From NCBI RefSeq assembly GCF_000092025.1, contig NC_003063.2, positions 1,555,501 to 1,619,500 on the forward strand: a DNA stretch of 64,000 nt. Reading direction: 5' to 3'. Shown piece after piece: positions 1 through 64,000 of the stretch (position 1 is the stretch's first letter; the number at the start of each line of letters is the position of its first letter). A program made the position numbers and the translations under genes. The DNA comes from Agrobacterium fabrum str. C58. GTDB lineage: Bacteria > Pseudomonadota > Alphaproteobacteria > Rhizobiales > Rhizobiaceae. The notes beneath the pieces were generated by a model. It saw nothing but the letters and a program-made list of their open reading frames with translations. It ran no database searches and was not told the origin of the DNA.

Positions 1-755
1 GCGAGCAGGGCATGGTCGATGAGGAACTCATCCGCTTTCGTTCCCTGCAAGAAAGGGGATTGTTGGACAAAAGCCGGCTCAGCACGCTGGAACGCCAGGC
101 GACGGATATCGATGGCGATATAGGCAGGTTGAGGGCCGGCATTGCCGGTATTGAGGCAAAGATCAGTGAGACCGCATTGCAAATCCTTCAGATCGACGAG
201 CAATGGTCGGAAGAGGTCGGGTCCGATCTTCGTGAAATGGACGCCCGTATCGGTGAATATGTCGAACGGCGGGTGGCGGCCGAGGACCAGCTGAAACGTG
301 TCGATATTCTCGCGCCGCAGGATGGCGTCGTACACCAGCTCGCCGTGCATACGGTCGGCGGCGTCATTGCGCCGGGCGAACAGATCATGATGATCGTGCC
401 TGAAGTCGACAAGCTGGTAGTGGAAGCCAAGGTCGCGCCGCAGGATATCGACCAGATTTATTTCGGTCAGGTGACGAACCTGCGCTTTTCCGCCTTCAAT
501 CAGAAAACCACGCCGGAAATCACCGGAACGGTGGAGCGTATTTCCGCTGACGTGACGGTGGATCAGCGAACGGGCGCCAGCTATTATCTTGTGCGCGTCG
601 CCACCTCGCAGGAGCAGATAAAGCGGCTGGGAGAATTCAGCCTGATGCCCGGAATGCCGGTGGAAGCCTTCATCACGACAGGTGAAAGAAGCGTATTGTC
701 GTATTTCCTCAAACCGCTGCTCGATCAGGCAAACCGCACGTTCCGGCAGGCTTGA
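1..755 (+). CDS. HlyD-family type I secretion membrane fusion protein (5' truncated)
   Basis: This is the C-terminal part of a periplasmic adaptor that links an inner-membrane ABC exporter to an outer-membrane channel. The reading frame is open to the left edge of the window (frame 3), so the ATG at 12 is probably internal. The visible part begins with a coiled-coil hairpin (about residues 1-95 counted from base 12, with heptad-like Leu/Ile/Ala). A lipoyl half-motif (ILAPQDGVVHQLAVHTVGG) and the HlyD beta-barrel region (PEVDKLVVEAKV, then GQVTNLRFSAF) follow. The C-terminal end, with Tyr-Phe-Leu-Lys-Pro-Leu, is typical of PrsE/HlyD proteins. The partner ABC exporter is expected just upstream, outside the window. 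The family is clear; the substrate cannot be told. Confidence 0.88.
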   Translation, partial: EQGMVDEELIRFRSLQERGLLDKSRLSTLERQATDIDGDIGRLRAGIAGIEAKISETALQILQIDEQWSEEVGSDLREMDARIGEYVERRVAAEDQLKRVDILAPQDGVVHQLAVHTVGGVIAPGEQIMMIVPEVDKLVVEAKVAPQDIDQIYFGQVTNLRFSAFNQKTTPEITGTVERISADVTVDQRTGASYYLVRVATSQEQIKRLGEFSLMPGMPVEAFITTGERSVLSYFLKPLLDQANRTFRQA

Positions 756-966
756 GGAGCGTCCCTCGTGGGGAATTCCCGGTTGCCGGCTGCGCGTCAT
801 CGGCAGGGCCGGAGATAAATGCGTATCGTTGCGCCGATCTCCGGGTCGATGCATCAGCACGGGAACCATTGCGCGATATATTGCGGTCAAGGAAAATCAG
901 CAGCGAGTTAGTAGTGCTGACGAATGAGCTGACGAAAGAAATGCCGGAACTGCCGGCAAGAAAAAC

Positions 967-992
967 GCCGTGCATCCTTTCGGATTCACGGC
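967..992 (-). terminator. Rho-independent terminator for phoX
   Basis: The hairpin has outer arms GCCGTG/CACGGC and inner arms ATCC/GGAT around a TTTC loop. Read on the minus strand it is followed by GTTTTTCTTG, a U-rich tail, so it fits the end of the leftward phoX transcript. Confidence 0.6.
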
Positions 993-1021
993 ATTTTCAG
1001 TCGATGAGGCGTGGTCAATGG

Positions 1022-1062
1022 GGCCGGATCGCTGCTTTCAAATCAATCCGGCCGTTTTTTTT
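1022..1062 (+). terminator. Rho-independent terminator for the HlyD operon
   Basis: The 8-bp arms GGCCGGAT (1022-1029) and ATCCGGCC (1046-1053) are followed by G and eight T on the plus strand. It would stop rightward transcription coming from the secretion operon. Confidence 0.75.
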
Positions 1063-1071
1063 GCGTTTGCC

Positions 1072-2985
1072 TCAGCCGATCTTCGCGTTGTCATCGCGCT
1101 TGATGGCGATGACCGCCGAGCGCGGCAGTTTGCCTTCGCCGTCCGGGAAGGGAGCGTCGGGGTGCTGGATGCCGACGAAGTGGGTGCGCTTGTCGCCGGA
1201 CCAGGTCTGGCCGGTGACTTCGGAACCCTTCGGTGCGGTCAGGAAGCGCTCGATACGGCCCGTCGCCGGGTCGCCCGCCAGCATCTGGTTGTTGCCCTGG
1301 CCGGCGAAGTTGCCTTCATTGCTGTCTTCGCCGTCGGTCTGGATCCAGAGCAGACCGGTGCTATCGAACATCATGCCATCAGGCGAGTTGAACATGTTGC
1401 CTTCGTTGATGTTTGCCGAGCCGGCATAGGCGTCCTTGTGAACGGTGGGATTGCCGGCCATGCAGAACAGGTCCCACTTGAACTTGGCGTCCGCATGGTC
1501 GTCATTTTCCGGATACCAGCGCACGATCTGGCCGTATTCGTTCTTCTCGCGCGGGTTGGCGGCATTGATGACCATGGCGTCGCCGCCGGCATTGGCGCGC
1601 AGCTTGCCGTCCTTCATTTCGCCGCGGCGGCTGTTGTTGGTCAGCGCGCAATAGGCCTCAATGGCAACCGGGTTGATCGCGACCCATTCGGGGCGGTCCA
1701 TGGTCGTCGCACCCACCTTGGAAGCGGCCTGGCGGGTGAAGACGCAGATTTCGTCGATCTTCATGCCTGTCGTTTCCGGCGTGAGGGCGACCCACTCGCC
1801 AGCGCCGTCATCGGCGAACTTGGCGACATGGAGCGTGCCTTCGTCAAGGAGCCTGGAGGTATCGCCGCCCGGCACATAGATGCCGTTGGAGACGAATTTA
1901 TAGAGGAACTCGCCACGCTCGTCGTCACCCATATAAACGACGACGCGGCCGTCGCGGGCAATGACCACGGCGGCGTTTTCGTGCTTGATGCGTCCAAGCG
2001 CTGTGCGCTTGATCGGGGTGGACTTGGCGTCCGAAGGATCGATCTCGACCACGTAACCGGCGCGGCGCGGCTCGTTCGGGTTCTTGGCGACGTCGAAACG
2101 CGCGTCGAACTTCTCATAGGCATAACGCGTCTCGGCAACGATGCCATAACGCTTGTAATCGTCAGGTAGCTTGAAGGCGGCGTCGGTGGTGCCGAAATAG
2201 CCGTTGAAGTTCTCTTCGCAGGTGAGGTAGGTGCCCCAGGGCGTGCGGCCGGCACCGCAATTGTTGAAGGTGCCAAGACAGTCGACACCCTTTGGATCGG
2301 CGGCGGTCTTGACAAGATCGGAACCGGCGGCCGGGCCGGAAAGCTTCATCGGTGTGTTGTGGTGAATACGGCGGTTGAACGGGCTGTCGAGAACGATCTG
2401 CCAGCCGTCCTTGCCTTCGGCAACTTCCATGACGGTGACGCCCTGCATGTTCTGCAGGATCTTCACGTCGTCGGCCGTCTTCGGATTGCCTTTTTCGGCA
2501 TGCGGCAGGTTGATTTCGGGGTTCACATATTCGTGGTTGACGGCGATCAGCTGGTGGGCGCCGACCATGAACAGTTCCATGCCGTCGGTGTTCTCGCCGA
2601 AGACCTTGTCGGAGTTTTCGACGCTGACGCCCTTGGCGGGATCGAGATCGGGAACGTTGGAGAACAGCGGCTGGCCCCATTTGGCAACCGGCTTCCAGCT
2701 ATAGCCTTCCGGGACGTGAATGGTGTGGTCGGTTGCTGCCGCCACCGGCTTGAACTGGAAGCGCGAGGTCGCTGCTTGCGCCGCTTCGGCCGAGGTGCTG
2801 CTCATCAGGTTACCGAGCGTGCCCATGGCGGCCGCGGCCGAACCGAAGGCAAGTACGCCACCGAGAAAGCCGCGCCGGGAAATCGCGCTTTCAACCACAC
2901 GGTCGAAATCGGTTTCGGCCGGCGGCGGGTTTTGCAGTTCGTCCCACTCGTCCCAGGACAGCTTGCTCGTATCGATGTCGGTCAT
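1072..2985 (-). CDS. phoX: PhoX-family alkaline phosphatase (DUF839), Tat-exported
   Basis: The 637-residue product matches the PhoX family of calcium/iron-dependent periplasmic phosphatases that release phosphate from phosphomonoesters. A twin-arginine motif SRRGFLGG (Arg37-Arg38) precedes a hydrophobic Ala/Gly stretch, so export by the Tat system in folded form is expected. The C-terminal third carries the family block NSPDGMMFDSTGLLWIQTDG followed by the GIQHPDAPFPDG region. The ATG at 2985 was chosen because GGTGGAGA lies just upstream of it; in-frame codons further upstream lack such a site. It is a single gene, convergent with the HlyD gene. No convincing Pho box was found upstream, so phosphate control is only an assumption. 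Confidence 0.9.
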   Translation of the reverse strand: MTDIDTSKLSWDEWDELQNPPPAETDFDRVVESAISRRGFLGGVLAFGSAAAAMGTLGNLMSSTSAEAAQAATSRFQFKPVAAATDHTIHVPEGYSWKPVAKWGQPLFSNVPDLDPAKGVSVENSDKVFGENTDGMELFMVGAHQLIAVNHEYVNPEINLPHAEKGNPKTADDVKILQNMQGVTVMEVAEGKDGWQIVLDSPFNRRIHHNTPMKLSGPAAGSDLVKTAADPKGVDCLGTFNNCGAGRTPWGTYLTCEENFNGYFGTTDAAFKLPDDYKRYGIVAETRYAYEKFDARFDVAKNPNEPRRAGYVVEIDPSDAKSTPIKRTALGRIKHENAAVVIARDGRVVVYMGDDERGEFLYKFVSNGIYVPGGDTSRLLDEGTLHVAKFADDGAGEWVALTPETTGMKIDEICVFTRQAASKVGATTMDRPEWVAINPVAIEAYCALTNNSRRGEMKDGKLRANAGGDAMVINAANPREKNEYGQIVRWYPENDDHADAKFKWDLFCMAGNPTVHKDAYAGSANINEGNMFNSPDGMMFDSTGLLWIQTDGEDSNEGNFAGQGNNQMLAGDPATGRIERFLTAPKGSEVTGQTWSGDKRTHFVGIQHPDAPFPDGEGKLPRSAVIAIKRDDNAKIG

Positions 2986-3114
2986 GTCGTGTCTCCACCG
3001 TTCAATGTTTGGAATCATTCCAACAGGCTGTGTATCGTCTGAGTGTTTCACTCGGATGACGGGAAGAACGACTTAAAATATGAACTTTGGAGACCAGAAT
3101 CGCACAATTTTCTC

Positions 3115-3831
3115 TCAACGCGGGAGAAGGACGCGGGTGAGAAGAAGGCCTTCGAAACGGCCAAAGCGGAAGGGAACCTCCGTTCCTTTGCGCCATCCGC
3201 CGTCCAGATCGGCGGTCAACCGCAGGGCTCCTGAACCCTCCTCATCGTAGGCGGATAATACTGCCGCCTCGAAAAAGAAAAGCCGTTTGACAGTTGGATA
3301 AAGCGCCTTGAACAGGCTCTCCTTGGCCGAAAAAATCAGTCCGGTCATGAATGGATCGATGACGTTGCCGAGGCTGTGAAGCTCGTGATTTGTCAGGGCC
3401 TGCGTTGCGATATCGGCGGCTTCCTCTTCGCTCAAAAACTTCTCGATATCGATACCGATGCCGCAAAACCTGCTGCCGGCGCCGGCAAGAGCGATCGCCC
3501 GGTCACCACTGTGGGAAATCGCGCCGACCACGCCTTCAGGCCAGATCGGCGCACGGTCTTCCCCCATCCCGGGAGATACTGCCTGCCCGGTGAGGCGACG
3601 TATGGCTTCCGCCGCGCATCGGCGTCCCGCCAGAAACTCCGCCTTGCGTTTGGGCACTGCCCGCAGAAGCTGCGGCGGCAGGGAAGCGGCCATATTGGCG
3701 GTGGGTTGGTCGTCCGGGCTGTAACGAAGGGTGAAGCAATGGCATTCGCCGCTGTTGTCCGGCCAGGGCCAGACGGCCGCCGGTGCCGCGTCGGGAAAGG
3801 TGTCGTGATGAGATGCCGGCACGATCGCCAT
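3115..3831 (-). CDS. 4'-phosphopantetheinyl transferase, EntD/Sfp type
   Basis: The 238-residue product transfers the phosphopantetheine arm of CoA to a Ser of a carrier protein. Family motifs appear in order: KAEFLAGRRCAAEAI, GAISHSGDRAIAL, GIGIDIEKF (the Mg-binding Asp and Glu, near residues 126-131) and FSAKESLFKAL (near 167-177). The size and the N-terminal EntD-like region fit siderophore-type enzymes rather than AcpS. The ATG at 3831 follows GGGGAAGATTT, a good ribosome site. No NRPS, PKS or siderophore gene is in the window, so the acceptor protein is encoded elsewhere. The gene appears monocistronic, between phoX and gcdH, all on the minus strand. Confidence 0.88.
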   Translation of the reverse strand: MAIVPASHHDTFPDAAPAAVWPWPDNSGECHCFTLRYSPDDQPTANMAASLPPQLLRAVPKRKAEFLAGRRCAAEAIRRLTGQAVSPGMGEDRAPIWPEGVVGAISHSGDRAIALAGAGSRFCGIGIDIEKFLSEEEAADIATQALTNHELHSLGNVIDPFMTGLIFSAKESLFKALYPTVKRLFFFEAAVLSAYDEEGSGALRLTADLDGGWRKGTEVPFRFGRFEGLLLTRVLLPR

Positions 3832-3983
3832 AAATCTTCCCCTTGTTTTTCCGGTCGGGTCGGGCCGCAGATATCGCCTCGTCAATCAGGACCGGAGAGA
3901 AACGGCATCCTATCGGCCATATCATCCGGTCTTGCAATCCCCTCGCCAAGCGCTTGGAACGTCAGCATCCGAGTTCGAAAACA

Positions 3984-4013
3984 AAGGCCTTCGAAGCGAA
4001 CTTCGAAGGCCTT
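3984..4013 (-). terminator. Terminator of gcdH
   Basis: A perfect 13-bp stem (AAGGCCTTCGAAG with its complement) surrounds a CGAA loop. On the minus strand it is followed by TTGTTTTCG. It lies 30 bp after the gcdH stop. Confidence 0.75.
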
Positions 4014-4042
4014 TTCCTGGTGTAGGGGATGCGGATGAAACC

Positions 4043-5230
4043 TCAGAAAAACGCCTGAATGCCCGTCTGCGCCCGGCCGAGGATCAGCGCGTGCACGTCA
4101 TGCGTGCCCTCATAGGTATTCACCGTTTCAAGATTCTGGGCATGGCGCATGACGTGATATTCGATCTGAATGCCATTGCCGCCATGCATGTCGCGGGCCT
4201 GGCGGGCGATATCCAGCGCCTTGCCGCAATTGTTGCGTTTGACGATGGAGATCATTTCCGGCGCCATCTTATGTTCGTCCATCAGCCGGCCGACGCGCAG
4301 CGATGCCTGAAGGCCGAGCGCGATTTCGGTCTGCATGTCGGCGAGCTTCTTCTGGTAAAGCTGCGTGCCGGCGAGCGGCTTGCCGAACTGTTTGCGATCG
4401 AGGCCATATTGGCGGGAACGGAACCAGCAATCTTCCGCAGCCCCCATCACGCCCCAGGAAATGCCGTAACGGGCGCGGTTAAGGCAGCCGAACGGGCCTT
4501 TCAGTCCGGAAACATTCGGAAGCAATGCATCTTCGCCCACTTCCACGCCATCCATGACGATTTCGCCTGTAATGGAGGCGCGCAGCGAAAGCTTGCCGCC
4601 GATCTTGGGGGCGGAAAGACCTTTCATGCCCTTTTCCAGCACGAAACCACGGATCTCATTGTCATGCGCTTCCGATTTCGCCCAGACGACGAAAACATCG
4701 GCGATCGGCGCGTTGGAAATCCACATTTTCGAACCGCGCAGGCGATAACCGCCCTCGATCTTTTCGGCGCGGGTCTTCATGCCGCCGGGATCGGAGCCGG
4801 CATCCGGCTCGGTGAGGCCGAAACAGCCGATCAGTTCACCGGAAACGAGGCCCGGCAGGTATTTCTTCTTCTGTTCGTCCGAGCCGTAAGCGAAGATCGG
4901 GTGAATGACGAGCGAGGACTGCACGCTCATCATCGAGCGGTAACCACTGTCGATCCGCTCCACCTCGCGGGCGACGAGGCCGTAAGCCACATAGCTGGCA
5001 TTGGCTGCGCCGTATTCTTCCGGCAGGGTGACGCCGAGCAGGCCGGTGCGTCCCATCAGACGGAAGAGTTCCGGTTCGGTGGTTTCGGAAAGATAGGCTT
5101 CCGAGATGCGCGGCAGCAGTTCGGATTTGCCGAAGGCCTCGGCGCTGTCGCGGATCATTCGCTCGTCGTCGGTCAGTTGGTCTTCGAGCAGAAAAGGGTC
5201 CTGCCAATGAAATGCTGCGCGTTCGCTCAC
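4043..5230 (-). CDS. gcdH: Glutaryl-CoA dehydrogenase
   Basis: This 395-residue FAD enzyme of the acyl-CoA dehydrogenase family oxidises and decarboxylates glutaryl-CoA to crotonyl-CoA in lysine, tryptophan and glutarate breakdown. The middle holds the family block [20 protein letters not shown] and the substrate loop [19 protein letters not shown]. The C-terminal motif [17 protein letters not shown] contains the catalytic Glu (residue 374); the whole string is characteristic of GCDH rather than short-chain enzymes. Length is normal. It is divergent from a LysR gene 96 bp away, a layout seen for gcdH with a dedicated regulator in other proteobacteria. A perfect hairpin terminator follows. Confidence 0.93.
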
Positions 5231-5309
5231 TGTATGCCTCCGGATTTGCTGGCCGGATTATTCTTATCCCAGCCGTCGCGCACAAGCCATGTTTACTCAT
5301 TTTTGCATT

Positions 5310-5325
5310 ACCTATAGTAATAGGT
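5310..5325. promoter_or_regulatory. Palindrome in the gcdH/LysR divergent region
   Basis: The sequence ACCTAT-AGTA-ATAGGT has perfect 6-bp arms and ends one base before the LysR-gene ATG at 5327, where a ribosome site would lie. It could be a LysR-family binding site for autoregulation and gcdH control. Confidence 0.45.
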
Positions 5326-5326
5326 C

Positions 5327-6247
5327 ATGACGTCTCTCAGCCGTAAACTCCTGCCCTCCACCAGTGCGCTTGCCGCCTTTGATTCCGTTGCCCGGCTTGG
5401 CAGTTTTTCGGCGGCCGCCGATGAGCTTGCCTTGACGCAAGGGGCGATCAGCCGTCAGGTTATGTCACTGGAAGAACAGCTTGGCGTGCGCCTGTTCGAG
5501 CGCGGCGCGCGCGGGGTGTCGCTGACGACCGAGGGTAGTGCTTATGCAAAATCGATCGCGGCGGCGCTTGGCGAGATACGCTCCGCCTCGCTGCAGATCA
5601 TGACCAAAACGCATGGCAATACGCTGAATCTTGCCATGCTGCCCACTTTCGGCACCCGCTGGCTTCTGCCGCGCATCCCGGATTTCGTGGCAAACCATCC
5701 GGAAATCACCATCAATTTCGCCACCCGTATCGGCCAATTCGATTTTGAGCGTGAGCAGCTGGATATGGCGATCCATATCGGCCAGGCCGACTGGCCGGGG
5801 GCGGAAAGCACCTTTCTCATGCATGAAATGGTCGCGCCGGTTTGCAGCCCGCAATTCCTCAGCGCCCACCCGGTCGAAAAGGGCGAGGATATCGCTGCCC
5901 TGCCATTGCTGCATATGGCCTCGCGGCCGGGAGCCTGGGGCCACTGGTTCGAAAGCCTTGGCCTGTCGCTCGCTTTGCCGCAGGGCATGCGCTTCGAGCA
6001 ATTCTCCAGCGTGGCGCAGGCCTGCATCGCCGGGCTTGGCGTGGCGCTGATGCCGCTGTTCCTGATCGACAACGAGCTGAAATCGAAGCAACTGGTGAAA
6101 GCCTTCGATCATCAGGCGAGAAGCCCCAGTTCCTATTATGCGGTGGCGCCGCTTTCGCGTGCCAATCACGCCCCGGTCGTGCTGTTTCGGGATTGGCTGG
6201 TGCGGCAGGTGGAGGCTTATCGCGCGGCCGGCACCCAGGGCTTGTAA
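5327..6247 (+). CDS. LysR-family regulator (GcvA-like), probable gcdH regulator
   Basis: The 306-residue product has an N-terminal winged helix-turn-helix (AAFDSVARLGSFSAAADELA, then QGAISRQVMSLEEQLGVRLF). A periplasmic-binding-like effector domain begins near residue 95. The effector domain resembles the GcvA/AmpR branch, with the segment CIAGLGVALMPLFLIDNEL. The gene is divergent from glutaryl-CoA dehydrogenase, so it most likely controls glutaryl-CoA or lysine breakdown; this is inferred from position. No canonical ribosome site is present, because the 16-bp palindrome occupies the place just before the ATG. Confidence 0.88.
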   Translation: MTSLSRKLLPSTSALAAFDSVARLGSFSAAADELALTQGAISRQVMSLEEQLGVRLFERGARGVSLTTEGSAYAKSIAAALGEIRSASLQIMTKTHGNTLNLAMLPTFGTRWLLPRIPDFVANHPEITINFATRIGQFDFEREQLDMAIHIGQADWPGAESTFLMHEMVAPVCSPQFLSAHPVEKGEDIAALPLLHMASRPGAWGHWFESLGLSLALPQGMRFEQFSSVAQACIAGLGVALMPLFLIDNELKSKQLVKAFDHQARSPSSYYAVAPLSRANHAPVVLFRDWLVRQVEAYRAAGTQGL

Positions 6248-6345
6248 AAATAATCGCTCTTTTTTCGGGCATTTAACCCTTGTGCCCAGCTTTTCGCCGC
6301 ATTTCGCCGGCGAAGGACTCGACAGCGGCGCGCGCCTCGCTTATC

Positions 6346-6365
6346 CTGATTAAACGTTTAATCAG
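6346..6365. promoter_or_regulatory. LacI-type operator of the purine operon
   Basis: CTGATTAAACGTTTAATCAG is a perfect 20-bp palindrome with the central CG step and AAACGTTT core typical of LacI/GalR operators. It lies 16 bp before the start codon of a LacI-family gene that heads a seven-gene operon, so autoregulation and control of the operon are likely. Confidence 0.75.
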
Positions 6366-6381
6366 CCTTTCCGGACCATCC

Positions 6382-7443
6382 ATGGCGTCGTCACGGCCTG
6401 CCACCAATCTGAGCGCGATAGCAGCGGCACTCGGCGTGTCGGTGGCAACGGTGTCCAATGCGCTCTCCGGCAAGGGCCGTGTTTCGCCCGATCTGGTGGA
6501 GCGCATTCGCAAGACGGCGAGTGAACTGGGTTATGTGCCGAGTTCGGCGGGCAGGGCGTTGCGCACCGGCAGATCAGGGGTTCTGGGGCTCGTCCTGCCT
6601 GATATCGCCAACCCTCTTTTCCCACAGATCGCACAGGCCATTGAAAAAGCCGCCGTCTCTGCCGGTTATGGCGTGCTGATTGCCGATGCGCGCGGCGAGA
6701 TCGCCATGCAGACGGATGCCATCAACCGGCTGATCGAGCGCGGAGTGGACGGCATGATCATCGTTCCCCGCCGCGGCACGCGCATCTCCGGCGTCGATTG
6801 CCCTGTCGCGATCATCGACAGCCCTTCCACGCCCGGAAATACCGTCGCCGCCGACCATTGGGATGGCGGCCGGCAGGTGGGCGACTATCTCGCAAGCCTT
6901 GGCCACCGCAAGGTGGTGCTGGTGGGCAAGAACAGGGATTCCAACGTGCAGAACGACCGTCTCGGCGGCATTCGCGATGGTCTCGGCAAGGCCTGTGTGA
7001 CCCGGACGCTCTGGATCGACAGCATCGAAGAGGCTGATGGTGCCGGTTGCCGGCTGGGGCTTGCCGATCTGGTGGCGGATGGTTTCACCGCCTTTGCCGC
7101 CATTTCCGACCTGCATGCGCTGCGGGCGCTCACCGAATTGCAGCGCGAGGGCATCGAGGTGCCGGAAGAGGCAAGCGTCACCGGTTTTGACGATCTCATC
7201 TTTTCCGCCGTGGTCACCCCGCCGCTCACGACCATGCGCATGGATATGGGCCGCATCGCCGATCTGGCCGTCGGGGCGCTGCTGCGCGCCATCGACAGCG
7301 CCGGTGACAATGGCGTCGCCATCGATGTGACGGCGGAAATCTCGAAAGTACCGATGGCGCTGATCATGCGCGGTTCCACCGGCAAGACAAAGCATGATGC
7401 GATTGAAGCCAAAAAAACGACAGCAGGAGAACTCACACCATGA
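6382..7443 (+). CDS. LacI-family transcriptional repressor
   Basis: The 353-residue product has the LacI helix-turn-helix and hinge at the N terminus (LSAIAAALGVSVATVSNALSG, then RVSPDLVERI). The sugar-binding-like core follows (LGLVLPDIANPLFPQIAQAIE and SVTGFDDLIFSAVVTPPLTTM). The ATG at 6382 was chosen because an upstream in-frame start would run through the 20-bp palindrome and place extra residues before the HTH. The stop overlaps the next gene in ATGA, so it is the first gene of the operon. Neighbours suggest a purine or nucleoside effector, like PurR rather than a sugar repressor, but this is inference. The C-terminal tail of about 20 residues (KTKHDAIEAKKTTAGELTP) is extra to the fold. 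Confidence 0.9.
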   Translation: MASSRPATNLSAIAAALGVSVATVSNALSGKGRVSPDLVERIRKTASELGYVPSSAGRALRTGRSGVLGLVLPDIANPLFPQIAQAIEKAAVSAGYGVLIADARGEIAMQTDAINRLIERGVDGMIIVPRRGTRISGVDCPVAIIDSPSTPGNTVAADHWDGGRQVGDYLASLGHRKVVLVGKNRDSNVQNDRLGGIRDGLGKACVTRTLWIDSIEEADGAGCRLGLADLVADGFTAFAAISDLHALRALTELQREGIEVPEEASVTGFDDLIFSAVVTPPLTTMRMDMGRIADLAVGALLRAIDSAGDNGVAIDVTAEISKVPMALIMRGSTGKTKHDAIEAKKTTAGELTP

Positions 7444-8462
7444 AAAAAATCATTCTTGCATCGGGCACCGCCCTGATGCTGACGATGGGAGCGGCGCAGG
7501 CTGAGGACAAGACGCTGACGATTTCCGTCTACGCCTTTGCGCAGGATGAATTCAAGGAACTGGTCTATACGCCGTTTGAAGCCAAATGCGGCTGCAAGCT
7601 CGTGGTCGAAACTGGCAACAGCGTCGAGCGTCTTGCCAAGATGGAAGCCAACAAGGCCAATCCGGTGGTCGATCTCGCCATCGTTTCCATGGCCGATGCG
7701 CTTTCCGCCACCCGCAAGGACCTGATCCAGAAGATCGATGCGTCCAAGGTCCCGAACATCGAAAACCTCTACGACATCGCCAAGGACCCGAATGGTGACG
7801 GCATGAGCGTCGGCGTCAATTTCTACGCAACGTCCATCGTCTACCGCACCGACAAGATGAAGATCGACAGCTGGGCCGATCTCCTGAAGGACGGCATTGT
7901 CGATCACGTCGCCTTCCCGAATGTCACCACAAATCAGGGCCCGCCGGCGCTTTACATGCTCGGCAAGGCGATTGGCAAGGATACGCCTGATCTTGCCGGC
8001 GCCATCGCGGCCGTGGGTGAGAAGAAGGACGATATCGTCACCTTCTACGTCAAGTCATCGCAGCTGGTGCAACTGATGCAGCAGGAAGAAATCTGGGCCG
8101 CGCCCATCGGCCGCTTCTCCTGGGCGCCTTTCACCAAGCTCGATCTGCCGCTCGCCTGGGCAACGCCCAAGGAAGGCCAGACCGGCGGCATGAACGTGCT
8201 CGTCGTGCCGAAGGGCGGAAAGAACGAGGAGCTTGCGCTGCAATTCATGGATTTCTGGCTTTCGACCGACGTTCAGAAGGCACTGGCTGAAAAGCTGGTG
8301 GACAGCCCGACCAATAAGGAGGTCAAGGTGTCCGACGAGGTGGCGAACAACATCACCTATGGTGACGAGACCGCCCGTAGCCTGCAGCTCATTCCGTCCG
8401 ACGTGACGCTCGATAACCGCGACAAGTGGCTGTCGGAGTGGAATTCCAAGGTCGGCCAGTAA
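7440..8462 (+). CDS. ABC importer substrate-binding protein, PotD/AfuA-like
   Basis: The 340-residue product carries a Sec signal peptide (about 21 residues, ending AQA-ED). The mature part is a type II binding fold of the spermidine/putrescine/iron/thiamine cluster (ISVYAFAQDEFKELVY near the start, NFYATSIVYRTDKM in the middle). The ATG lies inside the LacI-gene stop (ATGA). The mature N-terminal region includes a paired Cys (KCGCKLV). Downstream nucleoside hydrolase and adenine deaminase suggest a purine, nucleoside or purine-like ligand; the fold alone would allow polyamine, thiamine or iron. Confidence 0.87.
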   Translation: MKKIILASGTALMLTMGAAQAEDKTLTISVYAFAQDEFKELVYTPFEAKCGCKLVVETGNSVERLAKMEANKANPVVDLAIVSMADALSATRKDLIQKIDASKVPNIENLYDIAKDPNGDGMSVGVNFYATSIVYRTDKMKIDSWADLLKDGIVDHVAFPNVTTNQGPPALYMLGKAIGKDTPDLAGAIAAVGEKKDDIVTFYVKSSQLVQLMQQEEIWAAPIGRFSWAPFTKLDLPLAWATPKEGQTGGMNVLVVPKGGKNEELALQFMDFWLSTDVQKALAEKLVDSPTNKEVKVSDEVANNITYGDETARSLQLIPSDVTLDNRDKWLSEWNSKVGQ

Positions 8463-8477
8463 GTCCTTTCACCGTTT

Positions 8478-8555
8478 GGAATGGGGCATCGAAACGTCCG
8501 CGAGGGCGGCTCCATTCCGGGAAAAGCGGTTCGGTCGTCCCCTGACCGCTTTTCC
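8478..8555 (+). other. Two stem-loops between binding protein and permease genes
   Basis: The first pair is GGAATGG (8478-8484) with CCATTCC (8512-8518). The second is an 11-bp stem GGAAAAGCGGT (8520-8530) with its complement (8545-8555), followed by ACCCTCTTTTTCG. Such hairpins after binding-protein genes protect the upstream mRNA or cause partial termination, so that binding protein exceeds permease. Confidence 0.6.
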
Positions 8556-8628
8556 ACCCTCTTTTTCGCAGGCCGGTCCTTCCGGCTGCCATAACAACCG
8601 GCCTTGGGGCCGTTCAGGGAATAAACCG

Positions 8629-9456
8629 ATGTTTCAGAACCGGGCCGAAGCGCTGGCGCTTGCATTGCCCGCCGCAATTTTCGCGGCGGCGGTCTTTCTT
8701 GTGCCGGTCTTCATGCTTCTGTCGGAGGGCTTCCGCACCACTGACGGCTGGACATTGTCGGCCTATGCCGCCTTCTTTTCCGATCCGCTGAACCAGACGG
8801 TTTTCCTGCGTACGCTCAAACTCGGCGCGCTTGTTACCGTCGTCTCGGCCGTGGTGGGTTATGCGGCGGCGTTTGCCATCATCAACTTATCGCCGGGCAA
8901 GAAAGGCCATGTGGTCAATCTCGTCGTGCTGCCGCTGATGATCTCGCCGGTTGCCCGTACCTATGCATGGATCGTCATTCTCGGCAGAACCGGCATCGTC
9001 AATCAGGCGCTGCAGGCGGTGGGCCTGAGCGACGCGCCGATCCGCATCCTGTTTTCCGAAACGGCCGTTTTCATCGGCCTTCTGCAACTGTTCCTGCCGC
9101 TGATGATCATCTCGCTCATCAGCGCGCTGGAAAACATGCCGAAGGACACGATCGCCGCTGCCCGCGTGCTCGGCGCAAACTGGTTTCAGGTGTTCTGGAA
9201 GGTCATCCTGCCGCTCACCAAGGAAGGGCTGGTCGTCGGCGGCACGCTGGTCTTCACCGGTTCGCTGACGGCCTATATCACGCCAGCCATTCTCGGTGGT
9301 TCGAAGGTGCTGATGCTGGAAACCCTGCTTTACCAGCAGGTCACGGTCTCCAATAATTTCGTCGCCGCCAGTGTCATCGCCTTCATTCTGATCGTCATGA
9401 GCTTTGCCGCCAATATCCTCTTGAAGCGCATTGCCACCGCAAGGAACAAGAAATGA
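8629..9456 (+). CDS. ABC importer permease 1 (PotB-like)
   Basis: The 275-residue product is an inner-membrane permease of the PotB/CysU branch with about six hydrophobic segments. The first is ALALALPAAIFAAAVFLVPV. The EAA loop that contacts the ATPase is at ENMPKDTIAAARVLGANWFQVFWKVILP. The ATG at 8629 follows CAGGGAATAAACCG. It overlaps the next permease gene by ATGA. It belongs to the importer whose binding protein and ATPase flank it. Confidence 0.9.
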   Translation: MFQNRAEALALALPAAIFAAAVFLVPVFMLLSEGFRTTDGWTLSAYAAFFSDPLNQTVFLRTLKLGALVTVVSAVVGYAAAFAIINLSPGKKGHVVNLVVLPLMISPVARTYAWIVILGRTGIVNQALQAVGLSDAPIRILFSETAVFIGLLQLFLPLMIISLISALENMPKDTIAAARVLGANWFQVFWKVILPLTKEGLVVGGTLVFTGSLTAYITPAILGGSKVLMLETLLYQQVTVSNNFVAASVIAFILIVMSFAANILLKRIATARNKK

Positions 9457-10232
9457 CCCGGCAGCTCTTCATTCCGCTCACGCTCCTTCTTGTCGTCGGG
9501 TTCCTCATCGGGCCGTTCCTCATCATCGTTGCGGCCTCATTTTCGGCCGGCGATACACTCGCCTTTCCGCCGCAGGGCTTTTCGCTGAAGTGGATCGCCA
9601 AGGTCTTCACCGTCGAAAGCTTCCGTGAGAGTTTTGCGATGTCGATGTTCCTTGCCATCGGCGGCACGTTCACGGCGCTCATCCTCGGCATTCCCGCTTC
9701 CTACGCCATGTCGCGCTACAAGCTGCCTTTTGCCGAAACCGTGCGCACCATCGTTTCCGCGCCGATCATCGTGCCCGGCATCATCGTCGGCCTTGCGCTG
9801 CTGCGCTATTTCGTCGTGCCCTTCGGCATCGGCATCACGCTTGCCCTGTTTCTAGCTCACACTGCGCTCATCCTGCCTTATGCGGTGCGGGTGGTATCGG
9901 CCAGCCTCAACAACCTGCGCTCCGATATAGAGGAGGCGGCGGTGCTGCTTGGCTCGTCGCGGCTTGGTGCCTTTTTCCGGGTAGTGCTACCGAATATACG
10001 CGGTGGCATCCTGTCGGCTTTCATTCTCGGTTTCGTGACGAGTTTCAACCAGGTGCCGGTATCGCTGTTCCTCTCCGGTCCCGGCGTGCGCACATTGCCC
10101 ATCGATATGCTGGGTTACATGGAAATCGTCTTTGATCCTTCCGTTGCAGCTCTTTCCTCGCTGCTCGCCTTCCTTTCCATCGGCATCGTCTTTATGGCCG
10201 AACGTTTCCTGGGGTTCTCCCGTTATGTCTGA
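9453..10232 (+). CDS. ABC importer permease 2 (PotC-like)
   Basis: The 259-residue product is the second membrane subunit, PotC-like, with five to six hydrophobic segments. The EAA loop is near NNLRSDIEEAAVLLGSSRLGAFFRVVLP. The start lies within the ATGA overlap with permease 1, and the end overlaps the ATPase gene by 8 bp, so the subunits are translationally coupled. Confidence 0.9.
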   Translation: MTRQLFIPLTLLLVVGFLIGPFLIIVAASFSAGDTLAFPPQGFSLKWIAKVFTVESFRESFAMSMFLAIGGTFTALILGIPASYAMSRYKLPFAETVRTIVSAPIIVPGIIVGLALLRYFVVPFGIGITLALFLAHTALILPYAVRVVSASLNNLRSDIEEAAVLLGSSRLGAFFRVVLPNIRGGILSAFILGFVTSFNQVPVSLFLSGPGVRTLPIDMLGYMEIVFDPSVAALSSLLAFLSIGIVFMAERFLGFSRYV

Positions 10233-11250
10233 CGCAAATTATCTTTCGCTCAACAAAGTCTCGCTCGCTTATGGCAACAGCATCGCCGTCAAGGATCTCG
10301 ATCTCGATATCCGCAAGGGCGAGCTTCTCGCGCTGCTTGGGCCTTCCGGCTGCGGCAAGACAACGACGATGCGCGCCATTGCCGGGCTGATGCCGGTGGC
10401 AAGTGGGCGTATTGATCTCGATGGCGCCGATATTACGCGCGTCGCGGCCAACAAGCGTGCCGTCGGGCTGGTGTTCCAGTCCTATGCGCTATTCCCCCAT
10501 CTGACTGTTTACGAAAACGTCGCCTTCGGCCTGAAACTCAAGGGCATGAGCGGCAAGACGCTTGACGACAAGGTCGCCTCCGGCCTGAAATCGGTGGGCT
10601 TGTCCAATTTCGCCTCCCGCAAGCCGGCGGAACTTTCCGGCGGCCAGCAGCAGCGCGTGGCGCTGGCGCGCTCCATGGTCATGGAGCCAAAGGTGCTGCT
10701 GCTCGACGAGCCGCTCTCCAACCTCGATGCCCGCCTGCGCCTTGAAATGCGCACCGAATTGCAGCGCGTGCAGAAGGAAACCGGCGTGACGATGATCTTC
10801 GTCACCCATGACCAGATCGAGGCTTTGGCGCTGGCCGACCGTATTGTCGTCATGAAGGGGGGCAAGATTGAGCAGATCGGCACGCCTGAGGAAATTTATA
10901 ACGCGCCGGTTTCGTCCTTCGTGGCTGACTTCGTCGGCTTCGAAAACATCTTCGCGCTGGAAGACGGCGCGTTGAAAACCGCAAACGGCAAGACATCACT
11001 TACCGGACCAGTCCCTTCAGCATCTGGACTGGCCTGGCGGCCGCGCATGGTAACCCTTGGTTCAGGTCCTTTCCAGGGAACCGTGCGCGGCACATCCTTT
11101 GCAGGCAACAGCCGCGAATATCTGCTGGACACGCCGCTTGGCGCCATCAAGGCAGAAACCGACGCCGCCCTTGCTGCGCACGCCATCGGTGATACGCTCG
11201 CCTTCGATCTGCCGGTCGAAAAAGCGGCAAGCCTCAAGGTGTTCAACTGA
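10225..11250 (+). CDS. ABC importer ATP-binding subunit (PotA-like)
   Basis: The 341-residue ATPase has Walker A GPSGCGKTT (near residues 37-45), Q-loop FQSYALFPHLTVYENV, signature LSGGQQQRVALARSM, Walker [13 protein letters not shown] and the H-loop VTHDQIEAL. The C-terminal part is a TOBE-like OB domain as in PotA/CysA. The start at 10225 overlaps the permease stop. It powers the importer encoded by the three preceding genes and is followed after 2 bp by the nucleoside hydrolase gene. Confidence 0.92.
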   Translation: MSDANYLSLNKVSLAYGNSIAVKDLDLDIRKGELLALLGPSGCGKTTTMRAIAGLMPVASGRIDLDGADITRVAANKRAVGLVFQSYALFPHLTVYENVAFGLKLKGMSGKTLDDKVASGLKSVGLSNFASRKPAELSGGQQQRVALARSMVMEPKVLLLDEPLSNLDARLRLEMRTELQRVQKETGVTMIFVTHDQIEALALADRIVVMKGGKIEQIGTPEEIYNAPVSSFVADFVGFENIFALEDGALKTANGKTSLTGPVPSASGLAWRPRMVTLGSGPFQGTVRGTSFAGNSREYLLDTPLGAIKAETDAALAAHAIGDTLAFDLPVEKAASLKVFN

Positions 11251-11252
11251 CG

Positions 11253-12173
11253 ATGGGCGTGTGGATCGATACCGATATGGGCTTTGACGATATCGCCGCC
11301 ATCATGGTGGTGCAATCGGCAGGCCTTGCCATCGACGGCATCTCTTTGGTGTTCGGCAATGCCACGCTGGATGCGGTCTGCCGCAATGCCGCAGGCGCCG
11401 TAGCAAGCTTCGGCTGGTCGATGCCGATCCATCAGGGCCGCGCCATGCCCGTCCTCGGCGCGCTCGAAACCGCGCAGTCCATCCTCGGTGAAAGCGGCAT
11501 TCCGACCGCCGGCCAAAGCCTGCCGGATGCGCCGGCTCTGCCAAAAAGCGATGCCTTTACCGCTCTCTGCAACTGGCTGGAGGGTGAAGGCGAAAAGCGC
11601 ATCCTCGCGCTCGGCCCGCTCACCAATATCGCCGCACTTTGTCTCGCTCGGCCCGATCTTGCCGCCAGAATTTCCGACCTCACCTGGATGGGGGGCGGGC
11701 TTACCAGTGGCAACCACACGGCATCGGCCGAATTCAACGCCTTCGCCGATCCCGAGGCACTGGCCATCGTGCTCGCCCATGGCCTGCCGCTGCGCATGGT
11801 CGATCTCGATGCTTGCCGCAAGGTCATGGCCTCGCCCGCCGATGTCCTGCCGATCCGCACCGCCGACGGCAGGAATGCGGGCCTTATTGCCGATCTGTTT
11901 GATGGTTTCATCGGCATCGCCACCAGTCGCGGTAGGGCTGCCATGGCGCTTTACGATCCCGTCGCCGCAGTCGGCTTTACCTCCGATCATCTCGGCTGGC
12001 AGCAGGCGCGCATCGATGTCGAACTCCATGCCTCGCTGACGCGGGGAAGAACCGTGGTCGAGACACGCGCGGAGAAGGTGACAGACTTTAACGCCCAGTT
12101 TGCCGTGACCGTTGATGCTGGAGCCGCAAAGGCCGCCATATTGGAAGCATTGCGCCGGGAGGCTGCCCGATGA
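11253..12173 (+). CDS. Nucleoside hydrolase (IUNH family)
   Basis: The 306-residue enzyme hydrolyses the N-glycosidic bond of ribonucleosides to base plus ribose. The N terminus has the calcium-binding signature DTDMGFDD (residues 6-13). The middle has LALGPLTNIAALCLARPDL and MGGG, followed by AEFNAFADPEAL. Near the end is YDPVAAV; many family members have HDP here, so Tyr in place of the His may reflect a different substrate preference. It begins 2 bp after the ATPase gene and overlaps the adenine deaminase gene in ATGA. Together they would take a nucleoside such as adenosine to free base and then deaminate it. Confidence 0.9.
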   Translation: MGVWIDTDMGFDDIAAIMVVQSAGLAIDGISLVFGNATLDAVCRNAAGAVASFGWSMPIHQGRAMPVLGALETAQSILGESGIPTAGQSLPDAPALPKSDAFTALCNWLEGEGEKRILALGPLTNIAALCLARPDLAARISDLTWMGGGLTSGNHTASAEFNAFADPEALAIVLAHGLPLRMVDLDACRKVMASPADVLPIRTADGRNAGLIADLFDGFIGIATSRGRAAMALYDPVAAVGFTSDHLGWQQARIDVELHASLTRGRTVVETRAEKVTDFNAQFAVTVDAGAAKAAILEALRREAAR

Positions 12174-13963
12174 CCGCGCAAATCCGCCTGGCGGAGCCTG
12201 CCGATCTCAACGACGACACCCTGCGCGCCCGTGCGGTTGCCGCCGCGCGTGGTGATCAGCGTTTTGATGTTCTCATCACCGGCGGAACATTGGTGGATGT
12301 GGTGACGGGCGAGCTTCGCCCTGCCGATATCGGCATTGTCGGAGCGCTGATCGCCAGCGTTCACGAACCGGCAAGCCGCAGGGACGCCGCGCAGGTGATA
12401 GACGCGGGCGGGGCCTATGTCTCGCCGGGGCTGATCGACACGCATATGCACATCGAAAGCTCGATGATCACGCCGGCCGCCTATGCGGCAGCGGTGGTTG
12501 CCCGCGGCGTCACCACCATCGTCTGGGACCCGCATGAATTCGGCAACGTGCATGGTGTCGATGGCGTGCGCTGGGCGGCGAAGGCGATCGAAAACCTGCC
12601 ATTGCGCGCCATTCTGCTCGCCCCCTCCTGCGTGCCGTCAGCACCGGGGCTAGAGCGCGGCGGTGCGGATTTCGATGCCGCCATTCTCGCCGATCTCCTC
12701 TCCTGGCCGGAAATTGGCGGCATTGCGGAAATCATGAACATGCGCGGTGTCATCGAGCGCGATCCGCGCATGAGCGGCATCGTTCAGGCCGGGCTCGCCG
12801 CGGAAAAGCTGGTCTGCGGCCATGCGCGGGGCCTGAAGAATGCCGATCTCAACGCCTTCATGGCGGCGGGCGTTTCTTCCGATCACGAACTGGTCTCGGG
12901 CGAAGACCTCATGGCGAAGCTCAGGGCAGGGCTGACGATCGAGCTGCGCGGTTCGCATGATCATCTGCTGCCGGAATTCGTGGCGGCGCTGAATACGCTC
13001 GGCCACCTGCCGCAGACGGTGACGCTCTGCACCGATGATGTCTTCCCTGACGACCTGTTGCAGGGCGGCGGGCTGGATGATGTGGTGCGCCGTCTTGTGC
13101 GTTATGGCCTCAAGCCCGAATGGGCGCTACGCGCCGCTACGCTGAATGCCGCGCAAAGGCTTGGCCGTTCCGATCTCGGCCTCATAGCCGCAGGCCGCCG
13201 CGCTGATATCGTCGTTTTCGAGGATCTGAACGGCTTTTCGGCCCGTCATGTGCTCGCAAGCGGCCGGGCCGTTGCAGAAGGCGGCCGCATGCTTGTCGAC
13301 ATTCCCACCTGCGATACGACCGTACTCAAAGGCTCGATGAAGCTTCCGCTACGCATGGCCAATGATTTCCTGGTGAAATCTCAGGGTGCGAAGGTACGCC
13401 TCGCCACCATTGACCGCCCGCGGTTCACGCAATGGGGTGAGACGGAAGCGGACGTGAAAGACGGTTTCGTGGTTCCGCCGGAGGGTGCGACGATGATCTC
13501 CGTCACCCACCGCCACGGTATGGCCGAGCCCACCACAAAAACCGGCTTCCTCACCGGCTGGGGACGCTGGAACGGCGCCTTCGCCACCACCGTCTCGCAT
13601 GACAGCCATAACCTCACCGTCTTCGGTGGCAACGCAGGGGACATGGCGCTCGCCGCCAATGCGGTGATCGGCACCGGCGGCGGCATGGCCGTTGCCTCCG
13701 AAGGCAAGGTCACCGCGATCCTCCCGCTGCCGCTCTCCGGCCTCGTATCCGATGCGCCGCTCGAAGAGGTGGCGCGGGCTTTCGAGGACTTGCGCGAAGC
13801 CGTCGGCAAGGTGGTGGAATGGCAGCCGCCCTATCTCGTCTTCAAGGCCTGCTTCGGCGCCACGCTCGCCTGCAATATCGGCCCGCATCAGACGGATATG
13901 GGCATTGCCGATGTGTTGACGGGGAAGGTGATGGAAAGCCCGGTCATCGAGGTTTTGGGATAA
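12170..13963 (+). CDS. ade: Adenine deaminase
   Basis: The 597-residue metal-dependent amidohydrolase converts adenine to hypoxanthine and ammonia. It shows the beta-strand-1 metal motif GLIDTHMHIESSM (near residue 90), then VWDPHEFGNVHG, the His motif CGHARGLKNADLNAF, SSDHELVSGEDL, and the C-terminal Ade domain (SHDSHNLTVFGGNAGDMALA). Length matches bacterial AdeC/Ade (about 570-600). It is the last gene of the LacI-headed operon, fused by ATGA to the nucleoside hydrolase gene. A weak hairpin follows. Confidence 0.93.
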   Translation: MTAQIRLAEPADLNDDTLRARAVAAARGDQRFDVLITGGTLVDVVTGELRPADIGIVGALIASVHEPASRRDAAQVIDAGGAYVSPGLIDTHMHIESSMITPAAYAAAVVARGVTTIVWDPHEFGNVHGVDGVRWAAKAIENLPLRAILLAPSCVPSAPGLERGGADFDAAILADLLSWPEIGGIAEIMNMRGVIERDPRMSGIVQAGLAAEKLVCGHARGLKNADLNAFMAAGVSSDHELVSGEDLMAKLRAGLTIELRGSHDHLLPEFVAALNTLGHLPQTVTLCTDDVFPDDLLQGGGLDDVVRRLVRYGLKPEWALRAATLNAAQRLGRSDLGLIAAGRRADIVVFEDLNGFSARHVLASGRAVAEGGRMLVDIPTCDTTVLKGSMKLPLRMANDFLVKSQGAKVRLATIDRPRFTQWGETEADVKDGFVVPPEGATMISVTHRHGMAEPTTKTGFLTGWGRWNGAFATTVSHDSHNLTVFGGNAGDMALAANAVIGTGGGMAVASEGKVTAILPLPLSGLVSDAPLEEVARAFEDLREAVGKVVEWQPPYLVFKACFGATLACNIGPHQTDMGIADVLTGKVMESPVIEVLG

Positions 13964-13974
13964 TAACGTCAGGA

Positions 13975-14008
13975 CCGGCTGCCGCGATGTCGTCGTCGTG
14001 GCAGCCGG
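13975..14008 (+). terminator. Hairpin after ade
   Basis: CCGGCTGCC (13975-13983) pairs with GGCAGCCGG (14000-14008) across a 16-base loop. No T-run follows, so it is either a weak terminator or an mRNA 3'-end stabiliser for the convergent genes. Confidence 0.4.
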
Positions 14009-14014
14009 GGCCTG

Positions 14015-14716
14015 TCAGTTCACATTGTGAAGCTGCGCTTCGCCATTGTGGAGAAAGCAGGCTTTGGTGAAGAGACCCAAATCCAGCAGGTTGGGCAGGC
14101 GGATATCGCGCATATCGGGAAGCCGCTTGTTTTCAGGATCAAACGAGCGGTCAACCTGCGAGATGAATGCGAAAATGACGCCGGTCTTTTGTGCGAATTC
14201 CCCAAGGGCTGTCACCTGTTGCGACAGGTCCGGCTTGTGCCGCTGCTGATCGAGTATCTGCAGATAATCGATCACGGCGAAGGTGCCGGGTCTGGCTGGT
14301 GACAAATGGCGGATGATGTAATCCGCGCATATCTCGTCCGATGTCACGATCTCGGTTTCTCTTTTTCCGGCCGCATGTTTTTCGATACGCTTTCTTGCCT
14401 GTTGCTCCGTCATTTCGAGCGTGAGCAAGACGGACTGACGCCCGTCTTCGGCTGCCGCGCGCAAAAGTTCAAACCCAAGCGCTGTCTTGCCTTGGCCTGG
14501 GCGGCCGGCAAGCAGAAGCATGTCGCCATGCACGATGCGGGAGAACAGGTTTTCGGATAAGGAGCCCGCCGCAACGTGAGCGGACAGCAGGCTCCACCGT
14601 GCGAATCCTTCCTCGCGCGCGATCTGGTCCAGTGCTTCGTGCAGGGGAATGGCATTGTTTCGGACCATGAGCTTGGCCCGCCGTTTTAATTGAAAAATCG
14701 GAGTAGAAAGTTTCAT
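14015..14716 (-). CDS. Stand-alone DnaB C-terminal-like (SF4) ATPase
   Basis: The 233-residue product has a RecA-type core like the C-terminal half of DnaB. Walker A is GRPGQGKT (71-78), the H1a Glu is in LLTLEMT (about 101), Walker B is FAVIDYLQIL (146-154), and FISQVDRSF near residue 190 corresponds to the DnaB H4 Gln block. The DnaB N-terminal collar is absent. A short basic region (FQLKRRAKLMVRNN) and a helical segment ending ARWSLLSAH stand in its place. The ATG at 14716 follows AGAGG. No phage or plasmid gene is nearby. Function is unknown; it may act in DNA replication or repair, or be a relic of a mobile replication module. Confidence 0.72.
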   Translation of the reverse strand: MKLSTPIFQLKRRAKLMVRNNAIPLHEALDQIAREEGFARWSLLSAHVAAGSLSENLFSRIVHGDMLLLAGRPGQGKTALGFELLRAAAEDGRQSVLLTLEMTEQQARKRIEKHAAGKRETEIVTSDEICADYIIRHLSPARPGTFAVIDYLQILDQQRHKPDLSQQVTALGEFAQKTGVIFAFISQVDRSFDPENKRLPDMRDIRLPNLLDLGLFTKACFLHNGEAQLHNVN

Positions 14717-14932
14717 CAAAAGACCTCTATTTCGGGTCTGAAACGCAATCCCTCCTTATGCGAATGCCCGAACAGACGGTTCGATGATGATATTACCCCG
14801 CATGTCGAATGCTTCCCCGAAGGGAGGGGGGAGGCGTGGGTTGCGCCTGTGCGCAGAAATTACCGCGCCCGATGATTCGCCACAAGCGTCCGAAATATCG
14901 ACGGTCAAAAAACGGCAGGCAGTAAGATGGGT

Positions 14933-16105
14933 CTACTCCGCCGCCAGTTCCTGCTCCACCAATGTCGCCCAGAACGCCACGCCCGGCACGATGGCCGCAT
15001 CGTTGAAGTCGTAGGAGGTGTTGTGGTGCAGCGCGCCATCCACCGCCGGGCCGTTGCCGAGCCAGACATAGCAGCCGGGGGCTTCGCCGGCGAAGAAAGC
15101 GAAGTCGTCACCGGCGGTCGAGGGCGGGAAGGCGGTGCGGGCCTTGGTGCCGAACACTGTTTTTGCGGCGCGCAGCGCCCTCTTCGTCGCGTCCGCCTCA
15201 TTGATGACGGGCGGAATGCGGCGGATGAAGTCGTACTGCGCCTCGATGCCGAACATCGCCGCCGTGCCCTTCGCCAGCCGGCCGATTTCCGCCTCCAGCT
15301 GGTCGCGCACATCTGCCGCATAAGCACGCGCCGTGCCGCCGATTTCGACGAGATCGGGAATGACGTTGAGCGCCTTAGGATCACCTGCCTGCACCGAACA
15401 GGCGCTGACCACCGCGGGTTGCAGCGGGTCGATGACTCGGCCGACGATCGTCTGCAGCGAGGCGAGGAAGGTGCCCGTCGCCGTTATGGGGTCACGGCCG
15501 AGATGCGGCTTGGCGCCATGGGTGCCGATGCCCTTGAAGGTGACGCGCCAGCTATCGGAAGAGGCAAGCTGGGGGCCTTCCACCACGGCCATTTCGTCAA
15601 GCCCAAGCCCCGGCATATTGTGAAGGCCATAGACCGCATCGCAGGGAAACAGATCGAACAGCCCGTCTTCCACCATTTTTTTCGCGCCACCCCGGCCTTC
15701 TTCGGCCGGCTGGAAGATGAAATGCACGGTGCCGGAAAAGTCGCGGGTCTTGGCGAGGTAACGCGCGGCACCCAGCAGCATCGCGGTGTGGCCGTCATGA
15801 CCGCAGGCATGCATCTTGCCGGGAAATTTCGATTTATAGGGCCGCTCGGGCATCTCAGGCATGGCCAGCGCATCCATGTCGGCCCGCAGGCCGATGCTGC
15901 GGGTGCCGTTACCCACCTGCAACGTGCCCACAACGCCGGTACCGCCGAGACCGCGATGCACCTTCAGCCCGGCGCGCTCGAGCAGATCGGCGACGATGGC
16001 GCTGGTTCTTTCCTCTTCGAAACCCAGTTCCGGATGCGCGTGCAGATCATGACGAAGCTCCGTCAGGAATGGCAGGTCCTCACCGATCCGGTCCAGCAGT
16101 CTCAT
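14933..16105 (-). CDS. M20D-family amidohydrolase (hippurate hydrolase-like)
   Basis: The 390-residue metalloenzyme removes an acyl group from an N-acyl amino acid or similar amide. It shows LRHDLHAHPELGFEE at the N terminus, metal ligands in LRADMDALAMPE and MHACGHDGHTAMLLGAA, and FQPAEEGRGGAKKM with the general-base Glu. The C-terminal ligand motif is ATAGDDFAFFAGEAPG-like. The ATG at 16105 was chosen because AAGGA precedes it; a possible ATG at 16144 lacks a ribosome site. It is divergent from the phosphoribosyltransferase gene. A second family member lies at 32380. Confidence 0.9.
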   Translation of the reverse strand: MRLLDRIGEDLPFLTELRHDLHAHPELGFEEERTSAIVADLLERAGLKVHRGLGGTGVVGTLQVGNGTRSIGLRADMDALAMPEMPERPYKSKFPGKMHACGHDGHTAMLLGAARYLAKTRDFSGTVHFIFQPAEEGRGGAKKMVEDGLFDLFPCDAVYGLHNMPGLGLDEMAVVEGPQLASSDSWRVTFKGIGTHGAKPHLGRDPITATGTFLASLQTIVGRVIDPLQPAVVSACSVQAGDPKALNVIPDLVEIGGTARAYAADVRDQLEAEIGRLAKGTAAMFGIEAQYDFIRRIPPVINEADATKRALRAAKTVFGTKARTAFPPSTAGDDFAFFAGEAPGCYVWLGNGPAVDGALHHNTSYDFNDAAIVPGVAFWATLVEQELAAE

Positions 16106-16317
16106 GGGAAGCTTGTCCTTGAATATGGGGAAAACCCGCGTCATAGGTGGGTTTGTCCGAATGCCTGTTGCTTTTTTCTCTTCTAGCGGAAAAAGCCAAT
16201 GAAATGAACCCGCCGCATGTGTGCGGTTGCTGAAATGCCTAATATGTCGAACGGGGTTGGCGAGGCTGAAAAAAACCGCATCCGTCTTGCGCCATTCCGC
16301 TCCTGAAAGGAAAACCG

Positions 16318-17025
16318 ATGCCGTCATCCGCATCGCCCGCCGCCCAGTCTCCCGCTGCGCCGCACGAGTTCTGGCAGAACATTCTTCCGCCCGGCACCTT
16401 TGCGACGGCAGGTCCGCATTCCAGCTTCTTTCCGGCGGAACTGGATGACAACAGGCAGATATGCCTGCCCATCCGGCCGCTTGCGGATGGCGAACATGCG
16501 CTTGCCTCACTCATCGTCAATCAGGCCTCATTCGAGGTGCTGGAGGCGCTGGCGGCCGATCTTGCCGCCAAGCTCGCGCCGTTCAGCCCTGACGTCGTGA
16601 TTGGCCTGCCGACGCTGGGGCTGACGCTTGCCGCCGCCGTTGCCCGCCATCTCGGCCATTCCCGTTACGTGCCGCTCGGCACCTCGCGGAAATTCTGGTA
16701 TTTGGAGGAACTGTCGGTGCCGATGTCTTCCATCACCACCAAGCAGGAAAAGCGGCTTTACATCGATCCGCGCATGTTGCCGCTCCTCGAGGGCAAACGG
16801 GTGGCGCTGGTGGATGATGTCATCTCCAGCGGCAGTTCGATTATATCAGGTCTTTCGCTTCTCGCCTCATCCGGCATCAAGCCGGTGGCAATCGGCGCTG
16901 CCATGCTGCAATCGGATCGCTGGCGGGAAAAAATCGCCGCTTTCGGGTCGGAATGGCCGGAGCGGGTGAGGGGCGTTTTTGCCACGCCGCTGCTGACAAA
17001 AGCCGAAGGCGGCTGGCAGGCTTGA
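16318..17025 (+). CDS. Phosphoribosyltransferase-domain protein
   Basis: The 235-residue product carries the PRPP-binding signature VALVDDVISSGSS (residues 162-174) and a preceding hood and core region (VIGLPTLGLTLAAAVARHLG). The overall layout resembles adenine phosphoribosyltransferase or related orphan PRTases. The start follows AAAGGAAAACCG. Lying 2.4 kb from the adenine deaminase operon, it may salvage the base released there, but it is not in that operon and the substrate is not certain. An inverted repeat GGTGA-TAATT-TCACC lies 30 bp after the stop. Confidence 0.82.
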   Translation: MPSSASPAAQSPAAPHEFWQNILPPGTFATAGPHSSFFPAELDDNRQICLPIRPLADGEHALASLIVNQASFEVLEALAADLAAKLAPFSPDVVIGLPTLGLTLAAAVARHLGHSRYVPLGTSRKFWYLEELSVPMSSITTKQEKRLYIDPRMLPLLEGKRVALVDDVISSGSSIISGLSLLASSGIKPVAIGAAMLQSDRWREKIAAFGSEWPERVRGVFATPLLTKAEGGWQA

Positions 17026-17230
17026 CGTTGCGCAATTCCCGGCAAAAGGCAAGTGGTGATAATTTCACCGCTGCCTAATTTGCGTCTTGCGGAGCCGCGA
17101 GAGATCGTCCTAAGATCGTTTCCGACAGATTATAGCGGTCGGCAAAAAATGCGCCGGTTTGCTTTCGCGCGGTGTCATTCCGGCGTCTGCCCGCCCCCTT
17201 TGGTTTTGCCGCTTACTGGAATTTCTTGAC

Positions 17231-18286
17231 ATGCATGCAGTGTTCGACGGTCATAATGATGTGCTGCTTCGGTTGTGGCGCAACAGCAAGGCCGGTGCCG
17301 ATCCGGTGGCTGAATTCAAGAAAGGCACGCGCGAAGGCCATATCGATGGTCCGCGCGCCAGGGCAGGCGGTCTCGGTGGCGGCATCTGCGCTATCTATAT
17401 CCCATCAGGCGATCTGGTCCTGCAGGAACCGGACGAACAGGGCCATTACGACACGCCGCTCGCCGCGCCGCTGGAGCGCCAGCCTTCCCTCGATATCGCC
17501 ATGGAGAAAGCGGCGATTGCGCTGAGGCTCGATCGCGCCGGTGCCTGGCGGCTCTGCCGCTCCACGGCCGATATTCGCAAGGCCTTTGCCGAGGATATTT
17601 TCGCCGCCGTGCTGCACATGGAAGGCTGCGAGGCGATCGGTGCCGATCTTGACGCGCTGGAGGTGTTTTATGCCGCCGGCCTGCGCTCGCTCGGTCCGGT
17701 CTGGAGCCGGCACAATATTTTCGGCCATGGCGTTCCCTTCTCTTATCCCATGTCACCCGATACCGCGCCCGGTCTTACCGATGCCGGTTTCGCGCTGGTG
17801 AAGGAATGCAACCGGCTCGGCATTCTCATCGATCTCGCCCATATTACCGAAAAAGGCTTCTGGGATGTGGCAAAGACCACCAACCAGCCTTTGATCGCCA
17901 GCCATTCGAACGCACATGCGCTCACCCCCGTTGCCCGCAATCTCACCGACCGGCAGATGGATGCCATCAGGGAGAGCGGTGGGCTGGTGGGCCTCAACTA
18001 TGCCGTCACCATGCTCAGGCCCGATGGGCGTGACATTGCCGATACGCCGCTCTCCGACATGGTGCGCCATATCGACTACATGGTGGAACGCATGGGCATC
18101 GACTGCGTGGCGCTCGGATCGGATTTCGACGGCGCGACGGTACCTGTCGGCGTGGCCGATGCCAGCGGCAACCACAATCTGGTTGCGGCACTGAAATCGG
18201 CAGGCTACGGTGATGGAGAGCTTGCTAAAATCTGCCGGGAAAACTGGCTGCGTGTTTTGTCTCAGGCCTGGCACGAAGCGGCCTGA
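17231..18286 (+). CDS. Membrane-dipeptidase-type (M19) dipeptidase
   Basis: The 351-residue zinc enzyme of the renal dipeptidase family cleaves dipeptides, often with relaxed stereochemistry. Metal ligands are visible in FDGHNDVL (His8, Asp10), in the Glu of LHMEGCEAI and in the His residues of IASHSNAHAL. The end carries ALGSDFDGATVPVG. No signal peptide precedes the fold, so a cytosolic enzyme is likely. It lies 50 bp before the peptide-type importer genes on the same strand. The natural reading is uptake of a dipeptide followed by hydrolysis, with this gene probably the first of that operon. Confidence 0.9.
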   Translation: MHAVFDGHNDVLLRLWRNSKAGADPVAEFKKGTREGHIDGPRARAGGLGGGICAIYIPSGDLVLQEPDEQGHYDTPLAAPLERQPSLDIAMEKAAIALRLDRAGAWRLCRSTADIRKAFAEDIFAAVLHMEGCEAIGADLDALEVFYAAGLRSLGPVWSRHNIFGHGVPFSYPMSPDTAPGLTDAGFALVKECNRLGILIDLAHITEKGFWDVAKTTNQPLIASHSNAHALTPVARNLTDRQMDAIRESGGLVGLNYAVTMLRPDGRDIADTPLSDMVRHIDYMVERMGIDCVALGSDFDGATVPVGVADASGNHNLVAALKSAGYGDGELAKICRENWLRVLSQAWHEAA

Positions 18287-18336
18287 GAACAGTTTTAAGC
18301 GAACCAAATCAATCTTATAACAAAAGGGGAGATCCT

Positions 18337-19974
18337 ATGATCAAATCGCTCAACAAATCCATGCGGGTGCTTAGCACCAGCGCTGCCCTGTCGCTGATGA
18401 TGCTGTCGGCGCCGCACGCTTTCGCCGCCACGCCGGCCGACACTCTGGTCGAAGGTTTCGCCATCGATGACATCATCACGCTCGATCCGGGTGAGGCATT
18501 CGAACTGTCCGCCGCCGAAGTCACCGGTAACACCTACAGCAAGCTGGTCTCCATCGATCTCAACGACACGTCCAAGGTTATCGGCGATCTGGCCGAGAGC
18601 TGGACGACATCCGAGGATGGCCTGACATATACCTTCAAGCTGAAATCCGGCCTGAAATTCGCCTCCGGTAACCCGATCACCGCTGACGATGTGGCCTTCT
18701 CTTTCGAACGCGCCGTCAAGCTCGACAAGTCGCCGGCATTCCTGCTGACGCAGTTCGGCCTCAAGGGCGACAACGTCAATGAAAAAGCCAAGGCTGCGGA
18801 TGCAAACACCTTTGTGCTGACGGTCGACAAGCCTTACGCGCCGAGCTTCGTGCTGAACGTGCTGACGGCAACGGTCGCCGCCGTGGTGGACAAGAAGCTC
18901 ATCACCGAAAAGGCGAAGTCGGTTACGCCGAGCGCCGATTACAAATACGACACGGATTTCGGCAATGAATTCCTGAAGACCGGTTATGCCGGTTCCGGCC
19001 CCTACAAGATCCTTGGCTGGAAGGCCAACGAAGCGGTGATCCTCGAGGCCAACCCGAATTATTACGGCGAGAAGCCGAAGCTGAAGCGTGTCGTTTATCG
19101 CCACATGAAGGAAAGCTCCGGCCAGCGCCTGGCGCTTGAGAACGGCGATATCGACGTTGCCCGTAACCTCGAGCCCGGCGACATGGAAGCCGTTTCCAAG
19201 AAGGAAGGCCTTGCCGTCACGTCTGCGCCCAAGGGCACCGTTTATTACTTCAGCCTCAACCAGAAGAACGAGAACCTGAAGAAGCCGGAAGTCGTCGAAG
19301 CTCTGAAATATCTGGTCGATTATGACGCGATCGGCGCGACGATCATCAAGGGCATCGGTGAAGTTCACCAGACCTTCCTGCCGAAGGGCCAGCTCGGCGC
19401 GCTCGACGAGAACCCCTACAAGCTCGACGTTGCCAAGGCCAAGGAACTTCTCGCCAAGGCCGGCCTGAAGGACGGTTTCACCGTGACCATGGATGTGCGC
19501 AACACGCAGCCGGTGACCGGTATTGCCGAAAGCGTGCAGCAGACGCTGGCGCAGGCCGGCATCAAGCTGGAAATCATTCCCGGCGACGGCAAGCAGACCC
19601 TGACAAAATATCGCGCCCGCACGCATGATATCTATATCGGCCAGTGGGGCTCGGACTACTTCGACCCGAACTCGAATGCGGAAACCTTCACCATCAACTA
19701 CGACAATTCCGATGAAGGCAAGAACAAGACGCTCGCCTGGCGTAATGCCTGGGATGTTCCTGATCTGACCAAGGAAACCCAGTCGGCGCTGCTGGAAAAG
19801 GACACTGCCAAGCGTGCCGCCATCTATCAGAACCTGCAGAAGGAAGTTCTGGCGAAGGGTCCCTTCGTCATCATCTTCCAGCAGACGGAAGTTGCCGGTT
19901 ATTCCGCCAAGCTCAAGGGCCTGAAGCTCGGTCCGAGCTTTGACACCAACTACGTCTATACGATCTCCAAGTAA
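18337..19974 (+). CDS. Peptide-type ABC importer binding protein (DppA/OppA-like)
   Basis: The 545-residue product carries a signal peptide of about 30 residues ending AFA-ATP. The mature protein is an SBP family 5 (cluster C) protein, with the block DLAESWTTSEDGLTYTFKLK near the N terminus and GQWGSDYFDPNSNAET in the C-terminal half. It captures a di/oligopeptide or similar ligand in the periplasm. GGGGAG lies upstream of the ATG. It is followed by two permeases and two ATPases and preceded by the M19 dipeptidase gene. Confidence 0.92.
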   Translation: MIKSLNKSMRVLSTSAALSLMMLSAPHAFAATPADTLVEGFAIDDIITLDPGEAFELSAAEVTGNTYSKLVSIDLNDTSKVIGDLAESWTTSEDGLTYTFKLKSGLKFASGNPITADDVAFSFERAVKLDKSPAFLLTQFGLKGDNVNEKAKAADANTFVLTVDKPYAPSFVLNVLTATVAAVVDKKLITEKAKSVTPSADYKYDTDFGNEFLKTGYAGSGPYKILGWKANEAVILEANPNYYGEKPKLKRVVYRHMKESSGQRLALENGDIDVARNLEPGDMEAVSKKEGLAVTSAPKGTVYYFSLNQKNENLKKPEVVEALKYLVDYDAIGATIIKGIGEVHQTFLPKGQLGALDENPYKLDVAKAKELLAKAGLKDGFTVTMDVRNTQPVTGIAESVQQTLAQAGIKLEIIPGDGKQTLTKYRARTHDIYIGQWGSDYFDPNSNAETFTINYDNSDEGKNKTLAWRNAWDVPDLTKETQSALLEKDTAKRAAIYQNLQKEVLAKGPFVIIFQQTEVAGYSAKLKGLKLGPSFDTNYVYTISK

Positions 19975-19995
19975 TGATCCGGAAGGGTCGGTCTC

Positions 19996-21063
19996 TTGAG
20001 CATCGTTGAAGCAAACAGCAGGGCGAGGCAGGGCAAACGCCGTGCCAACGCCCGTGCTAAGGCCATTATCGGCTTCGCCCTTACCGTCATCACCACCTTT
20101 CTGGGGTTGATGGCGGTTACATTTTTTATTGGCCGTGTCGTGCCGATCGATCCCGCACTGGCGATCGTCGGCGACCGTGCGCCTGCGCATGTGGTCGAGC
20201 GGGTGCGCGAGCAGCTCGGCCTCAACCTGCCGCTCTGGCAGCAGTTCTTCCTTTATCTGAAACAGGCGCTTTCGGGTGATTTCGGCATCTCCGTCCTCAC
20301 CACCAATCCTGTCATGGAAGATATCAAGCGGGTGTTTCCGGCGACGATCGAGCTTGCCACGATCGGCACCATCATCGGTGCCGTCTTCGGCATTCCGCTC
20401 GGTGTGCTCGCTGCCGTGAAACGCGGCAGCTTTGCCGACCAGGTCGTTCGCGTCATCGGCCTTATCGGCTATTCCGTGCCAATCTTCTGGCTTGGCCTCC
20501 TGGCGCTGCTGGTGTTTTACGCCCGGCTGCAATGGGTGGCTTATCCCGGCCGCATGGATATCGTCTACGAATTCACCTTCACGCCGGTCACGGGATTTTT
20601 CCTGATCGACGCGATCTGGCAGCGGCAATGGGACGTGTTGTGGGATCTGTTCCGCCACATCATCCTGCCCGCCTCGCTGCTCGGCTATTTTTCGCTGGCC
20701 TATATCAGCCGCATGACGCGCTCCTTCATGCTGAACGAGCTTAGCCAGGAATATATTGTCGCGGCCCGCGCCAAGGGGCTTTCGGAAACCCGCATCATCT
20801 GGCTCCACGCGCTGCGTAACGCCGCTGTGCCGTTGGTGACAGTGATTGCGCTGTCTTACGCTGGCCTGCTGGAAGGGTCGGTGTTGACCGAAACCATCTT
20901 CGCCTGGCCGGGGCTCGGCCTCTACATCACCAATTCCCTGCAGAATGCGGATATGAATGCCGTTCTCGGCGGCACGATCGTGATCGGCGCCATTTTCGTC
21001 GGCATCAATCTCTTCTCCGATCTGCTTTACCGGACGCTCGACCCAAGGACGCGCAGCCGATGA
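19996..21063 (+). CDS. Peptide-type ABC importer permease (DppB-like)
   Basis: The 355-residue permease starts at TTG (19996) after GGAAGGGTCGG. The N-terminal tail is basic (SRARQGKRRANARAK) before the first membrane segment. The DppB signature is present (GDFGISVLTTNPVMEDI; ARAKGLSETRIIWLHALRNAAVP is the EAA loop). It overlaps the following permease gene in ATGA. Confidence 0.91.
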   Translation: MSIVEANSRARQGKRRANARAKAIIGFALTVITTFLGLMAVTFFIGRVVPIDPALAIVGDRAPAHVVERVREQLGLNLPLWQQFFLYLKQALSGDFGISVLTTNPVMEDIKRVFPATIELATIGTIIGAVFGIPLGVLAAVKRGSFADQVVRVIGLIGYSVPIFWLGLLALLVFYARLQWVAYPGRMDIVYEFTFTPVTGFFLIDAIWQRQWDVLWDLFRHIILPASLLGYFSLAYISRMTRSFMLNELSQEYIVAARAKGLSETRIIWLHALRNAAVPLVTVIALSYAGLLEGSVLTETIFAWPGLGLYITNSLQNADMNAVLGGTIVIGAIFVGINLFSDLLYRTLDPRTRSR

Positions 21064-21992
21064 CGATTTTGACAGATACACTCAAACCCTATAGCCGCGA
21101 ATGGCTGCTCTCCGACCGGCCGACTTCCCGCAAGCAGGCCCGCCTTGGCCGGGCCTATGTCATCTGGCGGCGGTTTTCGGAAAACCGGCTGGCGCTGCTT
21201 GGGCTCGTCATCATCATCGCGCTGCTGTTCGTGGCGCTGTTTGCCGATGTGTTGGCGCCGCACAATCCGGTGCAGGGTGACCTGCGCAATGCCCGGCTTC
21301 TGCCGCCCGGCACTGCGGGTTATCTGCTCGGCACCGATGATCAAGGGCGCGATATTCTCTCGCGTCTCATCCACGGTTCGCGGCTCACTTTGTTCGTGGT
21401 TCTGCTGGTGGCGATTATCGCCGCGCCCATCGGGCTGATCGTCGGCACCGTCTCGGGTTATGCCGGGGGCTGGGTCGATGCCATTCTGATGCGCATCACC
21501 GATATTTTTCTTGCCTTCCCAAAGCTGGTTCTGGCGCTGGCGCTGGTGGCGGCGCTTGGGCCGGGCATCGAAAACGCGGTACTGGCCATTGCGGTCACCT
21601 CATGGCCACCCTATGCGCGCATCGCCCGCGCTGAAACCATGACGTTCCGCAATTCCGATTTCATCGCGGCCGTGAAGCTCATGGGGGCATCGCCCTTCCG
21701 TATTGTCCTCAAACACGTCATGCCGCTCTGCCTGTCGTCGCTCATCGTGCGTGTGACGCTGGATATGGCCGGCATCATCCTCACCGCTGCCGGTCTCGGC
21801 TTCCTCGGCCTTGGTGCCCAGCCGCCGCTGCCGGAATGGGGTGCGATGATCGCCTCGGGACGCCGCTTCATTCTCGATCAATGGTGGGTGGCGGCCATGC
21901 CGGGTATCGCGATCCTGATCGTCAGCCTTGGTTTCAACCTTCTGGGCGATGGCCTGCGTGATGCGCTTGATCCCAAGGAGGCGAACCAATGA
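21060..21992 (+). CDS. Peptide-type ABC importer permease (DppC-like)
   Basis: The 310-residue second permease has the DppC features: an N-terminal cytoplasmic segment, LLGTDDQGRDILSRLIHGSR, and the EAA loop RNSDFIAAVKLMGASPFRIVLKHVMP. It is joined to the DppB-like gene by ATGA and to the next ATPase gene by ATGA. Confidence 0.92.
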   Translation: MTILTDTLKPYSREWLLSDRPTSRKQARLGRAYVIWRRFSENRLALLGLVIIIALLFVALFADVLAPHNPVQGDLRNARLLPPGTAGYLLGTDDQGRDILSRLIHGSRLTLFVVLLVAIIAAPIGLIVGTVSGYAGGWVDAILMRITDIFLAFPKLVLALALVAALGPGIENAVLAIAVTSWPPYARIARAETMTFRNSDFIAAVKLMGASPFRIVLKHVMPLCLSSLIVRVTLDMAGIILTAAGLGFLGLGAQPPLPEWGAMIASGRRFILDQWWVAAMPGIAILIVSLGFNLLGDGLRDALDPKEANQ

Positions 21993-22825
21993 GCGCGCCG
22001 CTTCTGACTGTCGAGAACCTGCGCGTTTCCTTCCCCACCCGCACCGGGCTGGTGGAGGCGGTGCGCGGCGTGTCCTTCACGCTCGGCCGCGAGCGTCTTG
22101 GTATCGTCGGAGAATCCGGCTCCGGCAAGTCGCAGACCGGCCGCGCCATCATGGGGCTGACGCCGAAAAGCGCGCGCATCGAGGCTGATACCCTGCGTTT
22201 CGGCGATATCGATCTGCTCAAGGCGTCTGCAAAAGAACGGCGGATCATGCGCGGCAAGCGCATGGCCATGATCCTGCAGGACCCAAAATATTCGCTGAAC
22301 CCGGTCATGACCATCGGCCGCCAGATCATGGAAACCCTGCGGACCCATGAAAAGATCGGCAGCGGCGAGGCGCGTCAGCGCACGCTTGCCATGCTCGAAG
22401 CCGTGCAGATCCGCGACCCCGAGCGCGTCTTCGATCTTTATCCGCACGAGGTTTCCGGCGGTATGGGCCAGCGTGTCATGATCGCCATGATGCTGGTCTG
22501 CGGCCCGGAACTGCTGATCGCCGATGAACCGACTTCGGCGCTCGATGTGACGGTGCAGCTGGAAGTGCTCGATATTCTCGACAAGCTGGTGCGCGACCGC
22601 GGCATGGGGCTGATCTTTGTCAGCCATGATCTTCGGCTCGTGTCCTCCTTCTGCGACCGGGTTCTGGTCATGTATGCCGGCAAGGTGGTGGAGGAGCTTT
22701 CTTCCGCCAACCTCAAGGAAGCGAAACATCCCTACACGCAGGGTCTGTTGAACTGCCTGCCGGAAATTGGCGGCCATCGCCATCCGCTGCCGGTTCTGGA
22801 ACGCAAGCCGGAGTGGCGCGCATGA
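21989..22825 (+). CDS. Peptide-type ABC importer ATPase 1 (DppD-like)
   Basis: The 278-residue ATPase has Walker [11 protein letters not shown]-loop ILQDPKYSLNPVMTIG, signature VSGGMGQRVMIAM (Met-Gly in place of the usual Gln/Met-Arg) and Walker [13 protein letters not shown]. The peptide-transporter tail HPYTQGLLNCLPEI is present, cut a little shorter than in many DppD proteins. It overlaps its neighbours at both ends. Confidence 0.92.
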   Translation: MSAPLLTVENLRVSFPTRTGLVEAVRGVSFTLGRERLGIVGESGSGKSQTGRAIMGLTPKSARIEADTLRFGDIDLLKASAKERRIMRGKRMAMILQDPKYSLNPVMTIGRQIMETLRTHEKIGSGEARQRTLAMLEAVQIRDPERVFDLYPHEVSGGMGQRVMIAMMLVCGPELLIADEPTSALDVTVQLEVLDILDKLVRDRGMGLIFVSHDLRLVSSFCDRVLVMYAGKVVEELSSANLKEAKHPYTQGLLNCLPEIGGHRHPLPVLERKPEWRA

Positions 22826-23571
22826 GCACAGTTCTTTCCATCAGAGACATGGTGGTGGATTTCGACGGTTACATTGCGCTCGACAGCGTCAGCGTCGATG
22901 TCGCCGAGGGTGAGTCCTTCGGCATCGTCGGCGAATCCGGTTCCGGCAAATCGACCCTGCTGCGCGCCATTGCGGGCCTCAACCATTTCGATGAGGGCTC
23001 GCTGATGGTGGCGGGGCGCTCCTATTCCAGCAAGCACCGCGACAAGAGCTTTTACAGCGACGTGCAGATGGTGTTTCAGGACCCCTATGGCTCGCTTCAC
23101 CCGCGCCAGACGGTGGATGCGCTGCTGCTGGAACCGCTCGTCATCCATGGTCTCGACAATCGCGAGCAGCGCATTGCCCGGGCGCTGGACGAGGTTGGCC
23201 TCGGTTCCGGTTTCCGCTTCCGTTATTCGCACCAGCTGTCCGGCGGCCAGCGCCAGCGCATCGCCATTGCCCGCGCGCTGATCGTCGAGCCGAAAATCCT
23301 GCTGCTGGATGAGCCGACATCGGCGCTCGACGCTTCCATTCAGGCGGAAATCCTCAACCTGCTCGAACAGGCCCGCAAGGACCGCAACCTTACCTTTGTC
23401 ATGGTCAGCCACGATCTCGGCGTCATCAGCCATATGTGCGATCGGCTGGCGGTGATGAAAAGCGGCAAAGTGGTGGAAATGCTGGAGGCCGGGGCGCTGG
23501 AAAGCCGCGAATTTACCGCAGATTATACCCGCCAGCTGCTGGTGGCGAGCGAGGGTTTCAAGCGCGCTTGA
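22822..23571 (+). CDS. Peptide-type ABC importer ATPase 2 (DppF-like)
   Basis: The 249-residue ATPase has Walker [14 protein letters not shown]-loop FQDPYGSLHPRQTV, signature [15 protein letters not shown] and Walker B LLLDEPTSALDAS. The start codon is in the ATGA overlap with ATPase 1. It is shorter than typical DppF because the C-terminal peptide-transport extension is reduced. It ends the operon; the IS element begins 40 bp later. Confidence 0.92.
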   Translation: MSTVLSIRDMVVDFDGYIALDSVSVDVAEGESFGIVGESGSGKSTLLRAIAGLNHFDEGSLMVAGRSYSSKHRDKSFYSDVQMVFQDPYGSLHPRQTVDALLLEPLVIHGLDNREQRIARALDEVGLGSGFRFRYSHQLSGGQRQRIAIARALIVEPKILLLDEPTSALDASIQAEILNLLEQARKDRNLTFVMVSHDLGVISHMCDRLAVMKSGKVVEMLEAGALESREFTADYTRQLLVASEGFKRA

Positions 23572-23592
23572 TTGGCGAGAGAGTGCCGCTCG

Positions 23593-23610
23593 TTTCTTCT
23601 CCCCGCCGGG
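23593..23610. repeat. Left fragment of the RIME-like repeat split by the IS
   Basis: TTTCTTCTCCCCGCCGGG is the first arm of the mosaic palindrome that resumes at 24822. Joining 23593-23610 to 24831-24939 restores an unbroken repeat of about 127 bp, like the copy at 35488-35610. Confidence 0.75.
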
Positions 23611-24821
23611 GGCCGTTGCAAAATTCGACGATTGTGATTCACTCCTGTCAGGTTGATGGGAGATGTTGGGATGTCGGTTCGCGACAGCAGGCAGTTCAGT
23701 TTTGTCGAAGCGCTGATGCCGCAGGCGAAGGGTGCCGGCCGGCTTGAGCGTTTGTCGGGTGTGGTGAAGTGGTATCGGTTCGAGAAGCTTCTTGCGCGTC
23801 TGCGCGACGACCAGGGCGCCGGTCGTCCGGCATACAAACCGCTGGTGATGTTCAAGGCGCTGCTGTTGCAGTCGCTTTATGGGCTTTCCGACATGGAACT
23901 CGAGGAGGCGCTTGGCGACCGGCTGTCGTTCAAACGCTTTGTCGGGCTTGCGCTGGAGGAAACGGTTCCCGATCATTCCACGCTTTGCCGCTTTCGCAAT
24001 CTGCTGATCGGAAAAGACCTTCTGGAGAAGCTGTTTGGCGAACTCGACCGTCAACTCGATGCCGCCGGCCTGATCCTGCGACGCGGCACGATGCTGGACG
24101 CAACGATCATCGAAACGGCGGCGGCGCGACCGCCCAGCGGGCGCAATCGCGACCTCGATGAGGCGGCGGCCCTTGCGGATCCGCATGAGCAGGAAGAGCA
24201 TGGCCCTGCACACGATGCGGATGCCCGTTTCGTCCGCCACGCGGGTAAAACCGGCTCGGCCTATGGCTACAAGGCGCATGTCGGCGTCGATGAGGGCTCA
24301 GGCCTGATCCGCAGGATCATCACCACGCCGGCCAATGTCAACGACACCGTCGTCGCCGACATGCTGGTCGTGGGCGACGAGGCCTATGTTCTGGCGGATG
24401 GGGCGTATCACACGCATGGACGGGAGAAAGAGCTGAAGGCGCGCGGGATCAAGCCGCGGCTGATGCGCCGGCCGAACCGGCATCATCGTATGCTGTCGCC
24501 GCGGCTTGCCCGCTTCAACCTGCTGATCTCGAGGCGTCGCTCAGCTGTCGAAACGACGTTCGCCACGCTGAAGAACCGGATGGGGCTTGATGTGATCCGC
24601 TACCGTGGACTTGCCAAGGCGACGGCCCAGGTGCTGCTGGCGGCGATGGCCTTCAACATGCGTCGCTGGGTGACTTTGACGACACCTGCAAGGCCGCACT
24701 GCGCCTGAAAACCACCCAGAGCATCCTCAAACAACCCAAAGCCCGCCACAGACACAGGCGGGCCGGGAAAATGCGGCTGAAAACATCAGGAGACTCTCAG
24801 GCGACGGATTACGCAACGGCC
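23611..24821 (+). mobile_element. IS5-family insertion sequence, intact, 1211 bp
   Basis: The left end GGCCGTTGCAAAATTCGACG and the inverted right end GGCCGTTGCGTAATCCGTCG match at 16 of 20 positions. The element is bracketed by CCCGCCGGG on both sides (23602-23610 and 24822-24830), a 9-bp target duplication. Nine bases would fit the IS903-like branch, but the target is itself palindromic, so a base or two of ambiguity remains. It carries one transposase gene with no frameshift and appears complete. Confidence 0.85.
23671..24708 (+). CDS. IS5-family transposase
   Basis: The 345-residue transposase has the N-terminal DUF772-type domain (YKPLVMFKALLLQSLYGLSD, then DRLSFKRFVGL and DHSTLCRFRN). 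The DDE catalytic core shows Asp in MLDATIIETAA, Asp in VLADGAYHT and Glu in SAVETTFATLKNRMG. The start at 23671 follows GGGAGATGTTGGG; an ATG at 23653 is possible. The frame is intact from end to end, so the element may still be active. Confidence 0.93.
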   Translation: MSVRDSRQFSFVEALMPQAKGAGRLERLSGVVKWYRFEKLLARLRDDQGAGRPAYKPLVMFKALLLQSLYGLSDMELEEALGDRLSFKRFVGLALEETVPDHSTLCRFRNLLIGKDLLEKLFGELDRQLDAAGLILRRGTMLDATIIETAAARPPSGRNRDLDEAAALADPHEQEEHGPAHDADARFVRHAGKTGSAYGYKAHVGVDEGSGLIRRIITTPANVNDTVVADMLVVGDEAYVLADGAYHTHGREKELKARGIKPRLMRRPNRHHRMLSPRLARFNLLISRRRSAVETTFATLKNRMGLDVIRYRGLAKATAQVLLAAMAFNMRRWVTLTTPARPHCA

Positions 24822-24939
24822 CCCGCCGGGGAGAAGATGCCCCGAAGTGGCAGATGAGGGGGCCAGCTCTCCGCATCTCTCTGCCGTCGCCCCCTCATCC
24901 GGCGCTACGCGCCACCTTCTCCCCGGCGGGGAGAAGAAA
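24822..24939. repeat. Right fragment of the IS-interrupted RIME-like repeat
   Basis: It holds the right duplication plus the rest of the mosaic: GGGGAGAAG, a central palindrome (GATGAGGGGGC paired with CGCCCCCTCATC) and the closing hairpin TTCTCCCCGGCGGGGAGAA. The arrangement is the same as in the copy at 35488-35610. Confidence 0.7.
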
Positions 24940-25058
24940 CGACCTGCAACCTCTCGCTTCTTATGCGCCGTCAACGTCCCGGCCGATGTATTCTCTCTCC
25001 CCGCCGCGGTGGTATGCTGGCCGCCAACACCGGCCCACGCGAACAAGGTCTCCACCCC

Positions 25059-25961
25059 ATGCAACTGCGCGCCTTGATGTATTTCGACGAACTCGTCCGC
25101 ACCAATTCCATGCGCGCCGCGGCGGAAAACCTGAATGTCGCGCCGACGGCGGTGAGCCGGCAGATCGAGAACCTCGAATATTATTTCGGCTCGCCGCTGG
25201 TGGAGCGCTCCAGCCGCGGTGTGAAGCTGACAGCGGCGGGTGAACTGCTCGCCGCACGCGCCGGCAAGACATTGCGCGAGCTCGACCATGTGCACCGGCT
25301 GATCGACGATCTCAAAGGCCTGCAACGCGGCCGGGTCACGGTCTATGCCAATGGCGCGACGGTGGCGAACCTTCTCGCCCCCGTGCTGGCGCAGTTCAGT
25401 CTGAAATATCCGAAGCTGCGCTTCGAGGTGCATATTACCAGCGCCCGGCAGGCTATGGAGGCGCTGGGTGCGGCGGAAGCGGACCTCGTCGTCAGCCTGT
25501 TTGCACCGAAGCTTTCGGGTGTGAAGGTGCGCTCGCGTACCCGTATCAGTTACGATGTCATCTTCCCCGCCGGCCACGCGCTCGCCGCCCAGCCGGAAGT
25601 CTCGCTGAAGGAACTGGCCGGCATGCCGCTTGCCCTGCCGGACAAGAGTTTTGCCGCGCGTCAGGCCTTCGATACACTCTTTGCCGATGCCGGCATCGAG
25701 CTTGATCCCGTCTTCATCACCAGCTCGCTGGAAATGCTGAAGGAACTGGTGCTGGGAAACGCCGCCGCCACGCTGTTGCCGGCGCTTTCGGTGGCGCGCG
25801 AAATCCGCAGCGGCCAGATGGTCGCCGTTCCGCTAGCCGGCAAGAAGGGTATCCATACGCAGATCGATCTCTGCGTTGCGCCTGATCGGCAATTGTCTTT
25901 CGCCGCCTCCAAACTTGCCGATTTCATCGAGCGTTTCATGCGCGAGGCAACGGCGGGCTAG
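25059..25961 (+). CDS. LysR-family transcriptional regulator
   Basis: The 300-residue product has the LysR HTH at its N terminus (ALMYFDELVRTNSMRAAAENL, then TAVSRQIENLEYYFGSPLVERS) and an effector domain from about residue 90. The ATG at 25059 was chosen because the HTH begins immediately after it and AAGG precedes it. It lies directly upstream of, and on the same strand as, the second peptide-type importer, so it may govern that island. A partial repeat arm follows its stop. Confidence 0.88.
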   Translation: MQLRALMYFDELVRTNSMRAAAENLNVAPTAVSRQIENLEYYFGSPLVERSSRGVKLTAAGELLAARAGKTLRELDHVHRLIDDLKGLQRGRVTVYANGATVANLLAPVLAQFSLKYPKLRFEVHITSARQAMEALGAAEADLVVSLFAPKLSGVKVRSRTRISYDVIFPAGHALAAQPEVSLKELAGMPLALPDKSFAARQAFDTLFADAGIELDPVFITSSLEMLKELVLGNAAATLLPALSVAREIRSGQMVAVPLAGKKGIHTQIDLCVAPDRQLSFAASKLADFIERFMREATAG

Positions 25962-25985
25962 TTTCTTCTTCCCGCCGGGGAGAGG
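25962..25985. repeat. Single RIME-like arm
   Basis: TTTCTTCTTCCCGCCGGGGAGAGG matches one terminal arm of the RIME-like mosaic. It lies right after the LysR stop and may end that transcript. Confidence 0.5.
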
Positions 25986-26037
25986 TATAGGCCAGCATGG
26001 AGAATTACCCACCAAGGTTGATTTCGACCGGCAATTT

Positions 26038-26085
26038 CGTGTAGCCATTTCAGCTACACGGAGCACACAAAAACGGAGATTGTGT
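26038..26085 (+). promoter_or_regulatory. Tandem hairpins upstream of the binding-protein gene
   Basis: The first is a perfect 8-bp stem CGTGTAGC/GCTACACG (26038-26060). A second stem of seven pairs follows (GCACACA with TGTGTGC, about 26063-26090). They lie 80-130 bp before the start of the importer gene. I do not recognise a known riboswitch here; an operator or attenuating leader is possible. Confidence 0.35.
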
Positions 26086-26170
26086 GTGCGCCTGCAACAT
26101 GACACTCTTTTTGCAACGGGTGGTCTTTGGAAGGGCAAAAATGCCCCGGCCGCCAGACAGGGGACTAAGG

Positions 26171-27706
26171 ATGCCACGCACTTATCTTTCGCAGGCGGCA
26201 AAGCTTTCGCGTCGTACCGCGCTGACGCTTGCATTGGGCACGGCGCTCTGGCTGCCGCTTTCGGTTGTTAACGCCGAAGCCGCGCCGAAAACCGCCCTGA
26301 CGCTTGGCATGACGGTGGAGCCGACCGGTCTCGATCCGACCATTGCCGCGCCCGTCGCGATCGGCCAGGTCACCTGGCAGAATATTTTCGAAGGTCTCGT
26401 TACCATCGACAGCAAAGGCAAGGTGAAGCCGCAGCTTGCCGAAAGCTGGGAAATTTCGCCTGACGGTAAGAGCTACACCTTCAAGCTGCGCAAGGGTGTT
26501 ACCTTCCATGATGGCGAGGCGTTCGATTCCGCCGTCGCGAAGTTTTCGCTGGACCGGGCGCGCGGAGAAGCTTCCGTCAACCCGCAGAAGCGCTTCTTTG
26601 CGGCAATCGATAGCATCGAGACGCCGGATGCGGACACGCTGGTGCTGAAACTGAAGCAGCCCGCCGGCAGCCTCATCTACTGGCTCGGCTGGCCGGCCTC
26701 CGTCATGGTCGCGCCGAAGAGTGCTGAGGCTAACCGCACGACGCCCGTCGGCACCGGCCCATTCAAATTCGTCAGCTGGGCCAAGGGCGACAAGGTGGAG
26801 CTTGAGAAAAATGCCGCTTATTGGGACAAGGCAGTGGCGGTGAAGCTCGATAAGGCGACCTTCCGTTTTGTCGCCGATCCGCAGGCACAGGCCGCCGCGC
26901 TGAAGTCAGGCGATATCGATGCTTTCCCGGAATTCGGTGCGCCGGAACTGATGACCTCCTTTGATGGCGATAAGCGCCTCGGCACCTTCGTCGGTAATAC
27001 CGAGCTGAAGGTCGTGGCCGGCATGAACAATGCCCGCAAGCCATTCAACGACAAGCGTGTGCGCCAGGCGCTGATGATGGCGGTGGATCGTGGCACTGTC
27101 ATTGAAGGCGCCTGGTCCGGTTACGGCACGGCCATCGGCAGTCACTATACCCCGAATGATCGCGGTTATGTCGACACGACAGGCGTGCACTCCTTCGATA
27201 TCGACAAGGCCAAGGCGCTGCTTGCGGAAGCCGGATATGCCGATGGTTTCAGCTTCACCATCAAGGCTCCACAAATGGCCTATGCCCAGCGCACCTCGCA
27301 AATCCTGCAGGCGATGCTGGCTGAAATCGGTGTGACCATGACCATCGAGACCACCGAATTTCCGGCCAAATGGGTGGCGGATGTTTTGAAGGGGGCGGAT
27401 TACGACATGACCATCGTTGCCCATGCCGAGCCGATGGATATCGATATCTATGCCCGCGACCCCTATTATTTCAACTACAAGAACCCGGCCTTCAACGAGG
27501 TCATCGCCAATGTCGAAAAGACGGCGAATGCGGGTGAGCAGGAAGCGCTTTACGGCGACGCCCAGAAAATCCTGGCCGAAGATGTGCCGGCGCTGTTCCT
27601 GTTCGTGATGCCGAAGCTTGGTGTCTGGGACAGGAAGGTGAAGGGGTTGTGGGAAAACGAGCCTATTCCTTCGAATGTGCTGACGGACGTGCATTGGGAA
27701 GAGTGA
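26171..27706 (+). CDS. Peptide-type ABC importer binding protein (second system)
   Basis: The 511-residue product is an SBP family 5 protein. The signal region holds two arginines before the hydrophobic run (KLSRRTALTLALGTALWLPL, cleavage near residue 37), so Tat export is possible though Sec is more usual. The mature part has LAESWEISPDGKSYTFKLRK and VTFHDGEAFDSAVAKFSLDR. The ATG at 26171 was chosen because the signal peptide starts there. Permease genes follow after a 194-bp gap occupied by a palindromic repeat. Neighbouring amidase and M20 genes suggest an amide or N-acyl ligand. Confidence 0.9.
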   Translation: MPRTYLSQAAKLSRRTALTLALGTALWLPLSVVNAEAAPKTALTLGMTVEPTGLDPTIAAPVAIGQVTWQNIFEGLVTIDSKGKVKPQLAESWEISPDGKSYTFKLRKGVTFHDGEAFDSAVAKFSLDRARGEASVNPQKRFFAAIDSIETPDADTLVLKLKQPAGSLIYWLGWPASVMVAPKSAEANRTTPVGTGPFKFVSWAKGDKVELEKNAAYWDKAVAVKLDKATFRFVADPQAQAAALKSGDIDAFPEFGAPELMTSFDGDKRLGTFVGNTELKVVAGMNNARKPFNDKRVRQALMMAVDRGTVIEGAWSGYGTAIGSHYTPNDRGYVDTTGVHSFDIDKAKALLAEAGYADGFSFTIKAPQMAYAQRTSQILQAMLAEIGVTMTIETTEFPAKWVADVLKGADYDMTIVAHAEPMDIDIYARDPYYFNYKNPAFNEVIANVEKTANAGEQEALYGDAQKILAEDVPALFLFVMPKLGVWDRKVKGLWENEPIPSNVLTDVHWEE

Positions 27707-27730
27707 CGTTTGTCGATACCCGTTTCTTCC

Positions 27731-27841
27731 GTCATGCTGGACTTGATCCGGCATCCAGCCAGCCCAAGTCCTTGGGCTGACAGGGTTCTCTCCGCCGCGC
27801 AGACGCGCGTCGGCTGGATTCCGGCTCAGGGCCGGAATGAC
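27731..27841. repeat. Mosaic palindromic repeat, family 2, copy 1
   Basis: This 111-bp element is bounded by GTCAT and ATGAC. It contains the hairpin CAGCCCAAGTCCTTGGGCTG and the block CAGACGCGCGTCGGCTGGATTCC. Related copies lie at 48280-48396 and 59134-59253. It separates the binding-protein gene from its permease genes. Confidence 0.75.
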
Positions 27842-27900
27842 GGGAGAAGGATAACTGGACGCTGGACCGCAGGTAAAACAAAGCAAGGAGCAGATGCCAG

Positions 27901-28851
27901 ATGTTAGCCGTCCTCATCCGGCGTCTCGTAAGCCTCATCATCACGCTATTTGCTGTTTCCCTCATCATTTATGTCGTCATGGGCCTGCTGCCGGGTGATC
28001 CCGCCGCCATCATGCTCGGAACTTCGGCGAGCCCCGATACGCTCGCCGCCCTGCAGAAGCAGATGGGCCTCGATCAGCCCTTACCGCTGCGTTACCTCCA
28101 CTGGCTGGCTGGCGTTTTCCGGGGTGATCTCGGGCAATCCTATACCTATGGCGTGCCGGTGGCGGGGCTGATCATCGAGCGGCTGGCCGTGACCCTGCCG
28201 CTTGCGCTGCTCGCCATCTTCCTGTCCGTCACTATTGCCATTCCGCTTGGTGTTGCGGCGGCGCAGAACCGCAACGGGGCGCTGGATTTTGCGGCCGGGC
28301 TGTTTTCCCATGTGGGCATCGCCGTGCCGGGTTTCTGGGTTGGCCTGCTGCTGATCATCGTGTTTTCCACCACGCTCGGCTGGATGCCATCAGGCGGGTT
28401 TCCCGGCTGGAGCCCAAGCTTTTCGGCAGGGCTTGTGGCGCTGGTGCTGCCGGCAATCGCGCTCGCGCTGTCGCAGGCCGGCGTTCTCACCCGCGTCTGC
28501 CGCTCCGCCGTGCTGGAAGTGATGAACGAGGATTTCGTGCGCACCGCCCGCGCCAAGGGGTTGAGCGAGCGGGTGGCGCTGTGGCGGCATGCAGTGCCGA
28601 ACGCGATGATCCCCGTCGTTACCATGATCGGCCTGCAATTCACCTTCCTCATCGCCGGTGCGGTGCTGGTGGAAAATGTCTTCAACCTGCCGGGTCTCGG
28701 GCGGCTTGCCTATCAGGCGCTGACGCAGCGCGATATCGTGGTGATGCAGTCGGTCGTGCTGTTTTTCTCGGCGCTGGTCATCATCATGAATTTCGTGGTC
28801 GATATCGCCTATCTTTTCATCGATCCGAGATTGCGGGCAGGTGCGCGATGA
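27901..28851 (+). CDS. Peptide-type ABC importer permease (DppB-like, second system)
   Basis: The 316-residue permease has five to six membrane segments, GDLGQSYTYGVPVAGLI, and the EAA loop ARAKGLSERVALWRHAVPNAMIP. It is joined by ATGA to the next permease gene. Together with the binding protein it needs an ATPase, which is not adjacent; the fused ATPase at 33592 is the best candidate. Confidence 0.91.
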   Translation: MLAVLIRRLVSLIITLFAVSLIIYVVMGLLPGDPAAIMLGTSASPDTLAALQKQMGLDQPLPLRYLHWLAGVFRGDLGQSYTYGVPVAGLIIERLAVTLPLALLAIFLSVTIAIPLGVAAAQNRNGALDFAAGLFSHVGIAVPGFWVGLLLIIVFSTTLGWMPSGGFPGWSPSFSAGLVALVLPAIALALSQAGVLTRVCRSAVLEVMNEDFVRTARAKGLSERVALWRHAVPNAMIPVVTMIGLQFTFLIAGAVLVENVFNLPGLGRLAYQALTQRDIVVMQSVVLFFSALVIIMNFVVDIAYLFIDPRLRAGAR

Positions 28852-29669
28852 TGCGATTGCTTCGCCGCCGCCCGGCCTTCGTCATCGGCATCGCCGTCAC
28901 CAGCTTTCTTGTCGCCGTCGCCCTTTTGTCGCTGGTCTGGACGCCGCTTTCGCCGACCAAGATACAGATCGTCCAGAAGCTGAAATCGCCCTTGGTTTAT
29001 GGCGGTCTCGGCACGGATCATTTCGGCCGTGATGTGCTCTCCATGCTGATGGCCGGCGCGTGGAACTCTCTCTCCACCGCCATCGCCGCCGTCGCCATCG
29101 GTGCCCTCATCGGCACGGCGATCGGCGTTACGGTCGCGGCTCTGCGCGGCTTTACCGAAACCGTGGTCATGCGCATCTGCGACATCATCTTCGCCGTGCC
29201 GCCGATCCTCTCGGCGATGATGCTCGGCGCCTTCATCGGCACGGGACGCTTCACCGCCATCATCGCCATCGCCACTTTCATGGTGCCGGTCTTTGCCCGG
29301 CTGACGCTGGGTGCCGCACTGCAGATATGGGCGCGGGAATATATCACCGCCGCCACCAGCATCGGCCAGAATCGCGCCAAGATCACGCTTTTCCATATCG
29401 TGCCGAATATTTCCAACCAGATCATCGTGCAGGTGACGATCCAGCTCGGTCTGGCGATATTGACCGAAGCCGGCCTTTCTTTCCTCGGTCTTGGCATGCC
29501 GCCACCCGCCGCCACCTGGGGGCGGATGCTCGCCGATGCCCAGACCTATCTCGGCGCAGCCCCCTGGCTTGCCATCATGCCCGGCCTTGCCATTGCGCTT
29601 GCCGTCTTCGGCCTCAATCTTCTCGGCGATGGCCTGCGTGATCTGCTCGATCCGCGCGATACCAGCTGA
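28848..29669 (+). CDS. Peptide-type ABC importer permease (DppC-like, second system)
   Basis: The 273-residue permease has the DppC motif GTDHFGRDVLSMLMAGAWNS and the EAA loop near AREYITAATSIGQNRAKITLFHIVPN. The start is in the ATGA overlap (28848); a second ATG directly follows and could also be used. Its N-terminal cytoplasmic stretch is short. Confidence 0.9.
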   Translation: MMRLLRRRPAFVIGIAVTSFLVAVALLSLVWTPLSPTKIQIVQKLKSPLVYGGLGTDHFGRDVLSMLMAGAWNSLSTAIAAVAIGALIGTAIGVTVAALRGFTETVVMRICDIIFAVPPILSAMMLGAFIGTGRFTAIIAIATFMVPVFARLTLGAALQIWAREYITAATSIGQNRAKITLFHIVPNISNQIIVQVTIQLGLAILTEAGLSFLGLGMPPPAATWGRMLADAQTYLGAAPWLAIMPGLAIALAVFGLNLLGDGLRDLLDPRDTS

Positions 29670-29722
29670 GCGCTTCCAGCTGATATCGCCGCTATTTCCT
29701 GTTTTTATGACGAGACGATGCC

Positions 29723-31120
29723 ATGACCGATCTCATAGACCTCAACACGCTCGAAATCCTGGCGCTTTACCGGGAAAAGAAGCTGTCGCCCTCGGAATAC
29801 TGGCAGGCGGTGGAAACGCGCATCGAGGCTTTCGAGCCTGTCGTGAATGCGCTTTATGCTTATGACCCGGAGGATGCCCGCAGGCAGGCCGCAGCCTCGA
29901 CGCAGCGCTGGCAGAGGGGCGAAACACTCGGCCCGCTGGATGGGCTCCCGGTCTCGCTGAAGGAATTGATTGCCACGAAAGGCCATCCCGTGCCGCTCGG
30001 CACCAAGGCGGTGGAACTGGTGCCGGCGCTGGAGGACGCACCGGTGGCCGCCCGCTGCCGGGAGGATGGCGCGATCCTCTATGCCAAGACGACCTGCCCG
30101 GATTACGGCATGCTCTCCTCCGGCCTTTCCAGCTTCCACAAGCTTAGCCGCAACCCTTGGGATCCGACACAGAATCCCGGCGGCTCCAGCGCCGGTGCGG
30201 CCTCGGCGGGTGCCGCGGGTTATGGCACCCTGCATATCGGCACGGATATTGGCGGTTCGGTGCGGCTGCCAGCCGGTTGGACCGGGCTGTTCGGTTTCAA
30301 GCCCAGCCAGGGCCGTATACCCGTCGATCCCTATTATACCGGCCGCTGCGCCGGGCCGATGACCCGCACCGTCACCGATGCCGCTTACGCCATGGCGACC
30401 TTGTCCCGCCCGGACTGGCGCGACGGCACATCGTTGCCCCCGAACGCCATCGATTGGATGGATCTCGATATCGACGTGACGGGCCTTAAAATCGGGCTGA
30501 TGCTGGATGCGGGTTGTGGCCTGCCGCTCGATGAAGAGGTGCGTGACGCGGTGGTGGCGGCAGCGAAGCTGTTCGAACAGGCGGGCGCCTTCATCATTCC
30601 CGTCGAGCCGGTGCTGACACGGGATATGCTGGATGGGCTAGATGACTTCTGGCGGGCGAAATTCTGGGGCGACATGGTGGCGCTGAGCGCGGATCGTCGT
30701 GCCGCGATCCTTCCCTATATTCTCGAATGGGCGGAAAAGGGCGCAAATGTCTCCGGTGCACGTGCCGTTTTCGGTTTCAACCAGACCATGGAAATGCGCA
30801 AGGCCTGCGGGCGGTTGATGCAGTCGGTTGATGCAGTGATTTCGCCCGTCAATCCCATCGCCTCCTATCCGGCAGACTGGGCCTCGCCCACCAACGACCC
30901 CGCGCGACCCTTCGAACATATCGCCTTTACCGTGCCGTGGAATATGTCGGAACAGCCGGCATCCTCGATCAATTGCGGTTTCTCAAAATCGGGCATGCCC
31001 ATCGGGTTGCAGATCATCGGCCCGCGTTATGAGGACCTTTTCGTGCTCCGGCTTTCGAAGGCCTTCGAAAACTGGGGTGGTGGTGTGCGACGCTGGCCGG
31101 AGCCGCCAAATCTTCGCTGA
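29723..31120 (+). CDS. Amidase (amidase signature family)
   Basis: The 465-residue enzyme hydrolyses a carboxamide. The Ser-Ser-Lys triad is visible: Lys80 in SLKEL, cis-Ser155/156 in PGGSSAGAAS, and nucleophile Ser179 in GTDIGGSVR. The GatA-like flanks (FGFKPSQGRIPVD) are present. No gatC or gatB genes are near, so it is a catabolic amidase rather than a tRNA amidotransferase subunit. It lies 53 bp after the permease pair on the same strand, consistent with cleaving the imported compound. Confidence 0.9.
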   Translation: MTDLIDLNTLEILALYREKKLSPSEYWQAVETRIEAFEPVVNALYAYDPEDARRQAAASTQRWQRGETLGPLDGLPVSLKELIATKGHPVPLGTKAVELVPALEDAPVAARCREDGAILYAKTTCPDYGMLSSGLSSFHKLSRNPWDPTQNPGGSSAGAASAGAAGYGTLHIGTDIGGSVRLPAGWTGLFGFKPSQGRIPVDPYYTGRCAGPMTRTVTDAAYAMATLSRPDWRDGTSLPPNAIDWMDLDIDVTGLKIGLMLDAGCGLPLDEEVRDAVVAAAKLFEQAGAFIIPVEPVLTRDMLDGLDDFWRAKFWGDMVALSADRRAAILPYILEWAEKGANVSGARAVFGFNQTMEMRKACGRLMQSVDAVISPVNPIASYPADWASPTNDPARPFEHIAFTVPWNMSEQPASSINCGFSKSGMPIGLQIIGPRYEDLFVLRLSKAFENWGGGVRRWPEPPNLR

Positions 31121-31216
31121 TCGCGCCTTTCCGGACATGTAGTATTGCCATAATACCCGCATCCCCGCCGGGCCTGTTAGGGTGCTGAAAGGCATTCAAA
31201 AACGGGAGGAGCAGAC

Positions 31217-31783
31217 ATGCCGAAGAAGATTTTGATGATCACCGGCGATTTCGCCGAGGATTACGAGACCATGGTGCCGTTCCAGACCTTGGCTGCGGTC
31301 GGCTATACCGTCCACGCGGTTTGCCCCGGCAAGAAGGCGGGCCAGACCATCGCCACAGCCATCCATGATTTCGAGGGCGACCAGACCTATTCGGAAAAGC
31401 GCGGCCATAATTTCGCGCTCAACGCCACCTTCGCAGATATCAAGGTGGCGGATTACGATGCGCTGGTCATTCCGGGCGGCCGCGCGCCGGAATATCTCCG
31501 CCTCAATGCGGATGTGCTGGCGGCGGTGAAACATTTCTTCGAGGCCGACAAGCCGGTTGCCGCCGTCTGTCACGGTGCGCAATTGCTGGCGGCTGCCGGC
31601 GTGCTCAAGGGCCGTACCTGCTCGGCCTATCCCGCCTGCCGCCCCGAGGTGGAACAGGCAGGCGGCACCTATGCCGACATCGCAATCGATGCCGCCGTCA
31701 CCGACGGCAAGCTGGTAACGGCGCCCGCCTGGCCGGCGCATCCGGCATGGCTCTCGCAATTCATGACGGTGCTCGGCAAATAA
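31217..31783 (+). CDS. DJ-1/PfpI family protein
   Basis: The 188-residue product is a DJ-1/PfpI-fold protein with the nucleophile elbow AVCHGAQ (Cys118, His119) and the acidic partner region near GDFAEDYE. Relatives act as proteases, glyoxalases, deglycases or isonitrile hydratases, so the reaction is open. A strong GGGAGGA ribosome site precedes it. It sits between the amidase and the RHH gene, in the same direction as the importer. Confidence 0.85.
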
Positions 31784-31791
31784 GACCAGCG

Positions 31792-31818
31792 AAACGGGGC
31801 TTTTGCCCGCCCCGTTTT
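31792..31818 (+). terminator. Terminator after the DJ-1/PfpI gene
   Basis: AAACGGGGC pairs with GCCCCGTTT across an eight-base loop and is followed by TTTCC. It is a plausible rho-independent terminator directly after the stop codon. Confidence 0.6.
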
Positions 31819-31854
31819 CCGCTTATGTTTTGGAACGTGGTGAGGGAGGAAACC

Positions 31855-32205
31855 ATGTGCAAGCTTTTCATCAAGGCAGACCCTGCACTCTGGGAAAGCC
31901 ATACACGGTCGCTCAGGATCGACGGCATGGTGACCAGTGTGCGGCTTGAAAATTTCTTCTGGACGACACTGGACGAGATCGCGCGCCGGGATAGCATGAA
32001 CAGCGTGCAGCTCATCGCCAAGCTCTACAATGAATCGATCGATGCCGGGCATGATCTCGGTAACTTCACCTCGTTCCTGCGGGTCTGCTGCGGGCGTTAT
32101 CTTGCGCTTCAGCTTTCCGGCGATATTCCGGCGCGGGCAGATATTCCGATTGCGGCGCTGGATGCCGACAGCATTCTCGATGCGGAGAAGGTGAACTACC
32201 ATTAG
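31855..32205 (+). CDS. Ribbon-helix-helix domain protein (RHH_4-like)
   Basis: The 116-residue product resembles the small alphaproteobacterial RHH_4 family (PF13467 type). A ribbon strand (TSVRLENFFWTTLDEIARR) is followed by two helices (MNSVQLIAKLYNES, then NFTSFLRVCCGRYLAL). The ATG at 31855 follows GGGAGGAAACC. It is probably a DNA-binding regulator, its target unknown; position suggests the surrounding amide island. The family name is recalled from pattern, not from a search. Confidence 0.75.
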   Translation: MCKLFIKADPALWESHTRSLRIDGMVTSVRLENFFWTTLDEIARRDSMNSVQLIAKLYNESIDAGHDLGNFTSFLRVCCGRYLALQLSGDIPARADIPIAALDADSILDAEKVNYH

Positions 32206-32379
32206 GGCCATTCACCTCATTCCTGTGACAAGCACACCTTGATGAACAAAATTTAAGCCATTTAATTTTGAGCCTATTTTCCGCTCATTCAGCAAATTTC
32301 ATGCTTGCAAAAGGAGAAATTCCCAACGCAATATGTTTCCCGAAAACCCGGCGGGGAACAAAAAAGGAAGAAAAAGAGA

Positions 32380-33543
32380 ATGCCAATATTGAACCGTGTG
32401 GCTGAAATGCAGGAAGACGTGGCCGGCTGGAGGCGTCACCTGCATGAGCACCCGGAACTGCTTTATGATGTCTTCGAAACGTCGAAATTCGTGGCCGAAA
32501 AGCTAACGTCCTTTGGCTGCGATGTGGTGGAGACCGGCATCGGCAAGACCGGCGTCGTCGGCATCATCAAGGGGCGGCATGGGGATGGCCCGACCATCGG
32601 TTTTCGCTCCGACATGGACGCGCTGCCGATCCTCGAGACCAGCGGCAAGCCATGGGCATCGAAGGTTCCGGGCAAGGCCCATTCCTGCGGCCATGACGGG
32701 CACACCGCCATGCTTCTGGGGGCGGCGCAATATCTGGCCGAGACCCGCAATTTCAAGGGTTCCATCGCGGTCATTTTCCAGCCGGCCGAAGAGGGCGGGG
32801 CAGGGGCGCTTGCCATGCTGAACGACGGCATGATGGAGAAATTCGGCATTTCGCAGGTCTATGGCATGCATAACGAGCCGGGCATCCCGGTCGGGCAATT
32901 CGCCATCCGCAAGGGCTCGACCATGGCGGCGGCGGATAGTTTCGAGATCGTCATCACCGGCAAGGGCAGCCATGCGGCGGCACCGCATCTCTCCGTCGAT
33001 CCGGTGCTGACCTCGGCCTATATCATCATCGCCCTGCAATCCATCGTCTCGCGGGAGACGGACCCGCTGAAATCGCTGGTCGTCACCGTCGCCACCACCC
33101 ATGGCGGCACGGCCGTCAATGTCATTCCGGGTTCCGTAACCTTGACCGGGACTGTGCGCACCCTTCTGCCGGAAACCCGCAATTTCGCCGAAAAGCGCCT
33201 GAAGGAAGTGGCGACGGCCACAGCCATGGCGCATGGCGCAACGGCCGAGGTGAAATATCGTCGCGGTTATCCCGTCACCTTCAACCACGCAGATGAAACC
33301 GAATTCGCAACCGGCGTGGCGATGGGCGTCGCCGGCGCCAATGCCGTCAACACCAATCCCAACCCGCATATGGGGGCGGAGGATTTTTCCTACATGCTGG
33401 AAGCGCGCCCCGGCGCCTTCATCTTCATCGGCAATGGCGATACCGCCGGACTGCACAATGCGGCCTATGATTTCAACGATGATGCGCTGCCTTACGGTAT
33501 CAGCTACTGGGTCTCGATGGCCGAAAAGGCACTTGCTGCGTAA
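32380..33543 (+). CDS. M20D-family amidohydrolase (hippurate hydrolase-like), second copy
   Basis: The 387-residue metalloenzyme has WRRHLHEHPELLYDVFETS, FRSDMDALPILETSGKPW, HSCGHDGHTAMLLGAAQYL and FQPAEEGGAGALAML, with the C-terminal ligand motif MGAEDFSYMLEARPGA. It removes acyl groups from N-acyl amino acids or related amides. The start at 32380 follows GGAAGAAAAAGAGA. It lies 48 bp before the fused ATPase gene, so both are likely co-transcribed. It is a distant paralogue of the gene at 14933. Confidence 0.9.
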   Translation: MPILNRVAEMQEDVAGWRRHLHEHPELLYDVFETSKFVAEKLTSFGCDVVETGIGKTGVVGIIKGRHGDGPTIGFRSDMDALPILETSGKPWASKVPGKAHSCGHDGHTAMLLGAAQYLAETRNFKGSIAVIFQPAEEGGAGALAMLNDGMMEKFGISQVYGMHNEPGIPVGQFAIRKGSTMAAADSFEIVITGKGSHAAAPHLSVDPVLTSAYIIIALQSIVSRETDPLKSLVVTVATTHGGTAVNVIPGSVTLTGTVRTLLPETRNFAEKRLKEVATATAMAHGATAEVKYRRGYPVTFNHADETEFATGVAMGVAGANAVNTNPNPHMGAEDFSYMLEARPGAFIFIGNGDTAGLHNAAYDFNDDALPYGISYWVSMAEKALAA

Positions 33544-33591
33544 AACATCCGGCGGCCGTAATGGCCGCCTTCTGCTTTTCAGGAGATCGGC

Positions 33592-35442
<1,851 letters not shown>

Positions 35443-35487
35443 TTGAAGGGCTGAGCGCTGGTAGGGAATCGGGCGGCGGGCCGCTTG

Positions 35488-35610
35488 TTTCTTCTCCCCA
35501 AGGGGGAGAAGTCCGCGGCAGCGGGATGAGGGGGCAAGCTCTCCGAAATCCGGCAACGTTGCCCCTCATCCGACCCTTCGGGCCACCTTCTCCCCGGCGG
35601 GGAGAAGAAA
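35488..35610. repeat. RIME-like mosaic palindrome, complete copy
   Basis: This 123-bp repeat starts with TTTCTTCTCCCCAAGGGGGAGAAG, has a central palindrome (GATGAGGGGCAA-type sequence paired with TTGCCCCTCATC) and closes with TTCTCCCCGGCGGGGAGAAGAAA. It resembles the rhizobial intergenic mosaic elements described as RIME. It fills the gap between the fused ATPase and SorC genes and may end the ATPase transcript. Confidence 0.75.
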
Positions 35611-35735
35611 TATGCCGCCCCGCCGAGCTAGACGATTTAATCCGCTGAGAGCCCCCTTCCACGTTCGGCCGTTTGACAGCCGGCCTGAAAAAATGCCAGC
35701 AAATGCGACAAGCATATTTCTGAGAGGGCGGCGGC

Positions 35736-36689
35736 ATGGCCAGACGGAACGACGCACATGGACGGCTGGATGACGCAGCCCGCGCCGGCTGGCTTTATTA
35801 TGTCGCCGGCCGCACGCAGGATGAGATCGCCGCCGCCATGAGCATTTCCCGGCAATCGGCGCAGCGGCTGGTGTCGCTGGCCGTCGCCGAGCGGCTGATC
35901 AAGGTCCGGCTCGATCACCCCATCGCCGCCTGTCTCGAAAAGGCCGAACGGCTGAAAGAGAAATTCGACCTTAAATATATCGAGGTGGTGCCGAGCGATC
36001 CGGCCGGGGTTTCCTCCACGGTGGGGATCGCCGAGGCGGGCGCGGCGGAAATCGAGCGCTGGCTGAAAAATGCCGATCCCATCGTTCTCGCCATCGGCAC
36101 TGGCCGAACACTCAAGGCCGCCGTGGATCAACTGCCGCCGATGGAGTGTCCGCAGCATCGCATCGTGTCGCTGACCGGAAATATCGGGCCGGATGGTTCG
36201 GCGGCCTATTACAACGTCATCTTCAGCATGGCCGATGCCATCAAGGCACGGCATTTTCCGATGCCGCTACCGGTCCTCTGCTCGTCTGCTGAGGAGCGTG
36301 AGTTGCTGCACGACCAGTCCATGGTGCGTTCAACGCTGGCGCTGGGTGCGGCCGCCAATGTCACCTTCGTCGGCGTCGGTGAACTCGGCGAAAATGCGCC
36401 GCTCTGCGTTGACGGGTTCCTCGGTGTCGATGAGATGAAGGCCCTGATGGCGAGCGGTGCGGTCGGCGAGATTTGCGGCTGGATGTATGATGCCAATGGC
36501 CACATCCTTGAGCACTCCGTCAACGAGCGGGTCGCCTCCGTTCCCATTCCGTCACGCGATACCTGCACCGTCATCGGCATGGCGCAGGGCGCCCGCAAGA
36601 ACGCCTCGATTCTGGCGGCGTTGAAAGGTGGTCTGCTGAATGGCCTCATCACCGACGAAGCGACAAGTGAATATTTGCTCACGCATTGA
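35736..36689 (+). CDS. SorC-family regulator of the polyol operon
   Basis: The 317-residue product has an N-terminal HTH (AGWLYYVAGRTQDEIAAAM, then SRQSAQRLVSLA) and a SorC sugar-binding domain (LAIGTGRTLKAAVDQL, FVGVGELGENAPLC, VGEICGWMYDANG). It lies 143 bp upstream of smoE in the same direction, as the smo regulator does in other alphaproteobacteria, so a polyol or its phosphate is the likely effector. Its stop codon lies inside a palindrome (36674-36694). Confidence 0.9.
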   Translation: MARRNDAHGRLDDAARAGWLYYVAGRTQDEIAAAMSISRQSAQRLVSLAVAERLIKVRLDHPIAACLEKAERLKEKFDLKYIEVVPSDPAGVSSTVGIAEAGAAEIERWLKNADPIVLAIGTGRTLKAAVDQLPPMECPQHRIVSLTGNIGPDGSAAYYNVIFSMADAIKARHFPMPLPVLCSSAEERELLHDQSMVRSTLALGAAANVTFVGVGELGENAPLCVDGFLGVDEMKALMASGAVGEICGWMYDANGHILEHSVNERVASVPIPSRDTCTVIGMAQGARKNASILAALKGGLLNGLITDEATSEYLLTH

Positions 36690-36694
36690 GCAAA
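36674..36694. promoter_or_regulatory. Palindrome 1 upstream of smoE
   Basis: TTTGCTCA-CGCAT-TGAGCAAA has perfect 8-bp arms and overlaps the SorC stop codon. It could be a SorC operator or a weak terminator. Confidence 0.45.
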
Positions 36695-36706
36695 AATTAA
36701 TTCATC

Positions 36707-36726
36707 AAAATCAATGGTTTGATTTT
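36707..36726. promoter_or_regulatory. Palindrome 2 upstream of smoE
   Basis: AAAATCAA-TGGT-TTGATTTT has perfect 8-bp arms, AT-rich, 30 bp before the proposed -35 box. An operator is more likely than a terminator, given the weak stem. Confidence 0.45.
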
Positions 36727-36730
36727 TCCA

Positions 36731-36746
36731 TGTGCGCCGCAGCACA
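36731..36746. promoter_or_regulatory. Palindrome 3 upstream of smoE
   Basis: TGTGC-GCCGCA-GCACA lies 9 bp before a TTGACT box. Short arms, but the position fits an activator or repressor site. Confidence 0.35.
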
Positions 36747-36755
36747 GGATGTTGC

Positions 36756-36784
36756 TTGACTTTTTTTGGCTGCGGGTGAGTAAA
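36756..36784 (+). promoter_or_regulatory. Candidate smoEFGK promoter
   Basis: TTGACT (36756-36761) followed by a 17-bp spacer and AGTAAA (36779-36784) is a plausible sigma-70 promoter with a weak -10, about 50 bp before the smoE start codon. Confidence 0.35.
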
Positions 36785-36832
36785 TGCCCCAGAGCAAAGC
36801 GAATGCTCATAAATTTCTTCTGGGAGGAAGAT

Positions 36833-38146
36833 ATGACATTGAAGACCATTTTGCTGGGCGCATGCTCGGCACTCGCCTTTTCGACCCTTGCTTCCGCCGA
36901 AACGCTGACCATCGCCACCGTCAACAACGGCGACATGATCCGCATGCAGGGTCTGACCTCCGACTTCACCACCAAGAACCCCGACATCAAGGTGGAATGG
37001 GTCACGCTTGAAGAAAACGTCCTGCGCGAGCGCGTGACGACCGATATCGCCACCAATGGCGGCCAGTACGACATCATGACCATCGGCAACTATGAAGTGC
37101 CGATCTGGGCCAAGCAGGGCTGGCTGCTGCCGCTCGAAAAGCTTGGCGAAAAATACGACGTGGATGACATCCTGCCGGCGATCCGCGGTGGCCTTTCCGC
37201 CGAAGGCAAGCTTTATGCGGCGCCCTTCTACGGCGAATCCGCCATGATCATGTATCGCAAGGACCTGTTTGAAAAAGCCGGCCTGAAGATGCCTGACAAC
37301 CCGACCTGGGAATTCATCGGTGATGCTGCCCGCAAGATTACTGATCGCAAGACCGATATCAACGGCATGTGCCTGCGCGGCAAGGCCGGCTGGGGCGAGA
37401 ACATGGCGTTCATCAGCGCGCTCACCAACTCCTTTGGCGGCCGCTGGTTCGATGAGAACTGGAAGCCGCAGTTCGATCAGCCGGAATGGAAGAGTGCGCT
37501 TCAGTTCTACGTCGATCTGATGAAGGATGCCGGTCCGTCGGGTGCTTCCTCCAACGGCTTCAACGAAAACCTGACGCTGTTCCAGCAGGGCAAATGCGGC
37601 ATGTGGATCGATGCCACGGTGGCTGCTTCCTTCGTGTCAAACCCGAAGGATTCGACCGTTGCCGACAAGGTCGGTTATGCGCTCTTCCCGACGCATGGCG
37701 AGCTGAAGAACCACGGCAACTGGTTGTGGTCCTGGAACCTTGCTATCCCGAAGAGCTCGCAGAAGGCGGATGCCGCCGAGAAGTTCATCTCCTGGGCAAC
37801 CAGCAAGGAATATACCCAACTCGTCGCTGCCAAGGAAGGCTGGGCAAACGTGCCTCCGGGTACCCGCACCTCGCTTTACAAGAATGCTGACTATGAAAAA
37901 GCAGCCGCCTTCGCCAAGCCGACGCTTGCTGCGATGGATGCCGCCGACATCACCAAACCGACCGTAAAGCCCGTGCCTTACACCGGCGGTCAGTTCGTGG
38001 CGATCCCTGAATTCCAGGCGCTCGGCACCACGGTCGGTCAGCTGTTCTCGGCGGTCGTTGCCGGCCAGTCCAGTGTCGAAGATGCGCTTGCCAGCGCCCA
38101 GTCGACAGCGACGCGTGAAATGACCCGCGCCGGTTACATCAAGTAA
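36833..38146 (+). CDS. smoE: Polyol (mannitol/sorbitol) ABC importer binding protein
   Basis: The 437-residue product carries a signal peptide of about 22 residues ending ASA-ETL. The mature SBP family 1 protein resembles SmoE (ATVNNGDMIRMQGLTSDFTT, then TTDIATNGGQYDIMTIGNYE). It captures a sugar alcohol in the periplasm. GGGAGGAAGAT precedes the ATG at 36833. It is the first of smoEFGK and is followed by a strong hairpin, which would favour high binding-protein levels. Confidence 0.92.
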   Translation: MTLKTILLGACSALAFSTLASAETLTIATVNNGDMIRMQGLTSDFTTKNPDIKVEWVTLEENVLRERVTTDIATNGGQYDIMTIGNYEVPIWAKQGWLLPLEKLGEKYDVDDILPAIRGGLSAEGKLYAAPFYGESAMIMYRKDLFEKAGLKMPDNPTWEFIGDAARKITDRKTDINGMCLRGKAGWGENMAFISALTNSFGGRWFDENWKPQFDQPEWKSALQFYVDLMKDAGPSGASSNGFNENLTLFQQGKCGMWIDATVAASFVSNPKDSTVADKVGYALFPTHGELKNHGNWLWSWNLAIPKSSQKADAAEKFISWATSKEYTQLVAAKEGWANVPPGTRTSLYKNADYEKAAAFAKPTLAAMDAADITKPTVKPVPYTGGQFVAIPEFQALGTTVGQLFSAVVAGQSSVEDALASAQSTATREMTRAGYIK

Positions 38147-38158
38147 TCCTCCTGAAGA

Positions 38159-38188
38159 TCGCTGTCCGGCGCCAATGCCGGGCAGCGA
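38159..38188 (+). other. Strong stem-loop between smoE and smoF
   Basis: TCGCTGTCCGGC (38159-38170) pairs over 12 bp, with one U-G wobble, with GCCGGGCAGCGA (38177-38188). No T-run follows; it probably protects smoE mRNA from 3' decay. Confidence 0.65.
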
Positions 38189-38318
38189 ACCTTGGGGGCG
38201 CAAGCTGCGAGCTGCGCGGCGGCCTTTAAGCCTTTCAAATCAAAACTGGAATGAGCCGGTTCTTCCGGATATGCCGGGCGCATATCGTGATGCCCGAGCC
38301 CATGGGGAGGTTAGTGCA

Positions 38319-39191
38319 ATGGCAACACGAAACACGAGCGGTCTGGCGCGGGTTATGCTTGCGCCTTCGGTGCTGCTTTTGCTGGTGTGGATGATCGTGC
38401 CCCTGGCGATGACGCTGTGGTTCTCGTTCCAGAACTACAATCTGCTCAACCCTGCCAATGTCAGCTTCGCGGGCCTGTTCAATTACCAGTATTTCTATAC
38501 CGATCCGGCCTTCTTCCAGTCGATCTGGAATACGCTGCTGATCGTCGGCGGCGTGCTGGTGATCACCGTCGTCGGCGGCATCGCCATTGCGCTCTTGCTC
38601 GACAATGACATCTTCGGTCAGGGCATCGTGCGCATCATGATCATCTCGCCCTTCTTCGTCATGCCGCCTGTTGCGGCGCTGGTGTGGAAGAACATGATCA
38701 TGCATCCCGGTTACGGCGTGCTTGCCGATCTGTCGCGCTTCTTCGGCCTGCAGCCGGTCGACTGGTTCGCGCAGTTTCCGCTGCTCTCCATCATCATCAT
38801 CGTCGCCTGGCAATGGCTGCCCTTTGCAACGCTGATCCTGCTCACCGCCCTGCAGTCGCTCGATGGCGAGCAGAAGGAAGCGGCCGAGATGGATGGCGCC
38901 AACTTCATCAACCGCTTCATCTACCTGACGCTGCCGCATCTTGCCCGCGCCATCACCGTCGTCATCCTCATCCAGACGATCTTCCTGCTCGGCGTTTACG
39001 CGGAAATCCTCGTCACCACCAATGGCGGCCCGGGTTATGCCTCCACCAACCTTGCCTTCCTCATCTATCGCACGGCGCTTCTGGGCTACGACGTCGGCGG
39101 CGCATCGGCCGGTGGCATCATCGCCGTCGTGCTCGCCAATATCGTCGCCATCTTCCTGATGCGCGCCGTCGGCAAGAACCTCGACCGTTAA
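38319..39191 (+). CDS. smoF: Polyol ABC importer permease (MalF-type)
   Basis: The 290-residue permease has six membrane segments beginning VMLAPSVLLLLVWMIVPLAM and the EAA loop DGEQKEAAEMDGANFINRFIYLTLP. The ATG at 38319 follows GGGGAGGTTAGTGCA. It pairs with the SmoG permease encoded 12 bp downstream. Confidence 0.92.
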   Translation: MATRNTSGLARVMLAPSVLLLLVWMIVPLAMTLWFSFQNYNLLNPANVSFAGLFNYQYFYTDPAFFQSIWNTLLIVGGVLVITVVGGIAIALLLDNDIFGQGIVRIMIISPFFVMPPVAALVWKNMIMHPGYGVLADLSRFFGLQPVDWFAQFPLLSIIIIVAWQWLPFATLILLTALQSLDGEQKEAAEMDGANFINRFIYLTLPHLARAITVVILIQTIFLLGVYAEILVTTNGGPGYASTNLAFLIYRTALLGYDVGGASAGGIIAVVLANIVAIFLMRAVGKNLDR

Positions 39192-39203
39192 GGAGAAGCG
39201 ATC

Positions 39204-40028
<825 letters not shown>

Positions 40029-40040
40029 GGAACGACAATA

Positions 40041-41039
<999 letters not shown>

Positions 41040-41164
41040 GGGGAGGCAACTCCGAAAGCACTGCCGCCTGATTGTCTTATGGCGCCGGGCGGTGCTCCGA
41101 CAGGCCGATTGCCCGGCAAGAGGGCGATCTGCACGACCAACGTTTCCCCTTCGAGGATCGTGAC

Positions 41165-42649
41165 ATGACATGCAAACTCTCCCTCGCCACGCTTGATGAA
41201 GCGAAAAAAACGGCGGCGGTTCCGGCCTATTCCCGGAACGATCTGTCCGCCGGCATCGTGCATTTCGGCGTTGGCAATTTCCACCGCGCCCATCAGGCGG
41301 TCTATCTTGATGACCTGTTCAACACCGGTGCGGACCACGACTTCGCCATCATCGGCGCCGGCGTTCTGCCTTCCGATGCCACGATGCGCGAAAAACTTGC
41401 CGCACAGGATTTCCTGACCACTGTCGTCGAGCAGGACAATAATCGCACCGGTGCGCGCGTCACCGGGCCGATGATCGACATTCTGAAAGTTGGCGATACC
41501 CAGGCCATCATCGATACGCTTGCCGATCCGAAAATCCGCATCGTTTCGATGACGATTACCGAGGGCGGTTATTTCATCGATGCCTCCGGCTCCTTCAATC
41601 CGCAGCATCCGGCCATTGCCGAAGACGGCAAGAACCCGTCCGCTCCGAAAACCGTGTTCGGTTTCATCGTTGCCGGGCTGAAGGCGCGGCGCGATAAGGA
41701 CCTGCAGCCCTTCACCGTCATGTCCTGCGACAACATTCCCCACAATGGCAAGGTGACGAAAAACGCGGTGGTCGGGCTGGCAGCGCTCTCCGACCCGGCC
41801 TTTGCCAACTGGATCGGCGAAAATGTCGCCTTTCCGAATTCCATGGTCGACCGCATCACCCCCGCCACCGGCGAGCGTGAACGCAATATCGCCCGTGACG
41901 ATTTCGGCATCGAGGATAATTGGCCGGTCTTCTGCGAAGAGTTCAAGCAATGGGTGATGGAGGATAATTTCCCCGCAGGCCGTCCGGCGCTCGAGAAAGC
42001 GGGCGTCCAGTTCGTCAAGGATGTTGCGCCCTACGAGCACATGAAGATCCGCATCCTGAATGGTGGCCACGCGGCAATCGCCTATCCGGCAGCGCTGCTC
42101 GACATTCATTTCGTGCATGAGGCGATGGAGCATCCGCTGATCCGGGCGTTTCTGGCCAAGCTCGAAAAAGACGAGATCATCCCGGTCATTCCGCCGGTAC
42201 CTGACACCGACCTCAACGACTATTTCGGGCTGATCGAGCGCCGTTTCCTCAACCCGAAGATTGGCGATACCATTCCGCGCCTCGCGCAGGATGGTTCCAA
42301 CCGCCAGCCGAAATTCATCCTGCCCTCCACTTTAGATCGGCTGTCGCGCGGCGAGGATATCGTCGGGCTGTCGCTGGTTTCGGCCCTGTGGTGCCGTTAT
42401 TTCTACGGCACGTCGGACAGCGGCAAGGAAATAGTCTTCAACGACGCTAGCGCCGAGCGACTGCAGGCTGCCGCCATCAAGGCCAAGGATGACCCGGTGG
42501 CCTTCCTTGCCCTCGACGACATCTTCGGGGAGGTTGCCGAATCGGCGCTTTTCCGTAAACGCTTCTCCCATGCACTGACGACGCTGTGGCAAGAAGGCAC
42601 GGCGAAGACCTTGCAGCTTTATCTGGATGACAAGCTGGCTGAAAAGTGA
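41165..42649 (+). CDS. mtlK: Mannitol 2-dehydrogenase (long-chain polyol dehydrogenase)
   Basis: The 494-residue NAD-dependent enzyme oxidises mannitol (also arabitol or sorbitol in relatives) to the ketose. It shows the family motif GVGNFHRAHQAVYLDDL, DRITPAT and the catalytic block KIRILNGGH (Lys-x4-Asn-x2-His). Length is normal. The ATG at 41165 follows GAGGATCGTGAC. The importer genes lie upstream and HAD and FGGY kinase genes downstream. Fructose would be the product from mannitol; xylulose from D-arabitol. Confidence 0.93.
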   Translation: MTCKLSLATLDEAKKTAAVPAYSRNDLSAGIVHFGVGNFHRAHQAVYLDDLFNTGADHDFAIIGAGVLPSDATMREKLAAQDFLTTVVEQDNNRTGARVTGPMIDILKVGDTQAIIDTLADPKIRIVSMTITEGGYFIDASGSFNPQHPAIAEDGKNPSAPKTVFGFIVAGLKARRDKDLQPFTVMSCDNIPHNGKVTKNAVVGLAALSDPAFANWIGENVAFPNSMVDRITPATGERERNIARDDFGIEDNWPVFCEEFKQWVMEDNFPAGRPALEKAGVQFVKDVAPYEHMKIRILNGGHAAIAYPAALLDIHFVHEAMEHPLIRAFLAKLEKDEIIPVIPPVPDTDLNDYFGLIERRFLNPKIGDTIPRLAQDGSNRQPKFILPSTLDRLSRGEDIVGLSLVSALWCRYFYGTSDSGKEIVFNDASAERLQAAAIKAKDDPVAFLALDDIFGEVAESALFRKRFSHALTTLWQEGTAKTLQLYLDDKLAEK

Positions 42650-42655
42650 CGTGAG

Positions 42656-43375
42656 ATGCGAGACGGGACCGGACCTCTGCTGATTTTCGATTGCGACGGT
42701 GTTCTCGTCGACAGCGAGCCGGTCTCGATTGCGGTGCTTCTCGACATGCTCTCCCATCTCGGCGTGACGATGGGGGAGGAAGAGGCTTATGAGCGCTTTC
42801 TCGGCCGCAGCGTCGCCAGCATGACGACGACCCTGTTCGAGGAGTACGGTGTCGAAACCGACATCGATTTTCTCGACCATATGCGGGCGACGCTGTTCGA
42901 ACGCTTCCGCACCGAATTGAAGCCGATCGACGGTATTGCCGAGACGCTAGATGAGCTTCTGCCGCTGAAGCGCTGCGTCGCCTCCTCCAGCCAGCCGGAG
43001 CGCATCCGTTATTCGCTGGGGCTGACGGGCCTGATCGACAAATTCGAGCCGCATGTCTTCAGCGCCACCATGGTGAGGAACGGCAAGCCGGCCCCCGATC
43101 TCTTCCTGCATGCGGCGCGCTCTATGGGGGTCGAGCCGCGTCAGTGCATCGTGATCGAGGATAGCCCGGCCGGCATTGCCGCCGCAAAAGCGGCCGGCAT
43201 GGGCGTTTTTGCCTTCACCGGCGGATCGCATGCGCGCTTCCCCGCCTTCCGTGAAAAGATCGCTGGTCTCGGGGCAGATGCCGTGTTTGACGCGATGCCG
43301 GATTTGGTCCAACTTGTCGGCAGCTATGTGGGGAGGGGCGGTTTTGACGGCCAGGTGGAACGTGACGCAGGCTGA
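42656..43375 (+). CDS. HAD-superfamily hydrolase (subfamily IA, PGM/phosphatase type)
   Basis: The 239-residue product has HAD motif I FDCDGVLVDSE (Asp12, Asp14), motif II in CVASSSQPERI, and motifs III/IV in GKPAPDLFLHAA and VIEDSPAGIAAAKAAGM. It is similar in size to beta-phosphoglucomutase and sugar phosphatases. It starts 6 bp after the mtlK stop, so it is part of the polyol operon. It may remove phosphate from a sugar or polyol phosphate by-product; the substrate is unknown. Confidence 0.88.
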   Translation: MRDGTGPLLIFDCDGVLVDSEPVSIAVLLDMLSHLGVTMGEEEAYERFLGRSVASMTTTLFEEYGVETDIDFLDHMRATLFERFRTELKPIDGIAETLDELLPLKRCVASSSQPERIRYSLGLTGLIDKFEPHVFSATMVRNGKPAPDLFLHAARSMGVEPRQCIVIEDSPAGIAAAKAAGMGVFAFTGGSHARFPAFREKIAGLGADAVFDAMPDLVQLVGSYVGRGGFDGQVERDAG

Positions 43376-43432
43376 AGCTGATCTTGCCTGCCGCCGCCGG
43401 GTCGCTCCGCCAGGGATGGAATTGCAGTCTTG

Positions 43433-45007
43433 ATGCGTCAAAATCTCGTCGCTGTCGATGTCGGTACGGCGAGCGCCCGGGCCGGGATTTTCGATCCAGC
43501 CGGCCGGCTGCTCGCGCGCTCCATTCATCCCATCCTCATGCAGCGGCCGCGTGAAAACCACGCCGAGCACGATTCCACCGATATATGGAATGCCGTCTGC
43601 ATTGCCGTGAAGGCGGCGCTTGCCGATGCCGGCGTGCTGCCGCAAAGCATTGCCGCCATTGGTTTTGACGCCACCTGCTCGCTGGTCATCCGCGATGAGC
43701 GGGGGGAGCCGGTTTCGGTTTCCACGACCGATGACGACCGTTTCGACACCATCGTCTGGCTTGACCACCGCGCCATCGGCGAGGCCGACCGGCTGACGGC
43801 CTCGGGCCATCGGGTGCTCGATTTCGCCGGCAACAGCGTCTCGCCGGAAATGCAGATGCCGAAGCTGATGTGGCTGAAGACGCATATGCCGCAAAGCTGG
43901 TCGCGCATGTCCTTCGCCTTCGATCTCGCGGATTTCCTGACCTGGAAGGCGACCGGCTCGGCACAGCGCTCCAATTGCACGCAGACGGCGAAATGGAACT
44001 TCCTGGCGCAGGAACATCCCGGCTGGCAGGCGGATTATCTGGCCTTTGCCGGACTGGACGACCTGAAGGAGCGGGCAGGCCTGCCTGAAACTACCGTCAT
44101 GCCGGGCGGCGCCATCGGCCCGCTTTCGCCCGAGGCCGCCGCAGAACTTGGTCTCGATACCGGCTGCCAGGTGGCGGCGGGCATGATCGATGCCTATGCC
44201 GGTGCGCTCGGGGCTCTGGGTGGATGCCTTGCCGAGGATGTCGGTAAACATGTCGCGCTGATCGCCGGCACGTCGAGTTGCCTTGTCGCCATGTCCACGC
44301 AGCCGATGCCCGGCCGCAGCCTGTGGGGACCCTACTGGCAGGCGGTGCTGCCTGGCCACTGGCTGGTGGAGGGTGGGCAATCGGCTACCGGCGCGCTGCT
44401 CGACCATATCGTGCGCATGCATGCGGCGGGTGGCGAGCCGGATACGGCGTTGCATGCCCGCATCGTTGCGCGCGTCACTGAATTGCGCGAACTGGAGGGG
44501 GAGGCCTTTGCGGACCGGCTGCATGTTCTGCCTGACTTCCACGGCAACCGTTCGCCGCTTGCCGATCCGCATGCGGTCGGCGTCGTCAGCGGGCTGACGC
44601 TCGATACCTCCTTCGACAGTCTCTGCCGTCTTTATTGGCGCACCGCGATCGCGATCGCGCTCGGCGCGCGCCACGTGCTCGATGCCATGGAGCGTTTCGG
44701 TTATGCGGTGGAAACGCTGCATGTTACCGGCGGGCATGTGAAGAACCCGCTGTTGATGGAGCTTTACGCCGATGTGACGGGCAAGCGCATCGTGGTTCCC
44801 GCGACCGCCGATGCGGTGCTGCTCGGCACGGCGATGACGGCGGCGACGGCCGGGGGCGTGCATGCGAGCCTGGCGGCGGCAGGGGCCGCCATGTATCCGG
44901 GCAATGCGGAAATCTCGGGCAATCCGGCGCTGGCGGCGCATTACGAGCGGGATTATCGCCGTTTCCTCGCCATGTACCGGCATCGCCAGGAACTGGAAAG
45001 TCTTTGA
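43433..45007 (+). CDS. FGGY-family carbohydrate (pentulose) kinase
   Basis: The 524-residue kinase has AVDVGTASARAG at the N terminus, IGFDATCSLVIRD, the WLDHRA motif, and GTSSCLVAMST at the phosphate-binding site, with TGGHVKNPLLMELYADVTG near the C terminus. It resembles the D-ribulokinase-like FGGY pentulose kinases more than xylulokinase. TTG at 43430 directly precedes the ATG at 43433. It ends the polyol operon. A ketose kinase acting on the dehydrogenase product is the likely role; ribulose or a rare ketose is as likely as fructose. Confidence 0.87.
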   Translation: MRQNLVAVDVGTASARAGIFDPAGRLLARSIHPILMQRPRENHAEHDSTDIWNAVCIAVKAALADAGVLPQSIAAIGFDATCSLVIRDERGEPVSVSTTDDDRFDTIVWLDHRAIGEADRLTASGHRVLDFAGNSVSPEMQMPKLMWLKTHMPQSWSRMSFAFDLADFLTWKATGSAQRSNCTQTAKWNFLAQEHPGWQADYLAFAGLDDLKERAGLPETTVMPGGAIGPLSPEAAAELGLDTGCQVAAGMIDAYAGALGALGGCLAEDVGKHVALIAGTSSCLVAMSTQPMPGRSLWGPYWQAVLPGHWLVEGGQSATGALLDHIVRMHAAGGEPDTALHARIVARVTELRELEGEAFADRLHVLPDFHGNRSPLADPHAVGVVSGLTLDTSFDSLCRLYWRTAIAIALGARHVLDAMERFGYAVETLHVTGGHVKNPLLMELYADVTGKRIVVPATADAVLLGTAMTAATAGGVHASLAAAGAAMYPGNAEISGNPALAAHYERDYRRFLAMYRHRQELESL

Positions 45008-45045
45008 TTTATTAGATTGGAATTATGGCTGGCGGCTGCCGCCTG

Positions 45046-45072
45046 TTTCTTCTCCCCGGCGGCGAGAAGAAA
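45046..45072. repeat. Solo RIME-like hairpin
   Basis: TTTCTTCTC and GAGAAGAAA flank CCCGGCGGC: one arm of the RIME-like mosaic lying alone between the convergent FGGY kinase and RpiR genes. It could act as a bidirectional terminator. Confidence 0.6.
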
Positions 45073-45111
45073 CAAGTGGTAGCCGCTCGATCCTGTCGCC
45101 CTGAAGCGCAA

Positions 45112-45942
45112 TCAGCTGCGCAGTGAGCGCTTCAGGGCTGCTAGGTTCTTCACCCGGGCCTTGCCGGCGTCGTCCGCCCCGGCGCTCAGCGCGCAAAGGG
45201 TGAATTCCAGCAGGGAGACCAGTTGCAGCAGGCCCTGGCCGCCATTCTGGCTCTGCGGCATGGCAAGACAGAGATCGACGCTTTCCGGTCCCCATTCGTA
45301 AAAACGGGTGGTGATCAGAAGGGTTCTGTAACCGCCCTTACGGGCCGTGGTCGACAGGCGCTGCAGGGGCAACAGGTTGCCGCCGCAATCCATGATGACG
45401 AGCAACGTGCGCGCGGGGTCGTAATCCCACAGGGCGACATAGGCGGCATTGTCGCTGCCGAGATAGTGAATATGGCCCCGGCACTCTAAAAGCCGCCCGT
45501 AAAAATGCCGGCCGGCATCAAGCCCTTCCGGAGAGGTCGCCAGACAGACATCGTCCGCCGAGGTGATCTCGTTCATGGCAAGACGCCAGATCGTCTGGGT
45601 GGTCATGTCGAAGGCGGTCTGGATCGCCTGGATCTGCTGCGACAGAAGCTGTGAGAACGGGTTGGAATGCCGTTCGCCGCCTTCGGCCGTCACCGGCTGG
45701 TCTGCGCCGACGGTTTCTTCCGCGTGGCGCAGGTCGGCACGGATATCGCTGAATTGCCGGTATCCCAGAGAACGCAGGAAACGGCCGACCGTCATCGGGC
45801 TGAGGCTGAGCTTGGCGGCCAGCGTCTGTGCCGTCTCAAACGGCAACTCGTCCAGATGTTCGATCAGATATTTGGCAATCTTGCGCTCGGAAGGGGTGCC
45901 TGCCTTCATGGCGCGCGTCAGGTTCAACAGCAGCTTTTCCAC
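45112..45942 (-). CDS. RpiR/MurR-family regulator with SIS domain
   Basis: The product (276 residues) has an N-terminal RpiR HTH (TPSERKIAKYLIEHLDELPF, AAKLSLSPMTVGRFLRSLGY) and a C-terminal SIS sugar-phosphate domain beginning near residue 110 (LATSPEGLDAGRHFYG, then LLVIMDCGGNLLPLQRL). The GTG at 45942 was chosen because AAGAGG lies five bases before it; a TTG at 45999 and an ATG at 45906 are alternatives with weaker sites. It is convergent with the FGGY kinase gene and could sense the phosphorylated product of the polyol pathway. Confidence 0.85.
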   Translation of the reverse strand: MEKLLLNLTRAMKAGTPSERKIAKYLIEHLDELPFETAQTLAAKLSLSPMTVGRFLRSLGYRQFSDIRADLRHAEETVGADQPVTAEGGERHSNPFSQLLSQQIQAIQTAFDMTTQTIWRLAMNEITSADDVCLATSPEGLDAGRHFYGRLLECRGHIHYLGSDNAAYVALWDYDPARTLLVIMDCGGNLLPLQRLSTTARKGGYRTLLITTRFYEWGPESVDLCLAMPQSQNGGQGLLQLVSLLEFTLCALSAGADDAGKARVKNLAALKRSLRS

Positions 45943-46240
45943 CAACGCCTCTTTTATTTTATAATTATTGAACGGTGATGCATTCGCGCGCCCGTGCAAG
46001 CGTGCGAACCACGATTTGACGGTGGAGACGAGCTTTCCCGGCCATGTCCTCCACCGGACCGGAATGCGAATTATCGTAGATGGTTTATTATATTTTAGAG
46101 CTATCTTTTATTCAAGGGAAATTCCATTTGCGGTTTAACTCCCCCCAGCGGGCGTCACGCCCTGTCTTGCGGAGTGAACGGCCAGCGCCTATCTCGGTGT
46201 TGAAAGAGTTTCAACGCCAGAGGCGTCAAGGGAGTTCCGA

Positions 46241-46978
46241 ATGATATTTGATGCGGCGCGGTTGGCATTTGGCAATCTCTTTGCCGCCGAGACCCGGTCG
46301 GTATTCTGGAAGGTGCTGGGGCTGACGTTGCTGGTGCTGGCGGCGCTTTGGTTCGCCATCCGCTCCATCTTCATCTATTTCGCTTTGCCCTGGATCGATA
46401 CGCTTATCCCCGGCGTGCCCGATTGGGCCGGCTGGCTGAGCTTTGTTTTCGCCATTTTCGCCGGCATCGGGCTTGCCTTGGCGCTGGCGTTGCTCATTTC
46501 GCCGGTCACGGCCGTCATCGCCGGCCTGTTTCTTGATGATGTCGCCGACGTGGTGGAGAAACAGAACTACCCGGATGACCCGCCCGGCAAGGCAATGCCG
46601 ATCGGCGAAGCCGTGCTGTCATCGATCAAGTTTTTCGGCGTCGTCATTGCCGGCAACCTCGTAGCACTTTTGCTGCTGCTGGTGCCGGGCGTCAATCTCA
46701 TCGCGTTTTTTCTGGTGAACGGTTATCTGCTCGGCCGGGAATTTTTCGAGTTCGCGGCCATGCGTTTCCGCTCGCCCGCTGACGCCCGGTTGTTCCGGGT
46801 GAAACACCGCACCACGGTGTTCATGGCCGGGCTGGTGATTGCGGCATTCCTGGCGGTGCCGTTCCTGAACCTGCTGACGCCGCTTTTCGCCGCCTCGCTG
46901 ATGGTGCATCTGCACAAGGCCGTCAGCCGGCGCGATCCCTCATTCGCCGCCGGCGGCACCGAACAGCTGCGCGGGTAG
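46241..46978 (+). CDS. EI24/CysZ-type membrane protein
   Basis: The 245-residue product is an inner-membrane protein of the EI24/CysZ family with four to six hydrophobic segments: VLGLTLLVLAALWFAIRSIF, LSFVFAIFAGIGLALALAL, GVVIAGNLVALLLLLVPGV, and VFMAGLVIAAFLAVPFLNLL. The E. coli relative CysZ imports sulfate; no cys genes are near, so the role here is open. AAGGGAGTTCCGA precedes the ATG. Its last 39 bp overlap the end of nth on the other strand. Confidence 0.82.
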   Translation: MIFDAARLAFGNLFAAETRSVFWKVLGLTLLVLAALWFAIRSIFIYFALPWIDTLIPGVPDWAGWLSFVFAIFAGIGLALALALLISPVTAVIAGLFLDDVADVVEKQNYPDDPPGKAMPIGEAVLSSIKFFGVVIAGNLVALLLLLVPGVNLIAFFLVNGYLLGREFFEFAAMRFRSPADARLFRVKHRTTVFMAGLVIAAFLAVPFLNLLTPLFAASLMVHLHKAVSRRDPSFAAGGTEQLRG

Positions 46979-47722
46979 TTCCACCAGCGGGGCTGGAATA
47001 TCGAAGGTCTTTTCCGGCGATTTGCAGATATCGGCAATCACGCAGCGTTCGCATTCCGGCTTGCGCGCCTTGCAGCAATAACGCCCATGCAGGATCAGCC
47101 AGTGATGCGCATGGAACAGATATTGTTCGGGGATGATGCGGACCAGCCGGTCTTCTACCTCGTCAGTGGTTTTGCCGGGCGCAAGACAGAGCCGGTTGGC
47201 AATGCGGAACACATGTGTGTCCACTGCAAGCGTCGGCACGCCGAAGGCCATCGACATCACCACATTGGCCGTCTTCCTGCCGACCCCCGGCAGGGTCACC
47301 AGCTCCTCGCGGGTTTTTGGCACCTCGCCGCCGAAATTGTCGATCAGCATCTGCGATAGCGCGATGACGTTTTTTGCCTTGTTGCGGTAGAGGCCGATGG
47401 TCTTGATATGGCCGATCAGTTGTTCCTCACCGAGCGCCAGCATTTTTTCCGGCGTATCCGCCACCTTGAACAGGGCGCGGGTCGCCCGGTTCACACCGAC
47501 ATCGGTCGCCTGCGCGGAAAGCGCCACGGCTACCAGCAGGGTGAAGGGATTGGTGTGTTCCAGCTCGCCTTTCGGCTCTGGCCGCTGGATGGAAAAACGG
47601 CGGAAGATTTCGGTGAGTTCGTCCTTCGAATAGGCCGTTTTCACCCGCACGGGTTTGCGCCGCTGCGCCGGAATTGACTTTTTCAATGTTTGGGTGCTGG
47701 ATCGTTTCTTGGCGACTGTCAT
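46940..47722 (-). CDS. nth: Endonuclease III
   Basis: The 260-residue DNA glycosylase/AP lyase removes oxidised pyrimidines. Helix-hairpin-helix and catalytic Lys are in LPGVGRKTANVV, the catalytic Asp in VDTHVFRIANR, and the 4Fe-4S cluster in CKARKPECERCVIADIC (C-x6-C-x2-C-x5-C). A basic N-terminal extension of about 35 residues exceeds the E. coli length. It overlaps the EI24 gene tail-to-tail by 39 bp. Confidence 0.95.
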   Translation of the reverse strand: MTVAKKRSSTQTLKKSIPAQRRKPVRVKTAYSKDELTEIFRRFSIQRPEPKGELEHTNPFTLLVAVALSAQATDVGVNRATRALFKVADTPEKMLALGEEQLIGHIKTIGLYRNKAKNVIALSQMLIDNFGGEVPKTREELVTLPGVGRKTANVVMSMAFGVPTLAVDTHVFRIANRLCLAPGKTTDEVEDRLVRIIPEQYLFHAHHWLILHGRYCCKARKPECERCVIADICKSPEKTFDIPAPLVELPAQLFGAAGGE

Positions 47723-47759
47723 GCACTATCTATAGCCAGCGCGGCCAAAGGAAAGCAAC

Positions 47760-48242
47760 GTGGATACGCTCAACGACCAGCCGATTTTCGCGGCGGAACT
47801 CGTTCCGCACCGCTCGCTTGGCCGAAGGGGTTTCCGGCTGCTTCTCATCCTCACCGGATTTGCCTGCCTCATCTATGGCGGCTTTTTCCTCGCCACAGGT
47901 GCGTGGCCTATCGGCCTGTTTTTCGGGTTGGATTTCCTGCTGCTTTATATCGCCTTCCGCGCCAATTACCGGGCGGCGAAGGCACGCGAAGAGGTGAGCG
48001 TGTCGCGCACCAACCTGTCGATCCGCAAATTCTCACCCGCCGGGCGCATGGTGGAATATCGTTTCAATCCGTTCTGGGCGCGCTTCCGGGTGAGGCGGCA
48101 TGACGAGATCGGCATCGTTTCCATGCATGTGACGGGTGAGGGCCGGGCGACCGATATCGGCTCGTTCCTCAACCCGGATGATCGCGAAAGCTTTGCCAAG
48201 GCCTTCGGCGGTGCGCTGGCGACGGTGCGGCGGCGGATGTGA
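47760..48242 (+). CDS. DUF2244-family membrane protein
   Basis: The 160-residue product has two membrane segments (about residues 24-66: LLLILTGFACLIYGGFFLAT, WPIGLFFGLDFLLLYIAF) and a cytoplasmic domain (VSVSRTNLSIRKFSPAGRMVEYRFNP is typical of DUF2244). It starts with GTG after AAAGGAAAGCAAC, and is divergent from nth. The function is not known; the family is common in alphaproteobacteria. Confidence 0.83.
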   Translation: MDTLNDQPIFAAELVPHRSLGRRGFRLLLILTGFACLIYGGFFLATGAWPIGLFFGLDFLLLYIAFRANYRAAKAREEVSVSRTNLSIRKFSPAGRMVEYRFNPFWARFRVRRHDEIGIVSMHVTGEGRATDIGSFLNPDDRESFAKAFGGALATVRRRM

Positions 48243-48279
48243 GTGGGTCAGGAAGTGTCGAGGCGCGGTGGTCTCCTTC

Positions 48280-48396
48280 CTTCATCCCTGTGCTCGTCAC
48301 CGGGATCCAGCCAGCCCAAGTCTTTGGGCTGAGAAGAGTTCTTCGCCACGCGGGCGCGTGTCCGCTGGATTTCTGTGACGAGCAAAGGAATGAGGG
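48280..48396. repeat. Mosaic palindromic repeat, family 2, copy 2
   Basis: Outer arms run from CTTCATCCCTGTGCTCGTCAC to GTGACGAGCAAAGGAATGAGG; the inner hairpin is CAGCCCAAGTCTTTGGGCTG. Related to 27731-27841 and 59134-59253. It lies between DUF2244 and the AraC-Ogt gene. Confidence 0.7.
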
Positions 48397-48508
48397 TAAG
48401 TGGGTGTTCCGGCTAACGAACATTCCTTGTGTATCGTGATGCCGCGCAAGAAACGGGTGGAGACCGGCGCGCTTTAGTGGTTTTCTCTTACCCGTTAGGA
48501 GACATGCG

Positions 48509-49381
48509 ATGAACGCCAATATCATGCTGAACGAAGACATCACCCCCATCGGCTCGGATTACGATACGGTGCGCGGGGTTATCGAGCTTTTGACGCTGGA
48601 TTATCGCGAACAACCCTCCCTCGAAGCCATCGCCGCCAGGCTCGGCCAGTCGCCGACGCAATTGCAGAAGACTTTTACCCGCTGGGCCGGTCTTTCGCCC
48701 AAGGCCTTCCTGCAGGCCGTGACGCTCGATCATGCCAAGCGGCTGCTGCGCGAAGAGGACCTGCCGCTGCTTGAAACATCGATCGAGGTCGGCATGTCCG
48801 GGCCTGGCCGCCTGCATGATCTGTTCGTTACCCATGAGGCCATGTCGCCCGGCGAATGGAAGGCGAAAGGCGGCGGGCTGACGATCCGTTATGGCTTTCA
48901 CGCCTCGCCCTTCGGGCTTGCGCTGGTCATGATCACCGATCGCGGCCTTGCCGGCTGCGCCTTTGCCGATCCGGGCGACGAAAGAGCCTGTTTCGAGGAT
49001 ATGGCCGGCCGCTGGCCGAATGCGGATTACGTCGAGGATCGCGAAGCGACCGCGCCCTACGCCGCGCGCATCTTCGAACCTGCCATGTGGACGGCGGACA
49101 AGCCGCTGCGTGTGGTTTTGCTCGGCACGGATTTTCAGGTGCGGGTCTGGAAAAGCCTCCTGAAAATCCCGATGGGCCGCGCCGTCACCTATTCGAACAT
49201 TGCCTGCGATATCGGCCAGCCCACCGCATCCCGCGCCGTGGGAGCCGCAGTCGGGGCAAACCCGGTCTCGTTCGTTGTTCCCTGCCACCGTGCGGTCGGC
49301 AAAAGCGGAGCTCTGACGGGTTATCACTGGGGCCTGACGCGCAAGCGGGCGATGCTGGGATGGGAAACGGGGAAGGCGTGA
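48509..49381 (+). CDS. AraC-domain / O6-alkylguanine-DNA methyltransferase fusion
   Basis: The 290-residue product has an AraC-type HTH in the first 110 residues (SLEAIAARLGQSPTQLQKTFTRWAG, then YTLDHAKRLLR-like and ETSIEVGMSGPGRLHDLF) and a C-terminal Ogt domain with the methyl-acceptor PCHR (Cys259) and VWKSLLKIPMGRAVTYSNIA. The Ada N-terminal Zn-Cys domain that senses phosphotriesters is absent. It repairs O6-methylguanine and could regulate repair genes, but not by the Ada Cys38 switch. TAGGAGACATGCG precedes the ATG. Confidence 0.9.
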   Translation: MNANIMLNEDITPIGSDYDTVRGVIELLTLDYREQPSLEAIAARLGQSPTQLQKTFTRWAGLSPKAFLQAVTLDHAKRLLREEDLPLLETSIEVGMSGPGRLHDLFVTHEAMSPGEWKAKGGGLTIRYGFHASPFGLALVMITDRGLAGCAFADPGDERACFEDMAGRWPNADYVEDREATAPYAARIFEPAMWTADKPLRVVLLGTDFQVRVWKSLLKIPMGRAVTYSNIACDIGQPTASRAVGAAVGANPVSFVVPCHRAVGKSGALTGYHWGLTRKRAMLGWETGKA

Positions 49382-49433
49382 TCGGGTCTGAATTGTCTTT
49401 GCCGATCTCCTTGGGATCGGTTATTCTTGACCC

Positions 49434-49670
49434 ATGAAAAGCACGATTGAACTTTCCGACGATATTAAACGCCGGCTGGATATCTTGGCTGAGCGCTCGA
49501 ATTCGACACCAAGCCGCATCATAGAAGATGCGCTTTCACATGGACGTTCTCTGGCCTGGCAAGAGAAATGGACGAGCGGCGTGAGGGCGGGCTTGGCAGA
49601 GGCCGATGCAGGGGAGTTTGTCACTGAAGAAGAGATTAACGACGTTTTGAATAAATATGCCAAGGCCTGA
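49434..49670 (+). CDS. Ribbon-helix-helix antitoxin (ParD/CopG-like)
   Basis: The 78-residue product begins with the RHH strand and helices STIELSDDIKRRLDILAERS and SNSTPSRIIEDALSHG, followed by an acidic C-terminal toxin-neutralising tail ending NDVLNKYAKA. It is followed after 5 bp by a ParE-like toxin gene, giving a standard type II antitoxin-toxin order. Confidence 0.88.
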   Translation: MKSTIELSDDIKRRLDILAERSNSTPSRIIEDALSHGRSLAWQEKWTSGVRAGLAEADAGEFVTEEEINDVLNKYAKA

Positions 49671-49675
49671 AACGC

Positions 49676-49963
49676 GTGCGGTTGATTTGGACGCGCCGTT
49701 ATCTCCGGGAGCTTGACGCCATAGGCGTCTATATTGCCGAACGCAATCCGCGCGCGGCGGCAAAAGTCGTTAGAGCAATTCACCAGACCACGGCACGTCT
49801 TTTATCCGATAATCCTCATCTAGGGCGCAGCGGAGAAATCGAAGGGACCAGAGAGTTGGTTGTTCCCGGGCTTCCATACATCGTCGCGTACCGCGTTACG
49901 GAAGAACAGGTCGACATTGTGTTCGTGCAACACGCCGCCCGCGAATGGCCTGACGACGCTTAA
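49676..49963 (+). CDS. ParE/RelE-family toxin
   Basis: The 95-residue product starts at GTG. It has the ParE/RelE fold features: RLIWTRRYLRELDAIGVYIAE, HQTTARLLSDNPHLGRSGEIEGTRELVV, LPYIVAYRVTEEQVDIVFVQHAAREWP. The middle Arg-Glu-Leu-Val-Val and C-terminal block match ParE rather than mRNA-cleaving RelE, so gyrase is the likely target. Its last 4 bp overlap the end of the SorC gene on the other strand. Confidence 0.9.
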   Translation: MRLIWTRRYLRELDAIGVYIAERNPRAAAKVVRAIHQTTARLLSDNPHLGRSGEIEGTRELVVPGLPYIVAYRVTEEQVDIVFVQHAAREWPDDA

Positions 49964-50991
49964 ACCAGTTCCATCAAAGCCCGCGCCGCCGCCTCGTCGG
50001 TGATCAGCGTATTGCAGCCGATGCGCTTGATCGTGGCGCGGATGGCGATGGCGCGGTGGGCGCCGCCGGAGGCGAGCACGATGTGTTTGGCCTTGCGCAG
50101 CGTGTCGAGATCGATCGCCATGGCACGCTGATTGATCGGATGATCGACAGAGCGGCCTTCGGCATCGATGAAGTTGAACATGGTGTCGCAGACGCAGCCG
50201 GCATCGACGAGTTCGCGCAGCGTCTCCCTGGAGATGAAACCTTCCGACAGCGAGGTGGAATGCGGGCCGATATCGCCGCAGGAAACGATGGCGAGATCGA
50301 GTGTTTCGGCGAGATCGTAAAGCGTCGCGAGCCCGCATTTTTCGATCAGCGCCCGTTTGGTCTCAACGGAATCCACCAGCAACGGCGCGAGGAACATGTA
50401 ACATTCCGCCCCGAGCGCGCTTGCCAGCCGCCAGGTGTAATCAAGCGGATTGGTCTGGTGCACGGCGACGATACCGCCGAGCAGTGAGACGACCTTGCAG
50501 TTTTCCCGCCGCGGCGGGCGGAAACTGGAGAGCGAGGCAGTCATGGTGCGCCCCCAGCCGACGCCGATGGTGGCGCCGTTCGGCACCACTTCGGAGAGGA
50601 ACTGCCCGAGGGCGAGGCCGACGGCCTTGGCGGTGCCTTCCGCGCTTGTCTTGCTGGCGGTAGATGGGCTGGCGGTAGATGGGCCGGCGGGAGACGGGCC
50701 GGGCGAGGGGATGATGACGGCCTCATCAAGTCCGTAGGCTGCCTCCAGCTGGCCGGCCAGCGAGACGAAATCCTCGATGCCCTCATTGATCCAGATCTGC
50801 ACTTCGGAGCGTTTCATCGCCTCGTCGAGCAGGCGGATGACGGTGGAACGGCTGATCCCGAGTCTTTCGGCGACATCCTTCTGCGTCATGCCCTGGTTAT
50901 AATAGAGCCATGCCGCGCGCAGCCTCAGCGAAGCCGCTTCCGAATAGGTCGTATGGGTCTCTCTTCTCAGTTTCGCCACGGTTTTCGCCAT
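49960..50991 (-). CDS. SorC-family regulator (EryD-like) with a repeat insertion
   Basis: The 343-residue product has a sigma-like HTH (LRLRAAWLYYNQGMTQKDVAERLGISRSTVIRLL split at residues 22-56) and a SorC sugar-binding domain (TIGVGWGRTMTASLSSF, AIVSCGDIGPHSTSL). Residues 95-113 form a Pro/Ser/Ala/Thr insertion made by a 15-bp tandem repeat. AAGGA touches the ATG at 50991. The gene is divergent from transaldolase (195 bp between the start codons), so a pentose or tetrose phosphate effector is plausible. It lies tail-to-tail with the ParE gene. Confidence 0.87.
   Translation of the reverse strand: MAKTVAKLRRETHTTYSEAASLRLRAAWLYYNQGMTQKDVAERLGISRSTVIRLLDEAMKRSEVQIWINEGIEDFVSLAGQLEAAYGLDEAVIIPSPGPSPAGPSTASPSTASKTSAEGTAKAVGLALGQFLSEVVPNGATIGVGWGRTMTASLSSFRPPRRENCKVVSLLGGIVAVHQTNPLDYTWRLASALGAECYMFLAPLLVDSVETKRALIEKCGLATLYDLAETLDLAIVSCGDIGPHSTSLSEGFISRETLRELVDAGCVCDTMFNFIDAEGRSVDHPINQRAMAIDLDTLRKAKHIVLASGGAHRAIAIRATIKRIGCNTLITDEAAARALMELV
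50653..50709. repeat. 15-bp tandem repeat within the SorC coding sequence
   Basis: Units start at 50653, 50668 and 50683, with a partial fourth at 50698. The first two are identical (GCTGGCGGTAGATGG). The period of five codons keeps the frame and yields Pro-Ser-Thr-Ala-Ser repeats. Confidence 0.85.
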
Positions 50992-51035
50992 TCCTTATGT
51001 GCGGTCGAGTATCGCAGGCATGAAACTTATGTCAA

Positions 51036-51048
51036 TTGCGATGCGCAA
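51036..51048. promoter_or_regulatory. Candidate operator in the SorC/tal divergent region
   Basis: TTGCG-ATG-CGCAA has 5-bp arms and lies 5 bp before a TTGACT box that could drive tal. A SorC-type site is plausible. Confidence 0.4.
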
Positions 51049-51053
51049 ATGTC

Positions 51054-51083
51054 TTGACTTTCGACCGCGCCGCTTGCGATAGT
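51054..51083 (+). promoter_or_regulatory. Candidate tal promoter
   Basis: TTGACT (51054-51059) with an 18-bp spacer to GATAGT (51078-51083) gives a fair -35 and an acceptable -10, about 105 bp before the tal start. Confidence 0.4.
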
Positions 51084-51186
51084 CGGAGCCGGACAGAACC
51101 GTGATTTCGGCCTTGGGCGCACCCCTGGTGCGGGAACGAAAAGACGGCTGAGCAAGTTTACCAGAGATCATGAAGGATCATTCGCC

Positions 51187-52152
51187 ATGACGTCCAAACT
51201 CGAACAACTTCGCGCCATCACCACGGTCGTTGCCGATACCGGCGACATCGAGGCGGTAGCACGCCTGAAGCCGGTGGATTGCACCACCAACCCGACCATC
51301 GTTCTCAAAGCGCTCGGCACGCCGGCCTTTGCCGATGCGGTGAAGGAAGCTGTCGCCTGGGGCAGGAAGCAGGGCGGCCAGTCCGACGCCGTCGTTGCCG
51401 CCGTTGCCGACCGTCTGGCGATTTCCGTCGGTGCAGCTCTTGCCGGTCTCGTTCCCGGCCGTGTGTCGACCGAGGTCGATGCCGACCTGTCCTTCGACAC
51501 GCAGGCTTCCATCACCAAGGCACGCCACATCATCGCCTCCTATAAGGAGCGCGGCATCGAGCGTGAACGCATCCTCATCAAGCTGGCCTCCACATGGGAA
51601 GGCATCAAGGCTGCCGAAGTTCTGCAGTCCGAAGGCATCGACTGCAACCTGACGCTGCTGTTCTCGCAGGCACAGGCGATTGCCTGCGCCGAAGCCAAGG
51701 CTTTCCTTATCTCGCCCTTCGTCGGCCGTATCCTCGACTGGTACAAGAAATCGACCGGCGAGACCTACACTGCCGAGACAGATCCGGGCGTCGTTTCGGT
51801 GCGCAGCATCTACAATTATTACAAGGCGAATGGCATCGGCACCGTTGTCATGGGCGCCTCCTTCCGCAATGTTGGCGAAATCGAAGCGCTGGCCGGTTGC
51901 GACCGCCTGACGATCAGCCCGGCGCTGCTCGAAGAGCTGGACAAGGACAATGGCAAGCTCGAGCGCAAGCTTTCGCCTGACAATGTCAAGGCCGAGGCGC
52001 TGCAGTCGCTCGATGAAAAGGCGTTCCGCTGGGCGATGAACGAAGACGCGATGGCAACCGAGAAGCTTTCCGAAGGCATCCGCCTGTTCGCCAAGGATCT
52101 GGTTACGCTGCGCGAGATGGTCCGCAAGGAGCTGACGGCCGCTGCCGCCTGA
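51187..52152 (+). CDS. tal: Transaldolase
   Basis: The 321-residue enzyme of the pentose phosphate pathway exchanges a dihydroxyacetone unit between sedoheptulose-7-phosphate and glyceraldehyde-3-phosphate. The Schiff-base Lys is Lys132 in [13 protein letters not shown], the same number as in E. coli TalB. The N-terminal motif DCTTNPTI and [16 protein letters not shown] fit the long (TalA/B) form. A strong ribosome site precedes the ATG. It is divergent from a SorC-family regulator. Confidence 0.94.
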
Positions 52153-52217
52153 CAAAAAAAGGGGGGAACCATCTGCGTTCCCCTCGCGTTTACCAGACAT
52201 AATCTCCAGTCAATTGA

Positions 52218-52251
52218 AACGCGATCGGGCCCCTGCCGGTCGCGTTTTTTT
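52218..52251 (+). terminator. Terminator after tal
   Basis: AACGCGA (52218-52224) pairs with TCGCGTT (52240-52246), extended by inner CGG/CCG pairing, and is followed by TTTTT. It lies between tal and the convergent IclR gene. Confidence 0.75.
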
Positions 52252-52258
52252 GTGCCCT

Positions 52259-53026
52259 TCAGACGTTTCCCGTCACCACTTCTGAGATGCGTTTTGCCGC
52301 ATCGCGGATCAGCTGTTCGCAAGTCTCGCGCGTCGGGGCCGTGCCGCCGAGCGTGGTAATATAGGGGCAGGTGATGACGGCGAGTGCGGTGCCGTCCAGC
52401 GTCAGAATCGGGGCGGAAATGTTGCGCACGCCCGCCGTCTGCAAGCTGTCCATGGATTCAAAACCGTTGCTGCGCACCTGCCGCAGCCGCTCGGCAAGGT
52501 CCGCCGGCACGGTCTCGCCGCTGCCGCGCACCTGTTCGGTCATCATGATCTCGCGCTGCGCCTCTGTCTGGAAGGCCAGAAGCACATGGCCGGAGCCGGT
52601 GTGGAACAGGCTCATCTGCGCGCCGACCCGCATGGACATGGCCCAATAGGTGGCGGATTCCTGCTGGGCGATGACAACGACGCTGCCGCGGTCATAAACG
52701 GCAAGGTGACAGGCCTGTTCGGCGCTTGCGGAGAAATCCCGCATCACAGGTGCGGCGAAGGACACGAGCCGGCGGATCGGTGCATGGAAATGCGCCAGCC
52801 CGAACATTTTCAGCGTCAACGAAAACCGGTCGCCGTCGAGCCGCTGCACGTAACCCCGGCGCACCAGACGGTCCAGCATGCGGTACAGTTCGTTGGGGCT
52901 TTTGCCGATCGCCTTGGCGATCTCGATCTGCGTCAGCCCGCCATCCGTGCGGGCCAGAAGCTCGAGAATGTCCAGGCCCTTGTCGAGGGCGGGGGCGCGG
53001 TATCTTTCGCTGTCGTCGTCGGTCAT
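52259..53026 (-). CDS. IclR-family transcriptional regulator
   Basis: The 255-residue product has a winged HTH (APALDKGLDILELLARTDGG, TQIEIAKAIGKSPNELYRML) and an IclR effector domain (GSVVVIAQQESATYWAMSM; GTGSGHVLLAFQTE-like HTGSGHVLLAF). It is divergent from an SDR dehydrogenase gene 198 bp away with CATATGAAT repeats between, so it probably controls that gene. The ligand is not predictable; IclR proteins often bind aromatic or uronate intermediates. Confidence 0.9.
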   Translation of the reverse strand: MTDDDSERYRAPALDKGLDILELLARTDGGLTQIEIAKAIGKSPNELYRMLDRLVRRGYVQRLDGDRFSLTLKMFGLAHFHAPIRRLVSFAAPVMRDFSASAEQACHLAVYDRGSVVVIAQQESATYWAMSMRVGAQMSLFHTGSGHVLLAFQTEAQREIMMTEQVRGSGETVPADLAERLRQVRSNGFESMDSLQTAGVRNISAPILTLDGTALAVITCPYITTLGGTAPTRETCEQLIRDAAKRISEVVTGNV

Positions 53027-53112
53027 CTGGCCTCAATGGTGTTTCTGATGCGTGCCGGGCGGGGGTGCCTTAAAATATGGTTGCCCGATACCCCACATCC
53101 GCGCAAGTTTGC

Positions 53113-53147
53113 TTGACGCCATATGAATACCGCGTTTACATATGAAT
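53113..53147 (+). promoter_or_regulatory. SDR promoter overlapped by CATATGAAT direct repeats
   Basis: TTGACG (53113-53118) is followed 17 bp later by TTACAT (53136-53141). Two exact CATATGAAT copies (53120-53128, 53139-53147) lie 19 bp apart, and CCATATTTG at 53155 is a partial third. They fall on one DNA face class and could be IclR sites. Confidence 0.45.
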
Positions 53148-53223
53148 TGTCGATCCATATTTGAGATCACTGAAATTCAACGGCTCGGCCACGCTGGCGG
53201 TCGGCTTTAGCGGGAGGCTATTC

Positions 53224-53955
53224 ATGGTGCAGGATTTTAACGGCCGGACAGTGGTGATCACCGCCGCCGGTCAGGGTATCGGCCGGGCGACGGCGGAGCG
53301 TTTCATATCGCTCGGCGCGCGCGTCATCGCCACCGATATCAACGAGCAGGCGCTTTCCACCCTGAAGGGTGCGGAAACGCGGGTTCTAAACGTGCTTGAC
53401 GGTGATGGCGTCGAGGATTTCGCAGCCGATATCGGCCATGCCGACGTGCTGTTCAACTGCGCCGGCTTCGTCCATTCCGGCACCATTCTCGATTGTGAAG
53501 AGAAGGACTGGGATTTCTCCTTCGACCTCAACGCCAAGGCGATGTATCGCACCTGCCGCGCCTTCCTGCCCGGCATGCTGGAAAAGGGCAAGGGCGCGAT
53601 CGTCAACATGTCATCGGTTGCGTCAAGCGTGAAGGGCGTGCCGAACCGTTTCGCCTATACGGCTTCCAAGGCGGCCGTGGTGGGTCTCACCAAGGCCATC
53701 GCCGCCGATTTCGTCACCAAGGGCATTCGCTGCAACGCCATTTGCCCCGGCACGGTCGATAGCCCGTCCTTGCATGACCGCCTGCGCGCCACCGGCAATT
53801 ACGAACAGGCGTTGGCGGATTTCATCGCCCGCCAGCCGATGGGCCGCATCGCCACACCGGAAGAAATCGCAGCGCTCGTCACCTATCTCGCTTCCGACGA
53901 GGCAGGTTTCACCACCGGCCAGATTCATGTGATCGATGGCGGCTGGACGGGCTGA
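53224..53955 (+). CDS. Short-chain dehydrogenase/reductase
   Basis: The 243-residue SDR has the cofactor motif TAAGQGIG, the NCAG-type motif LFNCAGFVHSG, catalytic Ser (MSSVASS) and Tyr-x3-Lys (YTASK), and ends with the HVIDGGWTG sequence. An acidic residue after beta-2 (ATDINEQ) suggests NAD rather than NADP. The pattern resembles 2-keto-3-deoxy-L-fuconate dehydrogenase or 3-hydroxybutyrate dehydrogenase type 2. GCGGGAGGC precedes the ATG. Confidence 0.85.
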   Translation: MVQDFNGRTVVITAAGQGIGRATAERFISLGARVIATDINEQALSTLKGAETRVLNVLDGDGVEDFAADIGHADVLFNCAGFVHSGTILDCEEKDWDFSFDLNAKAMYRTCRAFLPGMLEKGKGAIVNMSSVASSVKGVPNRFAYTASKAAVVGLTKAIAADFVTKGIRCNAICPGTVDSPSLHDRLRATGNYEQALADFIARQPMGRIATPEEIAALVTYLASDEAGFTTGQIHVIDGGWTG

Positions 53956-53974
53956 TTATCGGTATGGGAAAGAG

Positions 53975-54007
53975 AAAAGGCGACCGGTGAAAACCGGTCG
54001 CCTTTTT
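53975..54007. terminator. Bidirectional terminator between the SDR and DUF1328 genes
   Basis: AAAGGCGACCGGT pairs perfectly with ACCGGTCGCCTTT around a GAAA tetraloop, with T-runs available on both strands. It serves the convergent SDR and DUF1328 genes. Confidence 0.85.
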
Positions 54008-54010
54008 CGT

Positions 54011-54184
54011 TCAGACGATGGCGCTGCCGGCCATCAGTGCAAGCACGAGGAAGACCAGGAAAATCACCACGGCGATGAAGAACAGAATACGGGCCACGCC
54101 CGCCGCCGCCGCGGAAATGCCGGTAAAGCCGAATACGCCTGCGATCAAAGAAATAACGAAGAAAATAAGAGCCCACTTCAGCAT
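54011..54184 (-). CDS. DUF1328-family small membrane protein
   Basis: The 57-residue product is almost wholly hydrophobic: [20 protein letters not shown], then [25 protein letters not shown]. This is the YtjA/DUF1328 pattern of two transmembrane segments with the [11 protein letters not shown] turn. The ATG at 54184 follows AAAGGGGAAGCGCC. The function is unknown; family members are often stress-induced. It is easily missed because of its size. Confidence 0.85.
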
Positions 54185-54351
54185 GGCGCTTCCCCTTTTG
54201 CATAATTTGCCAAGCCCGCCGCCCCGCGACAGGCTCAGCAAAATGACGCGCAAAAGGCGAAAATGTTCCACACGCCCGCAAAAATCGTTGTTCTCGAGCG
54301 TGTCCAGCAAAAGTGCGTTAGCGGTTTTGCGTCTGCAAAAAAGCAAAGAGA

Positions 54352-54393
54352 TAGAGCATTTCAGGTGAACCGGCTTTCACCGGAAATGCTCTA
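54352..54393 (-). terminator. Terminator/repeat at the end of sitABCD
   Basis: TAGAGCATTTC (54352-54362) pairs with GAAATGCTCTA (54383-54393), with a second inner stem GGTGAA/TTTCACC. It overlaps the sitD stop and on the minus strand is followed by ATCTCTTTGCTTTTTT. The AGAGCATTTC palindrome is of a type repeated in rhizobial genomes. Confidence 0.7.
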
Positions 54394-55245
54394 GAAGCCT
54401 GTTTCCCTTGCCGCGTCCGTCCGCCGGGCCTTCCAGGTGGTGCGGATGAAGGTGGCGACGAAAGCAAGGCTCATGAACATCACGATGGTGGGAGCCGGCG
54501 CACTGTCGATCAGGAAGCTCACCCATATGCCCGAAAGCGATGAGGCAACCGCCACCGCAATGGCCGCCAGCATCATGGCGGAAAACCGCCGGGTCAGCAG
54601 GAAGGCGATTGCGCCTGGTGTCACCAGCATGGCGACCGAGAGGATGATGCCCACTGCCTTCAATGCACCGACGACGGTGAGCGACAGAATCATCAGCAGG
54701 CCATAATGCAGCACGCGCACCGGCAGGCCGATGGCTTTGGCATGCTGCGCATCAAAGGCGTTGACCAAGAGGTCCTTGCGCAGGATGCCAAGGAACAGCG
54801 TGGCAAAAAGCGCGATCAGACCCGTCTCCAGCATGTCTTTGGGTGCAATGCCCAGCATGTCGCCGAAGAGAATATGGTCGAGATGCATGTCGCTCTGCAC
54901 CTTCACATACAGCACCAGCCCCAGCCCGAACATGCCGGAAAAGACGATGCCCAGCACCGTATCTTCCTTGATGCGGCTGTTTTCCTTGATGAAACCGGTG
55001 CCGAGCGCACAGATCATGCCGGCGATGAAAGCGCCGATGGAGAGCGGTATTCCGGCGATATAGGCCACCACCACGCCGGGCAGCACGGCATGGGAGACCG
55101 CATCCCCCATCAGCGACCAGCCCTTCAGCACCAGAAAACAGGACAGCATCGCCATCGGCACCGCGATCATGAGTGTAATGACGAAGGCATATTGCATGAA
55201 GGGCAGCTGAAACGGCAGGATGGCGAGTTCGAGAGTGTCGCTCAC
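54391..55245 (-). CDS. sitD: Manganese/iron ABC importer permease
   Basis: The 284-residue ABC-3 family permease has about eight membrane segments, with family motifs GMALGDALSHAVLPG-like (LMGDAVSHAVLPGVVVAY) and DAQHAKAIGLPVRVLHYGL. It starts at GTG after GGAGGAAACGCC, sharing GTGA with the sitC stop. It ends the sitABCD operon. Confidence 0.92.
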   Translation of the reverse strand: MSDTLELAILPFQLPFMQYAFVITLMIAVPMAMLSCFLVLKGWSLMGDAVSHAVLPGVVVAYIAGIPLSIGAFIAGMICALGTGFIKENSRIKEDTVLGIVFSGMFGLGLVLYVKVQSDMHLDHILFGDMLGIAPKDMLETGLIALFATLFLGILRKDLLVNAFDAQHAKAIGLPVRVLHYGLLMILSLTVVGALKAVGIILSVAMLVTPGAIAFLLTRRFSAMMLAAIAVAVASSLSGIWVSFLIDSAPAPTIVMFMSLAFVATFIRTTWKARRTDAARETGF

Positions 55246-56102
55246 GGCGTTTCCTCCAGTGCCTTGCGGGCCTTGGCGCGGGACGCGAGCAGGCCGTGCT
55301 TGGGCGCAAAAACGAAGGCGGCAAGGAAGATCGCCGTCTGCAGCACGACGATGACACCGCCGGTGGCGCCATCGAGAAAATAGCTGAGATAGGCGCCAAC
55401 GAAGCTGGTGGCCGCACCGATGATCAGGCTCATCAGGATCAGCCGTTCGAAACGGTCGGTCAGGAGATAGGCGGTGGCGCCCGGCGTCACCACCATGGCG
55501 ACAACGAGGAAGGCTCCGACCGTCTGCAAAGCGGCGACCGTGGAGGCGGCGAGCAGGGTGAAGAAGATCACCTTCAGCACTTCCGGTTTCAGCCCCACGG
55601 TGCGGGCATGGTTCTCATCAAAGAATACGACCATGAAATCGCGCCATTTCAGCGCCAGCACGAGGAGGCTGATGCCGCCGATCAGTGCCAGCTGGATGGT
55701 GTCTTCCGCCGTGATCGCCAGAATATTGCCGAGCACGATGGTCTGGATATTCACCGACGTGGGCGAGAGCGACACCATGAACAGGCCAAGCCCGAAAAAC
55801 GAGGTGAAGATCAGGCCGATGATCGCGTCTTCCTTGAGGCGAGTCTTCTGGTTCAGGAACAGCATGGAACCGGCTGCAAGCCCGCCGGAAAGAAAGGCAC
55901 CCAGCGAAAAGGGCAGGCCGAGCATATAGGCCCCGGCCACACCGGGGACGATGGCATGGGAAAGCGCATCGCCGATCAGCGACCAGCCCTTCAGCATCAG
56001 ATAGGCGGAGAGAAAACCGCAGACACCGCCCACCAGCGCGCTGACCCAGATGGCGTTCAGCATATAGCCATAGGTGAATGGCTCAAGAAGGCTGTTTATC
56101 AT
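55242..56102 (-). CDS. sitC: Manganese/iron ABC importer permease
   Basis: The 286-residue ABC-3 permease has [20 protein letters not shown] and [20 protein letters not shown]. The ATG at 56102 ([14 protein letters not shown]) was preferred because it begins at the usual family N terminus; this gives a 20-bp overlap with sitB. An ATG at 56147 is possible but would overlap more. Confidence 0.91.
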
Positions 56103-56991
56103 CGGTTTTTTCTTTCGGAGGCTGTGCCTCATGCCCGTTCTGGCCATTCTTGCCGTAGATCACGAAGGGACGCTCGTCATCGGTAATCACCTTCACCCGG
56201 CGCGGATCGGCATCGTCATGCAGTTCCGCACCGCCCAGCACGAAGTGGCGCAGGCTGCCGCCAAAGGCCTTTTGCAGGTTCTCCTCGTTGAAGGTATCCG
56301 CCGTCTTGCCGGACGCCAGAACCGTGCCCTTGACGAACACGGCGCGGTCACAGAACTCCGGAACGCTGCCGAGATTATGGGTGGAGACAAGCATGACCCG
56401 GCCTTCGTCACGCAGCGCTTTCAGCAGCGCGACGATCTGCTCTTCCGTCGTCACGTCCACGCCGGTGAAAGGCTCATCCAGCAGGATGACCTGGCCTTCC
56501 TGCGCCAGCGCCCGGGCCAGAAACACCCGCTTCTTCTGCCCGCCGGAAAGTTCGCCGATCTGCCTCTTGCGATAATCGAGCATGTTGACGCGTTTCAGCG
56601 CCTCCTCGACCATCTGGTGATCGCGTTTCGACGGGATGCGCAGGAAATTCATGTGGCCGTAACGGCCCATCATCACCACATCCTCCACCAGCACCGGAAA
56701 ACTCCAGTCCACCTCCTCTGCCTGCGGCACGTAGGCGACGAGGTTTTTCTTGAGCGCGTTCTTCACCGGCAGATCGAAAATCGAGACGGAACCGGCGGCC
56801 AGCGGCACAAAACCCATGATCGCCTTGAAAATTGTGGACTTGCCGGCGCCATTGATGCCGACAAGTGCAGTGATCGTTCCGCGGGGGATGGAAAAGCTGG
56901 CGTTTCTTAATGCGGTGTGGCCGTTGCGATAGGTCACTGTCGCATTTTGAACCGTCAGGCCGCCGCCGGATTTTTTACTGCCCATTCTCAT
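56083..56991 (-). CDS. sitB: Manganese/iron ABC importer ATPase
   Basis: The 302-residue ATPase has Walker [14 protein letters not shown]-loop [15 protein letters not shown], signature [15 protein letters not shown] and Walker [15 protein letters not shown]-terminal extension (about 40 residues, ending [17 protein letters not shown]) is longer than usual. It shares ATGA with the sitA stop. Confidence 0.93.
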
Positions 56992-57887
56992 GAAGACAGT
57001 CCCTTGGCGATGGTTTCGCTGGTCACGCACAGCAGGTCCAGATAGGTCGGAACTGGGCCGTCCGCCTCGCTCAGCGAATCCACATAGAGTATGCCGCCAT
57101 AGGACGCACCGGTTTCCTTGGCCACCTGCTTTGCGGGATCGGCGGAAACCGTGCTTTCGCTGAAGATGACCTGGATATTGTGTTCGCGCATGGCGTCGAT
57201 CACGCCGCGAACCTGTTGCGGCGTGCCCTGGCTATCGGCATTGACCGGCCACAGGAACAGTTCCTTCAGGCCGAAATCACGGGCGAGATAAGAAAAGGCG
57301 CCTTCGCTCGTTACCAACCAGCGCTTGTTGTCAGGCAGAACGGAAAGCGCATCGCGGATCGGCTGCACCGTGGCCTTGATCTTGTCCGAATAGGCCTTGG
57401 CATTGGCGGTATAGACATCGGCATGGGCAGGGTCGATTTCCGCAAGGCCCTTGCGGATATTTTCCACATAGATCAAGGCGTTATCGGGCGACATCCAGGC
57501 ATGCGGATTGGGTTTCCCCTGATAGGCGCCGCCGCTGATCGCCATGGGTTGCACACCATCGCTCACCGTCACATCAGGCACGCCGGAAAGATTGGCCAGG
57601 AATTTCTCGAACCACAATTCCAGATTGAGGCCATTGCGCAGCACCAGATCGGCCTTGCGGGCTTTGAGAATATCACGCGGTGTCGGCTGGTAATTGTGAA
57701 TTTCCGCACCCGGCTTGGTGATGCTCTCCACATCCGCCGCATCACCCGCCACGTTGCGCGCCATATCGGCGATGATGGTGAAGGTGGTGACCACCTTCGG
57801 CTTTTCCTGCGCGACGGCAACACCCGGCAGGAAAAGCGAAAAAGCAAATAGGGCATGGCGGATTTTATGGAGATTCACGTCTGTCAC
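56988..57887 (-). CDS. sitA: Manganese/iron ABC importer binding protein
   Basis: The 299-residue product is a ZnuA/PsaA-type binding protein with a signal peptide (about 26 residues, ending VAVA-Q). Probable metal ligands are the His in AEIHNYQP, the His in NPHAWMS, the Glu in VTSEGAF and the Asp in LYVDSLSEA. Glu at the third position is typical of Mn(II) proteins, while Zn proteins have His. The start is uncertain: GTG at 57887 and TTG at 57890 are adjacent and neither has a clear ribosome site. Confidence 0.91.
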
Positions 57888-57947
57888 CAATTTCTGTTGC
57901 GATTAACTCGCAATACCATCCGTTATGGAATCACAGATGTCAACGCT

Positions 57948-57966
57948 ATTGCAAATCATTCTCAAT
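57948..57966. promoter_or_regulatory. Fur/Mur-type box upstream of sitA
   Basis: ATTGCAAATCATTCTCAAT matches its own reverse complement at 14 of 19 positions and resembles the manganese-responsive Mur/Fur sites of rhizobia. TTGACA lies 5 bp closer to sitA (57938-57943, minus strand), so the box would sit next to the promoter. Confidence 0.55.
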
Positions 57967-58162
57967 TTAACTGATTTCGGAAATGTCCGAAATTGGTGCG
58001 TTTTTGGCCGGACGGAGGCAGCCCGGTTAAACTTTTTTCAATGAGAAAGCGGCACTATCGCAGGGCTCGGACAGCGTGGTCCGTGGCTTGTCCCGCGTGT
58101 GTTCCTCATCTTTCGAGCCACGGTCCGGGGCGAGGGCTTAAGGCGGGGTACTTGATGTCAGG

Positions 58163-59080
58163 ATGTTGCGGGTGAAAGCTGTATTCGGACGAATGCGGTT
58201 TTCGCGCAAGCTCGTTATGATTGGAGGCGGGATCCTGCTTTTGGCGGGTGCGACCGGTTCTGCTGCCGTGTTCATCGGCAGCGATCGGCTGCTTGGTCCA
58301 TCCTATGCTTCCAGCAACGGGCTTTCCTGCGACGCAGTCCAGACGGTCAACATCCGCAAGAACGGCGCCTTATGGGTGCGCAAATTCATCCGCACCGGAG
58401 GCGGAGACGGCCCTGAGCGGCTGAAGACCGCGCTTCGTGTTGCAAAAGCGGTCTACGACAAACAGAAACCCGATCTGGTGCAGGTTTCCGTGCTGGACAA
58501 GAACGGACCGCAGCTGCGCTCGGAAATGCGCGGCCGCGCCATTGCCGCGCAGGTGGTCTTCATTCCCGATCCGGCAAAAATTCCCGAAGGCGCCAACGCC
58601 CATCGTTATTCCGCCTTTTATTACGATGGCGCGGCCAATGGCAGCGGCCAGTTTTACGGCCTGCGCATCGATCTGCCACTGGAAGATACCGAAGCCATGG
58701 CCGCAAGCCTCAGCGATTCTGCCGATTGCGCCACCCCGGTCCTGGATGCCGGCTCTGAAGGTCACGAGGGCAAGGCACCAAAAGGTCACGGCGAAAACAA
58801 GGGCGCTGCCGGCGGCGAACACGGCGCCGCCCCGGCTGAGAGCGGCCATGGCGAAACGAGCCCGGAAACCAACGGCGAAACCCCGTCTCCCGAAGCCCAT
58901 GGCGAACCCGTCACCGACGAGCTTCTGACCTCGACACCGGAAGCTGACAGCGGCAGCATCTTCAGCCTGTCCTATCTGAAATCATTGATCTTCGGAAAAG
59001 GCTCCACGACTGCGCAAGCGGCGGAGGAGAAGGCTGAGGCGGGTGAACCGAGTGGCGACAAGGCCAAGGCAGGGCATTAA
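58163..59080 (+). CDS. Hypothetical membrane-anchored periplasmic protein
   Basis: The 305-residue product is not recognised. It has an N-terminal membrane anchor (about residues 18-37, LVMIGGGILLLAGATGSAAV). A compact alpha/beta region follows to about residue 190 with two Cys (SCDAVQT, SADCATP) that could form a disulfide. A low-complexity tail rich in Gly, His, Glu, Pro and Ala (GHEGKAPKGHGENKG, AAPAESGHGETSPETNG) ends it, with a short hydrophobic stretch SIFSLSYLKSLIFGKG before the end. The ATG at 58163 is preferred; 58193 is a possible start. It is divergent from sitA, though a link to metal uptake is not shown. Confidence 0.7.
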   Translation: MLRVKAVFGRMRFSRKLVMIGGGILLLAGATGSAAVFIGSDRLLGPSYASSNGLSCDAVQTVNIRKNGALWVRKFIRTGGGDGPERLKTALRVAKAVYDKQKPDLVQVSVLDKNGPQLRSEMRGRAIAAQVVFIPDPAKIPEGANAHRYSAFYYDGAANGSGQFYGLRIDLPLEDTEAMAASLSDSADCATPVLDAGSEGHEGKAPKGHGENKGAAGGEHGAAPAESGHGETSPETNGETPSPEAHGEPVTDELLTSTPEADSGSIFSLSYLKSLIFGKGSTTAQAAEEKAEAGEPSGDKAKAGH

Positions 59081-59133
59081 GGGCGCCGGAATTCGGCGCA
59101 GGCCACACAATCCCGGAAGGTACTGGTGTCTTT

Positions 59134-59253
59134 CCTCATCCCTGTGCTTTTCACGGGGACCAGGCCAGCCCAAGTCCTTGGGCTGTAAGGAGTCCTTACC
59201 CGCCACGCAGACGTGCGTCGACTGGATTCCTGTGACGAGCACAGGAATGAGGG
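59134..59253. repeat. Mosaic palindromic repeat, family 2, copy 3
   Basis: Outer arms CCTCATCCCTGTGC and GCACAGGAATGAGG, with the inner hairpin CAGCCCAAGTCCTTGGGCTG and block GCAGACGTGCGTCGACTGGATTCC-like. Related to 27731-27841 and 48280-48396. It lies between the hypothetical gene and lysS. Confidence 0.72.
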
Positions 59254-59287
59254 ACGGTCGGTCATTGGCATAACGAACGAGGTTATC

Positions 59288-59315
59288 GGGAGCTTCTCAC
59301 GCGAAGCTCCCTTTC
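59288..59315. terminator. Hairpin between hypothetical gene and lysS
   Basis: GGGAGCTTC (59288-59296) pairs with GAAGCTCCC (59303-59311) and is followed on the plus strand by TTTCTTCG. It suits the rightward hypothetical gene; on the lysS side no T-run follows. Confidence 0.5.
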
Positions 59316-59326
59316 TTCGTCTCTTC

Positions 59327-60826
59327 TCAATCCGCCTTGTTGCGGCGGGCCGGGAAGAGGATCACGTCGCGGATCGACGGGGCGTTGGTCAAGAGCATGA
59401 TCAGGCGATCGACACCGATGCCGAGGCCGCCGGCGGGTGGCATGCCCTGGTCGATGGCGTCGAGGAACTCGTCGTCCAGCTGCTTGTCCTTCTCGCCGCG
59501 GGCGTGCGCCTGTTCCAGCTGTTCCACCATGCGGCGGCGCTGTTCTTCGGGATCGTTGAGTTCCGAGAAGGCGTTGCCCACTTCCCAGGCGTTGCAATAG
59601 CTCTCGAAACGCTCGACGAGGCGCGGTTCGCCCGGCACTTCCTTGGCAAACGGCGAGATGTCCTTCGGAAAATGCGTGACGTGGCTCGGCTGGATCAGCG
59701 TGGCTTCCACCTTCTCTTCGAAGATGAAGGCAAGGCATTCGCCCCAGGTCCAGTCCTTCTCGACGGCAAAACCGGCGGCCTTGGCGGCAGCGCGGGCCTC
59801 TTCGTCGGTCTTGATGGCGAGGAAATCGATGCCGGTCGCTTCCTTCACGGCATCAGGCATCGGCACGCGCTTGAACGGACCCTTGAAGGAGATCGTCTGG
59901 CCCTGGAATTCCACTTCGGTCGTGCCGTGCAGAGCAATCGCCAGCGTCTCGAACAGCCGCTCCACGAGACCCATGATGTCTTCGTAATCGGCATAGGCCC
60001 AGTAGCACTCCATCATGGTGAATTCAGGATTGTGCCTTGTGGAGACGCCTTCGTTGCGGAAGTTGCGGTTGATTTCGAACACCTTGTCGGAAAGGCCTGA
60101 TACCAGCGTGCGCTTCAGGAACAATTCCGGCGCGATGCGCAGATACATGTCCATCTTCAGCGTGTTGTGGAAGGTCTTGAACGGATCGGCCGTCGCACCG
60201 CCATAAACGGTCTGCAGCATCGGCGTTTCCACTTCGAGGAAGCCTTCGGCCTCCATGAAACGGCGGATACCGGAGAGGATTTTCGAGCGTTGCAGGAAGC
60301 GCAGCTTGGAGTCTTCGTTCGCCAGAATATCGAGATGGCGCTTGCGGTAACGCAGCTCGATGTCGGAGACGCCATGCCACTTTTCCGGCATGGGCAGCAG
60401 CGACTTGGTCAGCATGGTGATTTCTTCGGCGTTGATCGTCAGCTCGCCACGCTTGGTGCGGCGCACCTTGCCGGTCACGCCGATGATGTCGCCAATATCG
60501 ATCATCGGCAGCAGGTTGCGCGCCGCTTCCGGTGTCGTATCCTTGTGGGAGAAGATCTGCACCTTGCCCGAGGCGTCATGGATATCCATGAACATGCCGG
60601 AATTGCGCGAGGAATAAACGCGACCCGCCACCGTCACCGTATCGCCGGTCTCAACGTCGGCTTCGATATCGGCATATTTTTCCGCAAGCTCGGCATTGCT
60701 CAGCGTGCGGTGGAAATGCGCCGGATAGACGTCGCCGATCTGCTCGCGCAGCAGCGCAAGTTTCTGGCGGCGCACTTCTGTCGCGTCGGAGGAGAGGGCG
60801 GTGGTTTCGGTCTTGGTGTCGGTCAT
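59327..60826 (-). CDS. lysS: Lysyl-tRNA synthetase, class II
   Basis: The 499-residue enzyme charges tRNA-Lys. It has an OB anticodon domain in the first 150 residues, class II motif 1 around GFLEVETPMLQT, motif 2 in FRNEGVSTRHNPEFTMMECYWAY and motif 3 in GLGIGVDRLIMLLT. Length and layout are normal for LysS. AAGG precedes the ATG. Unlike some alphaproteobacteria, which use class I LysRS, this organism carries the class II form. Confidence 0.95.
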   Translation of the reverse strand: MTDTKTETTALSSDATEVRRQKLALLREQIGDVYPAHFHRTLSNAELAEKYADIEADVETGDTVTVAGRVYSSRNSGMFMDIHDASGKVQIFSHKDTTPEAARNLLPMIDIGDIIGVTGKVRRTKRGELTINAEEITMLTKSLLPMPEKWHGVSDIELRYRKRHLDILANEDSKLRFLQRSKILSGIRRFMEAEGFLEVETPMLQTVYGGATADPFKTFHNTLKMDMYLRIAPELFLKRTLVSGLSDKVFEINRNFRNEGVSTRHNPEFTMMECYWAYADYEDIMGLVERLFETLAIALHGTTEVEFQGQTISFKGPFKRVPMPDAVKEATGIDFLAIKTDEEARAAAKAAGFAVEKDWTWGECLAFIFEEKVEATLIQPSHVTHFPKDISPFAKEVPGEPRLVERFESYCNAWEVGNAFSELNDPEEQRRRMVEQLEQAHARGEKDKQLDDEFLDAIDQGMPPAGGLGIGVDRLIMLLTNAPSIRDVILFPARRNKAD

Positions 60827-60874
60827 GATTTTTGCCTTAAGCGGGCTTGTTCGTTGCGGTTACCCTTTGCGCTC

Positions 60875-61024
60875 GGGGCTACCCCCCTCTGTCCTGCCGG
60901 ACATCTCCCCCTCAAGGGGGGAGATCGACAAGCGGTGGACACCTTGCCCATGGAACGAGCGGGTGCGGCACCCGATCTCCCCCCTTGAGGGGGAGATGCC
61001 CGGCAGGGCAGAGGGGGGTACCCC
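60875..61024. repeat. Large palindromic repeat, family 3
   Basis: This 150-bp element is built as nested inverted repeats. Outer arms GGGGCTACCCCCC and GGGGGGTACCCC; next CATCTCCCCCTC with GAGGGGGAGATG; and each half holds its own CTCCCCCTCAAGGGGGGAG-type hairpin. It lies after gltX and before lysS, both leftward, and could end gltX or stabilise its RNA. Confidence 0.8.
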
Positions 61025-61075
61025 AAGCAGAGGGGTATATTTCAGGATGCCGGCGTGACCGCCAACACCAAATTA

Positions 61076-62533
61076 TCAGCTTCCGCTGCCAACCATCGTG
61101 GCCACAACGGCAATCGCCACTTTCAGGCGCTGGCGCACCACGGAGCGGCCGAGCAGCGCCATGCTGTCAAACAGCGGCAGCGAGCGCGAGGAACCGGAGA
61201 CGGCGACGAAGAGCGGCGGGGTGACGACGCGCAGTTTCTTGCCCGTGCGTTCGGCAATGTCGCGCAGTTCGGCCTCGATGGCTTCAACGTTCCAATCCGG
61301 CATTTTTTCGAGGTCGGCGGCAACCGTGGTGAGGATTTCGTGGATTTCCTCCGGTTTGCTCTTCAACCCGGCAAACGAAGCCGGTGTCAGGCCAACATCG
61401 CTCGACACCAGGAAGCCGGCGAGGTTCGGCAATTCGCCGAGCTTGGAAATGCGGCTCTGGGCAAGCTTCAGGCCTTCGGTCAGGCGGGAATTTTCCATCG
61501 CCCATTCCAGCGTGCGGGCAATGAAGTCCTCAGGCGTGAGCTTTTCGCGCAGCCAGCGGCCGTTCAGCCAGTCCAGCTTCTGGATATCGAAGATGGCGCC
61601 AGCCTTTGAAAGCGCTTCCGGATCGAACTTCGCGGCCAGCTCTTCCATGGTCAGCAGCTCTTCGCCTTCGGCGATCTGGATGAAGAACAGGCCGAGGAAG
61701 TTCATCAGCGCTTCCGGCAGGTAGCCGAGCGCGGAATAATAGGAGATCGACGTCGGGTTCTTGCGCTTGGAAAGCTTCGACTTGTCGGCGTTGCGCATCA
61801 GCGAAAGATGCATGAACGTCGGCTGGTCCCAGCCGAAATAACGGTAAAGCAGGATGTGCTTGGGCACTGAAGCCAGCCACTCTTCGCCGCGCGCCACATG
61901 GGTGATCTTCATCAGATGGTCGTCGATGACGTTTGCCATGTGATAGGTTGGCATGCCGTCGGCCTTGATCAGCACCTGCATGTCAACCGAATCCCAGGGG
62001 ATCGAGACATCGCCGTAAACGCCGTCATGGAAATCGCACGAACCTTCGGTCGGGATTTTCATGCGCACGACGTTGGCTTCGCCGGCGGCGACGCGGGTGG
62101 TCACTTCTTCAGCCTTCAGGTGGAGGCAGAGACCGTCATATTTTGGCGGCTTGCCAGCGGCGCGCTGCGCTTCGCGCATCTGCTCAAGCCGCTCGGGCGT
62201 GCAGAAACAGCGGAAGGCATGGCCTTTTTCCAGCAATTCTTCGGCGTAGGGCCAGTACATCGGCTTGCGCTCGGACTGGCGGTAGGGACCGTAGGGGCCA
62301 CCGACGTCAGGGCCTTCCGACCAGGTGAGGCCGGTCCAGCGCAGCGCCTCCAGAACCTTCTGCTCATATTCCAGCGTCGAGCGGGTGGCGTCGGTATCCT
62401 CGATGCGCAGGATGAACTCGCCGCCGTGTTTCTTGGCGAAGAGATAGTTGAACAGCGCGATGTAAGCGGTGCCGACATGCGGCTCGCCGGTGGGGGAAGG
62501 TGCGATGCGGACGCGAACGCCGGAAGTGGTCAT
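61076..62533 (-). CDS. gltX: Glutamyl-tRNA synthetase
   Basis: The 485-residue class I synthetase charges tRNA-Glu (and in many alphaproteobacteria also tRNA-Gln for transamidation). It has the HIGH motif in APSPTGEPHVGTAY (His-Val-Gly-Thr), the KMSKS-like KLSKRKNP, and a C-terminal helical anticodon domain. The ATG at 62533 was preferred over a GTG at 62542. The enzyme is normal in length. Confidence 0.95.
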   Translation of the reverse strand: MTTSGVRVRIAPSPTGEPHVGTAYIALFNYLFAKKHGGEFILRIEDTDATRSTLEYEQKVLEALRWTGLTWSEGPDVGGPYGPYRQSERKPMYWPYAEELLEKGHAFRCFCTPERLEQMREAQRAAGKPPKYDGLCLHLKAEEVTTRVAAGEANVVRMKIPTEGSCDFHDGVYGDVSIPWDSVDMQVLIKADGMPTYHMANVIDDHLMKITHVARGEEWLASVPKHILLYRYFGWDQPTFMHLSLMRNADKSKLSKRKNPTSISYYSALGYLPEALMNFLGLFFIQIAEGEELLTMEELAAKFDPEALSKAGAIFDIQKLDWLNGRWLREKLTPEDFIARTLEWAMENSRLTEGLKLAQSRISKLGELPNLAGFLVSSDVGLTPASFAGLKSKPEEIHEILTTVAADLEKMPDWNVEAIEAELRDIAERTGKKLRVVTPPLFVAVSGSSRSLPLFDSMALLGRSVVRQRLKVAIAVVATMVGSGS

Positions 62534-62744
62534 GAAATTCACTCGTCGTGACGTGGAGTGACATCGGGACGGTTCACCCTGATATCACGGAGTTTTCGTT
62601 TGGATGCGGCAGGACATCATGTCGAAAGGCGAAAAGAAAGTGCCTTTTTCATATTCCCGTTCGGCTTCGGCTTAGGCCATATTCTGCCGCAGGCGTCAAG
62701 GAAATATGGAGTCCCGAGGGGTTGGCCGGTCTCGCCGCCCGGCC

Positions 62745-64000
62745 TCAGTTCACCGGCCAGACGTAAAGCAACATGGGAATGCTGGCAATGACGATCATGA
62801 TCGACAGCGGCAGTCCAAGGCGCGGATAATCGCTGAAACGATACCCGCCCGGGCCCATGACAAGCGTGTTGCACTGGTGGCCGATGGGGGTGAGGAAATC
62901 GCAGCCGGCGCCGATTGCCACCGCCATCAGGAAGGCCTCCGGGCGGAAACCGAGCGTGGTGGCAAAACCGGCGGCGATGGGGGCCATGACCAGCACGGTG
63001 GCGGCATTATTGAGGAAGGGCGTCACAGCCATGGCGGTGAGCAGGATCATGCCGAGCGCCGCGAAAGGCGGCAGCCCCTGCGCCGCACTGCCGAGCCAGC
63101 CCGCGATCAGTTCACTCGCCCCGCTGGTGCGAAGCGAATCGCTGACGGGAATAAGGGCGGCGAGCATGACGAGGATCGGCCCGTCGATCGATTTATAGAC
63201 CTCGGCAAGCGGGATCGCGCCGACAACGATCATCAGAAAGGCGGCGGCGAAAAAGGCAACCGAAACCGGCACCAGCCCGCTGCCGGCGGCCAGCATGGCG
63301 GCGGCCAGCACGATGACGGGCAAAAGCGCCCGGCGCTGCACGCCGAGAAGGATTTCGCGCTGGGCGAGCGGCAGCAGCGAAAATTCCTGCAATACCTGCG
63401 GCAGGTTCTTGCGGCTTCCCTGCAGCAGGATGACGTCACCGGCCTGAAGCGTCAGTTCGGAAAGCCTCTGGCTGACGCGCTGGCCGCGGCGGCTGACAGC
63501 AATAAGATTGACGCCGCGCGTATAGGACAGCGCCAGTTCCCGTGCCGAAATGCCGTTGAGAACGGATTCCTTGCTGATGACGGCTTCCATGGAAATGAGA
63601 TCGACGGTTTTCTGGCCATTCTCCATCAACGGTCTGCCAGACAAAAGCAGCTTTGACTGAGAAACGATGCGATCCAGACCCTCGGGGCTTCCCTCCAGAA
63701 GCACCGTATCTCCCGCCTTGAGATTGACATCCGGAAAAGGCGAAATGCGCCTTGGACCCCGCAGGATCGTGCTGGCGATCACGTCGCCATCCGCCTGCTT
63801 GAGAAGCTCGCGCAGCGGTCTGTCGACGAAGATATTGTCCGGCGGCAGCGTTGCCTCCGCCGTATAGGCCGACTGGTCGAGGACGTCCTCCACCGAAGCC
63901 TGCTGGCGGTTTCGCACCGGCAGCAGGCGGTAACCGAAGGTGAGGAAAATGATGCCGATCACCGTCAGTGCGGCGCCCACGGGGGTGAAATCGAACATTG
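62745..64000 (-). CDS. SLC13/DASS-type permease with RCK_C domains (5' truncated)
   Basis: The frame is open through the right edge of the window, so the N-terminal membrane part is missing. At least 418 residues are visible. They show a membrane segment, two TrkA-C (RCK_C)-like domains in the middle (LKAGDTVLLEGSPEGLDRI, then LTLQAGDVILLQGSRKNLPQV), and five or six further hydrophobic segments. The family block TPFLNNAATVLVMAPIA is followed by PIGHQCNTLVMGPGGY. Such proteins carry anions such as citrate, sulfate or tricarboxylates with sodium; the substrate is not told. Confidence 0.85.
   Translation of the reverse strand, partial: MFDFTPVGAALTVIGIIFLTFGYRLLPVRNRQQASVEDVLDQSAYTAEATLPPDNIFVDRPLRELLKQADGDVIASTILRGPRRISPFPDVNLKAGDTVLLEGSPEGLDRIVSQSKLLLSGRPLMENGQKTVDLISMEAVISKESVLNGISARELALSYTRGVNLIAVSRRGQRVSQRLSELTLQAGDVILLQGSRKNLPQVLQEFSLLPLAQREILLGVQRRALLPVIVLAAAMLAAGSGLVPVSVAFFAAAFLMIVVGAIPLAEVYKSIDGPILVMLAALIPVSDSLRTSGASELIAGWLGSAAQGLPPFAALGMILLTAMAVTPFLNNAATVLVMAPIAAGFATTLGFRPEAFLMAVAIGAGCDFLTPIGHQCNTLVMGPGGYRFSDYPRLGLPLSIMIVIASIPMLLYVWPVN

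Follow-up and report, generated by a model that had tools for sequence, protein, structure and literature searches.

What does a PotABCD-like importer carry when it shares an operon with a nucleoside hydrolase and an adenine deaminase? This question is raised by seven same-strand (+) genes at 6382-13963 of the window (the whole 64,000-nucleotide stretch of Agrobacterium fabrum C58 DNA that was analysed). Our answer, which we regard as likely, is a locally regulated operon for purine-nucleoside uptake and catabolism, with adenosine, and perhaps other purine nucleosides, as the cargo. A LacI-family transcription regulator and probable local repressor (6382..7443; PF00356, PF13377) is the conserved first gene, followed by a PotD-type solute-binding protein (7440..8462; PF13416), a PotB-like permease 1 (8629..9456; PF00528), a PotC-like permease 2 (9453..10232; PF00528), a PotA-like ATPase (10225..11250; PF00005), the nucleoside hydrolase (11253..12173), and the adenine deaminase (12170..13963). 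The sequence-only reading had described seven tightly packed genes with one 166-bp gap, and the junctions bear this out: ATGA junctions join the regulator to the binding protein (at 7440), permease 1 to permease 2 (at 9453), and the hydrolase to the deaminase (at 12170), while permease 2 and the ATPase overlap by 8 bp (at 10225), 2 bp separate the ATPase from the hydrolase, and 166 bp separate the binding protein from permease 1. Its placement of the regulator start at 6346 was not upheld, as that position reads CTG and the ATG at 6382 is the most likely start.

The 166-nt spacer (8463..8628, + strand) appears structured, as that reading had also proposed: its folding is more stable than that of its own shuffles (z −2.9), and the corresponding spacer in relatives behaves similarly (mean z −2.8; z < −1.5 in 16 of the 21 folded, a 22nd of 24 nt being too short to fold). 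Rfam families at gathering score were absent from 5000-18500.

Local regulation is suggested by the upstream region. The regulator combines a helix-turn-helix with a sensor domain, and a perfect 18-bp palindrome with a central CG, TGATTAAACGTTTAATCA (6347..6364), lies before its own operon, 17 bp ahead of the ATG; we predict that it is a LacI-family operator. Of the 120 orthologous loci whose upstream sequence is long enough to judge, 116 have a TGATTAAWCGWTTAATCA-like palindrome ahead of the LacI gene, and the 5.67-Mb genome has a single exact copy of the 12-bp core. A genome scan allowing up to 2 mismatches returned the known site only, a reversed control pattern also giving one match per strand, so that weaker sites could not be judged. 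The tag SM_b21272 presumably belongs to the Sinorhizobium meliloti copy of the operon. A LacI regulator of that tag is mentioned in the literature, in the portion available. A LacI group "AdeR" tied to nucleoside utilization has been described in the part of Ravcheev et al. 2014 (PMC4052901) available to us.

Is the coupling of importer and purine enzymes a lasting one? All seven genes stand in order at 115 of 122 orthologous loci, and the arrangement is therefore far beyond chance; the proposed coupling of the importer to both enzymes is real and deeply conserved. Among the seven exceptional loci, L108 has no deaminase between hydrolase and phosphoribosyltransferase, L155 carries the deaminase inverted, and L163 has no hydrolase in the 2.2 kb remaining before the contig end. 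Across the family, 52 of 297 genomes hold this type of deaminase (at least 56% identity, the next listed class reaching at most 40%), and the binding protein occurs in 45 genomes, which include 44 of these 52. The parts of the operon are nevertheless separable, since partial sets are kept at L206 (LacI, hydrolase, and deaminase, with the four importer genes absent), L211 (deaminase beside an oligopeptide-type importer, no hydrolase), L156 and L157 (importer and divergent hydrolase, deaminase not nearby), and the paralogous locus L173 (neither purine enzyme). Other importers also accompany the enzymes: L204 and L205 have this hydrolase-deaminase pair downstream of a paralogous importer plus an M20 gene, at L207 a paralogous importer is nearby on the other strand, and in the single genus of L208-L210 a BMP/PnrA-type importer is found some 2 kb away from the pair, on the other strand and separated from it by another gene.

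The deaminase is 100% identical over 597 residues to 3NQB, i.e., adenine deaminase 2 (Atu4426) of A. tumefaciens (also PDB 3T81 and 3T8L), which the literature names by locus tag, and it matches the NCBIfam "ade" equivalog below its cut-off (364.6 vs 472.5). The hydrolase, with no apparent signal peptide, scores 215.3 bits against PF01156 (curated cut-off, 34.2) and carries DTDMGFDD, which fits DxDxxxDD, the calcium motif of PF01156 nucleoside hydrolases. The catalytic histidines of group I nucleoside hydrolases are numbered His82 and His241; Leu occupies the first position and Tyr or Phe the second in 15 of 15 operon-type rows of the alignment, while both His are present in 3 of 3 outgroup rows. 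A purine-preferring specificity is predicted. Because both classical His are absent, hydrolase activity is not assured. The sequence-only reading had further suggested that the gene at 16318 could complete salvage, and 80 of 122 loci have this PRK06031-type phosphoribosyltransferase (16318..17025, +; NF004689, above cut-off) close to the operon, at computed gaps to the deaminase of 8 to 3317 bp. It is a probable salvage partner with a substrate that would be a purine base. By position, it lies outside the operon transcript here.

Alternatively, the importer may take up a purine base in free form, or a purine that has been modified (the candidates being adenine, methylthioadenosine, and N6-substituted adenosines, for instance cytokinin ribosides), while the hydrolase acts in nucleoside turnover within the cell. 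Two paralogous loci (L176 and L067) have only an adenine-deaminase-like gene, and Clostridium perfringens adeC (CPE1268) and potD (CPE1269) carry neighbouring tags and appear together, without a hydrolase, in an expression-change table (PMC6958937, in the portion available). The deaminase superfamily also includes N6-methyladenine members such as YerA, according to the part of PMC12133300 available; the same part states that Atu4426 deaminates unmethylated adenine, and the available text of PMC13296781 describes E. coli AdeC as not acting on N6-methyladenine. Cytokinin or N6-methyl cargo, considered in view of YerA-type relatives, was set aside on the Atu4426 substrate. Host genera reach beyond plant-associated ones to Haematobacter and Pannonibacter, and nearly all orthologues keep the hydrolase in the operon. 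Overall, we regard import of a base or modified purine as unlikely, though the least improbable of the alternatives to purine-nucleoside uptake.

The binding protein matches SBP_bac_8, SBP_bac_1, SBP_bac_6, and SBP_bac_11 only, with PF02608 not among its matches, and an AlphaFold model used for fold comparison (mean pLDDT, 92) has 4EDP as its best fold match; a PotD-type fold thus accompanies PotB/C/A-type partners. Such an importer could simply be a true importer of polyamine (or thiamine, or iron), with the purine enzymes gained otherwise, e.g., for recycling adenine from methylthioadenosine. Of the matching profiles, those of PotD, PotB, and PotC do rank first for the binding protein and permeases, and PotA is a close second for the ATPase, yet all four subunits stay far below the NCBIfam Pot equivalog cut-offs (58 against 582, 148 against 348, 111 against 326, and 338 against 482 bits). 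The residues Glu36, Glu171, and Asp257, which contact the polyamine amines in PotD according to the available part of PMC4096761, align to Gln35, Asn165, and Asn252 in a remote alignment (~23% identity), with Asn252 invariant in 40 of 40. There is no methylthioadenosine or polyamine gene within the operon. Polyamine cargo was put low on the missed cut-offs and replaced acids, and we consider this explanation highly improbable. The earlier view of the family as one mainly for polyamine, iron, or thiamine proved too narrow, as opines, GABA, and sugar phosphates, among others, figure in the titles of relatives with solved structures; that PotD-type proteins take varied cargoes is already known, and a new cargo is less surprising for it. 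Purine-nucleoside binding is what we infer for this protein.

This prediction was further examined against orthologues, paralogues, and controls, because an importer regularly found without both purine enzymes would speak against it, and no such pattern emerged. Relatives at 30-36% identity to the binding protein have nucleoside-hydrolase- or adenine-deaminase-type genes nearby in 10 of 11 sampled, compared with 0 of 21 other PotD-type binding proteins over the stretch examined around each, although these 21 form only about eight groups in the tree and are thus fewer independent tests than their number suggests. The purine-linked binding proteins stand apart from the controls with a support of 1.0. 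At paralogous locus L171, the importer accompanies a hydrolase, the phosphoribosyltransferase, and an amidohydrolase whose nearest matches, all below cut-off, are TRZ/ATZ hydrolases and 5'-deoxyadenosine deaminase. M20-type peptidase/aminoacylase genes are seen repeatedly in the vicinity of the operon or of its paralogues (L170, L171, L204, L205, and S. meliloti) and would fit an amide-linked conjugate, raising the prospect of a larger or different purine compound (nucleotide, dinucleotide, or conjugate) that is trimmed before both enzymes act. On S. meliloti pSymB, where M20, PRT, and an NCS2 permease come after the operon, the M20 gene lies on the opposite strand, as does that of the window relative to the operon, and a phosphatase is absent from the operon; such a compound seems to us improbable.

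Purine-nucleoside uptake would then proceed as follows. Capture of the nucleoside, most probably adenosine, by the periplasmic binding protein would be followed by ATP-driven import through the PotBCA-like membrane complex. The hydrolase would split adenosine into adenine and ribose, the deaminase would convert adenine to hypoxanthine and ammonia, and the linked phosphoribosyltransferase would probably salvage the base. The LacI protein would bind the palindrome at 6347-6364 until, probably, a compound of the pathway releases it. We favour adenosine since no simpler cargo calls for both enzymes: adenine skips the hydrolase, and inosine skips the deaminase. Database sources name the importer subunits "spermidine/putrescine transport system," and a single species-level collection yielded 385 encoding places. 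Should adenosine prove to be the cargo, that label would be wrong for hundreds of genes, bacteria of soils and plants would have a specific pathway for drawing nitrogen and carbon from extracellular nucleosides, and the deaminase, of known structure since 2011 (PMC12133300, in the part available), would acquire a physiological role. The PotD fold would then also provide a receptor for a neutral purine, helpful for comparison when binding proteins are engineered or sensors designed. In the literature searched, neither a nucleoside importer of the PotD type nor a fitness screen that fits was reported, which we do not take to mean that nothing has been published.

Set against known systems, the E. 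coli PotABCD spermidine/putrescine importer has the same binding-protein fold and the same plan (two permeases, one ATPase, and one binding protein), whereas here amides replace the amine-binding acids and one operon adds purine enzymes and a LacI regulator. The Agrobacterium AgtB, MotA, AttC, and Atu4243 proteins (opines, GABA) are of the same fold class and genus at about 14-22% identity to the binding protein, illustrating that the fold takes many small organic cargoes; their catabolic partners are not known to be purine enzymes. Adenine deaminase Atu4426 (3NQB) is the same protein as the one studied here, and the operon context is what is added. The BMP/PnrA (Nup, Rns) ABC importers carry purine nucleosides and so share the predicted cargo, yet their binding-protein family (PF02608) and permease family (PF02653) are unrelated, leaving them a functional analogue only. 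The PotD scaffold may, at somewhat under even odds in our judgement, represent a second, independent class of ABC purine-nucleoside importer beside BMP/PnrA, extending from Alphaproteobacteria to Clostridia, with the paralogous clade serving related purines. Its clostridial link consists of the adeC-potD pair and, taken here separately from that potD, of 4EDP, an ABC binding protein from C. perfringens for which no cargo is named.

The gene calls and profile matches confirmed the seven-gene operon proposed by the sequence-only reading, which extends on the + strand from 6382 to 13963 and comprises a LacI regulator (likely ATG start at 6382), an SBP_bac_8 binding protein, two BPD_transp_1 permeases, an ABC ATPase, a PF01156 nucleoside hydrolase and an adenine deaminase, in that order. 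The tight packing also held, with four junctions formed by 4- or 8-base overlaps, one with 2 bases between the genes and a single longer gap, the 166 bases that separate the binding-protein gene from the first permease gene. When conserved synteny was checked, all seven genes were found in order in 115 of 122 non-duplicate orthologous loci. The seven exceptions consist of three short or cut stretches (L058, L061 and L125), a locus without the deaminase (L108), one with the deaminase inverted (L155), one from which LacI is absent (L160) and L163, where no hydrolase was found within the 2.2 kb remaining before the contig end. One contig titled Bacillus subtilis SK6B4 (L143) bears the rhizobial operon, and this record is probably mislabelled or contaminated.

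The binding protein was present in all 37 same-genus genomes examined, in 45/297 genomes drawn from the family, in 5/385 class genomes (with locus L066 as query) and in 7/349 phylum genomes, counts for which the thresholds differ and each of which includes the window's own genome; in one species-level collection, 385 encoding places were found and the best 80 of these were kept. Seen from the other side, a deaminase of the operon's type (Atu4426) occurred in 52/297 family genomes (at least 56% identity, with the next matches listed not exceeding 40%), and the binding protein accompanies it in 44 of the 52. The sole family genome with the binding protein and without such a deaminase (G061) carries the former on a 4.6-kb contig. 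Eight family genomes have the deaminase without this importer. The hydrolase-deaminase pair lies directly 3' of a paralogous importer and M20 gene in L204 and L205, a paralogous importer is close by on the opposite strand in L207, and L206 has kept LacI, the operator, the hydrolase and the deaminase and lacks the four importer genes. In three loci of one genus (L208-L210), a BMP/PnrA-type importer is encoded about 2 kb from the hydrolase (by Pfam, PF02608 and two PF02653 in L208; the binding-protein genes of L209 and L210 are 96% identical to the PF02608 binding protein of L208), a link with the purine pair that is suggestive only, because this importer is on the other strand and one gene, a methyltransferase by eye, intervenes. 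L211, where the hydrolase is absent and an oligopeptide-type importer adjoins the deaminase, does not fit the pattern. A further deaminase homologue (G335:C4:128265-130040) contains one in-frame TGA, from a disruption of the gene or an error in sequencing.

The coupling extends to the relatives of the binding protein at 30-36% identity (n = 11 genomes), since a nucleoside-hydrolase-type or adenine-deaminase-type gene was present in the fetched stretch for 10/11 of these paralogues (8 and 7, respectively), versus 0/21 for more remote PotD-type binding proteins (24-30% identity), controls that amount to about eight groups by tree. Together with the 115/122 loci, this comparison supports the earlier prediction of a purine cargo. 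In the tree, the split between the 21 controls and the 43 purine-linked proteins had a support of 1.0 (three of the 43, from L204, L205 and L207, were picked for their deaminase and are excluded as evidence), and the orthologue clade of 29 proteins one of 0.69. L173 is the only paralogue without either enzyme; the importer of L171 is accompanied by a hydrolase, an M20 gene, a PRK06031 phosphoribosyltransferase and an amidohydrolase closest to TRZ/ATZ hydrolases and 5'-deoxyadenosine deaminase, which scores below every NCBIfam cut-off. A distant paralogous importer (L067:8941-17448) lies beside genes that by eye encode an N-carbamoyl amino-acid hydrolase, a cupin-type regulator and a D-amino-acid racemase or aldolase, with an adenine-deaminase-like amidohydrolase (32% to Atu4426), and its cargo likely differs. 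The binding protein carries a Cys-x-Cys motif (C50 and C52; residues 50-52, window 7587-7595) that is at least 90% conserved across 40 aligned proteins, reaching paralogues near 30% identity. In the Agrobacterium loci checked, residues 126-127 (window 7815-7820) read Val-Asn or, rarely, Ala-Asn, and most non-Agrobacterium relatives have Tyr-Thr there, a lineage-specific change that could tune the hinge or pocket.

The genome has three PF01156 and two PF13382 matches. The operon hydrolase retains the calcium- and ribose-binding motifs, and in 15/15 operon-type rows Leu and Tyr/Phe replace His82 and His241 of the Crithidia enzyme (1MAS), while outgroup hydrolases have His at both positions (3/3). 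Purine-specific inosine-adenosine-guanosine hydrolases carry an aromatic residue in place of His241, which makes a purine preference of the operon hydrolase plausible. The operon deaminase matches PDB 3NQB, 'adenine deaminase 2', without a difference over 597 residues. In an excerpt of one study this protein is Atu4426 of A. tumefaciens, with activity on unmethylated adenine, in contrast to YerA (PMC12133300). The identity places the window in C58 or a very closely related strain. The best candidate cargo would be adenosine, or a few purine nucleosides, adenosine being preferred as the simplest compound for which hydrolase and deaminase are both needed. LacI is probably released by a compound of this pathway, and the phosphoribosyltransferase at 16318-17025 (+) probably salvages the base.

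An 18-bp perfect palindrome, TGATTAAACGTTTAATCA, occupies 6347-6364, with the likely LacI ATG 17 bp downstream. A search of the 5.67-Mb genome gave a single hit for the 12-bp core of this palindrome and none for the reversed control. The core TTAANCGNTTAA, allowing at most one mismatch, was located upstream of LacI in 116 of the 120 orthologous loci with enough upstream sequence, out of 126 such cores in the 2.19 Mb that the 122 loci span; many loci are close relatives, so the 116 sites are not 116 independent events. No operator site was found in L114 or L129 within the stretch examined. L064 has a different perfect palindrome, TGGTAGCACGTGCTACCA, upstream of LacI, which recurs imperfectly in L062, and the LacI proteins of both are much more diverged (38-39%), as expected if regulator and site change together, which suggests a switch of operator. 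The 166-base gap, in which the sequence-only reading noted hairpins, folds better than its shuffles, and the spacers of relatives gave z below -1.5 in 16/21 folded (mean z -2.8); the structured spacer may serve to yield more binding protein than permease. Just upstream of the operon, a GcvA-like LysR regulator gene (5327-6247) scores just under the GcvA cut-off; most Agrobacterium loci have it adjacent to the operon, Neorhizobium loci at a greater distance.

Downstream, a short ORF (14015-14719, - strand) that by eye resembles a DnaB-type ATPase domain directly follows the operon, and an M20 aminoacylase-like gene (14933-16510, - strand) lies between the deaminase and phosphoribosyltransferase genes. 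The M20 gene has the same placement on S. meliloti pSymB, where the operon is followed by an M20 aminoacylase, a phosphoribosyltransferase and an NCS2 permease. M20 genes recur close to paralogous importers (L170, L171, L204 and L205), and a functional link is possible.

The partial text of an R. etli minimal-medium proteome study lists RHE_RS17470, annotated as a 'putative spermidine/putrescine' ATPase, together with the adenine deaminase RHE_RS17480 (PMC9611204); the two are two tags apart and, judging by these tags, would be orthologues of the operon ATPase and deaminase. C. perfringens adeC (CPE1268) and potD (CPE1269) appear together in an expression table in an extract of another paper (PMC6958937). 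Excerpts of a LacI survey assign the groups AdeR, HpxR and UriR to nucleoside utilisation (PMC4052901), and the operon's regulon may already have been predicted in silico if AdeR is its regulator. Overall, the operon is best read as a PotD-type importer turned to a predicted purine nucleoside cargo.
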